Source: Sphaerolaimus hirsutus (taxonomy: Eukaryota; Nematoda; Chromadorea; Monhysterida; Sphaerolaimidae). Taken from it: 64,000 nt of DNA. The notes beneath the pieces are model-generated. The model saw only the letters and a program-made list of their open reading frames with translations. It was not told the origin of the DNA and searched no databases. Within the stretch, counting starts at the first letter, position 1. The number at the start of each line of letters is the position of its first letter. Position numbers and translations under genes: made by a program. The stretch lies in contig OZ038457.1 in assembly GCA_964036195.1 (NCBI GenBank), positions 20,177,147-20,241,146 of the forward strand. The letters are read 5' to 3'. Positions 1 through 64,000 of the stretch are shown piece by piece.

Positions 1-3000
1 TATACTGCCTTCACTGGTTTTTACCCAATTGTTACAAGGTAAATACCTTATGCCCTAGCTAGTCTAGTGGTGAACAATTTTTGGTCATGACCACTGGGGT
101 TCCCAGGGTCAGCTGTGCTATTTGGTGTTGTGCCATCTGGATAATTGGATAGTTGTTCACCCTCTTTCAGCTTTCACATGCTTTTGATGGCATCACCTGC
201 ATGGAATGACGAAAATGTGCTTTAAATGTGTAGTATTTTATGAACCCATATAAAAGTTGTTTCAGTGTTTATGTAAACACGATGTCCACACTGACTTCAC
301 TGGTTTTTACCCAAGCGTATTGAGGTAAATATCATGTGCCCACTCACATGAGTTGTGGCTACATTAGACTGCCTCTAATTTTTGGATAGCAGTTGGGGTG
401 ACCAACTGCAAACATTTAATTGACTTTTTCCACTTGTTTAGGGGTCATGGTTCTGCTTAATTGCCAGGTGACTGACCCTGTGAACATTTCCAGTAGTTGC
501 ATACTTTTTAGCAGTATGCATAAACTTTGTGCCTCTAATTTTTGGATAGCAGTTGGGGTGACCAACTGCAGACATTTAATTGACCTTTTCAACTTGTTTA
601 GGGGTCATGGTTCTGCTTAATTGCCAGGTGACTGACCCTGTTAACATTTCCAGTAGTTGCATACTTTTTAGCAGCATGCATAAACTTTGTGCCTGTAGTT
701 TTTGGATAGCAGTTGGGGTGACCAACTGCAGACATTTAATTGACCTTTTCAACTTGTTTAGGGGTCATGGTTCTGCTTAATTGCCAGGTGACTGACCCTG
801 TGAACATTTCCAGTAGTTGCATACTTTTTAGCAGTATGCATAAACTTTGTGCATTCAGATACATTGACTTTGAATGTGTGATGTTTTTGAACCCATATAA
901 AAGTTGTTTCAGGCATTAGGTAAACATGGTGTCCACAACTACTTCACTGGTTTTTACCCAAGTGTATTGAGGTAAATATCATGTGCCCACTCACATGAGT
1001 TGTGGCTACATTAGACTGCCTCTAATTTTTGGATAGCAGTTGGGGTGACCAACTGCAAACATTTAATTGACTTTTTCCACTTGTTTAGGGGTCATGGTTC
1101 TGCTTAATTGCCAGGTGACTGACCCTGTGAACATTTCCAGTAGTTAAATTCTTTGGCAGTATGCTTTAACTTTGTGGTTTCAGATAGATTGACTTTGAAA
1201 GTATGGTGTTTTTTGAAACCATATAAAAGTTGTTTCAGGCAACATATCCATTCAATATGTATACCGCCTTCACTGGTTTTTACCCAATTGTTACAAGGTA
1301 AATACCTTATGCCCTAGCTAGTCTAGTGGTGAACAATTTTTGGTCATGACCACTGGGGTTCCCAGGGTCAGCTGTGCTATTTGGTGTTGTGCCATCTGGA
1401 TAATTGGATAGTTGTTCACCCTCTTTCAGCTTTCACATGCTTTTGATGGCATCACCTGCATGGAATGAAGAAAATGTGCTTTAAATGTGTAGTATTTTAT
1501 GAACCCATATAAAAGTTGTTTCAGTGTTTATGTAAACACGATGTCCACACTGACTTCACTGGTTTTTACCCAAGCGTATTGAGGTAAATATCATGTGCCC
1601 ACTCACATGAGTTGTGGCTACATTAGACTGCCTCTAATTTTTGGATAGCAGTTGGGGTGACCAACTGCAAACATTTAATTGACTTTTTCCACTTGTTTAG
1701 GGGTCATGGTTCTGCTTAATTGCCAGGTGACTGACCCTGTGAACATTTCCAGTAGTTGCATACTTTTTAGCAGTATGCATAAACTTTGTGCCTCTAATTT
1801 TTGGATAGCAGTTGGGGTGACCAACTGCAGACATTTAATTGACCTTTTCAACTTGTTTAGGGGTCATGGTTCTGCTTAATTGCCAGGTGACTGACCCTGT
1901 TAACATTTCCAGTAGTTGCATACTTTTTAGCAGTATGCATAAACTTTGTGCCTGTAGTTTTTGGATAGCAGTTGGGGTGACCAACTGCAGACATTTAATT
2001 GACCTTTTCAACTTGTTTAGGGGTCATGGTTCTGCTTAATTGCCAGGTGACTGACCCTGTGAACATTTCCAGTAGTTGCATACTTTTTAGCAGTATGCAT
2101 AAACTTTGTGCATTCAGATACATTGACTTTGAATGTGTGATGTTTTTGAACCCATATAAAAGTTGTTTCAGGCATTAGGTAAACATGGTGTCCACAACTA
2201 CTTCACTGGTTTTTACCCAAGTGTATTGAGGTAAATATCATGTGCCCACTCACATGAGTTGTGGCTACATTAGACTGCCTCTAATTTTTGGATAGCAGTT
2301 GGGGTGACCAACTGCAAACATTTAATTGACTTTTTCCACTTGTTTAGGGGTCATGGTTCTGCTTAATTGCCAGGTGACTGACCCTGTGAACATTTCCAGT
2401 AGTTAAATTCTTTGGCAGTATGCTTTAACTTTGTGGTTTCAGATAGATTGACTTTGAAAGTATGGTGTTTTTTGAAACCATATAAAAGTTGTTTCAGGCA
2501 ACATATCCATTCAATATGTATACCGCCTTCACTGGTTTTTACCCAATTGTTACAAGGTAAATACCTTATGCCCTAGCTAGTCTAGTGGTGAACAATTTTT
2601 GGTCATGACCACTGGGGTTCCCAGGGTCAGCTGTGCTATTTGGTGTTGTGCCATCTGGATAATTGGATAGTTGTTCACCCTCTTTCAGCTTTCACATGCT
2701 TTTGATGGCATCACCTGCATGGAATGAAGAAAATGTGCTTTAAATGTGTAGTATTTTATGAACCCATATAAAAGTTGTTTCAGTGTTTATGTAAACACGA
2801 TGTCCACACTGACTTCACTGGTTTTTACCCAAGCGTATTGAGGTAAATATCATGTGCCCACTCACATGAGTTGTGGCTACATTAGACTGCCTCTAATTTT
2901 TGGATAGCAGTTGGGGTGACCAACTGCAAACATTTAATTGACGTTTTCCACTTGTTTAGGGGTCATGGTTCTGCTTAATTGCCAGGTGACTGACCCTGTG

Positions 3001-6000
3001 AACATTTCCAGTAGTTGCATACTTTTTAGCAGTATGCATAAACTTTGTGCATTCAGATACATTGACTTTGAATGTGTGATGTTTTTGAACCCATATAAAA
3101 GTTGTTTCAGGCATTAGGTAGACATGGTGTCCACAACTACTTCACTGGTTTTTACCCAAGTGTATTGAGGTAAATATCATGTGCCCACTCACATGAGTTG
3201 TGGCTACATTAGACTGCCTCTAATTTTTGGATAGCAGTTGGGGTGACCAACTGCAAACATTTAATTGACATTTTCCACTTGTTTAGGGGTCATGTTTCTG
3301 CTTAATTGCCAGGTGACTGACCCTGTGAACATTTCCAGTAGTTAAATTCTTTGGCAGTATGCTTTAACTTTGTGGTTTCAGATAGATTGACTTTGAAAGT
3401 ATGGTGTTTTTTGAAACCATATAAAAGTTGTTTCAGGCAACATATCCATTCAATATGTATACCGCCTTCACTGGTTTTTCCCAATTGTTACAAGGTAAAT
3501 ACCTTATGCCCTAGCTAGTCTAGTGGTGAACAATTTTTGGTCATGACCACTGGGGTTCCCAGGGTCAGCTGTGCTTGATTGGTGTTGTGCCATCTGGGTA
3601 ATTGGATAATTGTTCACCCTCTTTCAGCTTTCACATGCTTTTGATGGCATCACCTGCATGGAATGAAGAAAATGTGCTTTAAATGTGTAGTATTTTATGA
3701 ATCCCATATAAAAGTTGTTTCAGGCATTAGGTAAACATGGTGTCCACACTGACTTCACTGGTTTTTACCCAAGCGTATTGAGGTAAATATCATGTGCCCA
3801 CTCACATGAGTTGTGGCTACATTAGACTGCCTCTAATTTTTGGATAGCAGTTGGGGTGACAAACTGCAAACATTTAATTGACGTTTTCCACTTGTTTAGG
3901 GGTCATGGTTCTGCTTAATTGCCAGGTGACTGACCCTGTGAACATTTCCAGTAGTTGCATACTTTTTAGCAGTATGCATAAACTTTGTGCATTCAGATAC
4001 ATTGACTTTGAATGTGTGATGTTTTTGAACCCATATAAAAGTTGTTTCAGGCATTAGGTAAACATGGTGTCCACAACTACTTCACTGGTTTTTACCCAAG
4101 TGTATTGAGGTAAATATCATGTGCCCACTCACATGAGTTGTGGCTACATTAGACTGCCTCTAATTTTTGGATAGCAGTTGGGGTGACCAACTGCAAACAT
4201 TTAATTGACGTTTTCCACTTGTTTAGGGTTCATGGTTCTGCTTAATTGCCAGGTGACTGACCCTGTGAACATTTCCAGTAGTTAAATTCTTTGGCAGTAT
4301 GCTTAAACTTTGTGGTTTCAGATAGATTGACTTTGAAAGTATGGTGTTTTTTGAAACCATATAAAAGTTGTTTCAGGCAACATATCCATTCAATATGTAT
4401 ACCGCCTTCACTGGTTTTTACCCAATTGTTACAAGGTAAATACCTTATGCCCTAGCTAGTCTAGTGGTGAACAATTTTTGGTCATGACCACTGGGGTTCC
4501 CAGGGTCAGCTGTGCTATTTGGTGTTGTGCCATCTGGATAATTGGATAGTTGTTCACCCTCTTTCAGCTTTCACATGCTTTTGATGGCATCACCTGCATG
4601 GAATGAAGAAAATGTGCTTTAAATGTGTAGTATTTTATGAACCCATATAAAAGTTGTTTCAGTGTCTATGTAAACACGATGTCCACACTGACTTCACTGG
4701 TTTTTACCCAAGCGTATTGAGGTAAATATCATGTGCCCACTCACATGAGTTGTGGCTACATTAGACTGCCTCTAATTTTTGGATAGCAGTTGGGGTGACC
4801 AACTGCAAACATTTAATTGGCGTTTTCCACTTGTTTAGGGGTCATGGTTCTGCTTAATTGCCAGGTGACTGACCCTGTGAACATTTCCAGTAGTTGCATA
4901 CTTTTTAGCAGTATGCATAAACTTTGTGCATTCAGTAGGGTGTCAACAAAAACTTTTTGGCGGAAAACGGAAACGGAAACGGAAAAATTTTTGAACTTGC
5001 CGGAAAACGGAAACGGAAACGGAAAAATTTTTTGCACTTGCCGGAAAACGGAAAACGGAAAAATGAAAGGCCGGAAAACGGAAACGGAAAAATTTGCTGC
5101 AATTATGCCGGAAACGGAAAAAACTTGCTGAAATTTTGCCGGAAATGGGAAAAAATTTGCAGAAATTTATCCGTAAATAAAAAAATTTGCTGAAATCTTG
5201 CTAGAAATATAAAAAATTCACATAATTATGAACCTTCATGCATGTTTGCCAGTTCGGCAACAGAAAATTGAGCTGGAAAATGAAAAAAGTTGGAAAAACA
5301 GACAATTGAGCCGGAAAACGGAAAAAAGACAGAAAAACTGAAAATTTAGCCGGAAAATGGAAAATGGGCCGGAAAAACGGAAACGGAAACGGAAAAAAAT
5401 TTGCCTACGGAAAACGGAAAGTTGACACCCTAGCATTCAGATACATTGACTTTGAATGTGTGATGTTTTTGAACCCATATAAAAGTTGTTTCAGGCATTA
5501 GGTAGACATGGTGTCCACAACTACTTCACTGGTTTTTACCCAAGTGTATTGAGGTAAATATCATGTGCCCACTCACATGAGTTGTGGCTACATTAGACTG
5601 CCTCTAATTTTTGGATAGCAGTTGGGGTGACCAACTGCAAACATTTAATTGACATTTTCCACTTGTTTAGGGGTCATGTTTCTGCTTAATTGCCAGGTGA
5701 CTGACCCTGTGAACATTTCCAGTAGTTGCATACTTTTTAGCAGTATGCATAAACTTTGTGCATTCAGATACATTGACTTTGAATGTGTGATGTTTTTGAA
5801 CCCATATAAAAGTTGTTTCAGGCATTAGGTAAACATGGTGTCCACAACTACTTCACTGGTTTTTACCCAAGTGTATTGAGGTAAATATCATGTGCCCACT
5901 CACATGAGTTGTGGCTACATTAGACTGCCTCTAATTTTTGGATAGCAGTTGGGGTGACCAACTGCAAACATTTAATTGACATTTTCCACTTGTTTAGGGG

Positions 6001-9000
6001 TCATGGTTCTGCTTAATTGCCAGGTGACTGACCCTGTGAACATTTCCAGTAGTTAAATTCTTTGGCAGTATGCTTTAACTTTGTGGTTTCAGATAGATTG
6101 ACTTTGAAAGTATGGTGTTTTTTGAAACCATATAAAAGTTGTTTCAGGCAACATATCCATTCAATATGTATACCGCCTTCACTGGTTTTTACCCAATTGT
6201 TACAAGGTAAATACCTTATGCCCTAGCTAGTCTAGTGGTGAACAATTTTTGGTCATGACCACTGGGGTTCCCAGGGTCAGCTGTGCTTGATTGGTGTTGT
6301 GCCATCTGGATAATTGGATAATTGTTCACCCTCTTTCAGCTTTCACATGCTTTTGATGGCATCACCTGCATGGAATGAAGAAAATGTGCTTTAAATGTGT
6401 AGTATTTTATGAATCCCATATAAAAGTTGTTTCAGTGTTTATGTAAACACGATGTCCACACTGACATCACTGGTTTTTACCCAAGCGTATTGAGGTAAAT
6501 ATCATGTGCCCACTCACATGAGTTGTGGCTACATTAGACTGCCTCTAATTTTTGGATAGCAGTTGGGGTGACAAACTGCAAACATTTAATTGATGTTTTC
6601 CACTTGTTTAGGGGTCATGGTTCTGCTTAATTGCCAGGTGACTGACCCTGTGAACATTTCCAGTAGTTGCATACTTTTTAGCAGTATGCATAAACTTTGT
6701 GCATTCAGATACATTGACTTTGAATGTGTGATGTTTTTGAACCCATATAAAAGTTGTTTCAGGCATTAGGTAAACATAGTGTCCACAACTACTTCACTGG
6801 TTTTTACCCAAGTGTATTGAGGTAAATATCATGTGCCCACTCACATGAGTTGTGGCTACATTAGACTGCCTCTAATTTTTGGATAGCAGTTGGGGTGACC
6901 AACCGCAAACATTTAATTGACATTTTCCACTTGTTTAGGGGTCATGGTTCTGCTTAATTGCCAGGTGACTGATCCTGTGAACATTTCCAGTAGTTGCATA
7001 CTTTTTAGCAGTATTCATAAACTTTGTGCCTCTATTTTTTGGATAGCAGTTGGGGTGACCAACTGCAGACATTTAATTGACCTTTTCAACTTGTTTAGGG
7101 GTCATGGTTCTGCTTAATTGCCAGGTGACTGACCCTGTGAACATTTCACGTAGTTGCATACTTTTTAGCAGTATGCATAAACTTTGTGCCTCTAATTTTT
7201 GGATAGCAGTTGTGGTGACCAACTGCAGACATTTAATTGACCTTTTCAACTTGTTTAGGGGTCATGGTTCTGCTTAATTGCCAGGTGACTGACCCTGTGA
7301 ACATTTCCAGTAGTTGCATACTTTTTAGCAGTATGCATAAACTTTGTGGTTTCAGATAGATTGACTTTGAAAGTATGGTGTTTTTTGAAACCATTTAAAA
7401 GTTGTTTCAGGCAACATATCCATTCAATATGTATACCACCTTCACTGGTTTTTACCCAATTGTTACAAGGTAAATACCTTATGCCCTAGCTAGTCTAGTG
7501 GTGAACAATTTTTGGTCATGACCACTGGGGTTCCCAGGGTCAGCTGTGCTTGATTGGTGTTGTGCCATCTGGATAATTGGATAATTGTTCACCCTCTTTC
7601 AGCTTTCACATGCTTTTGATGGCATCACCTGCATGGAATGAAGAAAATGTGCTTTAAATGTGTAGTATTTTATGAACCCATATAAAAGTTGTTTCAGTGT
7701 TTATGTAAACACGATGTCCACACTGACATCACTGGTTTTTACCCAAGCGTATTGAGGTAAATATCGTGTGCCCACTCACATGAGTTGTGGCTACATTAGA
7801 CTGCCTCTAATTTTTGGATAGCAGTTGGGGTGACCAACTGCAAACATTTAATTGACGTTTTCCACTTGTTTAGGGGTCATGGTTCTGCTTAATTGCCAGG
7901 TGACTGACCCTGTGAACATTTCACGTAGTTGCATACTTTTTAGCAGTATGCATAAACTTTGTGCCTCTAATTTTTGGATAGCAGTTGGGGTGACCAACTG
8001 CAGACATTTAATTGACGTTTTCCACTTCTTTAGGGGTCATGGTTCTGCTTAATTGCCAGGTGACTGACCCTGTGAACATTTCCAGTAGTTAAATTCTTTG
8101 GCAGTATGCTTAAACTTTGTGGTTTCAGATAGATTGACTTTGAAAGTATGGTGTTTTTTGAAACCATTTAAAAGTTGTTTCAGGCAACATATCCATTCAA
8201 TATGTATACCGCCTTCACTGGTTTTTACCCAATTGTTACAAGGTAAATACCTTATGCCCTAGCTAGTTTAGTGGTGAACAATTTTTGGTCATGACCACTG
8301 GGGTTCCCAGGGTCAGCTGTGCTTGATTGGTGTTGTGCCATCTGGATAATTGGATAATTGTTCACCCTCTTTCAGCTTTCACATGCTTTTGATGGCATCA
8401 CCTGCATGGAATGAAGAAAATGTGCTTTAAATGTGTAGTATTTTATGAACCCATATAAAAGTTGTTTCAGTGTTTATGTAAACACGATGTCCACACTGAC
8501 ATCACTGGTTTTTACCCAAGCGTATTGAGGTAAATATCGTGTGCCCACTCACATGAGTTGTGGCTACATTAGACTGCCTCTAATTTTTGGATAGCAGTTG
8601 GGGTGACCAACTGCAAACATTTAATTGACGTTTTCCACTTGTTTAGGGGTCATGGTTCTGCTTAATTGCCAGGTGACTGACCCTGTGAACATTTCCAGTA
8701 GTTGCATACTTTTTAGCAGTATGCATAAACTTTGTGCATTCAGATACATTGACTTTGAATGTGTGATGTTTTTGAACCCATATAAAAGTTGTTTCAGGCA
8801 ACATATCCATTCAATATGTATACTGCCTTCACTGGTTTTTACCCAATTGTTACAAGGTAAATACCTTATGCCCTAGCTAGTCTAGTGGTGAACAATTTTT
8901 GGTCATGACCACTGGGGTTCCCAGGGTCAGCTGTGCTTGATTGGTGTTGTGCCATCTGGATAATTGTTCACCTTTTTTCAGCTTTCACATGCTTTTGATG

Positions 9001-12000
9001 GCATTACCTGCATGGAATGACGAAATTGCGCTTTAAATGTGTAGTATTTTATGAACCCATATTAAAGTTGTTTCAGTGTTTATGTAAACACGATGTCCAC
9101 ACTAACTTCAGTGGTTTTTACCCAAGCGTATTGAGGTAAATATCATGTGCCCACTCACATGAGTTGTGGCTACATTAGACTGCCTCTAATTTTTGGATAG
9201 CAGTTGGGGTGACCAACTGCAGACATTTAATTGACCTTTTCCACTTGTTTAGGAGTCATGGTTCTGCTTAATTGCCAGGTGACTGACCCTGTGAACATTT
9301 CCAGTAGTTGCATACTTTTTAGCAGTATGCATAAACTTTGTGCCTCTAATTTTTGGATAGCAGTTGGGGTGACCAACTGCAGACATTTAATTGACCTTTT
9401 CCACTTGTTTAGGGGTCATGGTTCTGCTTAATTGCCAGGTGACTGACCCTGTGAACATTTCCAGTAGTTGCATACTTTTTAGCAGTATGCATAAACTTTG
9501 TGCCTCTAATTTTTGGATAGCAGTTGGGGTGACCAACTGCAGACATTTAATTGACCTTTTCCACTTGTTTAGGGGTCATGGTTCTGCTTAATTGCCAGGT
9601 GACTGACCCTGTGAACATTTCCAGTAGTTGCATACTTTTTAGCAGTATGCATAAACTTTGTGCCTCTAATTTTTGGATAGCAGTTGGGGTGACCAACTGC
9701 AGACATTTAATTGACCTTTTCCACTTGTTTAGGGGTCATGGTTCTGCTTAATTGCCAGGTGACTGACCCTGTGAACATTTCCAGTAGTTGCATACTTTTT
9801 AGCAGTATGCATAAACTTTGTGCATTCAGATACATTGACTTTGAATGTGTGATGTTTTTGAACTCATATAAAAGTTTTTTCAGGCATTAGGTAAACATGG
9901 TGTCCACAACTACTTCACTGGTTTTTACCCAAGTGTATTGAGGTAAATATCATGTGCCCACTCACATGAGTTGTGGCTACATTAGACTGCCTCTAATTTT
10001 TGGATAGCAGTTGGGGTGACCAACTGCAAACATTTAATTGACTTTTTCCACTTGTTTAGGGGTCATGAGTCTGCCTAATTGCCAGGTGACTGACCCTGTG
10101 AACATTTCCAGTAGGTAAATTCTTTGGCAGTATGCTTAAACTTTGTGGTTTCAGATAGATTGACTTTGAAAGTATGGTGTTTTTTGAAACCATATAAAAG
10201 TTGTTTCAGGCAACATATCCATTCAATATGTATACCGCCTTCACTGGTTTTACCCAATTGTTACAAGGTAAATACCTTATGCCCTAGCTAGTCTAGTGGT
10301 GAACAATTTTTGGTCATGACCACTGGGGTTCCCAGGTCAGCTGTGCTTGATTGGTGTTGTGCCATCTGGATAATTGGATAATTGTTCACCCTTTTTCAGC
10401 TTTCACATGCTTTTGATGGCATTACCTGCATGGAATGAAGAAAATGCGCTTTAAATGTGTAGTATTTTATGAACCCATATAAAAGTTGTTTCAGTGTTTA
10501 TGTAAACACGATGTCCACACTAACTTCACTGGTTTTTACCCAAGCGTATTGAGGTAAATATCATGTGCCCACTCACATGAGTTGTGGCTACATTAGACTG
10601 CCTCTAATTTTTGGATAGCAGTTGGGGTGACCAACTGCAGACATTTAATTGACCTTTTCCACTTGTTTAGGAGTCATGGTTCTGCTTAATTGCCAGGTGA
10701 CTGACCCTGTGAACATTTCCAGTAGTTGCATACTTTTTAGCAGTATGCATAAACTTTGTGCCTCTAATTTTTGGATAGCAGTTGGGGTGACCAACTGCAG
10801 ACATTTAATTGACCTTTTCCACTTGTTTAGGGGTCATGGTTCTGCTTAATTGCCAGGTGACTAACCCTGTGAACATTTCCAGTAGTTGCATACTTTTTAG
10901 CAGTATGCATAAACTTTGTGCCTCTAATTTTTGGATAGCAGTTGGGGTGACCAACTGCAGACATTTAATTGACCTTTTCCACTTGTTTAGGGGTCATGGT
11001 TCTGCTTAATTGCCAGGTGACTGACCCTGTGAACATTTCCAGTAGTTGCATACTTTTTAGCAGTATGCATAAACTTTGTGCATTCAGATACATTGACTTT
11101 GAATGTGTGATGTTTTTGAACTCATATAAAAGTTTTTTCAGGCATTAGGTAAACATGGTGTCCACAACTACTTCACTGGTTTTTACCCAAGTGTATTGAG
11201 GTAAATATCATGTGCCCACTCACATGAGTTGTGGCTACATTAGACTGCCTCTAATTTTTGGATAGCAGTTGGGGTGACCAACTGCAAACATTTAATTGAC
11301 TTTTTCCACTTGTTTAGGGGTCATGGTTCTGCCTAATTGCCAGGTGACTGACCCTGTGAACATTTCCAGTAGGTAAATTCTTTGGCAGTATGCTTAAACT
11401 TTGTGGTTTCAGATAGATTGACTTTGAAAGTATGGTGTTTTTTGAAACCATATAAAAGTTGTTTCAGGCAACATATCCATTCAATATGTATACTGCCTTC
11501 ACTGGTTTTTACCCAATTGTTACAAGGTAAATACCTTATGCCCTAGCTAGTCTAGTGGTGAACAATTTTTGGTCATGACCACTGGGGTTCCCAGGGTCAG
11601 CTGTGCTTGATTGGTGTTGTGCCATCTGGATAATTGGATAATTGTTCACCCTTTTTCAGCTTTCACATGCTTTTGATGGCATTACCTGCATGGAATGAAG
11701 AAAATGCGCTTTAAATGTGTAGTATTTTATGAACCCATATAAAAGTTGTTTCAGTGTTTATGTAAACACGATGTCCACACTAACTTCACTGGTTTTTACC
11801 CAAGCGTATTGAGGTAAATATCATGTGCCCACTCACATGAGTTGTGGCTACATTAGACTGCCTCTAATTTTTGGATAGCAGTTGGGGTGACCAACTGCAG
11901 ACATTTAATTGACCTTTTCCACTTGTTTAGGAGTCATGGTTCTGCTTAATTGTTAGGTGACTGACCCTGTGAACATTTCCAGTAGTTGCATACTTTTTAG

Positions 12001-12752
12001 CAGTATGCATAAACTTTGTGCCTCTAATTTTTGGATAGCAGTTGGGTTGACCAACTGCAGACATTTAATTGACCTTTTCAACTTGTTTAGGGGTCATGGT
12101 TCTGCTTATATGCCAGGTGACTGACCCTGTGAACATTTCCAGTAGTTGCATACTTTTTAGCAGTATGCATAAACTTTGTGCATTCAGATACATTGACTTT
12201 GAATGTGTGATGTTTTTGAACCCATATAAAAGTTGTTTCAGGCATTAGGTAAACATGGTGTCCACAACTACTTCACTGGTTTTTACCCAAGTGTATTGAG
12301 GTAAATATCATGTGCCCACTCACATGAGTTGTGGCTACATTAGACTGCCTCTAATTTTTGGATAGCAGTTGGGGTGACCAACTGCAGACATTTAATTGAC
12401 CTTTTCCACTTGTTTAGGGGTCATGGTTCTGCTTAATTGCCAGGTGACTGACCCTGTGAACATTTCCAGTAGTTGCATACTTTTTAGCAGTATGCATAAA
12501 CTTTGTGCATTCAGATAGATTGACTTTGAAAGTATAGTGTTTTTTGAAACGATATAAAAGTTGTTTCAGGCAACATATCCATTCAATATGTATACTGCCT
12601 TCACTGGTTTTTACCCATTTGTTACAAGGTAAATACCTTATGCCCTAGCTAGTCTAGTGGTGAACAATTTTTGGTCATGACCACTGGGGTTCCCAGGGTC
12701 AGCTGTGCTTGATTTGTGTGGTGCCATCTGGATAAGCAGATAATTGTTCACC
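1..12752. repeat. Higher-order satellite array of ~160 bp subunits
   Basis: The block is built from a ~160 bp subunit (typical start: TTTTTGGATAGCAGTTGGGG) embedded in longer repeats. The landmark ATACYGCCTTCACTGG recurs at 1261, 2520, 3459, 4399, 6170, 7433, 8206, 8820, 10232, 11490 and 12592. After removing one transposon insertion the spacings are about 1259, 939, 940, 1266, 1263, 773, 614, 1412, 1258 and 1102 bp, a ladder of 614 bp plus whole numbers of ~160 bp. The first two long units are almost identical. The 60-104 residue open frames in this block are the same repeat translated again and again; I see no gene. The array stops about 40 bp before the first exon of the unnamed gene, so it may lie in an intron of that gene or truncate it. 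Confidence 0.95.
4936..5432. mobile_element. hAT-type MITE with CGGAAA tandem repeats, inserted in the satellite
   Basis: The ends are inverted (TAGGGTGTCAAC ... GTTGACACCCTA). They are flanked by a perfect 8-bp target duplication, GCATTCAG, at 4928-4935 and 5433-5440. The interior is made of CGGAAAACGGAAACGGAAAC-like tandem repeats in opposite orientation on the two sides and has no transposase. Only one satellite unit carries it, so it inserted after that unit was last amplified. Eight-base duplications and this end type fit hAT; the family assignment is inferred. Confidence 0.9.
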
Positions 12753-12792
12753 ATATACCAATTATGCAATATATTATATACCAATCACGCAG

Positions 12793-15133
12793 GGCACGCT
12801 CGGTGCGCATGTACATGGGTAGTTTCGATGAGGATTCAATGTGCCTTTCGGCGGGCAGCGCGTCATCTAGCCGACGCACGATGTCACTGGCCACCACACA
12901 CGAAACATATTTTGCTGGCGCATCAGGTGCCAGTTCCACAAGTGGAGAAGTGAAGAGTGTAATGAGAAATGAAAAGCGAAGTGAAAATCGAAGTGTAATT
13001 TTGACATGAAGTTTTTTGAATAGGTTTAAACTATCGATCCCAAAGTTCCGACGGAAGCGAAAAATCGGTTTGTTTCCCACTAAATCATTGTAAACCCTTG
13101 TCATAAACAATGCTGTCTAAGACAGAATTCATTCTTTACGTTTTCCTTTTTTATTTTTTTTAACTTCGCTTTTCACTTCGCTTTCACTTCTCATTTCGCT
13201 TCTCCACTTGCGGAAGTGGCCCCTGATCATATTGTTGATGTCCAGTCGTTCAAGGCCGCGCCCAACAGTCAGGTGTGTCTGCGTGGATAATGGCTTTTTC
13301 TGTTGTTTTTTTGCCAGAAAAATGGCGCCCATGATGCGGCGCCGTTTAGCACCACTCTGCCAGTACTGGCATGTGTTTACATTACATAAAAAAGAAGTGA
13401 ACGAAACGTTGAAATGTGTTTGTGTACCGTATTTCCTCGAATTACCGCCGGGGGTTTATTTTTTCAGATGGAAAATTTTGAGAGATAAACGTGAAAAATG
13501 CAAAAATACCCACCATTTATAAGTTTTTACAGCCTTATATGAGGATGTAGATGGTATAAACGATGTTCTAACATAACACAGTAAGTGTTTTGAACGTCTG
13601 TTATGCATTTCCCGGACCACAAATTCATAGTGCCCATTTTGAGGGGGGGTATTTCGAGGAAATACGGTAGGTATATAAACATCTCAGATAGTACTGCTTC
13701 AGAGAAACATGCCCAAGTGATCATTTTCTATTGATGAAGATAAGTAGGAAAGAAAGGGAATAGTGTCATGTTACCGGAACACTCCACACAATCTTCACAA
13801 ATACGTTGCTTGCGCAGCTTCTATCCCGTCGGGTGCTCAAGGCGCACCAATCGATCCAACGAAAGCACCGGCGCACGGCCGACGACTTTCGCTATGGCGG
13901 CGCCCTTCTGCACAAGACGCATACGCATCGACGGCAGATCGGCTTCAAGGGCACGCCCAGGTGCCAGTCCCGGACCCTGTCAAATACCCTGTAAAAAGTG
14001 AAATGTAACGCAAAGTGTCGAAAGTCATGTAAAATGCCCTGGAAAATGGCAAACACAGTGTTTGCCATTTTGCAGGGAATTTTACATGACTTTTGACACT
14101 TTGCGTGACATTTGACATTTTACAAAGCATTTTACAGAGTCTGCGACTGCCCCCAGGGTGCCCAGGAGCTCGCCGCGGCTGCTCAGCGACACGAGGAACC
14201 TGCACGCGGGCGTGGGCGCCGTGTTGGCGGGCGAGCCGGCCGGCGCCGCGCACAGCTTCATGACCGAAGAGAATTTCGTCGGTGCGTCGACTCTCTTCAT
14301 TTTTTCACTGCCGTTTCCACATGTGATTTTGCAATAATCCTGGGGCACGACACCTGGATGCTCTCAGTTGATATTCCATTTGCGTAATTCCATTGTTGTT
14401 GCTTTCTTTTGCGACCGCCATTGCAAGTTTTACAGTAATTAATGGCTCTAATGATCACTAACGCCACCTGACTGCACAGGGCATTGATGCATTTCCATCA
14501 TAATCCAAATATACTTGAATCAAGGACGTAGCTGGGGGCAGGCGCCAGCGCCATCCATTTCGTTTTTTACTTTGTGAAAATTTTAGGGGGCACACCCCCC
14601 CCCCCCCCCGCTCTCACGAACTCTGTGTACAATCCGACCCTTCGCTCAAAAATCCTGGCTACATCCCTGACTAGTGATGCAAAAGCGCCATGGCGCTAAC
14701 GCCAGAGGAAAAAGCGCCATAGCGCTTTTGTCGCTCGGCGCTATTTTTGGGTGGCGCCAGGAACAAAACGCCTGGCGCTAGCGCCAAAGAAAACACCGCT
14801 ATGGCGCGCCTGGTGCTTGGCGCCATTGTCACTTGGCGCTGGGGTATGGAAAAGCGTCATGGCGCTTTTGGCGCTTGGCGCCAAAGTCCTGGCGCTTTTT
14901 CCATAACTATTCCCGACGTAAATGACAAATCATCACCAACTCCTCGCCAGGCATTCGCCTATGGCACCAGCTGGACTCCAACGTCATGCCTCGATCCCAG
15001 TCAACGCTGATGCTCGCCTGGGAGAGCGCCGAGGACGAGAGCAAGCTGTCGGGGGAGCAGATGTACTGCAACGAGATGGACGCGGCCTGCATGATGCAGC
15101 GGGCCAGACCCACCGTGATGCCGGTCGACGTGC
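12793..15133 (+). CDS. Unrecognised multi-exon gene, 5' set of exons (partial)
   Basis: Five exons join in a single reading frame: 12793-12926, 13226-13272 (or from 13217), 13818-13960, 14157-14281 and 14951 to about 15129-15137. Each has AG/GT boundaries except where transposon introns are discussed below, and phases agree at every join (1, 0, 2, 1). The protein has a Ser-rich stretch ending in a THETYFAG-like segment, then a very basic segment (RRVLKAHQSIQRKHRR), then LLSDTRNLHAGVGAVLAG and TEENFVGIRLWHQLDS, then an acidic WESAEDES segment. I cannot assign it to a family. Exon 1 needs an upstream exon (phase 2), but only satellite DNA lies upstream. The exons are GC-richer than the surrounding AT-rich introns. 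It may be the same gene as the exons at 17596-20395, with the link lying in or near the assembly gap. The presence of exons is well supported; the function is unknown. Confidence 0.7.
12927..13225 (+). mobile_element. Foldback element filling an intron (GAAGTG-repeat type)
   Basis: The element begins GTGCCAGTTCCACAAGTGG and ends CCACTTGCGGAAGTGGCCCC. Its interior is a fold-back of GAAGTGAAAAGCGAAG-like repeats facing CTTCGCTTTTCACTTCGC-like repeats. Exact removal (12927-13225) gives an in-frame junction but a CTG end. An AG at 13215-13216 (GCGGAAG) also gives an in-frame product, adding three codons from the element, and would be a canonical acceptor. A similar fold-back, not coincident with the splice sites, sits at 21856-22090 in the TBC gene. 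Confidence 0.75.
13425..13669. mobile_element. MITE with CCGTATTTCCTCGAA ends
   Basis: The inverted ends read TACCGTATTTCCTCGAA and CGAGGAAATACGGTA, with poly-C and poly-G tracts just inside and only TA as a possible target duplication. The same ends recur at 15311-15727, 19740-20133 and, degraded, near 36690-36850 and 49500-49690. The ends resemble non-autonomous elements of the ISL2EU or mariner sort known in invertebrates; that assignment is from memory and tentative. It lies in an intron of the unnamed gene. Confidence 0.75.
13961..14156 (+). mobile_element. Introner A: hairpin transposon that is exactly an intron
   Basis: This 196 bp element starts GTGCCAGTCCCGGACCC and ends GCGACTGCCCC followed by CAG. 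It is an almost complete hairpin: the left half (CTGTAAAATG, GTCATGTAAAATGCCCTG, AATGGCAAAC) is mirrored by the right half (GTTTGCCATTTTGCAGGG, TTTTACATGACTTTTGACAC). CAG flanks both sides as a 3-bp duplication. Splicing at CAG/GT and CAG/GG removes the element plus one CAG and joins GGC-ACG-CCC-AG to G-GTG-CCC, keeping the frame open across the basic and LLSDTRNL exons. Confidence 0.88.
14672..14909. mobile_element. GGCGCC-repeat MITE
   Basis: The ends read TAGTGATGCAAAAGCGCC and GGCGCTTTTTCCATAACTA. The interior is a mosaic of GGCGCC, GGCGCTTGGCGCC and similar short repeats. The flanks TCCCTGAC and TTCCCGAC look like a decayed 8-bp target duplication. Related copies lie at 18612-18852 and 56943 to about 57846. 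It sits in the intron before the exon at 14951. The preceding ~150 bp (14520-14671) is another dispersed repeat that ends in AAAAATCCTGGCTACATCCC. Confidence 0.75.
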
Positions 15134-15310
15134 GCCTGTTTTTCACTGTTTGTTTTTGAATGGTGGTGTTTTTTCCGAGTTTTTGTTTTTATTAGACTTA
15201 TTTATAACTCCGGTGAGGAGAGTCTGCACGCGCAATTATTGATGGCTCACGTTGGAAGCGTGCCAATTAAAATTTAAGCATGATATTTCTGTGAAAGTAT
15301 GAAAAAAATG

Positions 15311-15727
15311 TACCGTATTACCTCGAAATACCCCCAGAGGGTTTCGTATTTCGCCAGCAAAATTTGAGGGAGGGGATAATTCGAGGGAGGGGGTCTATTA
15401 TTTCGCCAGAAATTTTCGGAAATTACCCATACACGGACGTAGAAAAATCGAACAATTACATAGATGTATATGTCTTTATAGGTATGTATAACTGTATAAT
15501 AAAACACATAAACCCTTCCCTAACGTGACTCAATTTTCAGTTTTAACGTGTGTTCTGCATTTACAGATCACAAACTGCGGTATTTGTCATGTACGTTCTC
15601 TTTACACTCAATGTTAGGGGGTATTTCGAGGGGGGTTTATTATTTCCTCAGCCGAATTTTAGGGGGGGGGGGTATTTCGAGGGGGGGGGGGTTAATTCAA
15701 GGGGGGATAATTCGAGGTAATACGGTA
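15311..15727. mobile_element. MITE with CCGTATTACCTCGAA ends
   Basis: This is the same family as 13425-13669. The ends are TACCGTATTACCTCGAA and TTCGAGGTAATACGGTA, with long G tracts in the right half (GAGGGGGG type). No coding capacity is seen. From here to the gap at 17070 I find no convincing exon. Confidence 0.75.
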
Positions 15728-15851
15728 GGTGTAAAAATTTGAACGTAAAACGTTATAACACCGACTCATTTTTCATCTCTTAATGAAAATTGCATGTGCA
15801 AAATATCGTTGGCACGCTTCCAGCGTGTACTATGCTTGCAAGGTGTTAAGA
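15728..15851. repeat. ~124 bp segment repeated on the far side of the assembly gap
   Basis: The segment (AACGTAAAACGTTATAACAC ... CACGCTTCCAGCGTGTACTA ... TTGCAAGGTGT) is repeated with few changes at 17270-17391, exactly where sequence resumes after the N run. It contains a small perfect hairpin, CACGCTTCCAGCGTG. Sequence beyond the segment differs between the two places. Confidence 0.8.
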
Positions 15852-15914
15852 CTCGCTTTCCCTAAGAACCAAACATGCCCAAAACTGTGAAAGCACAAAA
15901 TTTTTTTTTGCTTT

Positions 15915-17069
15915 TTTTATCGTGGATTTGTAATCTACATACCTATATAGAAACTCGAAATTTTCTTCCATACATATTTATATCCGAAAATGTCATCTTC
16001 CTACTGAAAAAATCGATCAAAGACAAAAGTCATCATTTTTTGGGCTGTTTTTTGGAAATTCATAACTTTTGCTTGATATTATCTTTCACTATAATATTTC
16101 GTATTTTTATTAAGATAGTGTTGGAGATTAATTGGCCCATACAAATGAACTTCATCAAAGTTTTTTTTCTCACCAAAAACAGTGGTTGAAATTTTGAAAA
16201 TGGCACCAAATTTTCAGTTTGTAATTGAGAGCTTAGCTTTTTTACAAAAACTGTGCTCAATTGCATAGTTTATGATAAAAAAATAATATCTAAAAAGTAG
16301 GCCTGCACTTTTTTTCCAGGACAGTTTGAAGCAGCCCGACACCCATTTTACCATCACAGAGAATCCCACTCAGAAGACTCAGATTAAGTTGTATGCAAAA
16401 AGTTTCTATCATACGCTTGAGTTATTTTTTGATGGTCTTTCATTTGTATATCTCCATTTTTCATTAAACATAATTTGGAAGGGTGCTGTCATACAAAAAT
16501 GTACATTTTATGTACAAAATTTAGACCCCCTATTTTATCGTGGATTTGGAATCTACATATATAGAAAGTCAAAATTTCCTTCCATACATGTATCTGAAAA
16601 TGTCATCTTCCTACTGAAAAAATTTATCAAAGTCAAAAGTCATCATTTTTCAGGCTGTTTTTTTTGGAAATTCATATCTTTTGCCTGACATTACCTATCA
16701 ATGTAATATTTTGGATTTTCATAAAGATAGTTTTGGAGATTAATTGGCCCATACAACCAAACTTCATAAAACTTTTTTATCTCATTGAAAATGATGGCTG
16801 AAATTTTGAAAATGGACCCAAATTTTTAGTTTGTAATTGATAGCTTAGCTTTTTTTACCAAAACTGTGCTCAATTGTATAGTTTATGATAAAAAATAAAA
16901 TCTAAAAACTAGGCCTGCACTTTTTTTCCAGAACAGTTTGAAACACCCGTGTCACCATCACATGCAATCCCATTCTGAAGACTCAGATGAAGTTTTATAC
17001 AAAAGTCTCCATCATAAACTTAGGTTAATTTTCCATGGTCTTTCATTTGCATGTCCTGATGTTTTATGA
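15915..17069. repeat. ~618 bp tandem duplication up to the gap
   Basis: Sequence from TTTTATCGTGGATTTG at 15915 is repeated from 16533 with about 90 per cent identity by eye, including TTGGAGATTAATTGGCCCAT and a TTTTTTTCCAG site. The second copy runs into the N gap at 17070. Short open frames in the two copies do not agree, because indels shift the frame between them, so I treat this as noncoding. Confidence 0.85.
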
Positions 17070-17269
17070 NNNNNNNNNNNNNNNNNNNNNNNNNNNNNNN
17101 NNNNNNNNNNNNNNNNNNNNNNNNNNNNNNNNNNNNNNNNNNNNNNNNNNNNNNNNNNNNNNNNNNNNNNNNNNNNNNNNNNNNNNNNNNNNNNNNNNNN
17201 NNNNNNNNNNNNNNNNNNNNNNNNNNNNNNNNNNNNNNNNNNNNNNNNNNNNNNNNNNNNNNNNNNNNN
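17070..17269. other. Assembly gap, exactly 200 N
   Basis: This is a run of exactly 200 N, the same size as the run at 42559-42758. The shared round size points to placeholder gaps put in by a scaffolding step, so the order and orientation of sequence across it is an assembly hypothesis. Confidence 0.98.
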
Positions 17270-17595
17270 AGGTGTAAATATTTTAACGTAAAACGTTATA
17301 ACACCGACTAATTTTTCATCTCTTAATGAAAATTGCATGTGCAAAATATCATAGGCACGCTTCCAGCGTGTACTATGCTTGCAAGGTGTCAAGTCATTGA
17401 AGCATATGTTTAAATATATTTCCGTATTTTTATTGTTGCAGCCTCTAACTCGGGCATCGCTCATCCAAAACAAATGGTCAATTACTGGGCCGATAGTGGA
17501 CGCGCGCCAACTGGAGTCCGAAGGCCCTAGTCACGCTCAAATGGTTGGATAGTTTATATTTATTGAGTGACCACACTTGCTGTTTTCACCTACAG

Positions 17596-20395
17596 ATGAA
17601 TGTTTTCAGTTGCCTAAAAGGTCATATGATGAAGTCCTAGAAGGAGACTCGCAGACAAGTGCGCCCAGTAAAAGTTTCATGAATGTATCGTCTTCCACTG
17701 GTCGGCAAACTATGGAGGTGGGGGAAAAGGTTTGTTCGTGGTTTTTGTGGTGACTCACGCAAAGTGTAAGATAGGGTGGTTAAGTAAGTGACAAATGAAC
17801 TTCAATGGTGAACCCCTGATACTTTTTCCATCAAAATTTAAAGATTTTGGCTTATTTCCAATTACCTGTTTTGTTAAATCTGGGACAAAAGATCCCTAGC
17901 TGCCTCAATTTGTACATTTTATTTGTTTAAACATTTTACTGTTATTTCTTTGGTAACACCCAAAATTGTAGATAAAACGCTTGTAGTTCAATCGATTTCT
18001 CTCAAAATTGTACTTGTCGTCTGACACTGTCACTGACAACGTGCGGGATCAGCACCCGTGTAGTGTTTTCCATGTTGCCCTCTATATCTGACATGGGTAA
18101 TCAATAAATAATAACAGACCATAATTTCATGTTACTCTCACTGGCATGTAACTACTAAAAAACAGACTTGGTGGCAGCCCGCACCCCGTAAAAAGTGTCA
18201 AATGTCATGTGAAAATTCAATTACAATATAAAAGTAAGGACTTCATTACTGAACATTTGCATGACATTCGACAAACTTGTATAACAATTTGCATGACATT
18301 TGACACCGGACTTAACACTTGACAGGGCGCGTAACTGTCCTCTCCATTCAACACTACATGTTACACTCTCAACCCCCTCCCCATTCCCCAGGTGGAGCAA
18401 GAGAGCGACGCGCGCGAATTGTGCGCCTTGCCGTCGCACGAGAAGCTCACGTGTCTGCGGTGCGCGCCGCTGGACGCGTCGGGCAGGCCGGCCGTGTACT
18501 CGGTCGACACGGGCATCGACACCAACGAGGGGTCGGGCAGCAGGACGTCCGACGGGGTCGCCGCCAAGGCTAGGGCTGATGAAGGGGGTGAGTACCTACG
18601 TGTATGCTCATTAGTGATGGAAAAGCGCCAGAAAAAGGGCGCCACACACCATGGCGCCATTCAGAAACTGGGCGCCATGGCGCCATTCGGAAAGTGGGCG
18701 CCAGGCGCCACGGAAAAAAAGGCGTCATGAAGCTTTTCAGAAAGTGGGCGCCAGGCGCTCAGAAAAAGGGCGCCAAGAGCCAATGGCGCCATGGCGCGGC
18801 GCCCTTTGGCGCTCTGAAATGGCGGCAGCGCCGTGGCGCTATTCCATCACTAATACTGATTGCGCTGTACACTATAAAAACACAGGGCTACCGTATTCTG
18901 GTGAATAATGTCATGTGAAAACACCTCACACAGCCGGAGGCGAGCAAGCTAGGTCGGCCAGGGACGACATCGTGCGGCGGGTGGCGCTGCGCCTAATCTG
19001 CACCATGGACGTGCGCACGAAGCACGCGCAACAGGCGCTCATCCGGCTGCGCGACCAGGTGCCAGTCCCAGACCATGTAAAATGCCCTGTAAAATGTCAA
19101 ATGTCATGCAAAGTGTCAAAAGTCATGTAAAATGCCCTGCAAAATGGCAACTCGCTTGCCATTTTGCGGGGCATTTTTCATGACTTTTGACACTTTGCAT
19201 GACATTTGAAATTTTACAGGGTCTGGGACTGCCCCCAGCACCCCTCCTGCATGTCCTCCTTGTGCCTGTTCAGCGACGCCTCGAACCTGCTCGCCTGCTT
19301 CGAGTTCACCTGCACGACCAGGCAGTTCATGCACGATTTCTTTGCGGACGTTGATTTCACTGAGGTCGGTGCACGTGGGCCTTTGCTCCGCTGTAAATTG
19401 TAAATTTGGGTGTTGAGTGAATTTACTGCTGTTTTAGCGAATTTGTCCACCGTATTACGCAAAACATCCACTGCACTTTTTGTGGGCTTCATGGCCTGAT
19501 GCGTCAGCGGTTTAGTGTATTTTCTGGCGGGGGATGATTTCGACACAGTTGTCGAATGAATTTTGCATGCGGCATATGTGGATAAGTAAATATTTACTTA
19601 TCACTTATATGGTCTAAGTTTACTTGTCATTTTTATGCCACTTTTCTTGTCACACGTGCACCCGCGGAATTGTTATCAGTGGGCTTCATCAGTTATATTA
19701 GTGAACTTTCGTTCATGATATTCAGTACGCAAAGATAGCTACCGTATTTCCTCGAAATACCCCCCCCCTCAAAATGGACACTATGAATTTATTAGCCCCC
19801 CTCGAAATACCCCTACCCCCAATTCACTGTAAACAGAACGTACGTGACAAACGCTACTGTTTGTGATCTGGACGATGCAGAACAGACGTTAAAAACAATG
19901 ACTGTGTTACGTTAGAACCTGTTTTACACCATCTACACACTTATGTAAGTCTAGACTCTATAACATGGTGCTTTCTGTTGCATTTTTCGACGTCAGCGTA
20001 CGTTACAAACCACATTTTAGTATGGGCGTTCAAAAAATTTCTGGCGGAATAATAAGCCCCCCTTGTATAACCCCCTCTCAAAATTCTCACTCTGAAACAA
20101 TCACCCCCGGGGGGTATTTCGAGGAAATACGGTATACATATTGCGCGCCCTCTACCAAAAGACTACCATTGAAACCATTGAGAAGGCGCATAAACCCAGC
20201 CCGCCCAAAACCCTAATTCAATGAATGTCAACTCAAACCCCGTCAACTCAGTTGTGGGAGGCACCGCGGCGCACGTTCAGCACCAGCTCCACTGGCGAAC
20301 TGGAATCTTCGCTATCAGCCTCGGAAAATGTCAAGCTGAGTGATGAGCCAGCGAAAATAATGGAGAAAATTCCATCAGCTGATATGGAGACCGAT
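17596..20395 (+). CDS. Unrecognised multi-exon gene, 3' set of exons
   Basis: Five exons join in one frame: 17596-17729, 18392-18587, 18934-19058, 19239-19364 and 20252-20395. Phases match at every join (0, 1, 0, 0). A further exon may lie at about 17438-17529, with its frame undecided. Recognisable pieces are a Ser/acidic linker (RSYDEVLEGDSQTS, VYSVDTGIDTNEGSGS), then a predicted helical, conserved-looking core (DDIVRRVALRLICTMDVRTK, RLRDQHPSCMSSLCLFSDAS, FEFTCTTRQFMHDFFADVDF), then a second Ser-rich acidic tail (LWEAPRRTFSTSSTGELESS) ending at METD before a GTATGA donor. The core reads like helical-repeat or regulatory-protein sequence, but I do not recognise the family. The final exon and stop were not found. 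The gene converges on the minus-strand TBC gene. Confidence 0.7.
18612..18852. mobile_element. GGCGCC-repeat MITE
   Basis: The ends read TAGTGATGGAAAAGCGCC and GGCGCTATTCCATCACTA. The interior is GGGCGCCA, GGCGCCATGGCGCC and similar units. This is the same family as 14672-14909 and lies in the intron between the exons at 18392 and 18934. Flanks ATGCTCAT and ATACTGAT are at best a degraded target duplication. Just upstream, 18175-18330 is a decayed hairpin of the introner type (GTGGCAGCCCGCACCCCG ... ACAGGGCGCG). Confidence 0.75.
19059..19238 (+). mobile_element. Introner C: hairpin transposon that is exactly an intron
   Basis: This 180 bp element begins GTGCCAGTCCCAGACC and ends GGTCTGGGACTGCCCC then CAG. 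CAG flanks both sides (GCGACCAG left, CCCCCAG right). Splicing CAG/GT ... CAG/CA joins RLRDQ to HPSCMSS with no frame change. The two arms of the hairpin (CAAAAGTCATGTAAAATGCC against CATTTTTCATGACTTTTGAC) and the ends are clearly homologous to introner A and to the ATP13A1 copies. Confidence 0.9.
19740..20133. mobile_element. MITE with CCGTATTTCCTCGAA ends
   Basis: The ends are TACCGTATTTCCTCGAA and TCGAGGAAATACGGTA, with C-rich tracts (ACCCCCCCCC type) next to the left end. Same family as 13425-13669 and 15311-15727. It lies in the intron between the exons at 19239 and 20252. Confidence 0.75.
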
Positions 20396-21592
20396 GTATG
20401 AGTTTTATTTGCCACTTTTTAGGGAAAGTTGAAGGTGGCTTTCTTTTTGAATATATGGATTGTCTAAACACCGGTTGTTCGTTTGTATTTTGCGCAATTG
20501 TATTTTTTAACAATTTGCCGGCTGTTTTATCAGGCTATTCCACTTATGCATGGTTTTAAGTTCACATGACTGGTTGAACGCAGCTAGTTTATTGACTGCG
20601 ACCTACGATTTTCATTTGTATTTTTACCTAGTTTCCAATTAACGCGATTAATACAGGAACTAATTTTACGATTTTATATGCATTTGAACATCATTCACAA
20701 TTTTGAACGGCTTTGAAATCACCCAAAAATTAAGTCATCATAGTCAGATTGATTTTAGTAAGAGGACTTGCAGAATTTTCTGAGAAATTAGCAAAAAAGT
20801 ATAGCATTTTCATCTTACCTAACTTAATGCCTATTGAACCTTTCTGCAGAAAAAATGGTAAAATTGAACCTATTTACCTAGTATTTTTTGTTCCCTTTTA
20901 TTGCGCGTACGTTTCATGAAATTTCAACTCTGGTGCTGTTAGTTTCAACTAGAGGGCCATTTCACATCCAAAAACGTTTCAGACGATTCAGTCATTTTTA
21001 CACGGTGCTGTTTGATTGACTTTTGCTTTGTGTATGTGATTATCGCGATATTCATATCTATTATCGATACTCAGAAATCTATTAAAAAATTCCCTCAACC
21101 AGTGGAAATAAAGCTTTCATCGAACAATTATGAAAGGCACTGAAACAATATCACAGATAATTGCCTCTAAAGAACTACTGAAAAACCCGATGGTTAATTT
21201 AAATTATTAAGTGAATACACTCGGCAGACATCACTCTTAGTATGGAAACCGACCATAACCCACCTGAATAATGAACCAAAAATTATACAGTTTTTTCATC
21301 ATATATTTCGTTTTTACTGTGGAAAAATTTATCAGAAAATTTTATTCATGGAATTATGGTAGGACGGTCCGCACAAACTTTGCGGTCCGCCGAGTATACC
21401 CACCGCAATGTTTTACGGAATGCATCGCTATATATAAGTAGTTATTTATGAATCGAGAATCACACAAAAAAACTCCCAGCGCGTCGCCAATTTCGACACA
21501 CTGCACACACAGCCAGAACGTCGAATAGGCGCCATTTAAATAAAAAATGCCATGAAAAATGCCGGCAAATAAATATCATCACTGCACATTAC
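20396..21592. other. AT-rich spacer between two convergent genes
   Basis: No confident exon, RNA gene or repeat is visible. Last exons and 3' ends of the unnamed gene (plus) and the TBC1D2-like gene (minus) should lie here. One weak candidate is a minus-strand terminal TBC exon running down from 21500, after a GTGTGTGCAG acceptor, that would add VCRNWRRAGSFFV and a stop in the right phase. Confidence 0.5.
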
Positions 21593-24500
21593 CCTGATGA
21601 GCCACCCTCCTAGCATCAATCCACTTAGCCGAAAGTGGGTCAAAATCCGCAAAGGCGGATCTCGCCAGGCCCACGTATCCATCTGGCTGCAGTCTGCCGC
21701 CGGCGCGGCCCAGACACGCGTGCAGAGCTCCAGCCGTGCGGCACTGCAGCGCGTCACGCTCGACGGACTTCAACAGGGCCAGGGCGAAGCGAAACAGGAC
21801 CTGAGGGGGGGGGGGTTGGTTAGGTTTTTTGGTGACCGGGTTCAATGCCGCGGGGGTAACTGAGGAAGTGAAAGAATTTGAGCAGAGATAGTTAAGTGAG
21901 GAGTGAAATGGCAAGTTAAAATCGAAGAAACTTTTTGCTTCTCATTTTACTTCTCTTTTGACCTTTCACTTCCCATTCTACTTCGCTTTTTACTCTTTAC
22001 TTGCAATTTCACTTCTCATTTTACTGCTTTTTTGACATTTCACTTGCCATTTCACTTCTCAATATGCTTCTCAACTTGCGGAATCGGCACGAGATCGATA
22101 AAGGAAATTTACGCCCGCCCCACCTTGTTGCCTTCGTACAGGAAGACGTCCCAAATGGGCAGGTAGACCATGTGGTGCAGCGCGTCGACGAAACACGTCA
22201 GGAACCAGCCCAGCGTGAACAGCGACAAATCCACGTCGAAAGCGCGCACGTGATTGTGGAGCCTAGAAAAAAAACGATAACCGCAGCTCGCAGCAAGGAC
22301 GTATCAAGGGAGAGGTCGGGTGGGGGGGCTGCAGCCACCCCTTCCCGGGGTTAGGGTGGCAGAATTTACCGTACTGTACCGTACCGCATTTTTGGGAAAT
22401 TTACCATACCGTACCGTACCGTTTACCGCACTTTTAGAAATTTACCGTACCGTACCGCGTACCGCATTTTCCAAAATTTACCGTACCGTACCGCGTACCG
22501 CACTCATTTACCGCCGAAAATGCGGTAAATTTTTCTCAGATTGACCTTAAATATGGCAACTTTTTGATGCAAATTAATGTGGTTTTCTGAAAAAAATTTG
22601 CGCGCAAGCGCGCAACTTTCACAACATTGTTTTCCTGTTTGAAGCCCTTCCATTTCTGCATGCATGATTGCTATAATTCATGATTAACATTAGTATAATG
22701 TGCTTTATAAAGTCAAGCCATGCGCTTCAAGACGCTCTCAAGTGAAACATCACCCTCAATGCATTTACTTTTTATTCTGAGCTTTTTTGTTGCAGTGATA
22801 GGTTTGATGTATGATCATATACTCATTTTCAACTATTTTCAGCTACTTTTAGCAATTTTTCACCCACTTTTAGCAACTTTTTCTTCATTTCTTCCTTCTA
22901 CACAATAAATAAGCCCCTACATAGTTCCGCATTGATACATTTCTGACATTGGAAATTTACCGTACCGTACCGCGTACCGCACTTTTCAGATTTACCGTAC
23001 CGTACTGCTTACCGCAAAATTGAAGATTTACCGTACCGTACCGTTTACCGCAAAATGGGAAATTTACCGTACCGTACGGTTTACCGCAAGGCCGTACCGT
23101 CTGCCACCCTACCCGGGGTGCTATCAAAAATCCAATTTTTGCAATGGCTTGCGTAAAGATTTTAGGTGCGAGCGCGCATTTTCCACCGCACATGACGTAT
23201 TCTTACCAAATCTGTCCATGTAGAAGAAAATCATCAAAAATACACTCAACACGCCTGTCGCCGTATAGGTATGTGTATTTACACACACATATTTACAACG
23301 GTTCTTGGTGCTAGCGCCAACTCCAATGGCGCCATGGTGTGGCGCCTACAAATTTTAGCCCCCCCCCCGTTGGCGGGCCACCGTAAACAAACAGACCCCA
23401 GCTCAAAATTCCCTGGTTAGCAGAATCATGAATTAAATCGAAAAAACGCAACACACCTCGGCAATCGATCAGCGACCAAATCGATCAGGACTTTCTGATC
23501 AGTCAGGGCTCCAATCAAATCGCCGGAATAGTAGCTGTGTGGTTGCAGGCGCTCGACCACGGCCACCAGCAGCCAGAACGAGTCTTCTTCGTTCAGGTAG
23601 AGCAGCGCCACGGCGGCGATCCGGTTCATGCCCTGCGGGAGAAGTGTGGACTTTTCGACTTTTTGCTGGATACAGAAAAGAGTTATCGACTTTTTACTGG
23701 ATTTTTTGTAAAACCCTTCCTTATTGTACGAGGTGTCAAAATGTGGCCTTTAAAACAGGCAAGTGAATTTGGACATGTTTTTGAAAAAAATGGTGAAAAA
23801 TTTGTAGGACATATCCTGGATGCCGTTTCCGTGGTTATACAATTTTCGAAATTTTAGAGTTATCGACCTTTAGAAGTAGACACATCATATACATTACCGT
23901 TCATTTTCTTCAAATGAATGCGCCAACCTGACAATATCCAATCTGCCTGTTATAATATCTGTACGCAAAAAGTACACGCCGCAGAGCTTTGAACTTTTGC
24001 CCGTCGCTCTTGTCAAAGTGCACATTTCCCGGCAATGTTCTCGGCAGATCCAAATCGATCTGCTTCAATGAAACATCGCATTGGACGACACTCGCGTCGG
24101 TGAGTGCAGATGCGGCTTTCTTGCATAGTGACTTGTAGTATGAAGAGCCAAGTTCATCTTTGATCTCGCGCACGACTGAATTGACCAGGCTGAAAGATGG
24201 GTTTATTTAAAAACATAAAAATATAAGAACGACAAAACGGGGGCAGTCACATGGATTCTTAAAAATTGATTCTTTCAACTGAGTACTTTAAAGAATCTAA
24301 AAAAATTTCATGCCTCATAACATTACTGCAATCAAATGCATTTTTTTAATATTTTGCCAGAATATTGATACGGATGTTTGTTTCTTCTGATTTTTAATAT
24401 AAATTTTCTACCAGAAATTCAGCCCGTGTTAACGAAAATTTCATTCGTTCAACGTAACGAAACGATGAAATGCATGTAAAAGCTTCCACCAAACGTAAAT

Positions 24501-27500
24501 ATCACATTTTAACTGAAAGGTGATACGCTTCCAAGTTCCAACCCTATGCACTGACCATTTCCACACTCTGGATCGGTACGCGTGCGGCACGCCAGATCGA
24601 AGCAGCGCTTTGAGCCTATTATCATTGGGCATGACCGCATTGGTGTCCACAGTATTGGTAGCCAAAAAACTGTCCCACTTTTGCAGCCAGTCTACATATT
24701 GCTCAGTGTTGGCTTGGCGCCTGTCGGTGGCCATTTTTGCGGCGCGCCGCGACAAGTTTATGGCCGCGTCGACTAGAGAATCGTGTGCCCCTCCGCTGCT
24801 GGACTGGGGTTCATCGTTAAGTGTGGCCTGTGGTTTTGGGTGCCTGATTAGATTATGTGAATACACACAACGGGTATTCAACCGAAACTTCGAAAACTAG
24901 TATTGAACGCATTAGAGTTTATTGGAATAGATTATTTTTGATCACCATCAACTGCAGTTGACGGATATCTCACGCTGGTATGGGCCCCACACACTGGATG
25001 TCAACTGAATTCGTGTCAACTAAATGTCAACTGAATTTAAGTGATACTGTGATTTCAACTTATCTATCTGATAGAGCATAGTTAATTTTACATCATGACA
25101 CTTCATTTTCATTGTTCCTGTTAAGTGTTATGCTTTTTACAAACTTCTTGTTTTATTCAATTGACACCGAGTTGACGCGAATTTGCGATGTCAACTAGTG
25201 TGTGTGGGCCCTATACTCAAATAAACCTGATTTGACTTTTGACAATTTTGATTGAAAATTAGTGTGTAGAGCCATTAAAGAGGTAAAGAAATTTGTATAT
25301 TTGCGCTAATGTAGCAAAATTATGAAAAGTATCCAACACGTCATTGTCTACAGAGCAATGAGCATCTACAAAATCAGAAATTGAACGAACGTCTTTCGGC
25401 AACGTTGAACCCTGGCCGTCGATTGGCCGTTTTGCTGGCAGAAATCCCAGCGAATCAGCTCGCTCCTCGCTGCGTTCACTCGTATCTGCGAACAAGAAAA
25501 ATATCTTGATTGATCCTTCTTCCAGTTCCAACTTGTTGTCATGAACATTCGCTTGTATTTATTTGTCACACCACATGCTGTAACCGGGCCAGATACCCGT
25601 TCCGTATTTTGTGAAAGGACAAAGTAGTGACAAATTGATATACAGAACACTAGTGGGGCCGGCAGGTTCAAACGGGATCCCAATCCCGAATCCCGAGAAA
25701 TTTCGGGATTTTGTGATCCCAATCCCGATCCCGAAATGGACAGCTAAAAATAAAGTGAAAAATCAATTCACCATCGCTGATAGCCGAATCAGATAATTCG
25801 ACTTCATGCACGTCGGCTATCATTTTCTCGATATCTTCCTTTTTGAAGCCTGTAAAAATAATTACATTTAGGAGACAGTTAACGTTATAAGACAAAAACT
25901 ACACACCCTTCGATTTCGAATTGATGTCATGCTGACACTGCAAATGTACCAACAATAACAGGTATTTGCTCTTCATCTGATAATACATTTCCTCATAATT
26001 ATCAGCCTGACCGGTCACCTCTCGATTCTTCTTTTGCAGTTCACATATCGTCGATTGCAAATCTGCACAAAAATAAATCACCAATCTAAACATCAAAAAA
26101 TACAAAAAAATGAACAAACAAAAAACCAACCGACAACTTCCTCGTTCAAAAACTTATTCTGAGCCTCGAATCCATCCACCAAATCCTTCATTCTCTCCAA
26201 CTTTGTATTGTAATCGTCCACATGCAATTCAGCCGCATGTAGCGCCCCTGTGCCTTCAGAAAGGGGGCGGGGCTGAATTGGGAGCGTGTCTTGATCGGCA
26301 GCCTGCCCAAACTCGAATGCGCCGCTACATGCGTCTGCGGGTGAAATACTTATTTATAAATATGATTTTTGACGTGTGGTTGATGTGATATTGATGATTT
26401 TTACATTCGCGAAAAACCGAATACATGCAGTGTAGGGCGACGCTTTTTGTGTTGCGATGGTCTGATGACTTGGAAATTTGCACTTTTTGCAGCTTGCAGT
26501 TACATACAATGGGTGTCAAGTCAAGTCATGTTTTTGAGCACCCCTCTTTACATGCCCAAAATTCAGGCACTGCTATATAAACTTCAAATTGAAATTGAGA
26601 GTTTATAACGCTCTCACTATTCCAATAGCACACTAAATTCCCCAAAACCCAACCTTTACCCCTTCTCGGCTCAGTCAAATGCACAATAATCTGCTCCTTA
26701 GTCTTAATACTCTGTCTATAAGCGTCCACATCGCTCTCCAACTCGTCCTTCTCCCCCCTCAACTGTTCCACCTCGCTCCTGACCGAGTCGAGTTCGGACC
26801 GGAGCGTGGCGTTGTCGCGCTGCAAGTCGGCCCTGTGCGCCTCGCGCGACAGAATGAATTGAACCCGGTCGGCGAAGTCCGATAGGTTGGACAGGTGCCG
26901 TCTGGGGTGGATTTCATGTGTATTTGGATTGAAATGGTTGAAAATACTTAGGCAAAAGGTACAACAATTAGTGCTTTTGAAGGTAAAAATTGGGTTAAAA
27001 AATTGCTCATTTTGGGTAAAAATAGGGGCAAAGTCGATCAAAATTTGCTTCAGAACGCGGGGGTTATATAGGCTTTTTCAGTTTGTAGAAGGGAGAAAAA
27101 TCGCTAAACATAGGTGTAAAATTGCTCAAAATGGGTATACAAGAGCATACAGTACTAAAAATAGCTGAAAATAGGTAAATAGGGGGGGGGGGGGTAGGGG
27201 GTAGTAGCGCAAAATTTTGCCTCCGGGATAGATAGATAGCTGAGCGGCCTCCAAGATAGATAGATATCTGGGCGGTTCGGAGTCACGGTAAGGCCCCAAC
27301 CCACCCCCCTATTGGAGACCCCTGCAACTCAAATAAGTAAACATGTTCAAAATACCAAACCAACAGAGCATCAAGTTCACTGTGAGCACTGTCGAGGGAA
27401 CGTCGCAGAGCAGAAACGAGGCTTTTGTTGGCTGCCAAGTCGTCGCTTAATTCATGAACGCGAGCCTTCAGCTGGTCAACCACGCCAACTAGCTGCGAAA

Positions 27501-30500
27501 TTCACCAGAAAAGTTCACAATTGAATAATAGGTAGGGTTGGAAATTAAAGTTTTCGGATTCGGGTATTGGGTATCGGGTCGAAAAAAGTTTCGGTCGGGT
27601 ATCAGATCCGGAAATCTTGCGGGCATCGGGTTCGGGTATCGGGTTTTGGTTCCAAAAAACGTGCGCGTATCGGGTTCGGGTCGGGTCTGGTCGGGTTCCC
27701 AACCCTAATAACAGTAAAGATTTAATGGCATACCTCAATGCACGCTTCACAGGTTTTTTCTGGACTTCTGCCGAGTATCATAGACAGCCTGGATGGACGT
27801 TGTTTGTGTGAGCTCGCTTGTTGCAGTTTTGTCACATCGAAACAGCGAGCTGAAACGATTCACAAACAGTGTGAATGCTTGGCAAGTTTTCCAGTGAAAA
27901 CGAACACACAAGTTCAAGCTAGGGTTGGCCGATGTTTTTTTTAAACGTTTTTTTTTTTTTTAAACGTTGTTGTTTTTTAAAAAACATGACGTCCGAAATG
28001 TTTTTGTTTTTTTTAAAAACATTGACCGAAATTTTTTGTACTAAGCACTAGGTATTTTGCAAAATTTTTGCACGCAAGCGCGCAATTTCACACACAAATT
28101 GACATTGGTGGTTGTTTTCATTGGTTTTGTGGCATTTTTAGTATCAAAGTATCCATTTCTATGTGCTACCATGGGTTAAAAAGCCGTCATATGTTGCTGT
28201 AGTATATAATATTGAGGTAATGTGCTTCCATGTACCTCCACAGTGTGTAACTTCACTCCTAAAGTAACAACCTCCTTTTATAACCATGTTTGATCACTAT
28301 TCCATGCCAAACTTTACCTGAAGTCACAAACATTCGACTATAAGGCGATATACGAACGATATGTAGATGAAAAATGGATATTTTTGACACAAATCACCAC
28401 TTATAATGCTATCCCATGGCTCCACAGCCATTATATGGTCATATATAACATCACAGAGTATTGCCACTGTCTGATATACCTATATATGTTGACACAAGGT
28501 CATATCTGGGAGCTTTTAAAAAAAACGTTTTTTATTAAAAAAACGTTTTTTTTAATAAAAAAAACGTTTTTTATTTAAAAAAAAACGTTTTTTTAAATAA
28601 AAAAACGTTTTTTTTTAAAAACAACATCGAGTTAAAAAAAAACGTTTTTTTTCCAACCCTAGTTCAAGCACACTAACTTTCACCCGAATTAAGCAAGTTT
28701 TCCTCAAAGGTGTGTTCATTTTCCCCACCACTTGCAGTTACATAAAATGTTGAGCCCAAATCTGAGAGCGAAATATCCGCCGGCCCACTTTCGGGATGGG
28801 TTTCAGCGAAACTTATCAGCTCTTCTGCCACAGATGGTGCCTGAATGGAGATACATAATGAAATTTCTCACAAATTAAAATATCAATTTTCGATATGTAT
28901 AAGCGCGATATCTAATGCTATATTTCATTCAATTTGTTTCAAAATTTTCGTTTTTGACATGATTAACATGCACTGTTCATGCTGGGGTTGGGCAAAAATC
29001 AAATTTTCTGGGCAAAAATCAATTAATTCTGGTCGCTTTTTAAGATTCACATCATACAAAAACTGTTTTGAAAAATCAATTGTCATTCTAATATTTATAT
29101 ACCAAATCTACAATACCATCCCAACACTAATGTTAGTAAATATTTATAATAGCAAAAGGCAAAACAAACACGTTTTCTCCATCACTGTCTGCATTTAAAC
29201 ATGCAAAGTGAAAACAACGGGCCTGTGCCTCTGTGCATGTTTACCCGCTGGGCATGTCAGGGGTATTCGAAATTTTGATCCTCCAGGGGGTTGGGTAGAT
29301 AGCTAATCGCTCTTTTGGAGGGATAGATAGCTGGAAAATAATTTTTCAGGGTTAGAAGATTCGCAGGGGTTCAATATATAGGCTTTTTCATGACGTAAAA
29401 AGGTAGAAAAATCGCTGAATAGGTGAAAAAATACTTAAAATTGGGTATACAACTTGTATAATACAAGCACATATACTACAAAAAAAATAGCTGAAAATAG
29501 ACAATAAAACACAAAAACTACTAATTTTGAAGGTTACGATCTATAAAATGTGTGAATTTCGCGACGAAATTAGCGATTTTGAGTGAAAATAAGGGTCAAC
29601 ATGCACACCGGGTTTACATGCACAGAAGGCCCAGTCGAAAACAACAACCACAAACCAACATTCCCCTCCTCCACGCGCACACTGTGCTGCATTTCATCGA
29701 CCACAGAAACTTGCTGCAATTGCACGCCCAGTGTCAAGGCTCGCCGCAGCGCCTGCAGCCGGTGCAGCCATTGGTTGCGCACTCTGGCTCCGCCCACGCA
29801 CACGGAGAATGTGTGCACCACGGTGTTGTGTCTGGGTTGGGTTGATTGTAGATTAGGTGTGGAGGTTTTGGTAGGTTGAATTGTGAAGGCTTAGGCTTAG
29901 AATTGTAGAACTTAGGAATTGTGAATTGTTAGGTTTTTAATCATTTTCCAAAAAGTAATACATACATAAGTCGACATAAAAATGGATTTTGGTAGAAATC
30001 ACAACTTCACAAATAATATTGGCTATTCATCATCGGGCGCTTTTGTCTCCTAGTTTTTGGCACTGTCCCAACATCAACAACATTAAATGTATTCATTGTC
30101 ACTTGTAAAAAGCACAATGCTTGCATAAAAAGTGCAAAAAGAGCACATCAGTCAAGTGAGATTTGAACACGCTAGTCAGGTATGTGAGGTGTAAACACTC
30201 AGTTCAGCAAAGTCAACACAGAATCAGGCACTAACTGCCATTAAGTGATCAGAATCTGGCACAGGCTTAGAAAAATGGAAATCCAGCTTTAAAGCTCAAC
30301 AATTCACCCATTTTGCAGCCAGTCATTGCAGTCATTGCACACTGGGAAAGTGCCAACCTCACCATAGAAAGGAGTACGATGACGAAATAGCTATCATGGC
30401 TCCACAGCCATTATATATCCACAGTAGACCTGACAATAAATACATTATGACTTATCTTATATTTATTAAAAGCTGTATATTTCATAAATATCGTTTTTTA

Positions 30501-30895
30501 ACTGGGGACTTTTCAAAAAAAAAATTTCACCCCTATGCACCCAATTTCACCTGATTTCGAACTGGTCCTGCGTTCTAGGATCGAAGTTGAAAGTACACTC
30601 CTTCAGCGCGACGCTGCCAAGCGGCGTCAGGTCATTTGGTGATCTGTACCTGTGCACATCGAATATACGTTAATTTTCACCACGATAAATCAACACAACA
30701 CTGGTCAACACAAAAAACGCGCCAAAATGCAGAAGGGCAATCCGGGGCGGCGACAAACCAAACTTTTCGTCGCGTCACGCCACCAATTACCCGCGTGTCA
30801 ATCTGCGCAGCAATTTCAAATGGGTTCAGCAGAAAACACCAATCAAAAAATTCAGATCTCACTTTGAAAACGAAATCAGCTATGTGGTTCTCCAT
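21593..30895 (-). CDS. TBC1D2: TBC1D2/Armus-like Rab GTPase-activating protein, left copy
   Basis: Seventeen exons (high to low): 30895-30863, 30802-30681, 30649-30551, 29831-29660, 28840-28684, 27849-27734, 27492-27365, 26901-26660, 26334-26131, 26062-25907, 25849-25772, 25485-25391, 24827-24556, 24189-23928, 23632-23457, 22262-22124, 21800-21593. They give about 886 residues, near the family size. Order: PH domain (about 1-115, YRSPNDLTPLGSVALKECTF and a C-terminal W helix), coiled coil (about 235-480), TBC domain (about 570-870). Both catalytic fingers are present: IDLDLPR at 669-675 and the YCQ of QIGYCQG at 710-712, so Rab-GAP activity is expected. Homologues inactivate Rab7 or Rab5 on endosomes, and Armus also binds Rac1. 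The conserved W of RVWRW is C here. The start MENHIADF is favoured because the two arms differ by four bases just upstream. The terminal exon is uncertain. Confidence 0.9.
22352..23111. mobile_element. hAT-type MITE with ACCGT tandem repeats
   Basis: The ends read TAGGGTGGCAGA ... TCTGCCACCCTA, with the 8-bp duplication CCCGGGGT at 22344-22351 and 23112-23119. Both subterminal regions are arrays of TTTACCGTACCGTACCGC-like repeats; the middle is AT-rich unique sequence. It lies in intron 15 of the TBC gene. Confidence 0.9.
24975..25215. mobile_element. Fold-back MITE with GGGCCC(A)CACACACT ends
   Basis: The left end is TATGGGCCCCACACACTGG followed by ATGTCAACTGAATT. The right end mirrors it as ATGTCAACTAGTGTGTGTGG then GCCCTATA. 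It lies in TBC intron 12 of the left copy. Related fold-backs are at 44866-45031 and, in part, at 40009-40220. Confidence 0.75.
25655..25740. repeat. Fragment of the GATCCC-repeat hAT MITE
   Basis: GGTTCAAACGGGATCCCAAT followed by CCCGAATCCCGAGAAATTTC matches the left end of the intact elements at 45051 and 51173, but the right end and target duplication are not recognisable. It lies in TBC intron 11 of the left arm only; the right arm has an introner-family hairpin in that intron instead. Confidence 0.65.
26905..27327. mobile_element. CTATCTATC-type hAT element in TBC intron 7
   Basis: Contains the family landmarks TAGATAGATAGCTGAGCGG, GGGGTAGTAGCGCAAAATTT and the end GGAGACCCCTG. The counterpart in the right arm (58790 to about 59985) carries an additional nested element at 59099-59754. 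The family has CAGGGGT ends; dispersed pieces occur at 29258-29480, 35309-35440, 37145-37250, 42080-42558, 46215-46460, 47471-47968, 49130-49215, 50975-51850 and 62350-62603. Confidence 0.75.
27533..27707. mobile_element. Short hAT-type MITE with TCGGGTATCGGGT repeats
   Basis: The ends are TAGGGTTGGAAA ... TCCCAACCCTA with GGGTATCGGGTTCGGGT-like repeats between. The orthologous element is at 58399-58579 in the right arm, so this insertion predates the split of the two copies. Its target duplication has decayed. Confidence 0.8.
27920..28661. mobile_element. hAT-type MITE with AAACGTTTT repeats
   Basis: The ends are TAGGGTTGGCC ... CCAACCCTA with a perfect 8-bp duplication GTTCAAGC (27912-27919 and 28662-28669). 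Subterminal arrays are TTTTTTAAACGTTTTT-like repeats; the centre is unique AT-rich sequence with no transposase. It lies in TBC intron 5. The right arm lacks it here but carries a close relative in intron 7 (59099-59754). Confidence 0.92.
29258..29480. mobile_element. CTATCTATC-type hAT fragment in TBC intron 4
   Basis: It starts CAGGGGTATTCGAAATTTTG and continues into GGATAGATAGCTG and TATAGGCTTTTTC, the landmarks of the right half of this family. The opposite terminus was not found. Confidence 0.6.
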
Positions 30896-31526
30896 TCCGT
30901 TGACATTCAGGATGACTAAGGCAGGTCGAAAAATGAATAAGCTCAATTTACTTTTTTTGTAAAAAGTAACCGGTGACGAAAGATTGTCTGTCGCGGCGCG
31001 CAAGCGAGATTTTGATATGTAAATGTTGTATACATGAACGACGCACGGAAAGTTACATTGTTAGCATTGAAATCACGACACCTGCAACCCTTCCGCTGTT
31101 CGAAACAGGAGCTCGGTCAAATGCCTGAAATACGGTACGAGTGTGTTGCTCTCAAACGTGGTACTCCTTATAGAGACGTGGCAGTCGGCCAAAATTTTTG
31201 AAATCGCTATAAATATAGACAAAATTGGCTAAAAATAGGTAGATAGCTAGTATATAGACGAAAATAGCAATTATTTATGTGAAAATTGGTAAAAAAGAGA
31301 AACTTTTGGTGATTTTTAGCAGTTTTTTAGCAAAACTGCTTAAAACACAATACGCAACTCGTAACTTGGACATGTGCCAAGTTGTCATTAATGACCCGAA
31401 CTTGGTCGCTGAGCTGTATTCCTGCAATAGGTTATATTTGCTTTGCAAGCCGCTTCACAAGCCGCAAGCGCCTAACAACGCCATTTCTTTCCAGCCCCCA
31501 GAAACCCACCTCCCCCGTCGTCAAAA
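30896..31526. promoter_or_regulatory. Shared head-to-head intergenic region (left copy)
   Basis: The 631 bp between the start codons of the TBC1D2-like gene (minus) and the ATP13A1-like gene (plus) must hold the 5' regulatory sequence of both. The mirror region at 55132-55761 is 630 bp long and similar in sequence. No TATA box or other motif can be named with confidence. A CTTAG acceptor-like site lies 20-25 bp before the TBC start codon in both copies. Confidence 0.6.
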
Positions 31527-34500
31527 ATGGCCCTGGACTCCCTAGTGGACACCATCGATCTATACTTCAGCCGCCCGATAACCCTACACGTCTACTCGGC
31601 GCCCTACGCGGTGCTCTACGCGTTCTGGACTTACGCCTGGTGCCAGTCCCAGACCCTGTAGAATGCCCTGTAAAATGTGAAAAGTCATCTCAAGTGCCAA
31701 AAGTCATGTAAGATGCCCGGTAAAATGGCAAACGTGTTTGCCATTTTGCAGGGCATTTTACATGACTTTTGACATTTTGCATGACATTTGACATTTTACA
31801 GGGCATTTTACAGGGTCTGGGACTGCCCCCTGGCTGTTTATATTCGAGGGGAACGATGGCAAGAACGGGGAATTGGCCGTTGTGGGGTACCTTGTGCTGG
31901 CTGTTCTGCACGCGTTGTTGGCGCTGTGCTGCCATTGGTTTGTGAGATTGAGTGCGCTGCTCAATTGCAGGAGGGTTGGTGGGGTGGTTGGATTTGTTGT
32001 GGATTGGAATGGTTCGAGGATGTGTAGTATGAATAGTTCATGTAGTTATGGCCATCAAGGTAATATATTGCTGTGTATTAATGATGGCACTCGAGTTTTA
32101 AACAGAAAAATATCCAATAATTCCAACTATGTTTGGTAATTAACCAGGAATTTTGCAATTTTTATGTGTGTAACTTTGCAACTTTAACTACAAATTATTG
32201 GGGGTTGTCTTCAATGGGCTACTTCAAGTATATTTTTCCTTCTCTCTACCCCACTTTTGGGTCATCTAGTAAGTCTGTCCATTTTGAAAATAAATTTTAT
32301 AAACACAACAGCTTAAAAATGACTTTTTTTCCATCCTTACTCTGAAAAGTATGTTTGGGCCACGGTAATTTTTCACTTACTTTTATCGCGCGATGTTTTT
32401 TTGTACCACCTTGTTTCGTTCAGGTGGCAGATCCCTCAAATGCAAATTATGCGCTCGTGCAGCCCACGCCAAATAATGGCTCATCAGAATTTGTACCAAT
32501 CAAACGCGCAACTGTGAGTTTTCATTTATTTATGCATTAGACAACCAGAGTTCTTGAAAGTACCGAACTTTTTTCAAAGTATGCGTATGCGTAAAGTATC
32601 TTGTTTTTACTCACCCCCAAGTACAGAAAGCGTAAAGTAAAAATTACTTAATTTTACTCGCGAGTAAATGAGAGTAAAATACTTTTTTTCTCAGAATGCG
32701 TAAATGCGAGTTTTCTGTTCTCAGGAAAGGATAAAAGCGAGTAAAATTACGTTTTATTTCTGGAAAAAGCATAATGAATGTTTAACCTGGACAACAAGAA
32801 GGGTTTTTTCTATGAATATGTATTCTTTATGAAAAGCCGGAGTGTCGGATGGAAAAAATACTCTTTCTGTACTCGTAAAAAATTACTCTACTGTACTCGA
32901 GTATTCTCAAGAAGTAAGCGTACAGGCGATAGATAGTTTTTCTCAAACTGTGCGTATGCGTATTTACTCGGTACTCGAGTATGCATACTTTTTGAGTAAA
33001 AGTAAATACTCATTAACAACTGTGTGACAACTAATGATTTTTTATCGCACGTGAATGACATTCTTTACCTCAATATCCCCTTTCATCTCACAGGATTTGG
33101 ACAATAGTTTGCGATATTACCTAGAGTTCCAGAAAGTTCTCTACAATATCGAAATATGCGCAGAGTCGAACAAAATTCTATACAAGTGCATTGTGTTTCC
33201 AGTGACGGAAACACTCGAATACTACAGCAGCACGAGGGGCATAGAAACTGAAGATGCGTTGCGATATTCGAGGCGGAAATATGGAAACAATAGGTAACGT
33301 GAGCTTTGGATGTATATTATTGTGTGATGTATTGAACCTTGGACCAGTTCCACAAGCGGACAAGTGAAACTCCTAGAATCAGGAAAATACCCTGTAAAAT
33401 GTGATATGTCATGCAAGTGTCAAAGGTCATGTAAAATTTCAAATGACCGGTAAAAAAAATTAAAAAAAATTTTACATGACTTTTGACACTTTGAGTGATA
33501 TTTGAGATTTTATAGGGTCTGGGAGTGGTCCCAGATGTGGTAACCAGTAGTTTTAAGTAATTTATTAAATAATAGACCGTGTTACTTGACTTATAACTAC
33601 TTACGATTTAAAAAATTGCGGAATCGACCCCTGAACCTGAATAGGTTTTGGAGTTCCGGAAACAGTTATCTGACTGTTTCACACTGGTCCTTAGCACTAT
33701 CTAAAAATGCAATCCCTTTTTTCAGGATGGAAATGTACCTACCAACATTCCAAGAGCTATTCTTAGAGCGCGCCACGGCGCCATTTTTCGTCTTTCAAGT
33801 GTTCACCGTGGCACTGTGGTGTCTGGATGAAATGTGGTACTACTCCTTGTTCACCCTGTTCATGTTGGTGGTGTTCGAGGCGACGCTGGTTAAGCAGCAG
33901 ATGAGAAACATGGCCGAGATTAGGAATATGGGCAATAAGCCAACTACGATCAGCGTCTGTTTTGTTTGTTTTGTTCGTCATTTGGGTCTTGAGATAAATC
34001 ATGCTTTTACGCGTCGATATATTTTTTTGCAGGTTTATCGCAATAAGCGATGGACGAAATTGTCGACAGAGGAGCTAATTCCCGGCGACCTTGTGTCTAT
34101 TTGTCAGTTTTTTTTAGTTGATTGTTAAAATCCGCTCCATACCGTATCGGAGTCAGCATAAATGTGTCGTAAATAGCTCCTAAATGCACTACGCGCTAGT
34201 TTACTATCGAAATTTCAACAAAAAAATCATAAATCAGCTTTTTACTCATTTGAGTTTACCAGAAAGTCCATTTTCAATCACCGTCAACCGTCCATTTCAT
34301 AACAGCGCGCAGCAAGGAAGATGCCAATGTTCCATGCGACCTTCTGCTGTTGCGAGGCTCGTGCATTGTCGAAGAGTCTATGCTCACCGGCGAATCTGTG
34401 CCCCAGTTGAAGGTTGATTTGTTTGCATATCAATGTGGGGTTATTGGGGAAACTTTTTTTAAAGATCCGTTTTCAACAGAATATCATAGGCAATAAAAAC

Positions 34501-37500
34501 ATTAACTATCTAATTTGGAGGTGAAAAAGTATGAAAAGTAGCGATTTTGAGTAGGGTTCAAACGATATGACTTTTCGATATCGATATTCGATATTCGATA
34601 TTTTTTTCTGAAACTCGATATTCGATATCGATACGATATGGAACCTCGATATCGATATTCGATATTCGATATTAAAAAATGGTCGATATTCGATATTCGA
34701 TATTTCGATATTTTCGATATTCGATATTGCGATTTGCTTTTGGTATAGCAAGGCATATTTCAAGTGACATATTGTATTTTCATGTGGTTGCACGCATGGT
34801 TAATCATCTCTTTAGTTAAATGTGAATAGTACAAGTGATTTTAACAAGGTTTACATCACTCAAAAGTAGAACATGTAGAAAAAAAACATGATGAATCAAT
34901 GTGTATCAGACAAATAACAATTGGTAGATATTACAGTTTATACTGATAACCTGATTGCTAAGGGCATGTTGCAAAAAATAGAATATCAGCATTTTCTGGC
35001 TTCAAATTTAGCACTCCAACAAAAATGACATTTTAAGTACTGTACTTTTACTAATAATAATTCTAATACAATTCTCAGATCAGATCAAGCACATCAGATC
35101 AATCATAAATATCTCAAAATGAAAATAATAACTTTTTTTGGGACACAATATAGGTTCGATATATCGAAAAAATGGTCGATATTCGATATCGATATTCGAT
35201 ATTGTTTCAAAATTTTCGATATCGATATTCGATATTCGATATTAAAAAATGGTCGATATCCGATATTCGATATTCGATACGATATATCGTTTGAACCCTA
35301 ATTTTGAGTGAATGTATGGAAAAATTTCTCAAAAATCGCTCCAGATAGATAGCTGGGCGATTGGGGAAGGGTGGAGGGTTCAGGGGGTAGTAGCCAAAAA
35401 TTTGCCCTTTCGTAACCCTGTGCCCAATGCCAATTAACCTTTTTTCACTGTTCCTTTCAGGAGCCGCTGGAAGAATTGTCAGCGGGCGAAATGTCTCAGC
35501 GTCGATTGGACTTGGAATCGGATGGACGATTGAGAGTGATATTCGGAGGGACCAAAGTAGTGCAGCACACGCCGCCAGCCAAGCAGGGGCCCGGTGTGAA
35601 AAGTGAGTATTGATTGAGGATGGCCGGCGTTTTTAAACGCCTTTAAAACAATCAGCGTCTAGGCCGTCTTTTTAAAAAAAGACTATCAGCATCTGGACCT
35701 AAATAATCATTTAAAAAGTCCTAAATAGTATTGTTGATAAAATTTTATGTTGGGAAGTTCTGGCACGAAATTTAGGTGGCCTTTAACTTGTTTCCTGCTG
35801 CCATGAAAACCACAGTGAACCTGAAAAAGTATAATTTCTCATTGAATACATGACACGCTGAATTCTACTTTTTGCCGCCTTAATTTTACACATAAACCCT
35901 CAAATTCCCAAATTGCCTCCAAATTCACTTCTCCAATAACCCCCCCCCCAAATCAGGCCCCGACAACGGGTGCATCTGTTACGTGCTGCGCACTGGCTTC
36001 AGCACGGCCCAGGGCCGCCTACTGCGCACCATAATGTTCGGCGTGAAGCGCGTCACCGCCAACAACTTGGAGACTTTCGCGTTTATCATGTTTCTGCTCG
36101 TATTTGCCGTGGCCGCTAGCGGTTATGTGTGGATGAAAGGTGAGCGAGTTTTGATGATGTTGATTCTGATATTGGGGTGTGGGGGTCTCCGGATGACCAT
36201 TGAAACGTTTTTAAAGCCTTATTTAAAAAAAACGTTTTTGATTTTTTTTAAACCAGGTCATTGAAAAAACAACGTTTTTCATCCCTATTAGGGTGACATT
36301 GAATTTCAAATTCCCGCGTGTTTCCAGGCACAGAAGACCCCCGGCGCAGCAGGTACAAGCTGTTGCTCGAGTGCACGCTCATCTTGACATCCGTCGTGCC
36401 GCCCGAGCTGCCCATCGAGCTGTCTTTGGCGGTCAACAATTCTCTTTTGGCGCTGAGTAAACTGGGTGCGTTTGACGATGCCATTCATCGCGTGTTTGGG
36501 CTCATATAACTTATTAAATTGCGTCCGTAGGCGTCTACTGCACTGAACCGTTCCGCATCCCGTTCGCTGGCAAAGTGGACGTGTGCTGCTTCGACAAGAC
36601 CGGCACGCTGACCACCGACAATCTGGTGGTCGAGGGCGTCGCCCAGTGCATGTTGGCCAATTTCACTTCACCATTCTTGAATAACCCCCCACGAAATAGC
36701 CTCGCGTCTGAGTGAGCTTTGGAAAGAAAATCCCCATCGTATAAGACCTCACAGAAGTTCCCCTCGAATAAGCCCCCTCCCCTGAATTAGGTAACCCCCC
36801 TCAAAATTGGCTGGCGAAATAATACCCCCTGAGTGTATTACGATGAAATACAGTACAAAATTCACCCTCCATCACAGTCCAAAAATCGAGGTCAATAAGA
36901 AAAAAACGCAAAAATCTCAGCGACGATCCCGACAGCACATGCGAGGTGCAATCGCTCAGCGACGCGCCGGGCTGGGCGACGCGCGTCTTGGTTTCGTGCC
37001 ACAGTTTGGCCTGTCTTGAGGGCAGGGAACTGGTGGGCGACCCCTTGGAGAAGGCTTGCTTGAAGGCTACTGACTGGACACTGACGAAAAGTTTGTGGAA
37101 GGTTTTTTGTCGTGTTTTTTGTTAATGTTTGTGAATTTCGCAGAGAATATCGAACCCCCCACCCCCGCCCCCTCAAATTTTTTTGCTATCTATCCTTCCG
37201 GAGGAGCGACTTGCCATCTATCCAACTCCCGGACGGTCAAAATCCATGACCCTTGAACGTCACATTTATCCCAAAATTAAAACTTCCCTCAGATGACGCC
37301 GTAATGCCGCCGAAATCGGCGCCAAAAACCATGGTGCCCATAAAAATCCTGCACCGGCACCATTTCTCGTCGGCGCTGCGACGCATGTGCGTCATTGGCG
37401 CGTGCCAGCGGACGGACGGCAGCGGCACAAAGGTGGAACACTTTTGTGCAGTTAAAGGGGCCCCAGAGACTATTTGCGCTATGGTGGGTTTGGGGGTTTG

Positions 37501-40500
37501 AAGTTGGGGGTTTGATTGTCTAGGTTCTGTCAGGATAGGATGATTTGATTTTCTAGACGAGGTGTTTGAACGAAGTTTGAATGATTTTCAGCGGTGTAAA
37601 GGCTAGCATTTTTAATATTCACCAATTTTTCAGAAAATTTATCTATAAAAATATTAGTAAAAGACCACCCTCTAAAAATATATAAATGAACCTTTTCAGC
37701 TTATAAAAATGTATGAAACAAATCACCAAAATTCACCAACAAATCACAAACTAAATAATCTCCTTTTCAAATTAACTTTGCAGAAAAGCTTTACCTTTGG
37801 ATGTCTGCTAGACGCATCGACTTTTCTCATTCACGTTTTATCTTTGATTTTTGCACTTTTTATGTCTTTTTCGAGATTTCCATCTAAAAAAGCCACCAAC
37901 TCTACACAGCTCGACTCACCACCCGAAAACTACTCAACCACCTACGAGCAATTGTCGCGCCGCGGCGCCAGGGTCTTAGCGCTGGCTCACAAATCTCTGG
38001 GCGAGCTAACTTCATCCGATATCAGACAGCTGCCGCGGGAAAAGTTGGAGAGTGGGCTTGAATTCGCCGGCTTTGCGGTCATTGGCTGTCCCCTGAAAAG
38101 CGATTCGAAGATGGTTATTAGGGAGATTGTTGATGCTAGTCATAAGGTTCGTTTTGAGGTGTGAACTAAACTACTTTTTGGGCCGCGTGCTTCATGAGGA
38201 ATGATATTTACCATGTTTCCATAAAAAAGAAAGTCACTTGATAAATAGTGAACGATATTTGCCGATATCAGTGTAATGTTGTGAGAGAAAATTATTGTTT
38301 CCATTTTGTGGTTATGGTTATGGTAAATATGGTTTGTTATGGTAGTAGTTCGCGATAAAGTGTGCGGCTGTCTAATTTAGTTTTGTGTCCTGGTGGCTGC
38401 CCCGCACCCTGTAAAGTACAACCCTTCACATACCATGTAAAATGTCAACGAAATCTCCCAGTAAAATCTTTTTATACAATATAAATCTTTAAGCTGCGTT
38501 TACACTGACACGTGTGACGACAAAAATTTTTTTGGGCTTTCAACTTTCGTTATGTGACGAAAATTGAATATTTGTTGTGTCAGATACCTAGATCTCGATC
38601 ACTCTTTTTGCCTAGGACAAACATAAATTTTTATATATGACGTGATCATACACAATAAAACAAACAAGAAAATTTGTCGTCACAAGTTGTCGGTTCGAGT
38701 TGTTCCCGGGAGCCTCGTTAACGAGGCTCCCGGGAACAACTCGAACCGACAACCTGTGACGACAAAAATTTTGTTTCGTTTTATTGTGTATGATAACGTC
38801 ATATATAAAAATTTATGTTTGTCCTAGGCAGAAAGAGTGATCGAGATCTAGGTGTCTGACACAACAATTATTCAATTTTCGTGACATAAAGAAAGTTGAA
38901 AGCCCAAAAAGTTTTTGTCGTCACACGTGTCAGTGTAAACGCCGCTTTAATAAAATGTTAAACACTTTACAGGGTGCGGGACTGCCCACTGGCAAAATTC
39001 CTAGCAAAATTTTCCACCTTTTCCAGGTTGTGATGATCACTGGCGACAACGCGCTCACCGCATGCCACGTGGCAAAGTCCCTGCGTTTCACTTCCAGTCC
39101 CCATTCCTTAATTCTTGAATCGAATGGTTCATTTGTCATTTTGGCTATTTTATGTCGATTTTCGATTAATTTTTGAATTCTTGCACATTTCAGACGGCAT
39201 GTGGCGTTCGGTGGACGGCACCGTCAAGGTTCACTGCGACGACGTGTTCAATAAAAGCGACAATGCGAAGCGTTTTCTTGAGGAATATGATCTCTGCCTC
39301 ACTGGGCCGGTTGGATATTTTTCCCCCTTCTCACCACTAGCATTGAAAAATGGGTCATTTTTGGAAAATTTAATAAAATCTCTCTAAGAAAAGCCGGAAA
39401 ATTTATAATTAAATATTAATAAAAAAAAATTTCTGATATTTTTACAAAATCTCAGAAAATCACTTATAATATAATTAAACCATAAATCAGGGATCAAAAC
39501 GAGGGAAAAAATATTAAATTTTTTATTTTCTGATATTTTTAATATAATTCTCCAATCGATTGTTCAACACTTTTTCAAAAAAAATTTCACCTCCAAAAGT
39601 CACAGTATCGTTCAACACCCCCACTCCAGGGCCTGACCTACCTAATGGACACGTGGCGGCCAGTTCTATGGCGGATCCTGCCGCGCGTGCGCGTCTATGC
39701 TCGCATGGCGCCCAAGCAGAAAGAGTGGGTGGTGACCGAGCTGCGCGCGCTCGGCGAGACCACGCTCATGTGCGGCGACGGCACCAACGACGTGGGCGCG
39801 TTGAAACACGCGCACGTGGGTCGGTGTTGGGGGCGGGTTTGTGGACACCAGCGCTGGATGTGAACTGTCGATTCGATTTTAGCTCAATTTTGGTCGCAGG
39901 GCAATTTTCAAGTGCACATGCGGCAATGTCAAAAAGGAATCGATCTCCAGGAGGACAATTTATATGTGCATTTGCACCTGGTTTCGCAACTATTTACAAT
40001 CATATAGTGTCGGCCCAGTTGACATCGGTTTTCATCTGATGCCAACTGGGCCGACTGGTTTCCGTTAAGATTTTAGTTGATGGGTTGCAGAACCGTGTTC
40101 AAATGTAGATGGCAATATTAATTTGTGTTCGACATTGCCGCTTGTGTACTGGAAAAATTCTCATAAAAACTACCTAAATTGAACTCAAATCGAGTTGACA
40201 CTGAAACCAGTTGACATCCAGTGTGTATGTGCGTGGCGCTATTTGGCGTGCTTTTGTCTGGTTGCTATCTTGTTATAGTGTTGACTGCATTTATTTACGT
40301 ATTTTTATCGCAGGCGTGGCGCTGCTGTCGCACCCCGCCCCCTCGCAGGACCAGGCGAGCGGCGACGCCACTGCACCGGTTTCCTTGCCCGCGTCACCCA
40401 CCCTCCCCGGTCCCAACGCAGGTTAGATTCATTTTTAGATTCATTGTGTCTTTTTAGTGCATGCAATTAGTGAGTGTTTTTAGGTAGCGTTTTGTCGTCG

Positions 40501-41851
40501 CGAGTGGAGCAAATGCGCGAACAACTGCGTCGGCTGGACAACGCACAGGCTGCAAGAGGTGTGAACACGCAGAATGCCGCTAGGGTGAGTAGTTTGGGCT
40601 TATCAGTGTCGGTTTAGTCTCCTAAATTTTGATAGCGATGTGTATTAGATTTGAAAAAACGCCACTTTTTGACATAAATTGACATTTTCAACAAAAAATA
40701 ATAATTAGTGAGTCTTGACGAAGCTCTTGTAAAAAATAACCCTTCTTCAAAAAGCTCCCCCTCTTCTAGCAATTAAATTACTGCCAAGGGGGACTTATTA
40801 ACACTTAAGTAGATTCCTTTCAACTGCATAATAATAGCTGAATGCTCAGAATCGCATGGAAAAAATGCTGGCTGACTTGGAGCAAGAAGAGCGCGCGCAG
40901 ATTGTCAGATTGGGCGACGCGTCGATCGCAGCACCGTTTACCTCGAGGTTTTCGTCCATCATGTCCAGTGCGTTTTTCGTCACATTTTTTTGAAATCGAT
41001 TTCATTTTTTTAAATATTAATTTCAATTTTTTTTTTAAAAATCTATGCCATTCGCAGTTTGCCACGTGATCAAACAAGGTCGATGCACACTTGTCACAAC
41101 TTTGCAAATGTTCAAGATTCTCGCTTTGAACGCACTGATTCTGGCATATAGCCAGAGTGTTCTGTACTTGGATGGGATCAAGTTTAGCGATACACAAGCT
41201 ACTTTGCAAGGACTTTTGTTGGCTGGGTGCTTTCTGTTCATCTCATGGTCAAAAGTGGGTGCCATTTTTGTGAAATGCACAATTATTGTGCAGTGAATCG
41301 AAAATCGGACCAGTATTTACAACCTCATATTTTTCAGCCCTTGAAAACGTTGTCGCGCCAGCGACCACTGAGTAACATATTCAACGTGTACACTGTGGCC
41401 ACTGTCACTAGTCAGTTTGCGGTACATTTGTTCTGTTTGGTACATTTGACGCAGCACGCGCACTTGGCAGCCAGCCAATACCCAGAGATTGATGCTACTG
41501 CTTTGAAGGAGTATAGGTGGGAACTGGGATGGTGGTTTCATCGATCATTTGCTAGAGTGATTCAATCCATATCAACATATTTTTGCCTCACCTTTTATCT
41601 ATTCCTCGATTTGCAGATTATCCCAGGGTCACAATTTGACCGCGGCCGTAATAAATAGCACCACTTCTATGGATTTTAATAACCAAACTGACATTAACGG
41701 GACTCTATCTTTGGAAAACGCCACTGCCAGTGGAAATGTCACGCAGTGGGTGGATGTTTTGGAGGAGAAATTCAGACCGACCATACTCAACACAGTTGTC
41801 TACATTATCAGTATGGCCACCCAAGTGGCTACATTTGCAGTCAATTATAGA
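31527..41851 (+). CDS. ATP13A1: P5A-type ATPase (ATP13A1/Spf1-like), left copy, exons 1-23
   Basis: ER transmembrane-helix dislocase of the P5A family, which pulls mis-targeted membrane proteins out of the ER. Exons: 31527-31639, 31833-31974, 32424-32513, 33094-33293, 33726-33954, 34033-34102, 34306-34412, 35461-35602, 35957-36139, 36328-36465, 36531-36645, 36921-37090, 37293-37483, 37910-38146, 39027-39126, 39194-39309, 39630-39819, 40314-40421, 40484-40584, 40850-40967, 41058-41254, 41338-41516, 41617-41851; together 1157 codons, all open. Motifs: TGES (309-312), PPELP of M4 (450-454), DKTGTLT with phosphorylated Asp 493, KGAPE (621-625), TGDN (714-717), GDGTND (830-835). Odd points: AHVG instead of the usual ADVG after the hinge motif, a sequon-rich loop in exon 23, and intron 1 being a transposon. 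The last exons are missing because the contig ends in a repeat. Confidence 0.95.
31640..31832 (+). mobile_element. Introner in ATP13A1 intron 1, with GT...CTG ends (left copy)
   Basis: The 193 bp region begins GTGCCAGTCCCAGACCC and ends GGTCTGGGACTGCCCC then CTG. CTG flanks both sides. Exact excision joins TAC-GCC-TG to G-CTG-TTT ([10 protein letters not shown]), the frame needed for the first membrane segments. No combination of a GT donor and AG acceptor nearby keeps frame: all usable GTs are phase 2 and the only late AG (ACAG before GGTCTGG) needs phase 1. The right copy (54826-55018) has the same CTG end. Confidence 0.85.
32543..33028. mobile_element. MITE with GAGTAAA/ACTCGAGTA repeats in ATP13A1 intron 3
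   Basis: It begins near CAGAGTTCTTGAAAGTACC and ends near ATACTCATTAACAACTGTG, flanked by GACAAC on both sides. The interior is dominated by TACTCGCGAGTAAA and ACTCGAGTATTC type repeats. The counterpart lies at about 53413-53910 in the right arm, so it predates the split of the copies. Open frames in it are repeat artefacts. Confidence 0.65.
33366..33535. mobile_element. Introner-family hairpin inside ATP13A1 intron 4
   Basis: ACCCTGTAAAATGTGATATG, GGTCATGTAAAAT, TTTACATGACTTTTGACAC and TAGGGTCTGGGAGTGG are introner-family sequences, but the copy lies within a longer intron rather than defining it. It is shared with the right arm (about 52920-53075). Confidence 0.7.
34552..35300. mobile_element. 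hAT-type MITE with TCGATATTCGATA repeats (left arm only)
   Basis: The ends are TAGGGTTCAAACGATAT ... ATATCGTTTGAACCCTA, with the 8-bp duplication ATTTTGAG at 34544-34551 and 35301-35308. Both subterminal regions consist of ATATCGATATTCGATATTCG-like repeats. It is inserted in a CTATCTATC-type element in ATP13A1 intron 7. The right arm has that host element without this insertion. Confidence 0.92.
38389..38990. mobile_element. Introner-type ends in ATP13A1 intron 14, split by a palindromic element
   Basis: The left end CTG-GTGGCTGCCCCGCACCC and right end GGGTGCGGGACTGCCCA-CTG are variant introner termini with a CTG duplication. The inner part is displaced by the 456 bp palindrome at 38492-38947. 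In the right arm the matching region lacks the palindrome and is instead cut by a CTATCTATC-type element at 47471-47968. Confidence 0.7.
38492..38947. mobile_element. ~456 bp near-perfect palindrome (fold-back MITE), left arm only
   Basis: The arms mirror each other from GCGTTTACACTGACACGTGT to ACACGTGTCAGTGTAAACGC. The centre is between 38719 and 38720, in GAGCCTCGTTAACGAGGCTC. Only scattered mismatches and small indels separate the arms, and almost no loop remains. It is absent from the same intron of the right copy. Confidence 0.9.
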
Positions 41852-42079
41852 GTTAGTGATGCTGTTTTGTTATATTTATGTAAAATATAAAAAATCTAGA
41901 TTTGGTGGTATCTAAGGGTATTTTAGATTTGGCATGATGGCATTTGACAAATTTGTGACATTTTTGCATTTTCACCCGATTTTACAGTGTGCGTGACTCA
42001 GTGTGGTCACATTTGGTGCGTTACTTTTTACACGTATATGCGGCACTCTTGTGCTTAAAATTACCCACTATGTCCTTTA

Positions 42080-42558
42080 CACGGGTATCTTGAATTTTGA
42101 CCCTCCGAGTGGTTGGATAGATAGCAAATCGCTCCTCCGGAGGGATAGATAGCTGAAAAATTTTCTGGGGGGGTTTGGGGGGGGTTGTGGTGGTTCGATA
42201 TATAGGCCTTTTCGGGGCATAGAAGCAAGAAAAGGGAGATAAATCGCTAAAAGTAGGTGTAAAATAGCTCAAAATGGGTATACAAGAGCATATAGTACTT
42301 AAAATAGCTGAAAATAGGCAGTTAGACGCATGAACCAGTGATTTTGGAGGTGAAAATCTATATAAATATAGGTATGAAAAATAGCGATTTTGAGCGAAAA
42401 TTGGGGTATAGTTTCTGAAAAATCGCTCCAGATAGGTAGATAGCTGAGCGATTTGGGGGGGGGTTTAGGGGGTAGTAGCCCAAAATTTTGCCTCCGGGAT
42501 AGATAGATAGCTGAGCGGCCTCCGGGATAGATAGATAGCTGGGCGGTTTGGGCCCCCC
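42080..42558. mobile_element. CTATCTATC-type hAT element running into the gap
   Basis: It begins CACGGGTATCTTGAATTTTG (consensus end CAGGGGTATC) right where the left and right arms stop matching (GTCCTTTA at 42072-42079). It contains GGATAGATAGCTG and TATATAGGCCTTTTC landmarks and ends in a G-rich tract at the N run. The contig therefore ended in a dispersed repeat, which explains the missing ATP13A1 exons 24-25 in the left copy. Confidence 0.8.
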
Positions 42559-42758
42559 NNNNNNNNNNNNNNNNNNNNNNNNNNNNNNNNNNNNNNNNNN
42601 NNNNNNNNNNNNNNNNNNNNNNNNNNNNNNNNNNNNNNNNNNNNNNNNNNNNNNNNNNNNNNNNNNNNNNNNNNNNNNNNNNNNNNNNNNNNNNNNNNNN
42701 NNNNNNNNNNNNNNNNNNNNNNNNNNNNNNNNNNNNNNNNNNNNNNNNNNNNNNNNNN
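42559..42758. other. Assembly gap, exactly 200 N, at the centre of the inverted duplication
   Basis: Exactly 200 N, as at 17070-17269. Left of it is a transposon in ATP13A1 intron 23; right of it is ATP13A1 exon 25 on the opposite strand. The two sides are not mirror images at the gap, so the symmetry centre has not been sequenced. Confidence 0.98.
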
Positions 42759-45700
42759 TGTCCAGTATCAAACACGCAGTCGCGTCGATGGCCAGCACGG
42801 TGAGCACGGTGCGGCGCAACTGAAAAAAATGGGGGGGGTTGGAGGGGGGTTGGGGGGAAGTGTGTTGGAGGGGGGTTGGGGGTGTTGGGGGGTGTTGGGG
42901 TTGGGGGGTGTTGGGTGGGGGGTGATTACAGAATTTTGGCGACCGAAATTAACATCACTTATGTAGTGTTAAATGTAATTTGCACAATTTACGATTGATT
43001 TGTGATGCCGATGACAAAAGTCCAAAGACAAAAAACTGTCCAAAATTCCAATTCCAAAGTTTTAGTTCGTAGTTATTCCAATTTATGAATATCGATTAAT
43101 ATTCTTACCCAATTTATAGAAGAAAAATTGGCCGACAATACAATTTGCCAGGAACTGCTGCCTATACTACTGAATACTGATTTACAAACCATGAAGTATT
43201 TAAAGATTTTGCATGTGATTATCTTGCAGAACAACTACAAAAGTTACACTTTTTGTCAAGCGACTGACATGTAAAATGCCTTGTAAAATGGAAAACTTCG
43301 TTTTACATGACTATTGACAAGTGCTATTTTACATGACTTTTGACAAGGTCTGGGAGTACCCCGCCGGCTCAATCTCACCCAGAACCGACCTCAGAAGGCA
43401 GTGGCACCAACTCGAACTGAGTACACAATTCGCCGTTGTCGCCGGCGCAGGCGAGCAGCGCCACCCAGCCCGCGCTCGCCATGATCGTGTACAGCAGCGG
43501 ACGATTTTCCGTTAGACCCTCCATGAATGGCCGGCCCTGAGTGTGTGAATAGAAGGTAGATAAATCGTGCAACTAAATGAGAAAGAATGTGAGGGACATA
43601 TGGAGTAATTTTAAGCACAATGTGTGTCGGATATATTTACGTGTAAAAAGTAATGCACCAAATGTGGCCAGTCACGCACACTGTAAAATAGGGTGAAAAT
43701 GCACAAAAAGTCACAAATTTGTCAAATGCCATCATGTAAAATCTAAAATACCCTAAGATACCACCAAATCTAGATTTTTTTATATTTTACATAAATATAA
43801 CAAAACAGCATCACTAACTCTATAATTGACTGCAAATGTGGCCACTTGGGTGGCCATACTGATAATGTAGACAACTGTGTTGAGTATGGTAGGTCTGAAT
43901 TTCTCCTCCAAAACATCGACCCACTGCGTGACATTTCCACTGGCAGTGGCGTTTTCCAATGCTAGAGTCCCGTTAATGTCAGTTTGGTTATTAAAATCCA
44001 TAGAAGTGGTGCTATTTACTACGGCCGCGGTCAAGTTGTGACCCTGGGATAATCTGCAAATCGAGGAATAGATAAAAGGTGAGGCAAAAAAACGTTGTTA
44101 TGGATTGAATCACTCTATTCCGATTAAACCACCAGTCCCAGTTCCCACCTATACTCCTTCAAAGCAGTAGCATCAATCTCTGGGTATTGGCTGGCTGCCA
44201 AGTGCGCGTGCTGCGTCAAATGTACCAAACAGAACAAGTGTACCGCAAACTGACTAGTGACAGTGGCCACAGTGTACACGTTGAATATGTTACTCAGTGG
44301 TCGCTGGCGCGACAACGTTTTCAGGGGCTGAAAAATAAGAGGTCGTAAATACTGGTCCGATTTTCGATTCACTGCACAATAATAGTGCATTTCAAAAAAA
44401 TGGCACCCACTTTTGACCATGAGATGAACAGAAAGCACCCAGCCAACAAAAGTCCTTGCAAAGTAGCTTGTGTATCGCTAAACTTGATCCCATCCAAGTA
44501 CAGAACACTCTGGCTATATGCCAGAATCAGTGCGTTCAAAGCGAGAATCTTGAACATTTGCAAAGTTGTGACAAGTGTGCATCGACCTTGTTTGATCACG
44601 TGGCAAACTGCGAATGACATAGGTTGAAAAAATAAATTTGAACTTAAAATCGAAAAAAATGAAAATGATTTCAAAAAAGTGACGAAAAACGCACTGGACA
44701 TGATGGACGAAAACCTTGAGGTAAACGGTGCTGCGATCGACGCGTCGCCCAGTCTGACAATCTGCGCGCGCTCTTCTTGCTCCAAATCAGCCAGCATTTT
44801 TTCCATGCGATTCTGAGCATTGACCCATTTTAGTGCAGTTGAAATGAATCCAGTTCAACTTGAATAAGGCCCCACACACGCTAGTTGACATCGACACCAA
44901 ATGTCAACTGGTTCCGTTCCCAATTCAAAGCATGCGTTTGAACGTCGATCGTCGGCTCGGCAGCAAGCTTTGAATCGGGATCGGCACCAGTTGACATTTG
45001 GTGTCGATGTCAACTAGCGGGTGGGGGCCCTAAGTCCCTATGGCAGTGATTAGGGTTCAAACGGGATCCCGATCCCGATCCCGGATCCCGTGAAATTCCG
45101 GGATTTACCAGTCCCGATCGCGATCCCGAAACCCCAATCCCGATCCCGATCCCGATCCCGAAATCTCAAAAATACCAATCCCGATCCCGAAAGTTTTCAA
45201 ATCCCGATCCCGATCCCGAGAAACTCCCAAGTTCGGGATCCCGATCCCGGAAAAATTAGTGGAAATTATAAAAAGTGAAATAATGACGTTTTTGCATGCA
45301 AAAAAGTGGATGCAAACCCCCAGCGTCAATTTTATGCCACTTTTCTGGCATCCAACAGTGTTTTGAGACCTTTATGAACAACTGTGAATGCCAGACAAAT
45401 GGCCAAAATCTCTATCCTTAGAACCCAATCCCGATCCCGGAAAAATGCCTATCCCAATCCCGCATCCGATCCCGTGACCCCAATCCCGGCCAATCCCGAA
45501 ATCTCAAAAAACCAATCCCGATCCCGAAACCCCAATCCCGATCCCGAAATCTCAAAAAGTGAATCCCGATCCCGATCCCGATCCCGAAAAGTCAATCCCG
45601 TTTGAACCCTAGCAGTGATTTTATTAGAAGAGGGGAGCGTTTTGAAGAAGGGTTATATTTACAAGAGCTTCGTCAAAATCCACTACCCAATAGTTTTTTT

Positions 45701-48700
45701 TGCAAAAACAAAACAGCAGGAAATGGACCTCAAAGGGAATTGAACAGTGGGATCTCAAACAACTATTGGACAAATGTCAGTTTATGGCAGATATGAGCGT
45801 TTTTTTCAAATCGACTACACAGGGACATAACTATTTATGGGGACTTACTCAAACTGACACCCATAACTCAAACTACTCACCCTAGCAGCATTCTGCGTGT
45901 TCACACCTCTGGCCGCCTGGGCGTTGTCCAGCCGACGCAGTTGTTCACGCATTTGTTCCACCCGCGACGACAAAACGCTACCTGAACACTCACTAATTGC
46001 GCGAAAAATAGCCACACAATTAATTAAAGTATATAAAATGTCTCGAACCTGCGTTCGGACCGGGAAGGGTGGGTGATGCGGGCAAAGAAACTGGTGCAGT
46101 AGCGTCGCCGCTCGCCTGGTCCTGCGATGGGGCGGGGTGCGACAGCAGCGCCACGCCTGCGACAGAAATACATAATTTTACACAGTTGGCACTATAATTA
46201 AATAGCAGCGAGCAGGGGTAGGAAAGGGGGAGTGTAACCCCCACCAAAAACCGCCCAGCTATTTATCTATCCCGGAGGCAAATTTTTTTGCCTACTATCT
46301 CCTGACCAGTTAATGTGCTTCATTGCCTATTTTCAGCTATTTTTCACCTATATTTAGCGACTTCCCTCCCTTTTTTGCCTTGAAAAAGCCAATATATTGA
46401 ACCCCCGCGAACCTCCAAAAAATTCAACTATCTAAACTCCCGGAGGGTCAAAATGAAGAATACCCCTGGCAGCGAGCCAAAAGCGCGCCAAATCCACCCC
46501 CAACACCGACCCACGTGCGCGTGTTTCAACGCGCCCACGTCGTTGGTGCCGTCGCCGCACATGAGCGTGGTCTCGCCGAGCGCGCGCAGCTCGGTCACGA
46601 CCCACTCTTTCTGCTTGGGCGCCATGCGGGCGTAGACGCGCACGCGCGGCAGGATGCGCCATAGAACTGGCCGCCACGTGTCCATTAGGTAGGTCAGGCC
46701 CTGGAGTGAGGGTGGAGTAGGTGTTGGAGGTATGCTGTTTCGTTTGGAGGTGAGATTTAGTAGTATTGAAAACATAATATATCAGAGATTTATATGAAAA
46801 AATTTATTCTATAATAAATAGAGTATAAGTATAAAATTTATTCTATAAAATATTTTATACTCTTTTTTCCCTTTATTATAGAGATGTAATCATATTTTAA
46901 GTGATTTTCTGAGATGTTTAAATATATCAGAAAATAAAAATATCCTATTACGTTTTATTTTTTCGGCTTTTCTTACAGAGATTAAATTATATTTTATTCT
47001 TTAGAGGTTTTCTGAGATTATATTCAATTATGTTTTCCCAAAATCACCCATTTTTCAGTGCTAAATTGTGTTCATGAGGGGGGAAATAGATCTAACCGGT
47101 CCAGTTAGACAGAGATCATATTCCTCGAGGAAACGCTTCGCACTGTCGCTTTTATTGAACACGTCGTCGCAGTGCACCTTGACTGTGCCGTCTACCGAAC
47201 ACCACATGCCGTCTGAAAAAGTGAAAAAATTCAAAATTTATCGAGTATCGACAATAAATAGTCAAAATAACAAACGTACCATTTGATTCAAGAATTAAGG
47301 AATGAGGGCTGGAAGTGAAACGCAGGGACTTGGCCACGTGGCACGCGGTCAACGCGTTGTCGCCAGTGATCATCACAACCTGCATAAAAGTGGAAAATGT
47401 TGTGAGGACAGAGGTGCCAGGACACAAAACTATACTCTACTGGGGAAATCCTGAGCAGTGTAGTAAAGTGCAAGGGTCTCCTAGGGGGGGGGGAGGCTGG
47501 GGGGGCTGCCCCCCCCTAGGAGACCCCTGCACTTTCTATCTATCCCGGAGGCCGCTCAGCTATCTATCTATCCCGAGGCAAAATTTTTGGCTACTACCCC
47601 CAAAGACCCCCCCCCCCAAATCGCTCAGCTATCTATCTATCTGGAGTGGTTTTTGAGAAATTTTGCCCCAATTTTCGCTCAAAATCACCAATTTTCGCAC
47701 TTTTTTATAGTTTTTCATCTTTAAAATCGTGCTTTCCGGCTATATACATGGTTATATACCTATTTTTATCCATTTTATACCTACTTTTGGCTACTTTTAA
47801 CTGATTCTTGACGATTTTTTCTCCTTTCTACCTTCTTAACCTTGAAAAAGCCTATATATTGTGCCCCCGCCAGCCCCCCCAGAAAAATTTTTCAGCTATC
47901 TATCCCTCCGGAGGAGCGATTTGCTATCTATCCAGCCCCCGCGAGGGCCAAAATCCTGGAGACCCCTGGTAAAGTGTAAAGTCACGTGTCAAATGTCATG
48001 TAGAATGTCAATAAGGACAAAACGAAAAGACTTTATTAATGAACTTTCTATAACAATTGACACTTTAACATTGACACATTTGTCTCTACCATAACCCATC
48101 GCCAAAAAAATCTCTCACCACATGGGCTGATATCGGTGAATTTAGTTCACAATTGATCACGTGACTTTCTCCACGAAAAGATATGCGTAGCATTCCATGT
48201 GAAGCACGCGCTCCAATCAGCTCACACCTTAAAACAAACCTTATGACTAGCATCAACAATCTCCCTAATAACCATCTTCGAATCGCTTTTCAGGGGACAG
48301 CCAATGACCGCAAAACCGGCAAATTCAAGCCCACTCTCCAACTTTTCACGCGGCAGCTGTCTGATATCGGATGAAGTTAGCTCGCCCAGAGATTTGTGAG
48401 CGAGCGCTAAGACCCTGGCGCCGCGGCGCGACAATTGCTCGTAGGTGGTTGAGTAGTTTTCGGGTGGTGAGTCGAGCTGTGTAGAGTTGGTGGCTTTTTT
48501 AGATGGAAATCTCGAAAAAGACATAAAAAGTGCAAAAATCAAAGATAAAACGTGAATGAGAAAAGTCGATGCGTCTAGCAGACATCCAAAGGTAAAGCTT
48601 TTCTGCAAATTTAATTTTAAAAGAATATTTTTTAGTTTTGGGTTTTTTTCTCAGTGTTTCATACATTTTTTTAAGCTGAAAAGGTTCATATATATATTTT

Positions 48701-51700
48701 TAGAGGGTGGTCTTTTAGTAAAAATTTTTAGATAAATTTTCTGAAAAATTGGTGAATATTTAAAATGCTAGCCTTTACACCGCTGAAAATCATTCAAACT
48801 TCGTTCAAACACCTCGTCTAGAAAATCAAATCATCCTTTCCTGACAGAACCTAGACAATCAAACCCCCAACTTCTAACCCCCAAACCCACCATAGCGCAA
48901 ATAGTCTCCGGGGCCCCTTTAACTGCACAAAAGTGCTCCACCTTTGTGCCGCTGCCGTCCGTCCGCTGGCACGCGCCAATGACGCACATGCGTCGCAGCG
49001 CCGACGAAAAATGGTGCCGGTGCAGGATTTTTATGGGCACCATGGTTTTTGGCGCCGATTTCGGCGGCATTACGGCGTCATCTGAGGGAAGTTTTAATTT
49101 TGGGATAAATGTGACGTTCAAGGGTCCTGGATTTTGACCCTCCGGGAGTTGGATAGATGGCAAGTCGCTCCTCCGGAAGGATAAATAGCAAAAAAATTTG
49201 AGGGGGCGGGGGTGGGGGGTTCGATATTCTCTGCGAAATTCACAAACATTAACAAAAAACACGACAAAAAACCTTCCACAAACTTTTCGTCAGTGTCCAG
49301 TCAGTAGCCTTCAAGCAAGCCTTCTCCAAGGGGTCGCCCACCAGTTCCCTGCCCTCAAGACAGGCCAAACTGTGGCACGAAACCAAGACGCGCGTCGCCC
49401 AGCCCGGCGCGTCGCTGAGCGATTGCACCTCGCATGTGCTGTCGGGGTCGTCGCTGAGATGGGTTTTTTTCTTATTGACCTCGATTTTTGCACTGTGATG
49501 GAGGGTGAATTTTGTACTGTATTTCATTGTAATACACTCAGGGGGTACTATTTCGCCAGCCAATTTTGAGGGGGTTACCTAATTCAGGGTGGTTATTAGA
49601 GGGGGTATTTCAGTGAGGCTTATACGGTGGGGATTTTCTTTCCAAAGCTCACTCAGACGCGGGGCTATTTCGAGGAAATGCTTTAATTGGTGAAGTGAAA
49701 TTGGCCAACATGCACTGGGCGACGCCCTCGACCACCAGATTGTCGGTGGTCAGCGTGCCAGTCTTGTCAAAGCAGCACACGTCCACTTTGCCAGCGAATG
49801 GAATGCGGAATGGCTCCGTGCAGTAGACGCCTGCGGACGCAATTTAATAAGTTATATGAGCCCAAACACGCGATGAATGGCATCGTCAAACGCACCCAGT
49901 TTACTCAGCGCCAAAAGAGAATTGTTGACCGCCAAAGACAGCTCGATGGGCAGCTCGGGCGGCACGACGGATGTCAAGATGAGCGTGCACTCGAGCAACA
50001 GCTTGTACCTACTGCGCCGGGGGTCTTCTGTGCCTGGAAACACGCGGGAATTTGAAATTCAGGAAACACGCGGGAATTTGAAATTCAATGTCACCCTAAT
50101 AGGGATGAAAAACGTTGTTTTTTCAATGACCTGGTTTAAAAAAAATCCAAAACGTTTTTAAAAATAAGGCTTTAAAAAACGTTTCAATGGTCGGTTTTCT
50201 TAAAAACCTTTGAAAAAAATCCGGAGACCCCCACACCCCAATATCAGAATCAACATCATCAAAACTCTCCCACCTTTCATCCACACATAACCACTAGCGG
50301 CCACGGCAAACACGAGTAGAAACATGATAAACGCGAAAGTCTCCAAGTTGTTGGCGGTGACGCGCTTCACGCCGAACATTATGGTGCGCAGTAGGCGGCC
50401 CTGGGCCGTGCTGAAGCCAGTGCGCAGAACGTAACAGATGCACCCGTTGTCGGGGCCTGCATTTAGCGAGGGGGGGCTTTTTGATAAGTACATTTGGAGG
50501 CCGAAATTCGGCAGAAATGTCCAGAATAAAAATATGGCAGCGTGTCAAATTTTTAATGAGAAATTATACTTTTCCAGATTCAATGCGGCTTTAATAGCAG
50601 AAGGGACAAAATTACGACCACCCAAATTTCGTGCCAGAACAGCCAAACGTAAGCTTTAACCACCAATACTAGGTCTTTTTAATGACGCATTATTTTTAAA
50701 AGACGGTCTATATGCCTATCGTTATTTTAAGAGACGTTTAAAAAAGGCCATCCATCCTTAATCTTAATACTCACTCTTCACTCCGGGACCCTGCTTGGCT
50801 GGCGGCGTGTGCTGCACAACTTTGGTCCCTCCGAATATCACTCTCAAGCGCCCATCCGATTCCAAGTCCAATCGACGCTGGGACATTTCGCCCGCTGACA
50901 ATTCTTCCAGCGGCTCCTGAAACGAACAATGGAAAAAGGGCATTGGCGTTAATTGGCATTTTTGGGCACAGGGTTGGGAAAGGGCAAATTGTTGGCTACT
51001 ACCCCCTGAACCCCCCACCCTTCCACAATCGCCCAGCTATCTATCTGGAGCGATTTTTGAGAAATTTTTCTAAACTTTCACTCAAAATCGCTACTTTTCA
51101 TACTTTTTCACCTCCAAATTCGCGAGTTTGTGTTTTTTATTGCCTATTTTCAGCTATTTCTTGTACTATGTGTAGGGTTCAAACGGGATCCCGATCCCGA
51201 TCCCGGATCCCGTGAAATTCCGGGATTTAGCAGTCCCGATCCCGATCCCGAAACCCCAATCCCGATCTCGAAATCCAAAAATACCAATCCCGATCCCGAA
51301 AACTTTCAAATCCCGATCCCGATCCCGAGAATCTCCCAAGTCCGGGATCCCGATCCCGGAAAAAATAGTGGAAATTATAAAAAGTGAAAAAATGACATTT
51401 TTGCATGCAAAAATGTGAACGCAAACCCCCAGCGTCCATTTTATGTCACTTTTCTGGCATCCAACAGTGTTTTGAGACCTTTATGAACAACTGTGAATGC
51501 CAGAACAGTGACGAAAATCTCTATCCTTAGACCCCAATCCCGATCCCAAAAAAATGCCAATCCCGATCCCGTGACCCCAATCCCGGCCAATCCCGATCCC
51601 GATCCCGAAATCTCAAAATACCAATCCCGATCCCGATCCCGAAACCCCAATCCCGATCCCGAAATCTCAAACAGTGAATCCAGATCCCGATCCCGAAAAG

Positions 51701-54700
51701 TCAATCCCGTTTGAACCCTAACTATGTGCTGATGTCCATTTTTTGAACTGTTTTTCACCTTTTTACTTTTAGCGATTTTCTCCCCTTTCTTTTTTCTATA
51801 CCTCGGAAATGTCTATATACTGAATCCCCGCGAACCCACCCAAAAAACAACCTTCTAGTCAACTTTTTATCTAAATGCTGTGACTCCACCAGCGTGAAAT
51901 TATCTTCACTCAACCAGATAAGTTTTTTCTTCAAAAAATTTTAATTAAAAAAAATGATATTCTGTTGAAAACGGATTTTTTTAAAAAGTTTCCCCAATAA
52001 CCCCACATTGATATGCAAACAAATCAACCTTCAACTGGGGCACAGATTCGCCGGTGAGCATAGATTCTTCGACAATGCACGAGCCTCGCAACAGCAGAAG
52101 GTCGCATGGAACATTGGCATCTTCCTTGCTGCGCGCTGTTATGAAATGGACGGTTGACGGTGATTGAAAATGACTCTTTCTGGTAAACTCAAATGAGTAA
52201 AAAGCTGATTTATAATTTTTTTGTTGAAATTTCGATAGTAAACTAGCGCGTAGTGCATTTAGGAGCTATTTACGACACATTTATGCTGACTCCGATACGG
52301 TATGGAGCGGATTTTAACAATCAACTAAAAAAAACTGACAAATAGACACAAGGTCGCCGGGAATCAGCTCCTCTGTCGACAATTTCGTCCATCGCTTATT
52401 GCGATAAACCTGCAAAAAAATATATCGACGCGTAAAAGCATGATTTATCTCAAGACCCAAATGACGAACAAATCAAACAAAACAGACACTGATCGTGGTT
52501 GGCTTATTGCCCATATTCCTAATCTCGGCCATGTTTCTCATCTGCTGCTTAACCAGCGTCGCCTCGAACACCACCAACATGAACAGGGTGAACAACGAGT
52601 AGTACCACATTTCATCCAGACACCACAGTGCCACGGTGAACACTTGAAAAACGAAAAATGGCGCCGTGGCGCGCTCTAAGAATAGCTCTTGGAATGTCGG
52701 TAGATACATTTCCATCCTGAAAAGAGGGGGTTACATTTTTAGATAGTGCTAAGGACAGGTGTGAAACAGTCAGATAACTGTTTCCGAAACTCCAACACCT
52801 ATTCAGGTTCGGGGGTCGATTCCGCAATTTTATAAGTGGTAAGTAGTTTAAGTGGTAAGTCAAGTAACACGGTCTATTATTTAATAAATTACTTAAAATT
52901 ACTGGTTACCACATCTGGGACCACTCCCAGACCCTGTAAAATCTCAAATAGCATTCTAAGTGGCAAAAGTCATGTCAAATTTTGTTTTATTTTTTACCGG
53001 TCGTTTGATATTTTACATGACCTTTGACATTTTGCATGACATTTCACATTTTACAGGGTATTTTCCTGATTCTAGAAGTTTCACGTGTCCGCTTGTGGAA
53101 CTGGTCCAAGGTTCAATACATCACACAATAATATACATCCAAAGTCCACGTTACCTATTGTTTCCATATTTCCGCCTCGAATATCGCAACGCATCTTCAG
53201 TTTCTATGCCCCTCGTGCTGCTGTAGTATTCGAGTGTTTCCGTCACTGGAAACACAATGCACTTGTATAGAATTTTGTTCGACTCTGCGCATATTTCGAT
53301 ATTGTAGAGAACTTTCTGGAACTCTAGGTAATATCGCAAACTATTGTCCAAATCCTGTGAAATGAACGGGGATATTGAGGTGAAGAATGTCATTCACGTG
53401 CGATAAAAAATCATTAGTTGTCACACAGTTGTTAATGAGTATTTACTTTTACTCAAAAAGTATGCATACTCGAGTACATACGCATACGTATAGTTTGAAA
53501 AAAAGTATCTGCGCTCGCCTGTACGCTTACTTTTTGAGAGTACTCGAGTTCAGTAGAGTAATTGTTTGCGAGTACAGAAATAGTATTTTGGCCATCCGAC
53601 TCCCCGGCTTTTCATTAAGAATACATATTCATAGAAAAAACCTTCTTGTTGTCCAGGGTAAACATTCATAATGCTAGCTTCATAATTCAGAAAGAAAACG
53701 TAATTTTACTAGCTTTATCCTTTCCTGAGAGAAAAATACTCGCATTTACGCATTCTGAGGAAAACATATTTTACTCTCATTTACTCGCGAGTAAAAGTAA
53801 GAAAGTTTTACTTTACGCTTTCTGTACTCGGGGGTGAGTAAAAACAAGATACTTTACGCATATGCATACTTTGAAAAAAGTTCGGTACTTTTAACAACTC
53901 TGGTTGTCTAATGCATAAATAAATGAAAACTCACAGTTGCACGTTTGATTGGTACAAATTCTGATGAGCCATTATTTGACGTGGGCTGCACGAGCGCATA
54001 ATTTGCATTTGAGGGGTCTGCCACCTGAACGAAACAAGGTGGTACAAAAAAACTCGCGCGATAAAAGAAAATGTGAAAAATTACCTTGATCGAAATATAC
54101 TTTTTAGAGTAAGGATGGAAAAAAGTCAATTTTTAAGCTGTTGTTTTCATAAAATTTATTTTCAAAATGGACAGACTTACTAAATGGCCCAAAAGTGGGG
54201 TAGCGAGAACGAAAAAATGTATTTGAAGCGATACATTGTTATGTATAGGTATTGGTATTGTGATGTCTATTGTGGTCATAAAGTGCCGTGGAGTCGTGAT
54301 ATATTTTGCATTAAAAGTGGGTATTGTGAATTTTTAAAACATTTTTATCAACTAGTTACATTCATTGGTGTTATTAAAGATGTGCTAACATGCATACAGC
54401 GGAGTTTTGGCACAAACAATGAAGACAACCCCCAATGTCAATTTGTATGTGAAGTTGCACAGTTGCACACATAGAAATTGCAAAATTCCTGGTCATGTGG
54501 ACCTTTTGGTACATAAACCATAAACATTTTTGGAATTACGTGATATTTTCTGTTTAAAAATCGAGTGCCATCATTTATACACCCGAATATATTTACCTTG
54601 ATCACACAACTACAGAAAAAAACACATAAGACACACCTTCTCAAACCATTCCAATTCCAAACAAATCCAACCACCCCACCAACCCTCCTGCAATTGAGCA

Positions 54701-55131
54701 GCGCACTCAATCTCACAAACCAATGGCAGCACAGCGCCAACAACGCGTGCAGAACGGCCAGCACCAAGTACCCCACAACGGCCAGCTCCCCGTTCTTGCC
54801 ATCGTTCCCCTCGAATATAAACAGCCAGGGGGCAGTCCCAGACCTTGTAAAATGCCCTGTAGAATGTCAATTGTCATGTAAAGTGTCAAAAGTCATGTAA
54901 AATGCCCGGTAAAATGGCAAACACGTTTGCCATTTTACCGGGAATCTTACATGACTTTTGACACTTTGCATGACATTTAACATTTTACAGGGGATTTTAC
55001 AGGGTCTGGGACTGGCACCAGGCGTAAGTCCAGCACGCGTACAGCACCGCGTAGGGCGCTGAGTATACGTGTAAAGTGATCGGACGGCTGAAGTATAGAT
55101 CGATGGTGTCCACAAGGTCGTCCAGGGCCAT
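42759..55131 (-). CDS. ATP13A1: P5A-type ATPase (ATP13A1/Spf1-like), right copy, near complete
   Basis: Exons from the start: 55131-55019, 54825-54684, 54024-53935, 53354-53155, 52716-52488, 52409-52340, 52135-52029, 50916-50775, 50456-50274, 50033-49896, 49830-49716, 49453-49284, 49081-48891, 48476-48240, 47379-47280, 47212-47097, 46700-46511, 46156-46049, 45981-45881, 44812-44695, 44607-44411, 44327-44149, 44053-43819, 43536-43390, then 42819-42759 cut by the gap. About 1226 codons are visible, close to the ~1200 typical of the family, so only the last few residues are missing. Exons 24-25 add [20 protein letters not shown] and [20 protein letters not shown], the last membrane segments. All 23 shared exons have identical lengths to the left copy, and the catalytic motifs, the AHVG change and the sequon-rich loop are the same. 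Functional reading as for the left copy. Confidence 0.95.
42825..42930 (+). other. G-rich tract, potential G-quadruplex, beside the gap
   Basis: About 100 bp of GGGGGGTTGGAGGGGGGTTG-like and GGGGTGTTGGGGTTGGGG-like sequence on the plus strand, inside ATP13A1 intron 24 of the right copy. Many runs of four or more G could form quadruplexes. Such tracts commonly stop sequencing and may explain why the contig ends nearby. Confidence 0.8.
43255..43365. mobile_element. Decayed introner-family hairpin, ATP13A1 intron 24
   Basis: ATGTAAAATGCCTTGTAAAA, TTTTACATGACTTTTGACAA and GGTCTGGGAGTACCCC match the introner family, but the left end is lost. It sits about 25 bp from exon 24 (43390-43536). Confidence 0.65.
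44866..45031. mobile_element. Fold-back MITE with GGCCCCACACACGCTAGTTG ends, right arm
   Basis: The left end GGCCCCACACACGCTAGTTG is mirrored by the right end CAACTAGCGGGTGGGGGCC. ACATCGACACCAAATGTC is mirrored by GACATTTGGTGTCGATGT. It lies in ATP13A1 intron 19 and is absent from the much shorter left intron 19 (40585-40849). Confidence 0.8.
45051..45611. mobile_element. hAT-type MITE with CCCGATCC repeats (right arm only)
   Basis: The ends are TAGGGTTCAAACGGGATCCC ... CGGGTTTGAACCCTA-like termini with the perfect 8-bp duplication GCAGTGAT (45043-45050 and 45612-45619). Subterminal arrays are CCCGATCCCGATCCCG repeats; the centre is a ~150 bp unique core. It lies in ATP13A1 intron 19 of the right copy; the left copy has no such element there. 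Confidence 0.93.
47471..47968. mobile_element. CTATCTATC-type hAT element in ATP13A1 intron 14 (right arm only)
   Basis: The ends are CAAGGGTCTCC ... GGAGACCCCTG with the perfect 8-bp duplication GTAAAGTG (47463-47470 and 47969-47976). The interior carries the family landmarks TCAGCTATCTATCTATCCCG, TTGGCTACTACCCCC and CCTCCGGAGGAGCG. The left 60 bp fold back on themselves around a G/C-tract. It interrupts an introner-family element. Confidence 0.9.
51173..51720. mobile_element. hAT-type MITE with CCCGATCC repeats (second copy, right arm only)
   Basis: Near-identical to 45051-45611, with its own 8-bp duplication ACTATGTG (51165-51172 and 51721-51728). It is nested in the CTATCTATC-type element of ATP13A1 intron 7, at a different position from the left arm's TCGATA element. 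The strong similarity of the two GATCCC copies indicates recent spread. Confidence 0.93.
54826..55018 (-). mobile_element. Introner in ATP13A1 intron 1 with GT...CTG ends (right copy)
   Basis: Mirror of 31640-31832 and the same length (193 bp). On the coding strand it runs from GTGCCAGTCCCAGACCC to GACTGCCCC-CTG, with CTG on both sides. Exact removal again gives [10 protein letters not shown]. The in-element stop codons and the phase of all other GT/AG pairs rule out a simple canonical alternative here too. Confidence 0.85.
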
Positions 55132-55761
55132 TTTTGGACGTGAAGATGGATGTCTGGAGGGGCTGGAAAGAAATGGCGTTGTTTAGGCGGCAGAAGCGGC
55201 TGGCAAAGGAAATACACCCATTCCAGGAAGACAGCTCAGAGACCACGATCGCGGAAACCTCTTATGTGAAGTTGGCAGCTCGCATACACAGTTTTAGGAT
55301 ACATCCATTCGTATACCGTCGAGTTGGCACATACCAGTTGACACAGACCAGTTCACATACATGTGTCATCTAGTGCATAGGGCACCATTTCCGGTCGTTT
55401 AATCGCATTCCGCGGCCATTGTCGGTATATGCGGGACAAAACATAATAATACCTTACGGTATCCAATATAAACTTGGACGTGAGCCAGTTCCGAATACCT
55501 GCCCCGATCCGGAGTAACATACTCGTACTTTATTTCAGGCATTTGACCGAGCTCCTGGTTCGAACAGCGGAAGGGCCGCAAGTATCGTTATTTTCATGCT
55601 AGCAATGTAACTAGCCATGCGCCATTCATGTATACAGCATAAACATATCAAAATCTCGCTGCGCTTGCGCGCCGCGGCAGAAAATCTTTCGTCACCGTTT
55701 ACTTTTTAGAAAAAATAAATTGAGATTTTTTTGTCCTGGCCTTAGTCATCCCGAGTGCCAA
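55132..55761. promoter_or_regulatory. Shared head-to-head intergenic region (right copy)
   Basis: 630 bp between the ATP13A1-like start (minus) and the TBC1D2-like start (plus), the mirror of 30896-31526. A CTTAG site just before the TBC start codon is conserved, but the sequence between that site and the ATG differs by four bases from the left copy, which argues that it is untranslated. Confidence 0.6.
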
Positions 55762-58700
55762 ATGGAGAATCACATAGCTGATTTCGTTTTCAAAGTGAGA
55801 TCAGAATTTTTTTGTTGGTTTTGTCTGCTAAACACATTTGAAATTGATCCACACCCTACGCAGATTGACACGCGGGTAATTGGTGGTGTGACGCGACGAA
55901 AAGTTTGGTTTGTCGCCGCCCCGGATTGCCCTTCTGCATTTTGGCGCGTTTTTTGTGTTGACCAGTGTTGTGTTGATTCATCGTGGTGCAAATTAACGTA
56001 TATTCGATGTGCACAGGTACAGATCACCAAATGACTTGACGCCGCTGGGAAGCGTCGCGCTGAAGGAGTGTACTTTCAATTTCGATCCTAGAACGCAGGA
56101 CCAGTTTGAAATCAGGTGCATAGGGGTGAACTTTTTTTGATAAGTCCCCAGTTAAAAAACGATATTTATGAAATATACAGCTTTTAAAAAATATAAGATA
56201 AGTCATAATGTATTTATTTATTGTGTTGACTTTGCTCAACTGAGTGTTTACACCTCACATACCTGACTAGCGGGTTCAAATCTCACTTGACTGATGTGCT
56301 ATTTTTGCACTTTTTATGCAAGCATTGTGCTTTTTACAAGTGACAATGAATACATTTAATGTTGTTGATGTTGGGACAGTGCCAAAAACTAGGAGACAAA
56401 AGCGCCCGATGATGAATAGCCAATACCATTTGTGAAGTTGTGATTTCTACCAAAATCCATCTTTATGTCGACTTATATGTATGTATTACTTTTTGGAAAA
56501 TGATTAAAAACCTAACAATTCACAATTCCTAAGTTCTACAATTCTAAGCCTAAGCCTTCACAATTCAACCTACCAAAACCTCCACACCTAATCTACAATC
56601 AACCCAACCCAGACACAACACCGTGGTGCACACATTTTCCGTGTGCGTGGGCGGAGCCAGAGTGCGCAACCAATGGCTGCACCGGCTGCAGGCGCTGCGG
56701 CGAGCCTTGACACTGGGCGTGCAATTGCAGCAAGTTTCTGTTGTTGATGAAATGCAGCACAGTGTGCGCGTGGAGGAGGGGGATGTTGGTTTGTGGTTGT
56801 TGTTTTCGACTGGGCCTTCTGTGCATGTAAACCCGGTGTGCATGTCGACCCTAATTTTCACTCAAAATCGCTAATTTCATCGCGAAATTCACACATTTTA
56901 TAGATCGCCACCTTCAAAATCAGTAGTTTTTGTGTTTTATTTAGTGATGGAATGGCGCCATGGCGCTGGCGCCATTTGAGGGCGCCAAAGGGCGCCGCGC
57001 CATGGCGCCATTGGCGCTTGGCGCCCTTTTTCTGTGGCGCCTGGCGCCCTGCTTTTAAAGGGCGCCAAAAAGGTGCCAGCAGGGTTTCAAGGTGAGTGCT
57101 GTATAAATGGAAAAAAAGATGAAAAACGCATTCATGGATGATCTGAATTCGCCAGAAAAATGGACGAAGTGGTGTGAGTGGGTATAAATCTTTTGTGCAA
57201 CGGTTCATCAGATGTGTCTGACAGATCAGAAGACCAGAATGATGGAACGTTGAACTTGCAAAATCATAAATCAACGGATTCAAATCGTTGCAATTCCGTT
57301 TTTTGTCCATTTCGAGGAAACATGATTGGAAAAGTCAATTTGAAGTGAATGGATTGTTGTCAAATGACAATATCCATTGTGTTTGAATTGTCATGTGAAT
57401 TTTACTCGATTTTTTTTGTTGCTAGTGTTGTCTTTGTTCATTATTACACCCTGGAGAACGCAAATCAAGTAGTGAATGCATGTACTAGGGTGCTGTAGAA
57501 ACACTTTTAGCACACGCAGGGTGTTGTATGCACTTATTTATCCTGGCGCCCTATTTTTGAAATGGCGCCCTTTTCCCGTGGCGCCCTTGGCGCCTGGCGC
57601 CCGCTTTCCGAATTCAGAACACCATTTTGTCGACAGTTTGAAAACATTTTGCATTTTCCATTCGCAACATATATTTTCGGCTGGCCCGTTTCTGCGGCCT
57701 CAACGCCAGTGAAAATGGATCCAATTCCTGTCCATGTCGCTGTATACGCTGTAAAATACAGACGTATACTGCTGTTTTGGCGCCAATGCCAACGCCAGTG
57801 GCGCCATGGCGTGGCGCCTACGATTGGCGCCAGCGCCATTCCCCTACTACAGGGGGTCAAATTTTAGGGGGGGGGGCGCCCCCCCCGTTCGCCGGGCTCC
57901 GTATACAATCCGCCCCCCCGCTCAAAAATCCTGGCTACGTCCCTGTATCGCGCTTATACATCTCGAAAATGGATATTTAAATTTGTGAGAAATTTCAGTA
58001 TGTATCTCCATTCAGGCACCATCTGTGGCAGAAGAGCTGATAAGTTTCGCTGAAACCCATCCCGAAAGTGGGCAGGCGGATATTTCGCTCTCAGATTTGG
58101 GCTCAACATTTTATGTAACTGCAAGTGGTGGGGAAAATGAACACACCTTTGAGGAAAACTTGCTTAATTCGGGTGAAAGTTAGTGTGCTTGAACTTGTGT
58201 GCTCGTTTTCACTGGAAAACTTTCCAAGCATTCACACTGTTTGTGAATCGTTTCAGCTCGCTGTTTCGATGTGACAAAACTGCAACAAGCCAGCTCACAC
58301 AAACAACGCCCATCCAGGCTGTCTATGATACTCGGCAGAAGTCCAGAAAAAACCTGTGAAGCGTGCATTGAGGTGTGCCATGAAATCTTTACTGTTAATA
58401 GGGTTGGGAACCCGACCAGACCCGACCCGACCCGAACCCGATACGCGCACGTTTTTTGGAACCACAACCCGATACCCGAACCCGTTGCCCGCAAGATTTC
58501 TGGATCTGATACCCGACCGAAACTTTTTTCGACCCGATACCCAATACCCGAATCCGAAAACTTTTAATTTCCAACCCTACCTAATATTCAATTGTGAACT
58601 TTTCTGGTGAATTTCGCAGCTAGTTGGCGTGGTTGACCAGCTGAAGGCTCGCGTTCATGAATTAAGCGACGACTTGGCAGCCAACAAAAGTCTCGTTTCT

Positions 58701-61700
58701 GCTTTGCGACGTTCCCTCGACAGTGCTCACAGTGAACTTGATGCTCTGTTGGTTTGGTATTTTGAACATGTTTACTTATCTGAGTTGCAGGGGTCTCCAA
58801 TAGGGGGGGGGGGTTGGGGCGTTACCCCCACCCCGCACCGCCCAGCTATCTACCTATCTATCTTGGATCTATCAGCTATCTATCTATCCCGGAGGCAAAA
58901 TTTGCGCTACTACCCAATACCCCCCCCCCCAAATCGCTCAGCTATCTACCTATGTAGGGCGTTTTTTGAGAAACTACCCCAATTTTCACTCAAAATCGCT
59001 ATTTTTCATACCAATTTTATAGATTTTCATCTCTTAAATCACTAGTCCTAGTTCCTATTTACCTATTTTCAGCTATTTTTGGTACTGTATGCTCTTGTTA
59101 GGGTTGGCCGATGTTTTTAAAAAACGTTTTTTAGTAAAAAAACGTTGTTTTTTAAAAAAAAAACATACATCCGAAATGTTTTGTTTTTTTAAAACATCGA
59201 CCGAAATTTTTAGTACTAAGCACTAGGTATTTTGCAAAATTTTTGCGCGCAAGCGCACAATTTCACACACAAATTGACATTGGTGGCTGTTTTAATTGGT
59301 TTTGTGGCATTTTTAGTATCAAAGTATACATTTCTATGTGCTACCATGGGTTAATAAGCTGTCATATGTTGCTGTAGTATATAATATTGAGGTAATGTGC
59401 TTCCATGTACCTCCACAGTGTGTAACTTCACTCCCAAAGTAACAACCTCGTTTTATAACCTTGTTTGATCACTATTCCGTGCCAAACTTTACCTGAAGTC
59501 ACGAACATTCTACTATAAGGCGATATACGAACGATATGTTGATGAAAAATGGATATTTTTGACACAAATCACCACTTATAATGCTATCCCATGGCTCCAA
59601 AGACATTATATGGTCATATATAACATCAGTTGCCACTGTCTGATATACCTATATATGTCGACACAAGGTCATATCTGGGAGCTTTTACAAAAAAACAACG
59701 TTTTTTATTTAAAAAAAACATCGAGTTAAAAAAAACGTTTTTTTTCCAACCCTAGCTTTTGTATACCCATTTTGAGCAATTTTACACCTATGTTTAGCGA
59801 TTTTTCCCTTCTACAAACTGAAAAAGCGTACATAACCCCCCGTGTCCTGAAAAAAATTTGATCGATTTTGCCCCTATTTTTATCCAAAATAACCAATTTT
59901 TAACCCAATTTTTACCTTCAAAAGCACTAATTGTTGTACATTTTGCCTAAGTATTTTCAACCACTTCAATCAAAATACACATGAAATCCATCCCAGACGC
60001 CACCTGTCCAACCTATCGGACTTCGCCGACCGGGTGCAGTTCATTCTGTCGCGCGAGGCGCACAGGGCCGACTTGCAGCGCGACAACGCCACGCTCCGGT
60101 CCGAACTCGACTCGGTGAGGAGCGAGGTGGAACAGTTGAGGGGGGAGAAGGACGAGTTGGAGAGTGATGTGGACGCTTATAGGCAGAGTATTAAGACTAA
60201 GGAGCAGATTATTGTGCATTTGACTGAGCCGAGAAGGGGTAAAGGTTGGGCTTTGGGGGATTTAGTATGCTTTGGAATAGTGAGAGCGTTATAAACGCTC
60301 AATTTCAATTTGAAGTTTATATAGCAGTGCCTGAATTTTGGGCATGTAAAGAGGGGTGCTCAATAACATGACTTGACTTGACACCCATTGTATTTATGTA
60401 ACCGCAAGCTGCAAAAAGTGCAAATTTCCAAGTCATCAGACCATCGCAACACAAAAGCGTCGCCCTACACTGCATGTATTCGGTTTTTCGCGAATGTAAA
60501 AATCATCAATATCACATCAAACACACGTCAAAAATCATATTTATAAATAAGTATTTCACCCGCAGACGCATGTAGCGGCGCATTCGAGTTTGGGCAGGCT
60601 GCCGATCAAGACACGCTCCCAATTCAGCCCCGCCCCCTTTCTGAAGGCACAGGGGCGCTACATGCGGCTGAATTGCATGTGGACGATTACAATACAAAGT
60701 TGGAGAGAATGAAGGATTTGGTGGATGGATTCGAGGCGCAGAATAAGTTTTTGAATGAGGAAGTTGTCGGTTGGTTTTTTGTTTGTTTATTTTTTGTATT
60801 TTTTGATGTTTAGATGGGTGATTTATTTTTGTGCAGATTTGCAATCGACGATATGTGAACTGCAAAAGAAGAATCGAGAGGTGACCGGTCAGGCTGACAA
60901 TTTTGAGGAAATGTATTATCAGATGAAGAGCAAATACTTGTTGTTGTTGGTACATTTGCAGTGTCAGCATGACATCAACTCGAAATCGAAAGGTCTGTAG
61001 TTTTTGTTTTCTTACGTTAAGTGGCCTCTAACAGTACCTAATTATTTTTACAGGCTTCAAAAAGGAAGATATAGAGAAAATGATAGCCGACGTGCATGAA
61101 GTCGAATTATCTGATTCAGCCATCAGCGATGGTGAATTAATTCTCCAATTTATTCTTATTTCAGTTCATTTTTTTCATGAAACTGGTGTCAATTTCGCGT
61201 CTTGTCAAGTGACAATAGAGTACCCTTTCCAAATGTGATTTAAAGACAGCTGAGAAACTATTGCCAACCTCACTATAGTCTTAGTTAACTTGTCATCGTT
61301 TTTGTCCTTTGACAAAGTACGGAACGGTACCTGGACCATGTAAATTCCCTGTTAAATGTCATGCAATGTGTTAAAAATCAAGTAAAATGCACTATAAACT
61401 GTCAAGTTGTTCATTTTACATTTATAATGACATTTTACATGACATTTGACACCTTGCACGGCATTTTACATTTGACATGACATTTGACACCTTGCACGGC
61501 ATTTGACATTTTACAGGGTCTGTGATTGGCACCTGGTTACAGGTTCTGCCAAAAAATCCGAGCGTAGCTAGGTTCATGAAAACAAGTTCATCCATCATCA
61601 ATCGAGATATTATTCTTGTTTGCAGATACAAGTGAACGCAGTGAGGAGCGAGCTGATTCGCTGGGATTTCTGCCAGCAAAACGGCCAATCGACGGCCACG

Positions 61701-64000
61701 GTTCAACGTTGCCGAATGACGTTTGTTCAATTTGTGATGTTTTAGATGCTTTGCAGAAAATAACGCGCCCGATAATTCTGATACTTTTCATCCAAACAGA
61801 CATTTTCATCTACCGTTATATAGGGTTCAAACGATATATCGTATCGAATATCGGATATCGACCATTTTTTCATATCGAATATCGAATATCGATATCGAAA
61901 ATTTTGAAAAAATATCGAATATCGAATATCGATATCGAAAATTTTGAAAAAATATCGAATATCGATATCGAATATCGACCATTTTTTCGATATATCGAAC
62001 CTGTATTGTGTCCCCAAATTTACTTTTCATTTTCATTTTGAGATGTTTATGGTTGATCTGATGTGCTTATAGTATTGTATTTGATGAGTAAAAGTACAGT
62101 ATTTATAATGTCATTGTTGTTGGAGTGCTAAATCTGAAGCCATAAAACGCTGATATACTTTTTTTTGCAACATGTCCTTAAGCAATTAGGTTAGGATGAA
62201 CTGTAATATCTACCAATTGTTATTTGTCTAATACACTTTGATTCATCATGTTTTTCTTCTATTTTCTATCATTGAGTGATGTAAAGCTTGTTAAAATCAC
62301 TCGCACCATTCAAATTTCAGTAAAGAGATGATTAAACATGTGTGCAACCCAGGGGTCTCGAATGGGGGGGGGTGTTGGGGGGGGGGGGGTTACCCCCCCC
62401 CCCAAACCGCCCAGCTATCTATCTATCCCGGAGGCCGCTCAGCTATCTATCTATCCTATAAAGCCCGAAAAAGCCTATATAGCGAACCACCACAACCCCC
62501 CCCCAAACCCCCCCCCAGAAAATTTTTCAGCTATCTATCCCTCCGGAGGAGCGATTTGCTATCTATCCAACCACTCGGAGGGTCAAAATTCAAGATACCC
62601 CTGGTGCAACCACATGAAAATACAATATGCCACTTGAAATATGCCTTGCTATACCAAGAGCATATCACAATATCGAATATCGAAAATATCGAAATATCGA
62701 ATATCGACCATTTTTCAATATCGAATATCGAATATCGATATCGAGGTTCCATATCGTATCGATATCGAATATCGAGTTTCAGAAAAAAATATCAAATATC
62801 GAATATCGATATCGAAAATTTTGAAAAAATATTGAATATCGAATATCGATATCGAAAAGTCATATCGTTTGAACCCTACCGTTATACAAATATAAAAATT
62901 TCTCTACAGTCTGTGAGATCAGAATGGCTCTACACAGTATTTACACGCTCTAGATTTCAACCAAATTTGTGGACACCTATAAATCAGATTTATCTGAGTT
63001 TACCGTCATAGTGTCCGTCAACTATAGTTGATGGGAATTGAAAATAACATATTCCAGTAAACTCAAATGCGTTTAAACCTGATTTGAGTTTTCAAAGTTT
63101 CTGTGTGTAGGCGCATTGTCTTATCGGACACCCAAAACCACAGGCTACACTTAACGAGGGGGCCCAGTCCAGCAGCGGAGGAGTTCACGATTCTCTAGTC
63201 GACGCGGCCATAAATTTGTCGCGGCGCGCCGCAAAAATGGCCACCGACAGGCGCCAGGAAAACACTGAGCAATATGTGGACTGGCTGCAAAAGTGGGACA
63301 GTTTTTTGGCTACCAACACTGTGGACACCAATGCGGTCATGCCCAATGATAATAGGCTCAAAGCGTTGCTTAGATCTGGTGTGCCGCATGCGTACCGATC
63401 CAGAGTGTGGAAGTGGTTAGTGCATAGGGTTGGAACTTGGAAGCGTGTCATTTTTCAGTTAAAATGTGATATTTACGTTTGGTGGAAGCTTTTACATGCA
63501 TTTCATCGTTTCGTTACGTTGAACGAATGAAAGTTTCGTTAACACGGGCTGAATTTCTGGTAGAAAATTTATATTAAAAATCAGAAGAAACAAACATCCG
63601 TATCAATATTCTGGCAAAATATTAAAAAAATGCATTTGATTGCAGTAATGTTATGAGGCATGAAAATTTTTTAGATTCTTTAACGTACTCAGTTGAAAGA
63701 ATAAATTTTTAAGAATCCATGTGAGTGCCCCCGTTTTGTCGTTCTTATATTTTTATGTTTTTAAATAAACCCATTTTCAGCCTGGTCAATTCAGTCGTGC
63801 GCGAGATCAAAGATGAACTAGGCTCTTCATACTACAAGTCACTATGCAAGAAAGCCGCATCTGCACTCACCGACGCGAGTGTCGTTCAATGCGACGTCTC
63901 ATTGAAGCAGATCGATTTGGATCTGCCGAGAACATTGCCGGGAAATGTGCACTTTGATAAAAGCGACGGGCAAAAGTTCAAAGCTCTGCGGCGTGTACTT
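55762..64000 (+). CDS. TBC1D2: TBC1D2/Armus-like Rab GTPase-activating protein, right copy (cut by window end)
   Basis: Exons: 55762-55794, 55864-55985, 56017-56115, 56613-56784, 58016-58172, 58257-58372, 58620-58747, 59997-60238, 60566-60769, 60837-60992, 61054-61131, 61626-61720, 63144-63415 and 63781 to the window end (220 of 262 bases of exon 14). The first thirteen have exactly the lengths of their left-arm counterparts and all stay open. The PH domain, the coiled coil and the first half of the TBC domain are present, including the IDLDLPR arginine finger; the YCQ finger falls just beyond the window. Small protein differences from the left copy (for example GVHDS for GAHDS) sit in linkers. 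Intron 1 differs between copies by several indels, supporting it as an intron even though the frame happens to stay open. Confidence 0.92.
56943..57846. mobile_element. GGCGCC-repeat MITE with a long insertion, TBC intron 4
   Basis: It begins TAGTGATGGAATGGCGCCAT and ends near CAGCGCCATTCCCCTACTA, with GGCGCC mosaics at both ends and about 500 bp of unrelated AT-rich sequence between. It is absent from the left intron 4. It is followed directly by another dispersed repeat (about 57847-57946) that ends in AAAAATCCTGGCTACGTCCC. Confidence 0.65.
59099..59754. mobile_element. hAT-type MITE with AAACGTTTT repeats, TBC intron 7 (right arm only)
   Basis: The ends are TAGGGTTGGCCGATG ... CCAACCCTA with flanks GCTCTTGT and GCTTTTGT (one mismatch in an 8-bp duplication). 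It is homologous along its length to 27920-28661, but that copy lies in a different intron. It is nested in a CTATCTATC-type element. Confidence 0.9.
61322..61541. mobile_element. Introner-family hairpin in TBC intron 11, reverse orientation (right arm only)
   Basis: ACCATGTAAATTCCCTG at the left and ACAGGGTCTGTGATTGGCAC at the right are introner termini, with the GTGCC end on the right, so relative to the gene it is reversed. The left copy's intron 11 lacks it. In this orientation the element offers no GT at its 5' end, and it sits inside an existing intron. Confidence 0.75.
61821..62878. mobile_element. hAT-type MITE with ATCGAATATCG repeats, TBC intron 12 (right arm only)
   Basis: The ends are TAGGGTTCAAACGATATATC ... 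GATAT/CGTTTGAACCCTA-like termini with the perfect 8-bp duplication CCGTTATA (61813-61820 and 62879-62886). It is the same family as 34552-35300. A smaller hAT element (62350-62603) is nested in it. Confidence 0.92.
62350..62603. mobile_element. Short CTATCTATC-type hAT element nested in another MITE
   Basis: The ends are CAGGGGTCTCGAATG ... CAAGATACCCCTG, with the perfect 8-bp duplication GTGCAACC (62342-62349 and 62604-62611). The uninterrupted target is visible in the related element near 34780-34800 (GTGGTTGCACGCATGG), confirming the insertion. CAGGGGT ends plus an 8-bp duplication are classic for hAT. Confidence 0.93.

Follow-up and report, generated by a model that had tools for sequence, protein, structure and literature searches.

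Hairpin transposon copies inserted at CTG sites as candidate GT-TG introns in conserved genes of an animal genome

A palindromic insert in two facing copies of ATP13A1

The window, by which we mean the whole 64,000-nucleotide stretch of contig OZ038457.1 that was analysed, contains a large inverted duplication (about 31000-42100 on the plus strand and 43600-55700 on the minus strand) in which two copies of the P5A ATPase gene ATP13A1 face each other. The P5A identity comes from a downstream exon, which matches solved P5A ATPases in the PDB. Exon 1 of the first copy is interrupted by a 193-bp insert at 31640-31832, a palindromic MITE with a CTG on either side, whose body between the two CTG duplications reads GTGCCAGTCCCAG...CTGGGACTGCCCC. 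Several blocks of repeated arrays, with a tandem unit of 160 bp and another unit of 327 bp, lie elsewhere in the window (370-12181). The features at and around the insert are as follows, each with its basis.

31527..31639, plus strand: exon 1 of copy 1 of ATP13A1 (P5A ATPase), starting at the ATG and ending with the first CTG (translation, paralogue comparison)
31637..31639, plus strand: 5' copy of the target site duplication, CTG, kept in the exon (sequence)
31640..31832, plus strand: putative intron, GTGCCAGTCCC...GGGACTGCCCC followed by CTG, with ends GT...TG (sequence, genome pattern count, splice-pair scan)
31644..31825, plus strand: near-perfect hairpin, the terminal inverted repeats covering nearly the entire element (folding)
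31830..31832, plus strand: 3' copy of the target site duplication, CTG in place of the expected AG (sequence)
31833..31978, plus strand: exon 2 of ATP13A1 copy 1 (translation; 3' end placed by eye from the reading frame)
33955..34032, plus strand: ordinary ATP13A1 intron, GTCTG...TTTTTTTGCAG, GT-AG with a U-rich 3' end (boundaries hand-read against the P5A exon)
54826..55018, minus strand: counterpart GT...TG element in copy 2 of ATP13A1 (identical to that of copy 1 at 177 of 193 bases)
55019..55131, minus strand: exon 1 of ATP13A1 copy 2 (translation, paralogue comparison)

Over 182 bases the element is a nearly perfect inverted repeat, and the segment 31636-31836 folds as a single long hairpin at -136 kcal/mol, compared with -53 +/- 4.6 kcal/mol for shuffled sequences (z = -18). 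A preliminary description of this DNA had reported that the insert is flanked by CTG rather than CAG and that the intron would consequently end GT...TG, and the sequence bears this out. It had also held that the N-terminus of the protein requires exact excision. Removing precisely 31640-31832 reopens the ATP13A1 frame, and when we paired every GT at 31560-31719 with every AG ending at 31745-31934, none of the GT/AG pairs in that range restored the full protein. The accompanying statement that no nearby GT/AG pair keeps the frame was too broad, as four pairs are in frame and free of stops, but these delete 15, 20, 22 or 27 residues around a membrane segment. Sliding the boundaries within the duplicated CTG yields CT...CC, TG...CC, GG...CT or GT...TG, and TG...GG with one further base, but never GT...AG.

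The second copy of the gene, on the minus strand, has the identical insertion site and the identical CTG duplication, in agreement with the earlier claim that both copies share the insert. The two copies were compared over the 83 joined codons: 13 nucleotide differences are synonymous, and three more fall in two replaced codons. With so few replacements, both sides of the junction look constrained. The two genes had further been called otherwise intact, and in the part of the genes that was compared many downstream exons do align in frame. The motif GDGTNDVG is present in both copies, and DKTGT in copy 1, the one whose letters are printed in the exon alignment. The joined N-terminus of ATP13A1 matched none of the PDB chains, even at E<=1. 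We therefore dropped ATP13A1 as sole proof, and the argument rests on other genes.

Orientation and coding context of the element family

We surveyed the genome (348 Mb) for elements with the same exact ends and 142-172 bases between them. This identified 642 copies, among which the flanking duplications were CAG/CAG in 230, CTG/CTG in 120, and CAG at the 5' end with CTG at the 3' end in 23. The reversed control pattern for CTG/CTG occurred nowhere in the genome, as against the 120 real copies. In a sample from one contig taken regardless of duplication (n = 28), 10 copies were CTG/CTG and 9 were CAG/CAG, so that 19 of 28 carried a matching CWG. About a third of the copies with an intact CWG duplication (120/350) thus offer TG instead of AG. 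As expected of introners, similar copies occur at many genic sites and carry a target duplication and inverted repeats. Measured against a U2-type GT-AG intron, the CTG copies have the 5' GT, beginning GTGCC, and lack the 3' AG. Of the 11 positions at an end, an average of 10.5-10.8 are paired with the other end, a value owed in part to the requirement for exact ends.

Several observations on the family are recorded here. Two further copies in the window, at 13961-14156 and 19059-19238, have CAG duplications and readable joined flanks (e.g. ALIRLRDQ/HPSCMSS), which makes them candidate GT-AG introners. The 23 copies with a 5' CAG and a 3' CTG look as if a GT-AG introner had lost its AG; one of them, L029, appears to be coding in the sense direction, and an antisense frame one base away scores about equally. 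At L049 two exact-ended elements, one CTG/CTG and one CAG/CTG, lie about 1.2 kb apart (1504-1692 and 2897-3085). A second subfamily begins GTGCCAGTCCCAAGCCCTGTAAAGTGTAAAG and has its own internal sequence, and its ends are those of the main family.

The coding potential of the flanks was scored with a codon model trained on this genome, using 120 bases on each side of the element, both strands and all frames. For CTG the sample was 90 of 100 listed copies, of the 120 genome-wide, and 88 were distinct after removal of duplicates; for CAG it was 43 of the 230 copies, 42 of them distinct. Ten copies with other or mismatched duplications were excluded from the coding counts. The joined flanks scored above 25 as a single coding exon in 29/88 CTG copies, and all 29 were in the sense orientation relative to the element, the one that gives GT...TG. 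In 26 of these the CTG is a whole leucine codon, and in three it lies in another phase. Above the same threshold were 17/42 CAG copies, 14 sense and 3 antisense. The three antisense calls lie in GC-rich stretches where the best sense frame is within 5 units, and one of these loci (L033) shows LDMCAAPGGKT in sense.

The bias in orientation held when the criteria were varied. With a looser cut of 15, the counts were 42 sense and 1 antisense for CTG and 20 sense and 4 antisense for CAG; the single antisense CTG copy among these 43 scored 17.8 in antisense against 15.7 in sense. Requiring a score above 25 and a margin over 10 left 25 sense and no antisense CTG copies, and 11 sense and no antisense CAG copies. 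When the flanks were scored singly, 36 CTG copies were coding-like on both sides, and the 30 in which the two sides agreed in strand and frame were all sense. The corresponding numbers for CAG were 24 and 12, again all sense; the disagreement in frame or strand of the other 12/24 CAG copies indicates that GC-rich sequence makes the coding model noisy. Among the sense copies scoring above 15 there is no junction between the first and second bases of a codon, a position at which the codon model expects sites to be rare (0.6-0.9% per codon) but not absent.

Displacing the join by 1, 2, 4, 5, -1 or -2 bases reduced the number of CTG copies above 25 from 29 to 11-14, and that of CAG copies from 17 to 10-11, though not to zero. 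Agreement in frame between flanks shows by itself only that an element lies in what was once a coding exon, and we therefore place the weight on orientation and on conserved genes. There are four combinations of orientation and target (GT...AG, GT...TG, GG...AG and GG...TG), of which just the two beginning with GT clearly occur in coding exons. A reading of the CTG copies as antisense GG...AG introns was discarded, being represented by 0/29 copies above 25 and 1/43 above 15. The share of copies that are coding in sense is equal for the two duplications, 29/88 for CTG and 14/42 for CAG (Fisher p = 1). Whether the element ends in AG or TG has no detectable effect on the share of copies in coding exons, whereas the GT matters. 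From these sequence patterns, the 5' GT looks obligatory for these elements and the 3' AG dispensable. A hand estimate per available target, based on the codon model and expressed relative to non-coding copies, has CTG elements kept in exons roughly 0.4 times as often as CAG elements; this rough figure may reflect mild selection, with removal less efficient for CTG copies.

Conserved genes split by CTG elements

The CTG elements are placed exactly, in frame and in the sense orientation within conserved genes. In CNOT9, at G000:C1:10595875-10596052, the protein across the junction aligns without a gap over 90 residues to a solved CNOT9 chain (9jnl_A), the CTG encoding the leucine of GVIGAL/VKTDEQ, and the joined frame matches the Pfam family Rcd1 at E = 1e-98. 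A protein search of the genome with CNOT9 found this locus only. Of the 120 listed protein matches to CNOT9, the closest is 87% identical, and in a midpoint-rooted CNOT9 tree the animal groups with nematode sequences (support 100/97) on a long branch. The alignments that span the junction are likewise gapless in the PP2A scaffold PP2A-A, over 82 residues, and in PKG, over 70 residues.

The 42 sense CTG copies scoring above 15 supplied 21 of the 23 junction proteins, all of which were picked by eye for apparent conservation, and two (L052 and L063) came from below that cut; because of this choice their hit rate is not an unbiased one. When the 20 proteins other than CNOT9, PP2A-A and PKG were compared with Pfam, 11 scored above the family cut-off with matches running through or into the junction. 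In 7/11 the protein and the profile cover equal spans over the join (Mito_carr, SpoU, IRK, M18, Sugar_tr, adh_short and Sec23_helical), the match reaching over only the last 3 residues before the join in Mito_carr and the last 7 in SpoU. The spans are unequal in the other 4/11, by one residue in Laminin_N and Xan_ur_permease, by 3 in SDF and by 5 in the protein kinase. Eight of the 20 had no Pfam match at E<=0.01, and one had TPR matches below the cut-off only. Two short junction pieces (GPCR and kinase) had Pfam matches below the cut-off.

Some genes are named here from their sequence, namely those that we take to be EFTUD2-like, SLC25A3-like, TARBP1-like, GLUT and guanylyl cyclase; Pfam gives the domain only. 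For the EFTUD2-like piece Pfam gave no match. By eye, the gene that this CTG element interrupts resembles the spliceosomal GTPase EFTUD2/Snu114 (L052, noted together with G000:C1:20026704 and C13:19279023), and partial matches lie elsewhere in the genome.

An alternative first exon that joins exon 2 was discarded as a general explanation, as interruptions inside CNOT9, PP2A-A, PKG and a laminin N-terminal domain cannot arise in this way. The conservation of the proteins, the single CNOT9 locus and the orientation of the elements together suggest that CTG elements are removed exactly. The comparison of CTG with CAG copies that had been proposed in the preliminary description thus finds CTG copies splitting conserved exons exactly, in the GT-first orientation and with a coding share equal to that of CAG copies. 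Among the three explanations offered there for ATP13A1 (a non-AG acceptor, a separate mechanism of precise removal, or unusual processing of intron 1), this genome survey favours the non-AG acceptor.

A proposed TG acceptor and the alternatives to it

The best explanation, to which we assign a probability of about 0.72, is that the elements are removed by the spliceosome, which would use the GT donor and a TG acceptor provided by the CTG duplication, with the hairpin aiding. The element would be a non-autonomous DNA transposon (MITE) whose 5' end provides the GT donor and whose target duplication provides the last three bases of the intron. Its transposase would insert at CWG, so that a sense insertion at CAG creates a GT-AG intron and a sense insertion at CTG a GT-TG intron. 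Both types would be cut exactly from the pre-mRNA, most likely by the spliceosome acting through the GT. Internal AGs would be masked by the long hairpin, which would also keep the TG end close to the donor and so permit the second step without an AG, and the stem may present the first exposed bases after it as the acceptor. We infer in this scheme that removal takes place in RNA, that it is the work of the spliceosome and that it uses the hairpin. A stronger version appears to us evenly balanced between true and false: that the spliceosome of this animal demands a 5' GT while the transposon hairpin, and not an AG, constitutively defines the 3' splice site, even in the single-copy CNOT9, giving GT-TG introns by the dozen.

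Introners, copies of non-autonomous DNA transposons that have become introns in many genes, are described by Gozashti et al. 2022 (PMC9860276); they share with the element here a target duplication, inverted repeats, and the origin of one splice site in the element and of the other in the duplication. Whereas introners as described there recruit splice sites from the duplication, 120/350 copies here offer TG and nevertheless sit in conserved exons. The NuwaI group of PHIS (PIF/Harbinger-like) transposons, found mainly in animals, makes 3-bp CWG target duplications (PMC4482050), and our element shares this mark. If its transposase treats both targets alike, CAG and CTG insertions differ only in the dinucleotide that ends the putative intron.

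Introns with unusual ends are on record in other organisms. In the animal Fritillaria a large number of introns break the GT/AG rule, often bearing YAY triplets at their two ends, and a U2-type spliceosome is required for them (PMC13326754). The commonest classes described for this animal are AG/AC and AG/AT, and its U2AF subunits are duplicated, whereas the putative introns here retain the GT and depart from the rule at the 3' AG only. Introner elements of Amoebophrya, a dinoflagellate parasite, have direct repeats at their boundaries, inverted repeats that form a hairpin and many non-canonical ends (PMC7789003). In that account the inverted repeats measure 8-20 nt and the ends vary; here there is one family with a full-length hairpin, in which AG or TG results according to whether the CWG target has A or T. 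At the level of titles and abstracts, the literature searched, which included few subscription papers and no preprints, reported no transposon-made GT-TG introns, a weak negative.

Splicing without a 3' AG in C. elegans reportedly concerned single mutant introns, whereas the candidates here are natural and repeated in many genes. The C. elegans case is that of Aroian et al. 1993. TG alternative 3' splice sites are known from human U2-type introns (Szafranski et al. 2007, PMC2374985), where they were concluded to depend on a neighbouring AG within a limit of 28 nt and to be incapable of constitutive function. Here the TG would be the sole acceptor. An AG occurs within 28 nt downstream of the junction in 21/29 CTG copies and in 14/14 CAG copies (p = 0.04), against a coding background of 81%; the 8/29 CTG loci that have none do not conform to a human-type TG-AG tandem acceptor. 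We accordingly abandoned reliance on a downstream AG, which is not enriched after the TG and is, if anything, farther off than after CAG copies.

The evidence on the hairpin is mixed. Arm covariation, which in non-coding copies equals or exceeds that in coding ones, was dropped as proof that the hairpin is under selection. Coding CTG copies fold slightly more stably than non-coding CTG copies (p = 0.012), but not more stably than coding CAG copies (p = 0.35). With covariation no stronger in coding copies and stability not above that of coding CAG copies, these comparisons give no evidence of selection on the stem for splicing. The other splice signals of the element are poor: it has a weak donor (GTGCCA) and lacks both a U-rich tract and a terminal AG, in contrast with the ordinary ATP13A1 intron (33955-34032), which is GT-AG, U-rich and ends TTTTTTTGCAG.

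A serious rival, although an unlikely one, is suggested by SOS splicing (Zhao et al. 2026, as reviewed in PMC13247085), a defence in which DNA transposons are removed from animal mRNA through excision by unknown nucleases and ligation by RTCB. In both cases a DNA transposon is removed from animal mRNA, which for our elements is what the sequence suggests; the elements here differ from the process described in PMC13247085 in being orientation-dependent and exact. Under this rival the hairpin would trigger cleavage and RTCB ligation independently of the spliceosome, and the GT would be incidental. It gains from the almost perfect 182-base inverted repeat of the element, from the poverty of its splice signals apart from the GT, and from the grouping of the animal with nematodes, in which SOS splicing is found. 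Inverted repeats in mRNA are the trigger of SOS splicing, which also needs AKAP17A and CAAP1 and appears independent of orientation and splice sites. A mechanism that recognises structure alone should presumably ignore orientation, yet the strict counts were 25 sense to 0 antisense for CTG and 11 to 0 for CAG, and removal exact to the base in several genes is unexpected of an emergency repair. Purely structural, orientation-blind removal is thus disfavoured.

We consider it less probable again that CTG copies are spliced to downstream AGs or retained, leaving genes damaged or proteins shortened. Such AGs do lie within 28 bases in 21/29 cases and are sometimes in frame, as in CNOT9 (15 and 18 bases downstream), and per target CTG copies may be somewhat depleted. 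Against this, AG is not enriched downstream of the TG, the use of such sites would delete conserved residues of CNOT9, PKG and PP2A-A, and CNOT9 shows no second locus in the genome. The coding CTG elements are, moreover, about 7.5% (median) diverged from the family consensus with their flanks still open, and do not look like fresh insertions or lesions.

Removal of the elements from somatic DNA, in the style of internal eliminated sequences, so that the mRNA never contains them, seems to us very improbable. Elimination mediated by a transposase would give precise excision leaving one target copy, but it leaves the orientation bias and the 5' GT unexplained, and to our knowledge no system of this type exists in animals of this kind. 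Least probable is an intron bounded elsewhere within the short repeat (e.g. CT...CC or TG...CC): sliding yields the same mRNA, which alone cannot place the junction within the duplicated CTG, but no slid pair is GT-AG, and the importance of orientation is best accounted for by GT...TG.

The 3' AG is among the most rigid rules of splicing. Spliceosomal use of a TG acceptor would make these transposon insertions a natural experiment on 3' splice sites, with AG set against TG in hundreds of otherwise matched elements of one genome, and the CTG loci separate spliceosomal removal from excision of the SOS type. The matched pairs would allow one to ask what sets a 3' splice site, whether AG, structure or distance. 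The finding, if true, would also bear on how new introns survive and on whether real genes are missed or broken when such genomes are annotated.
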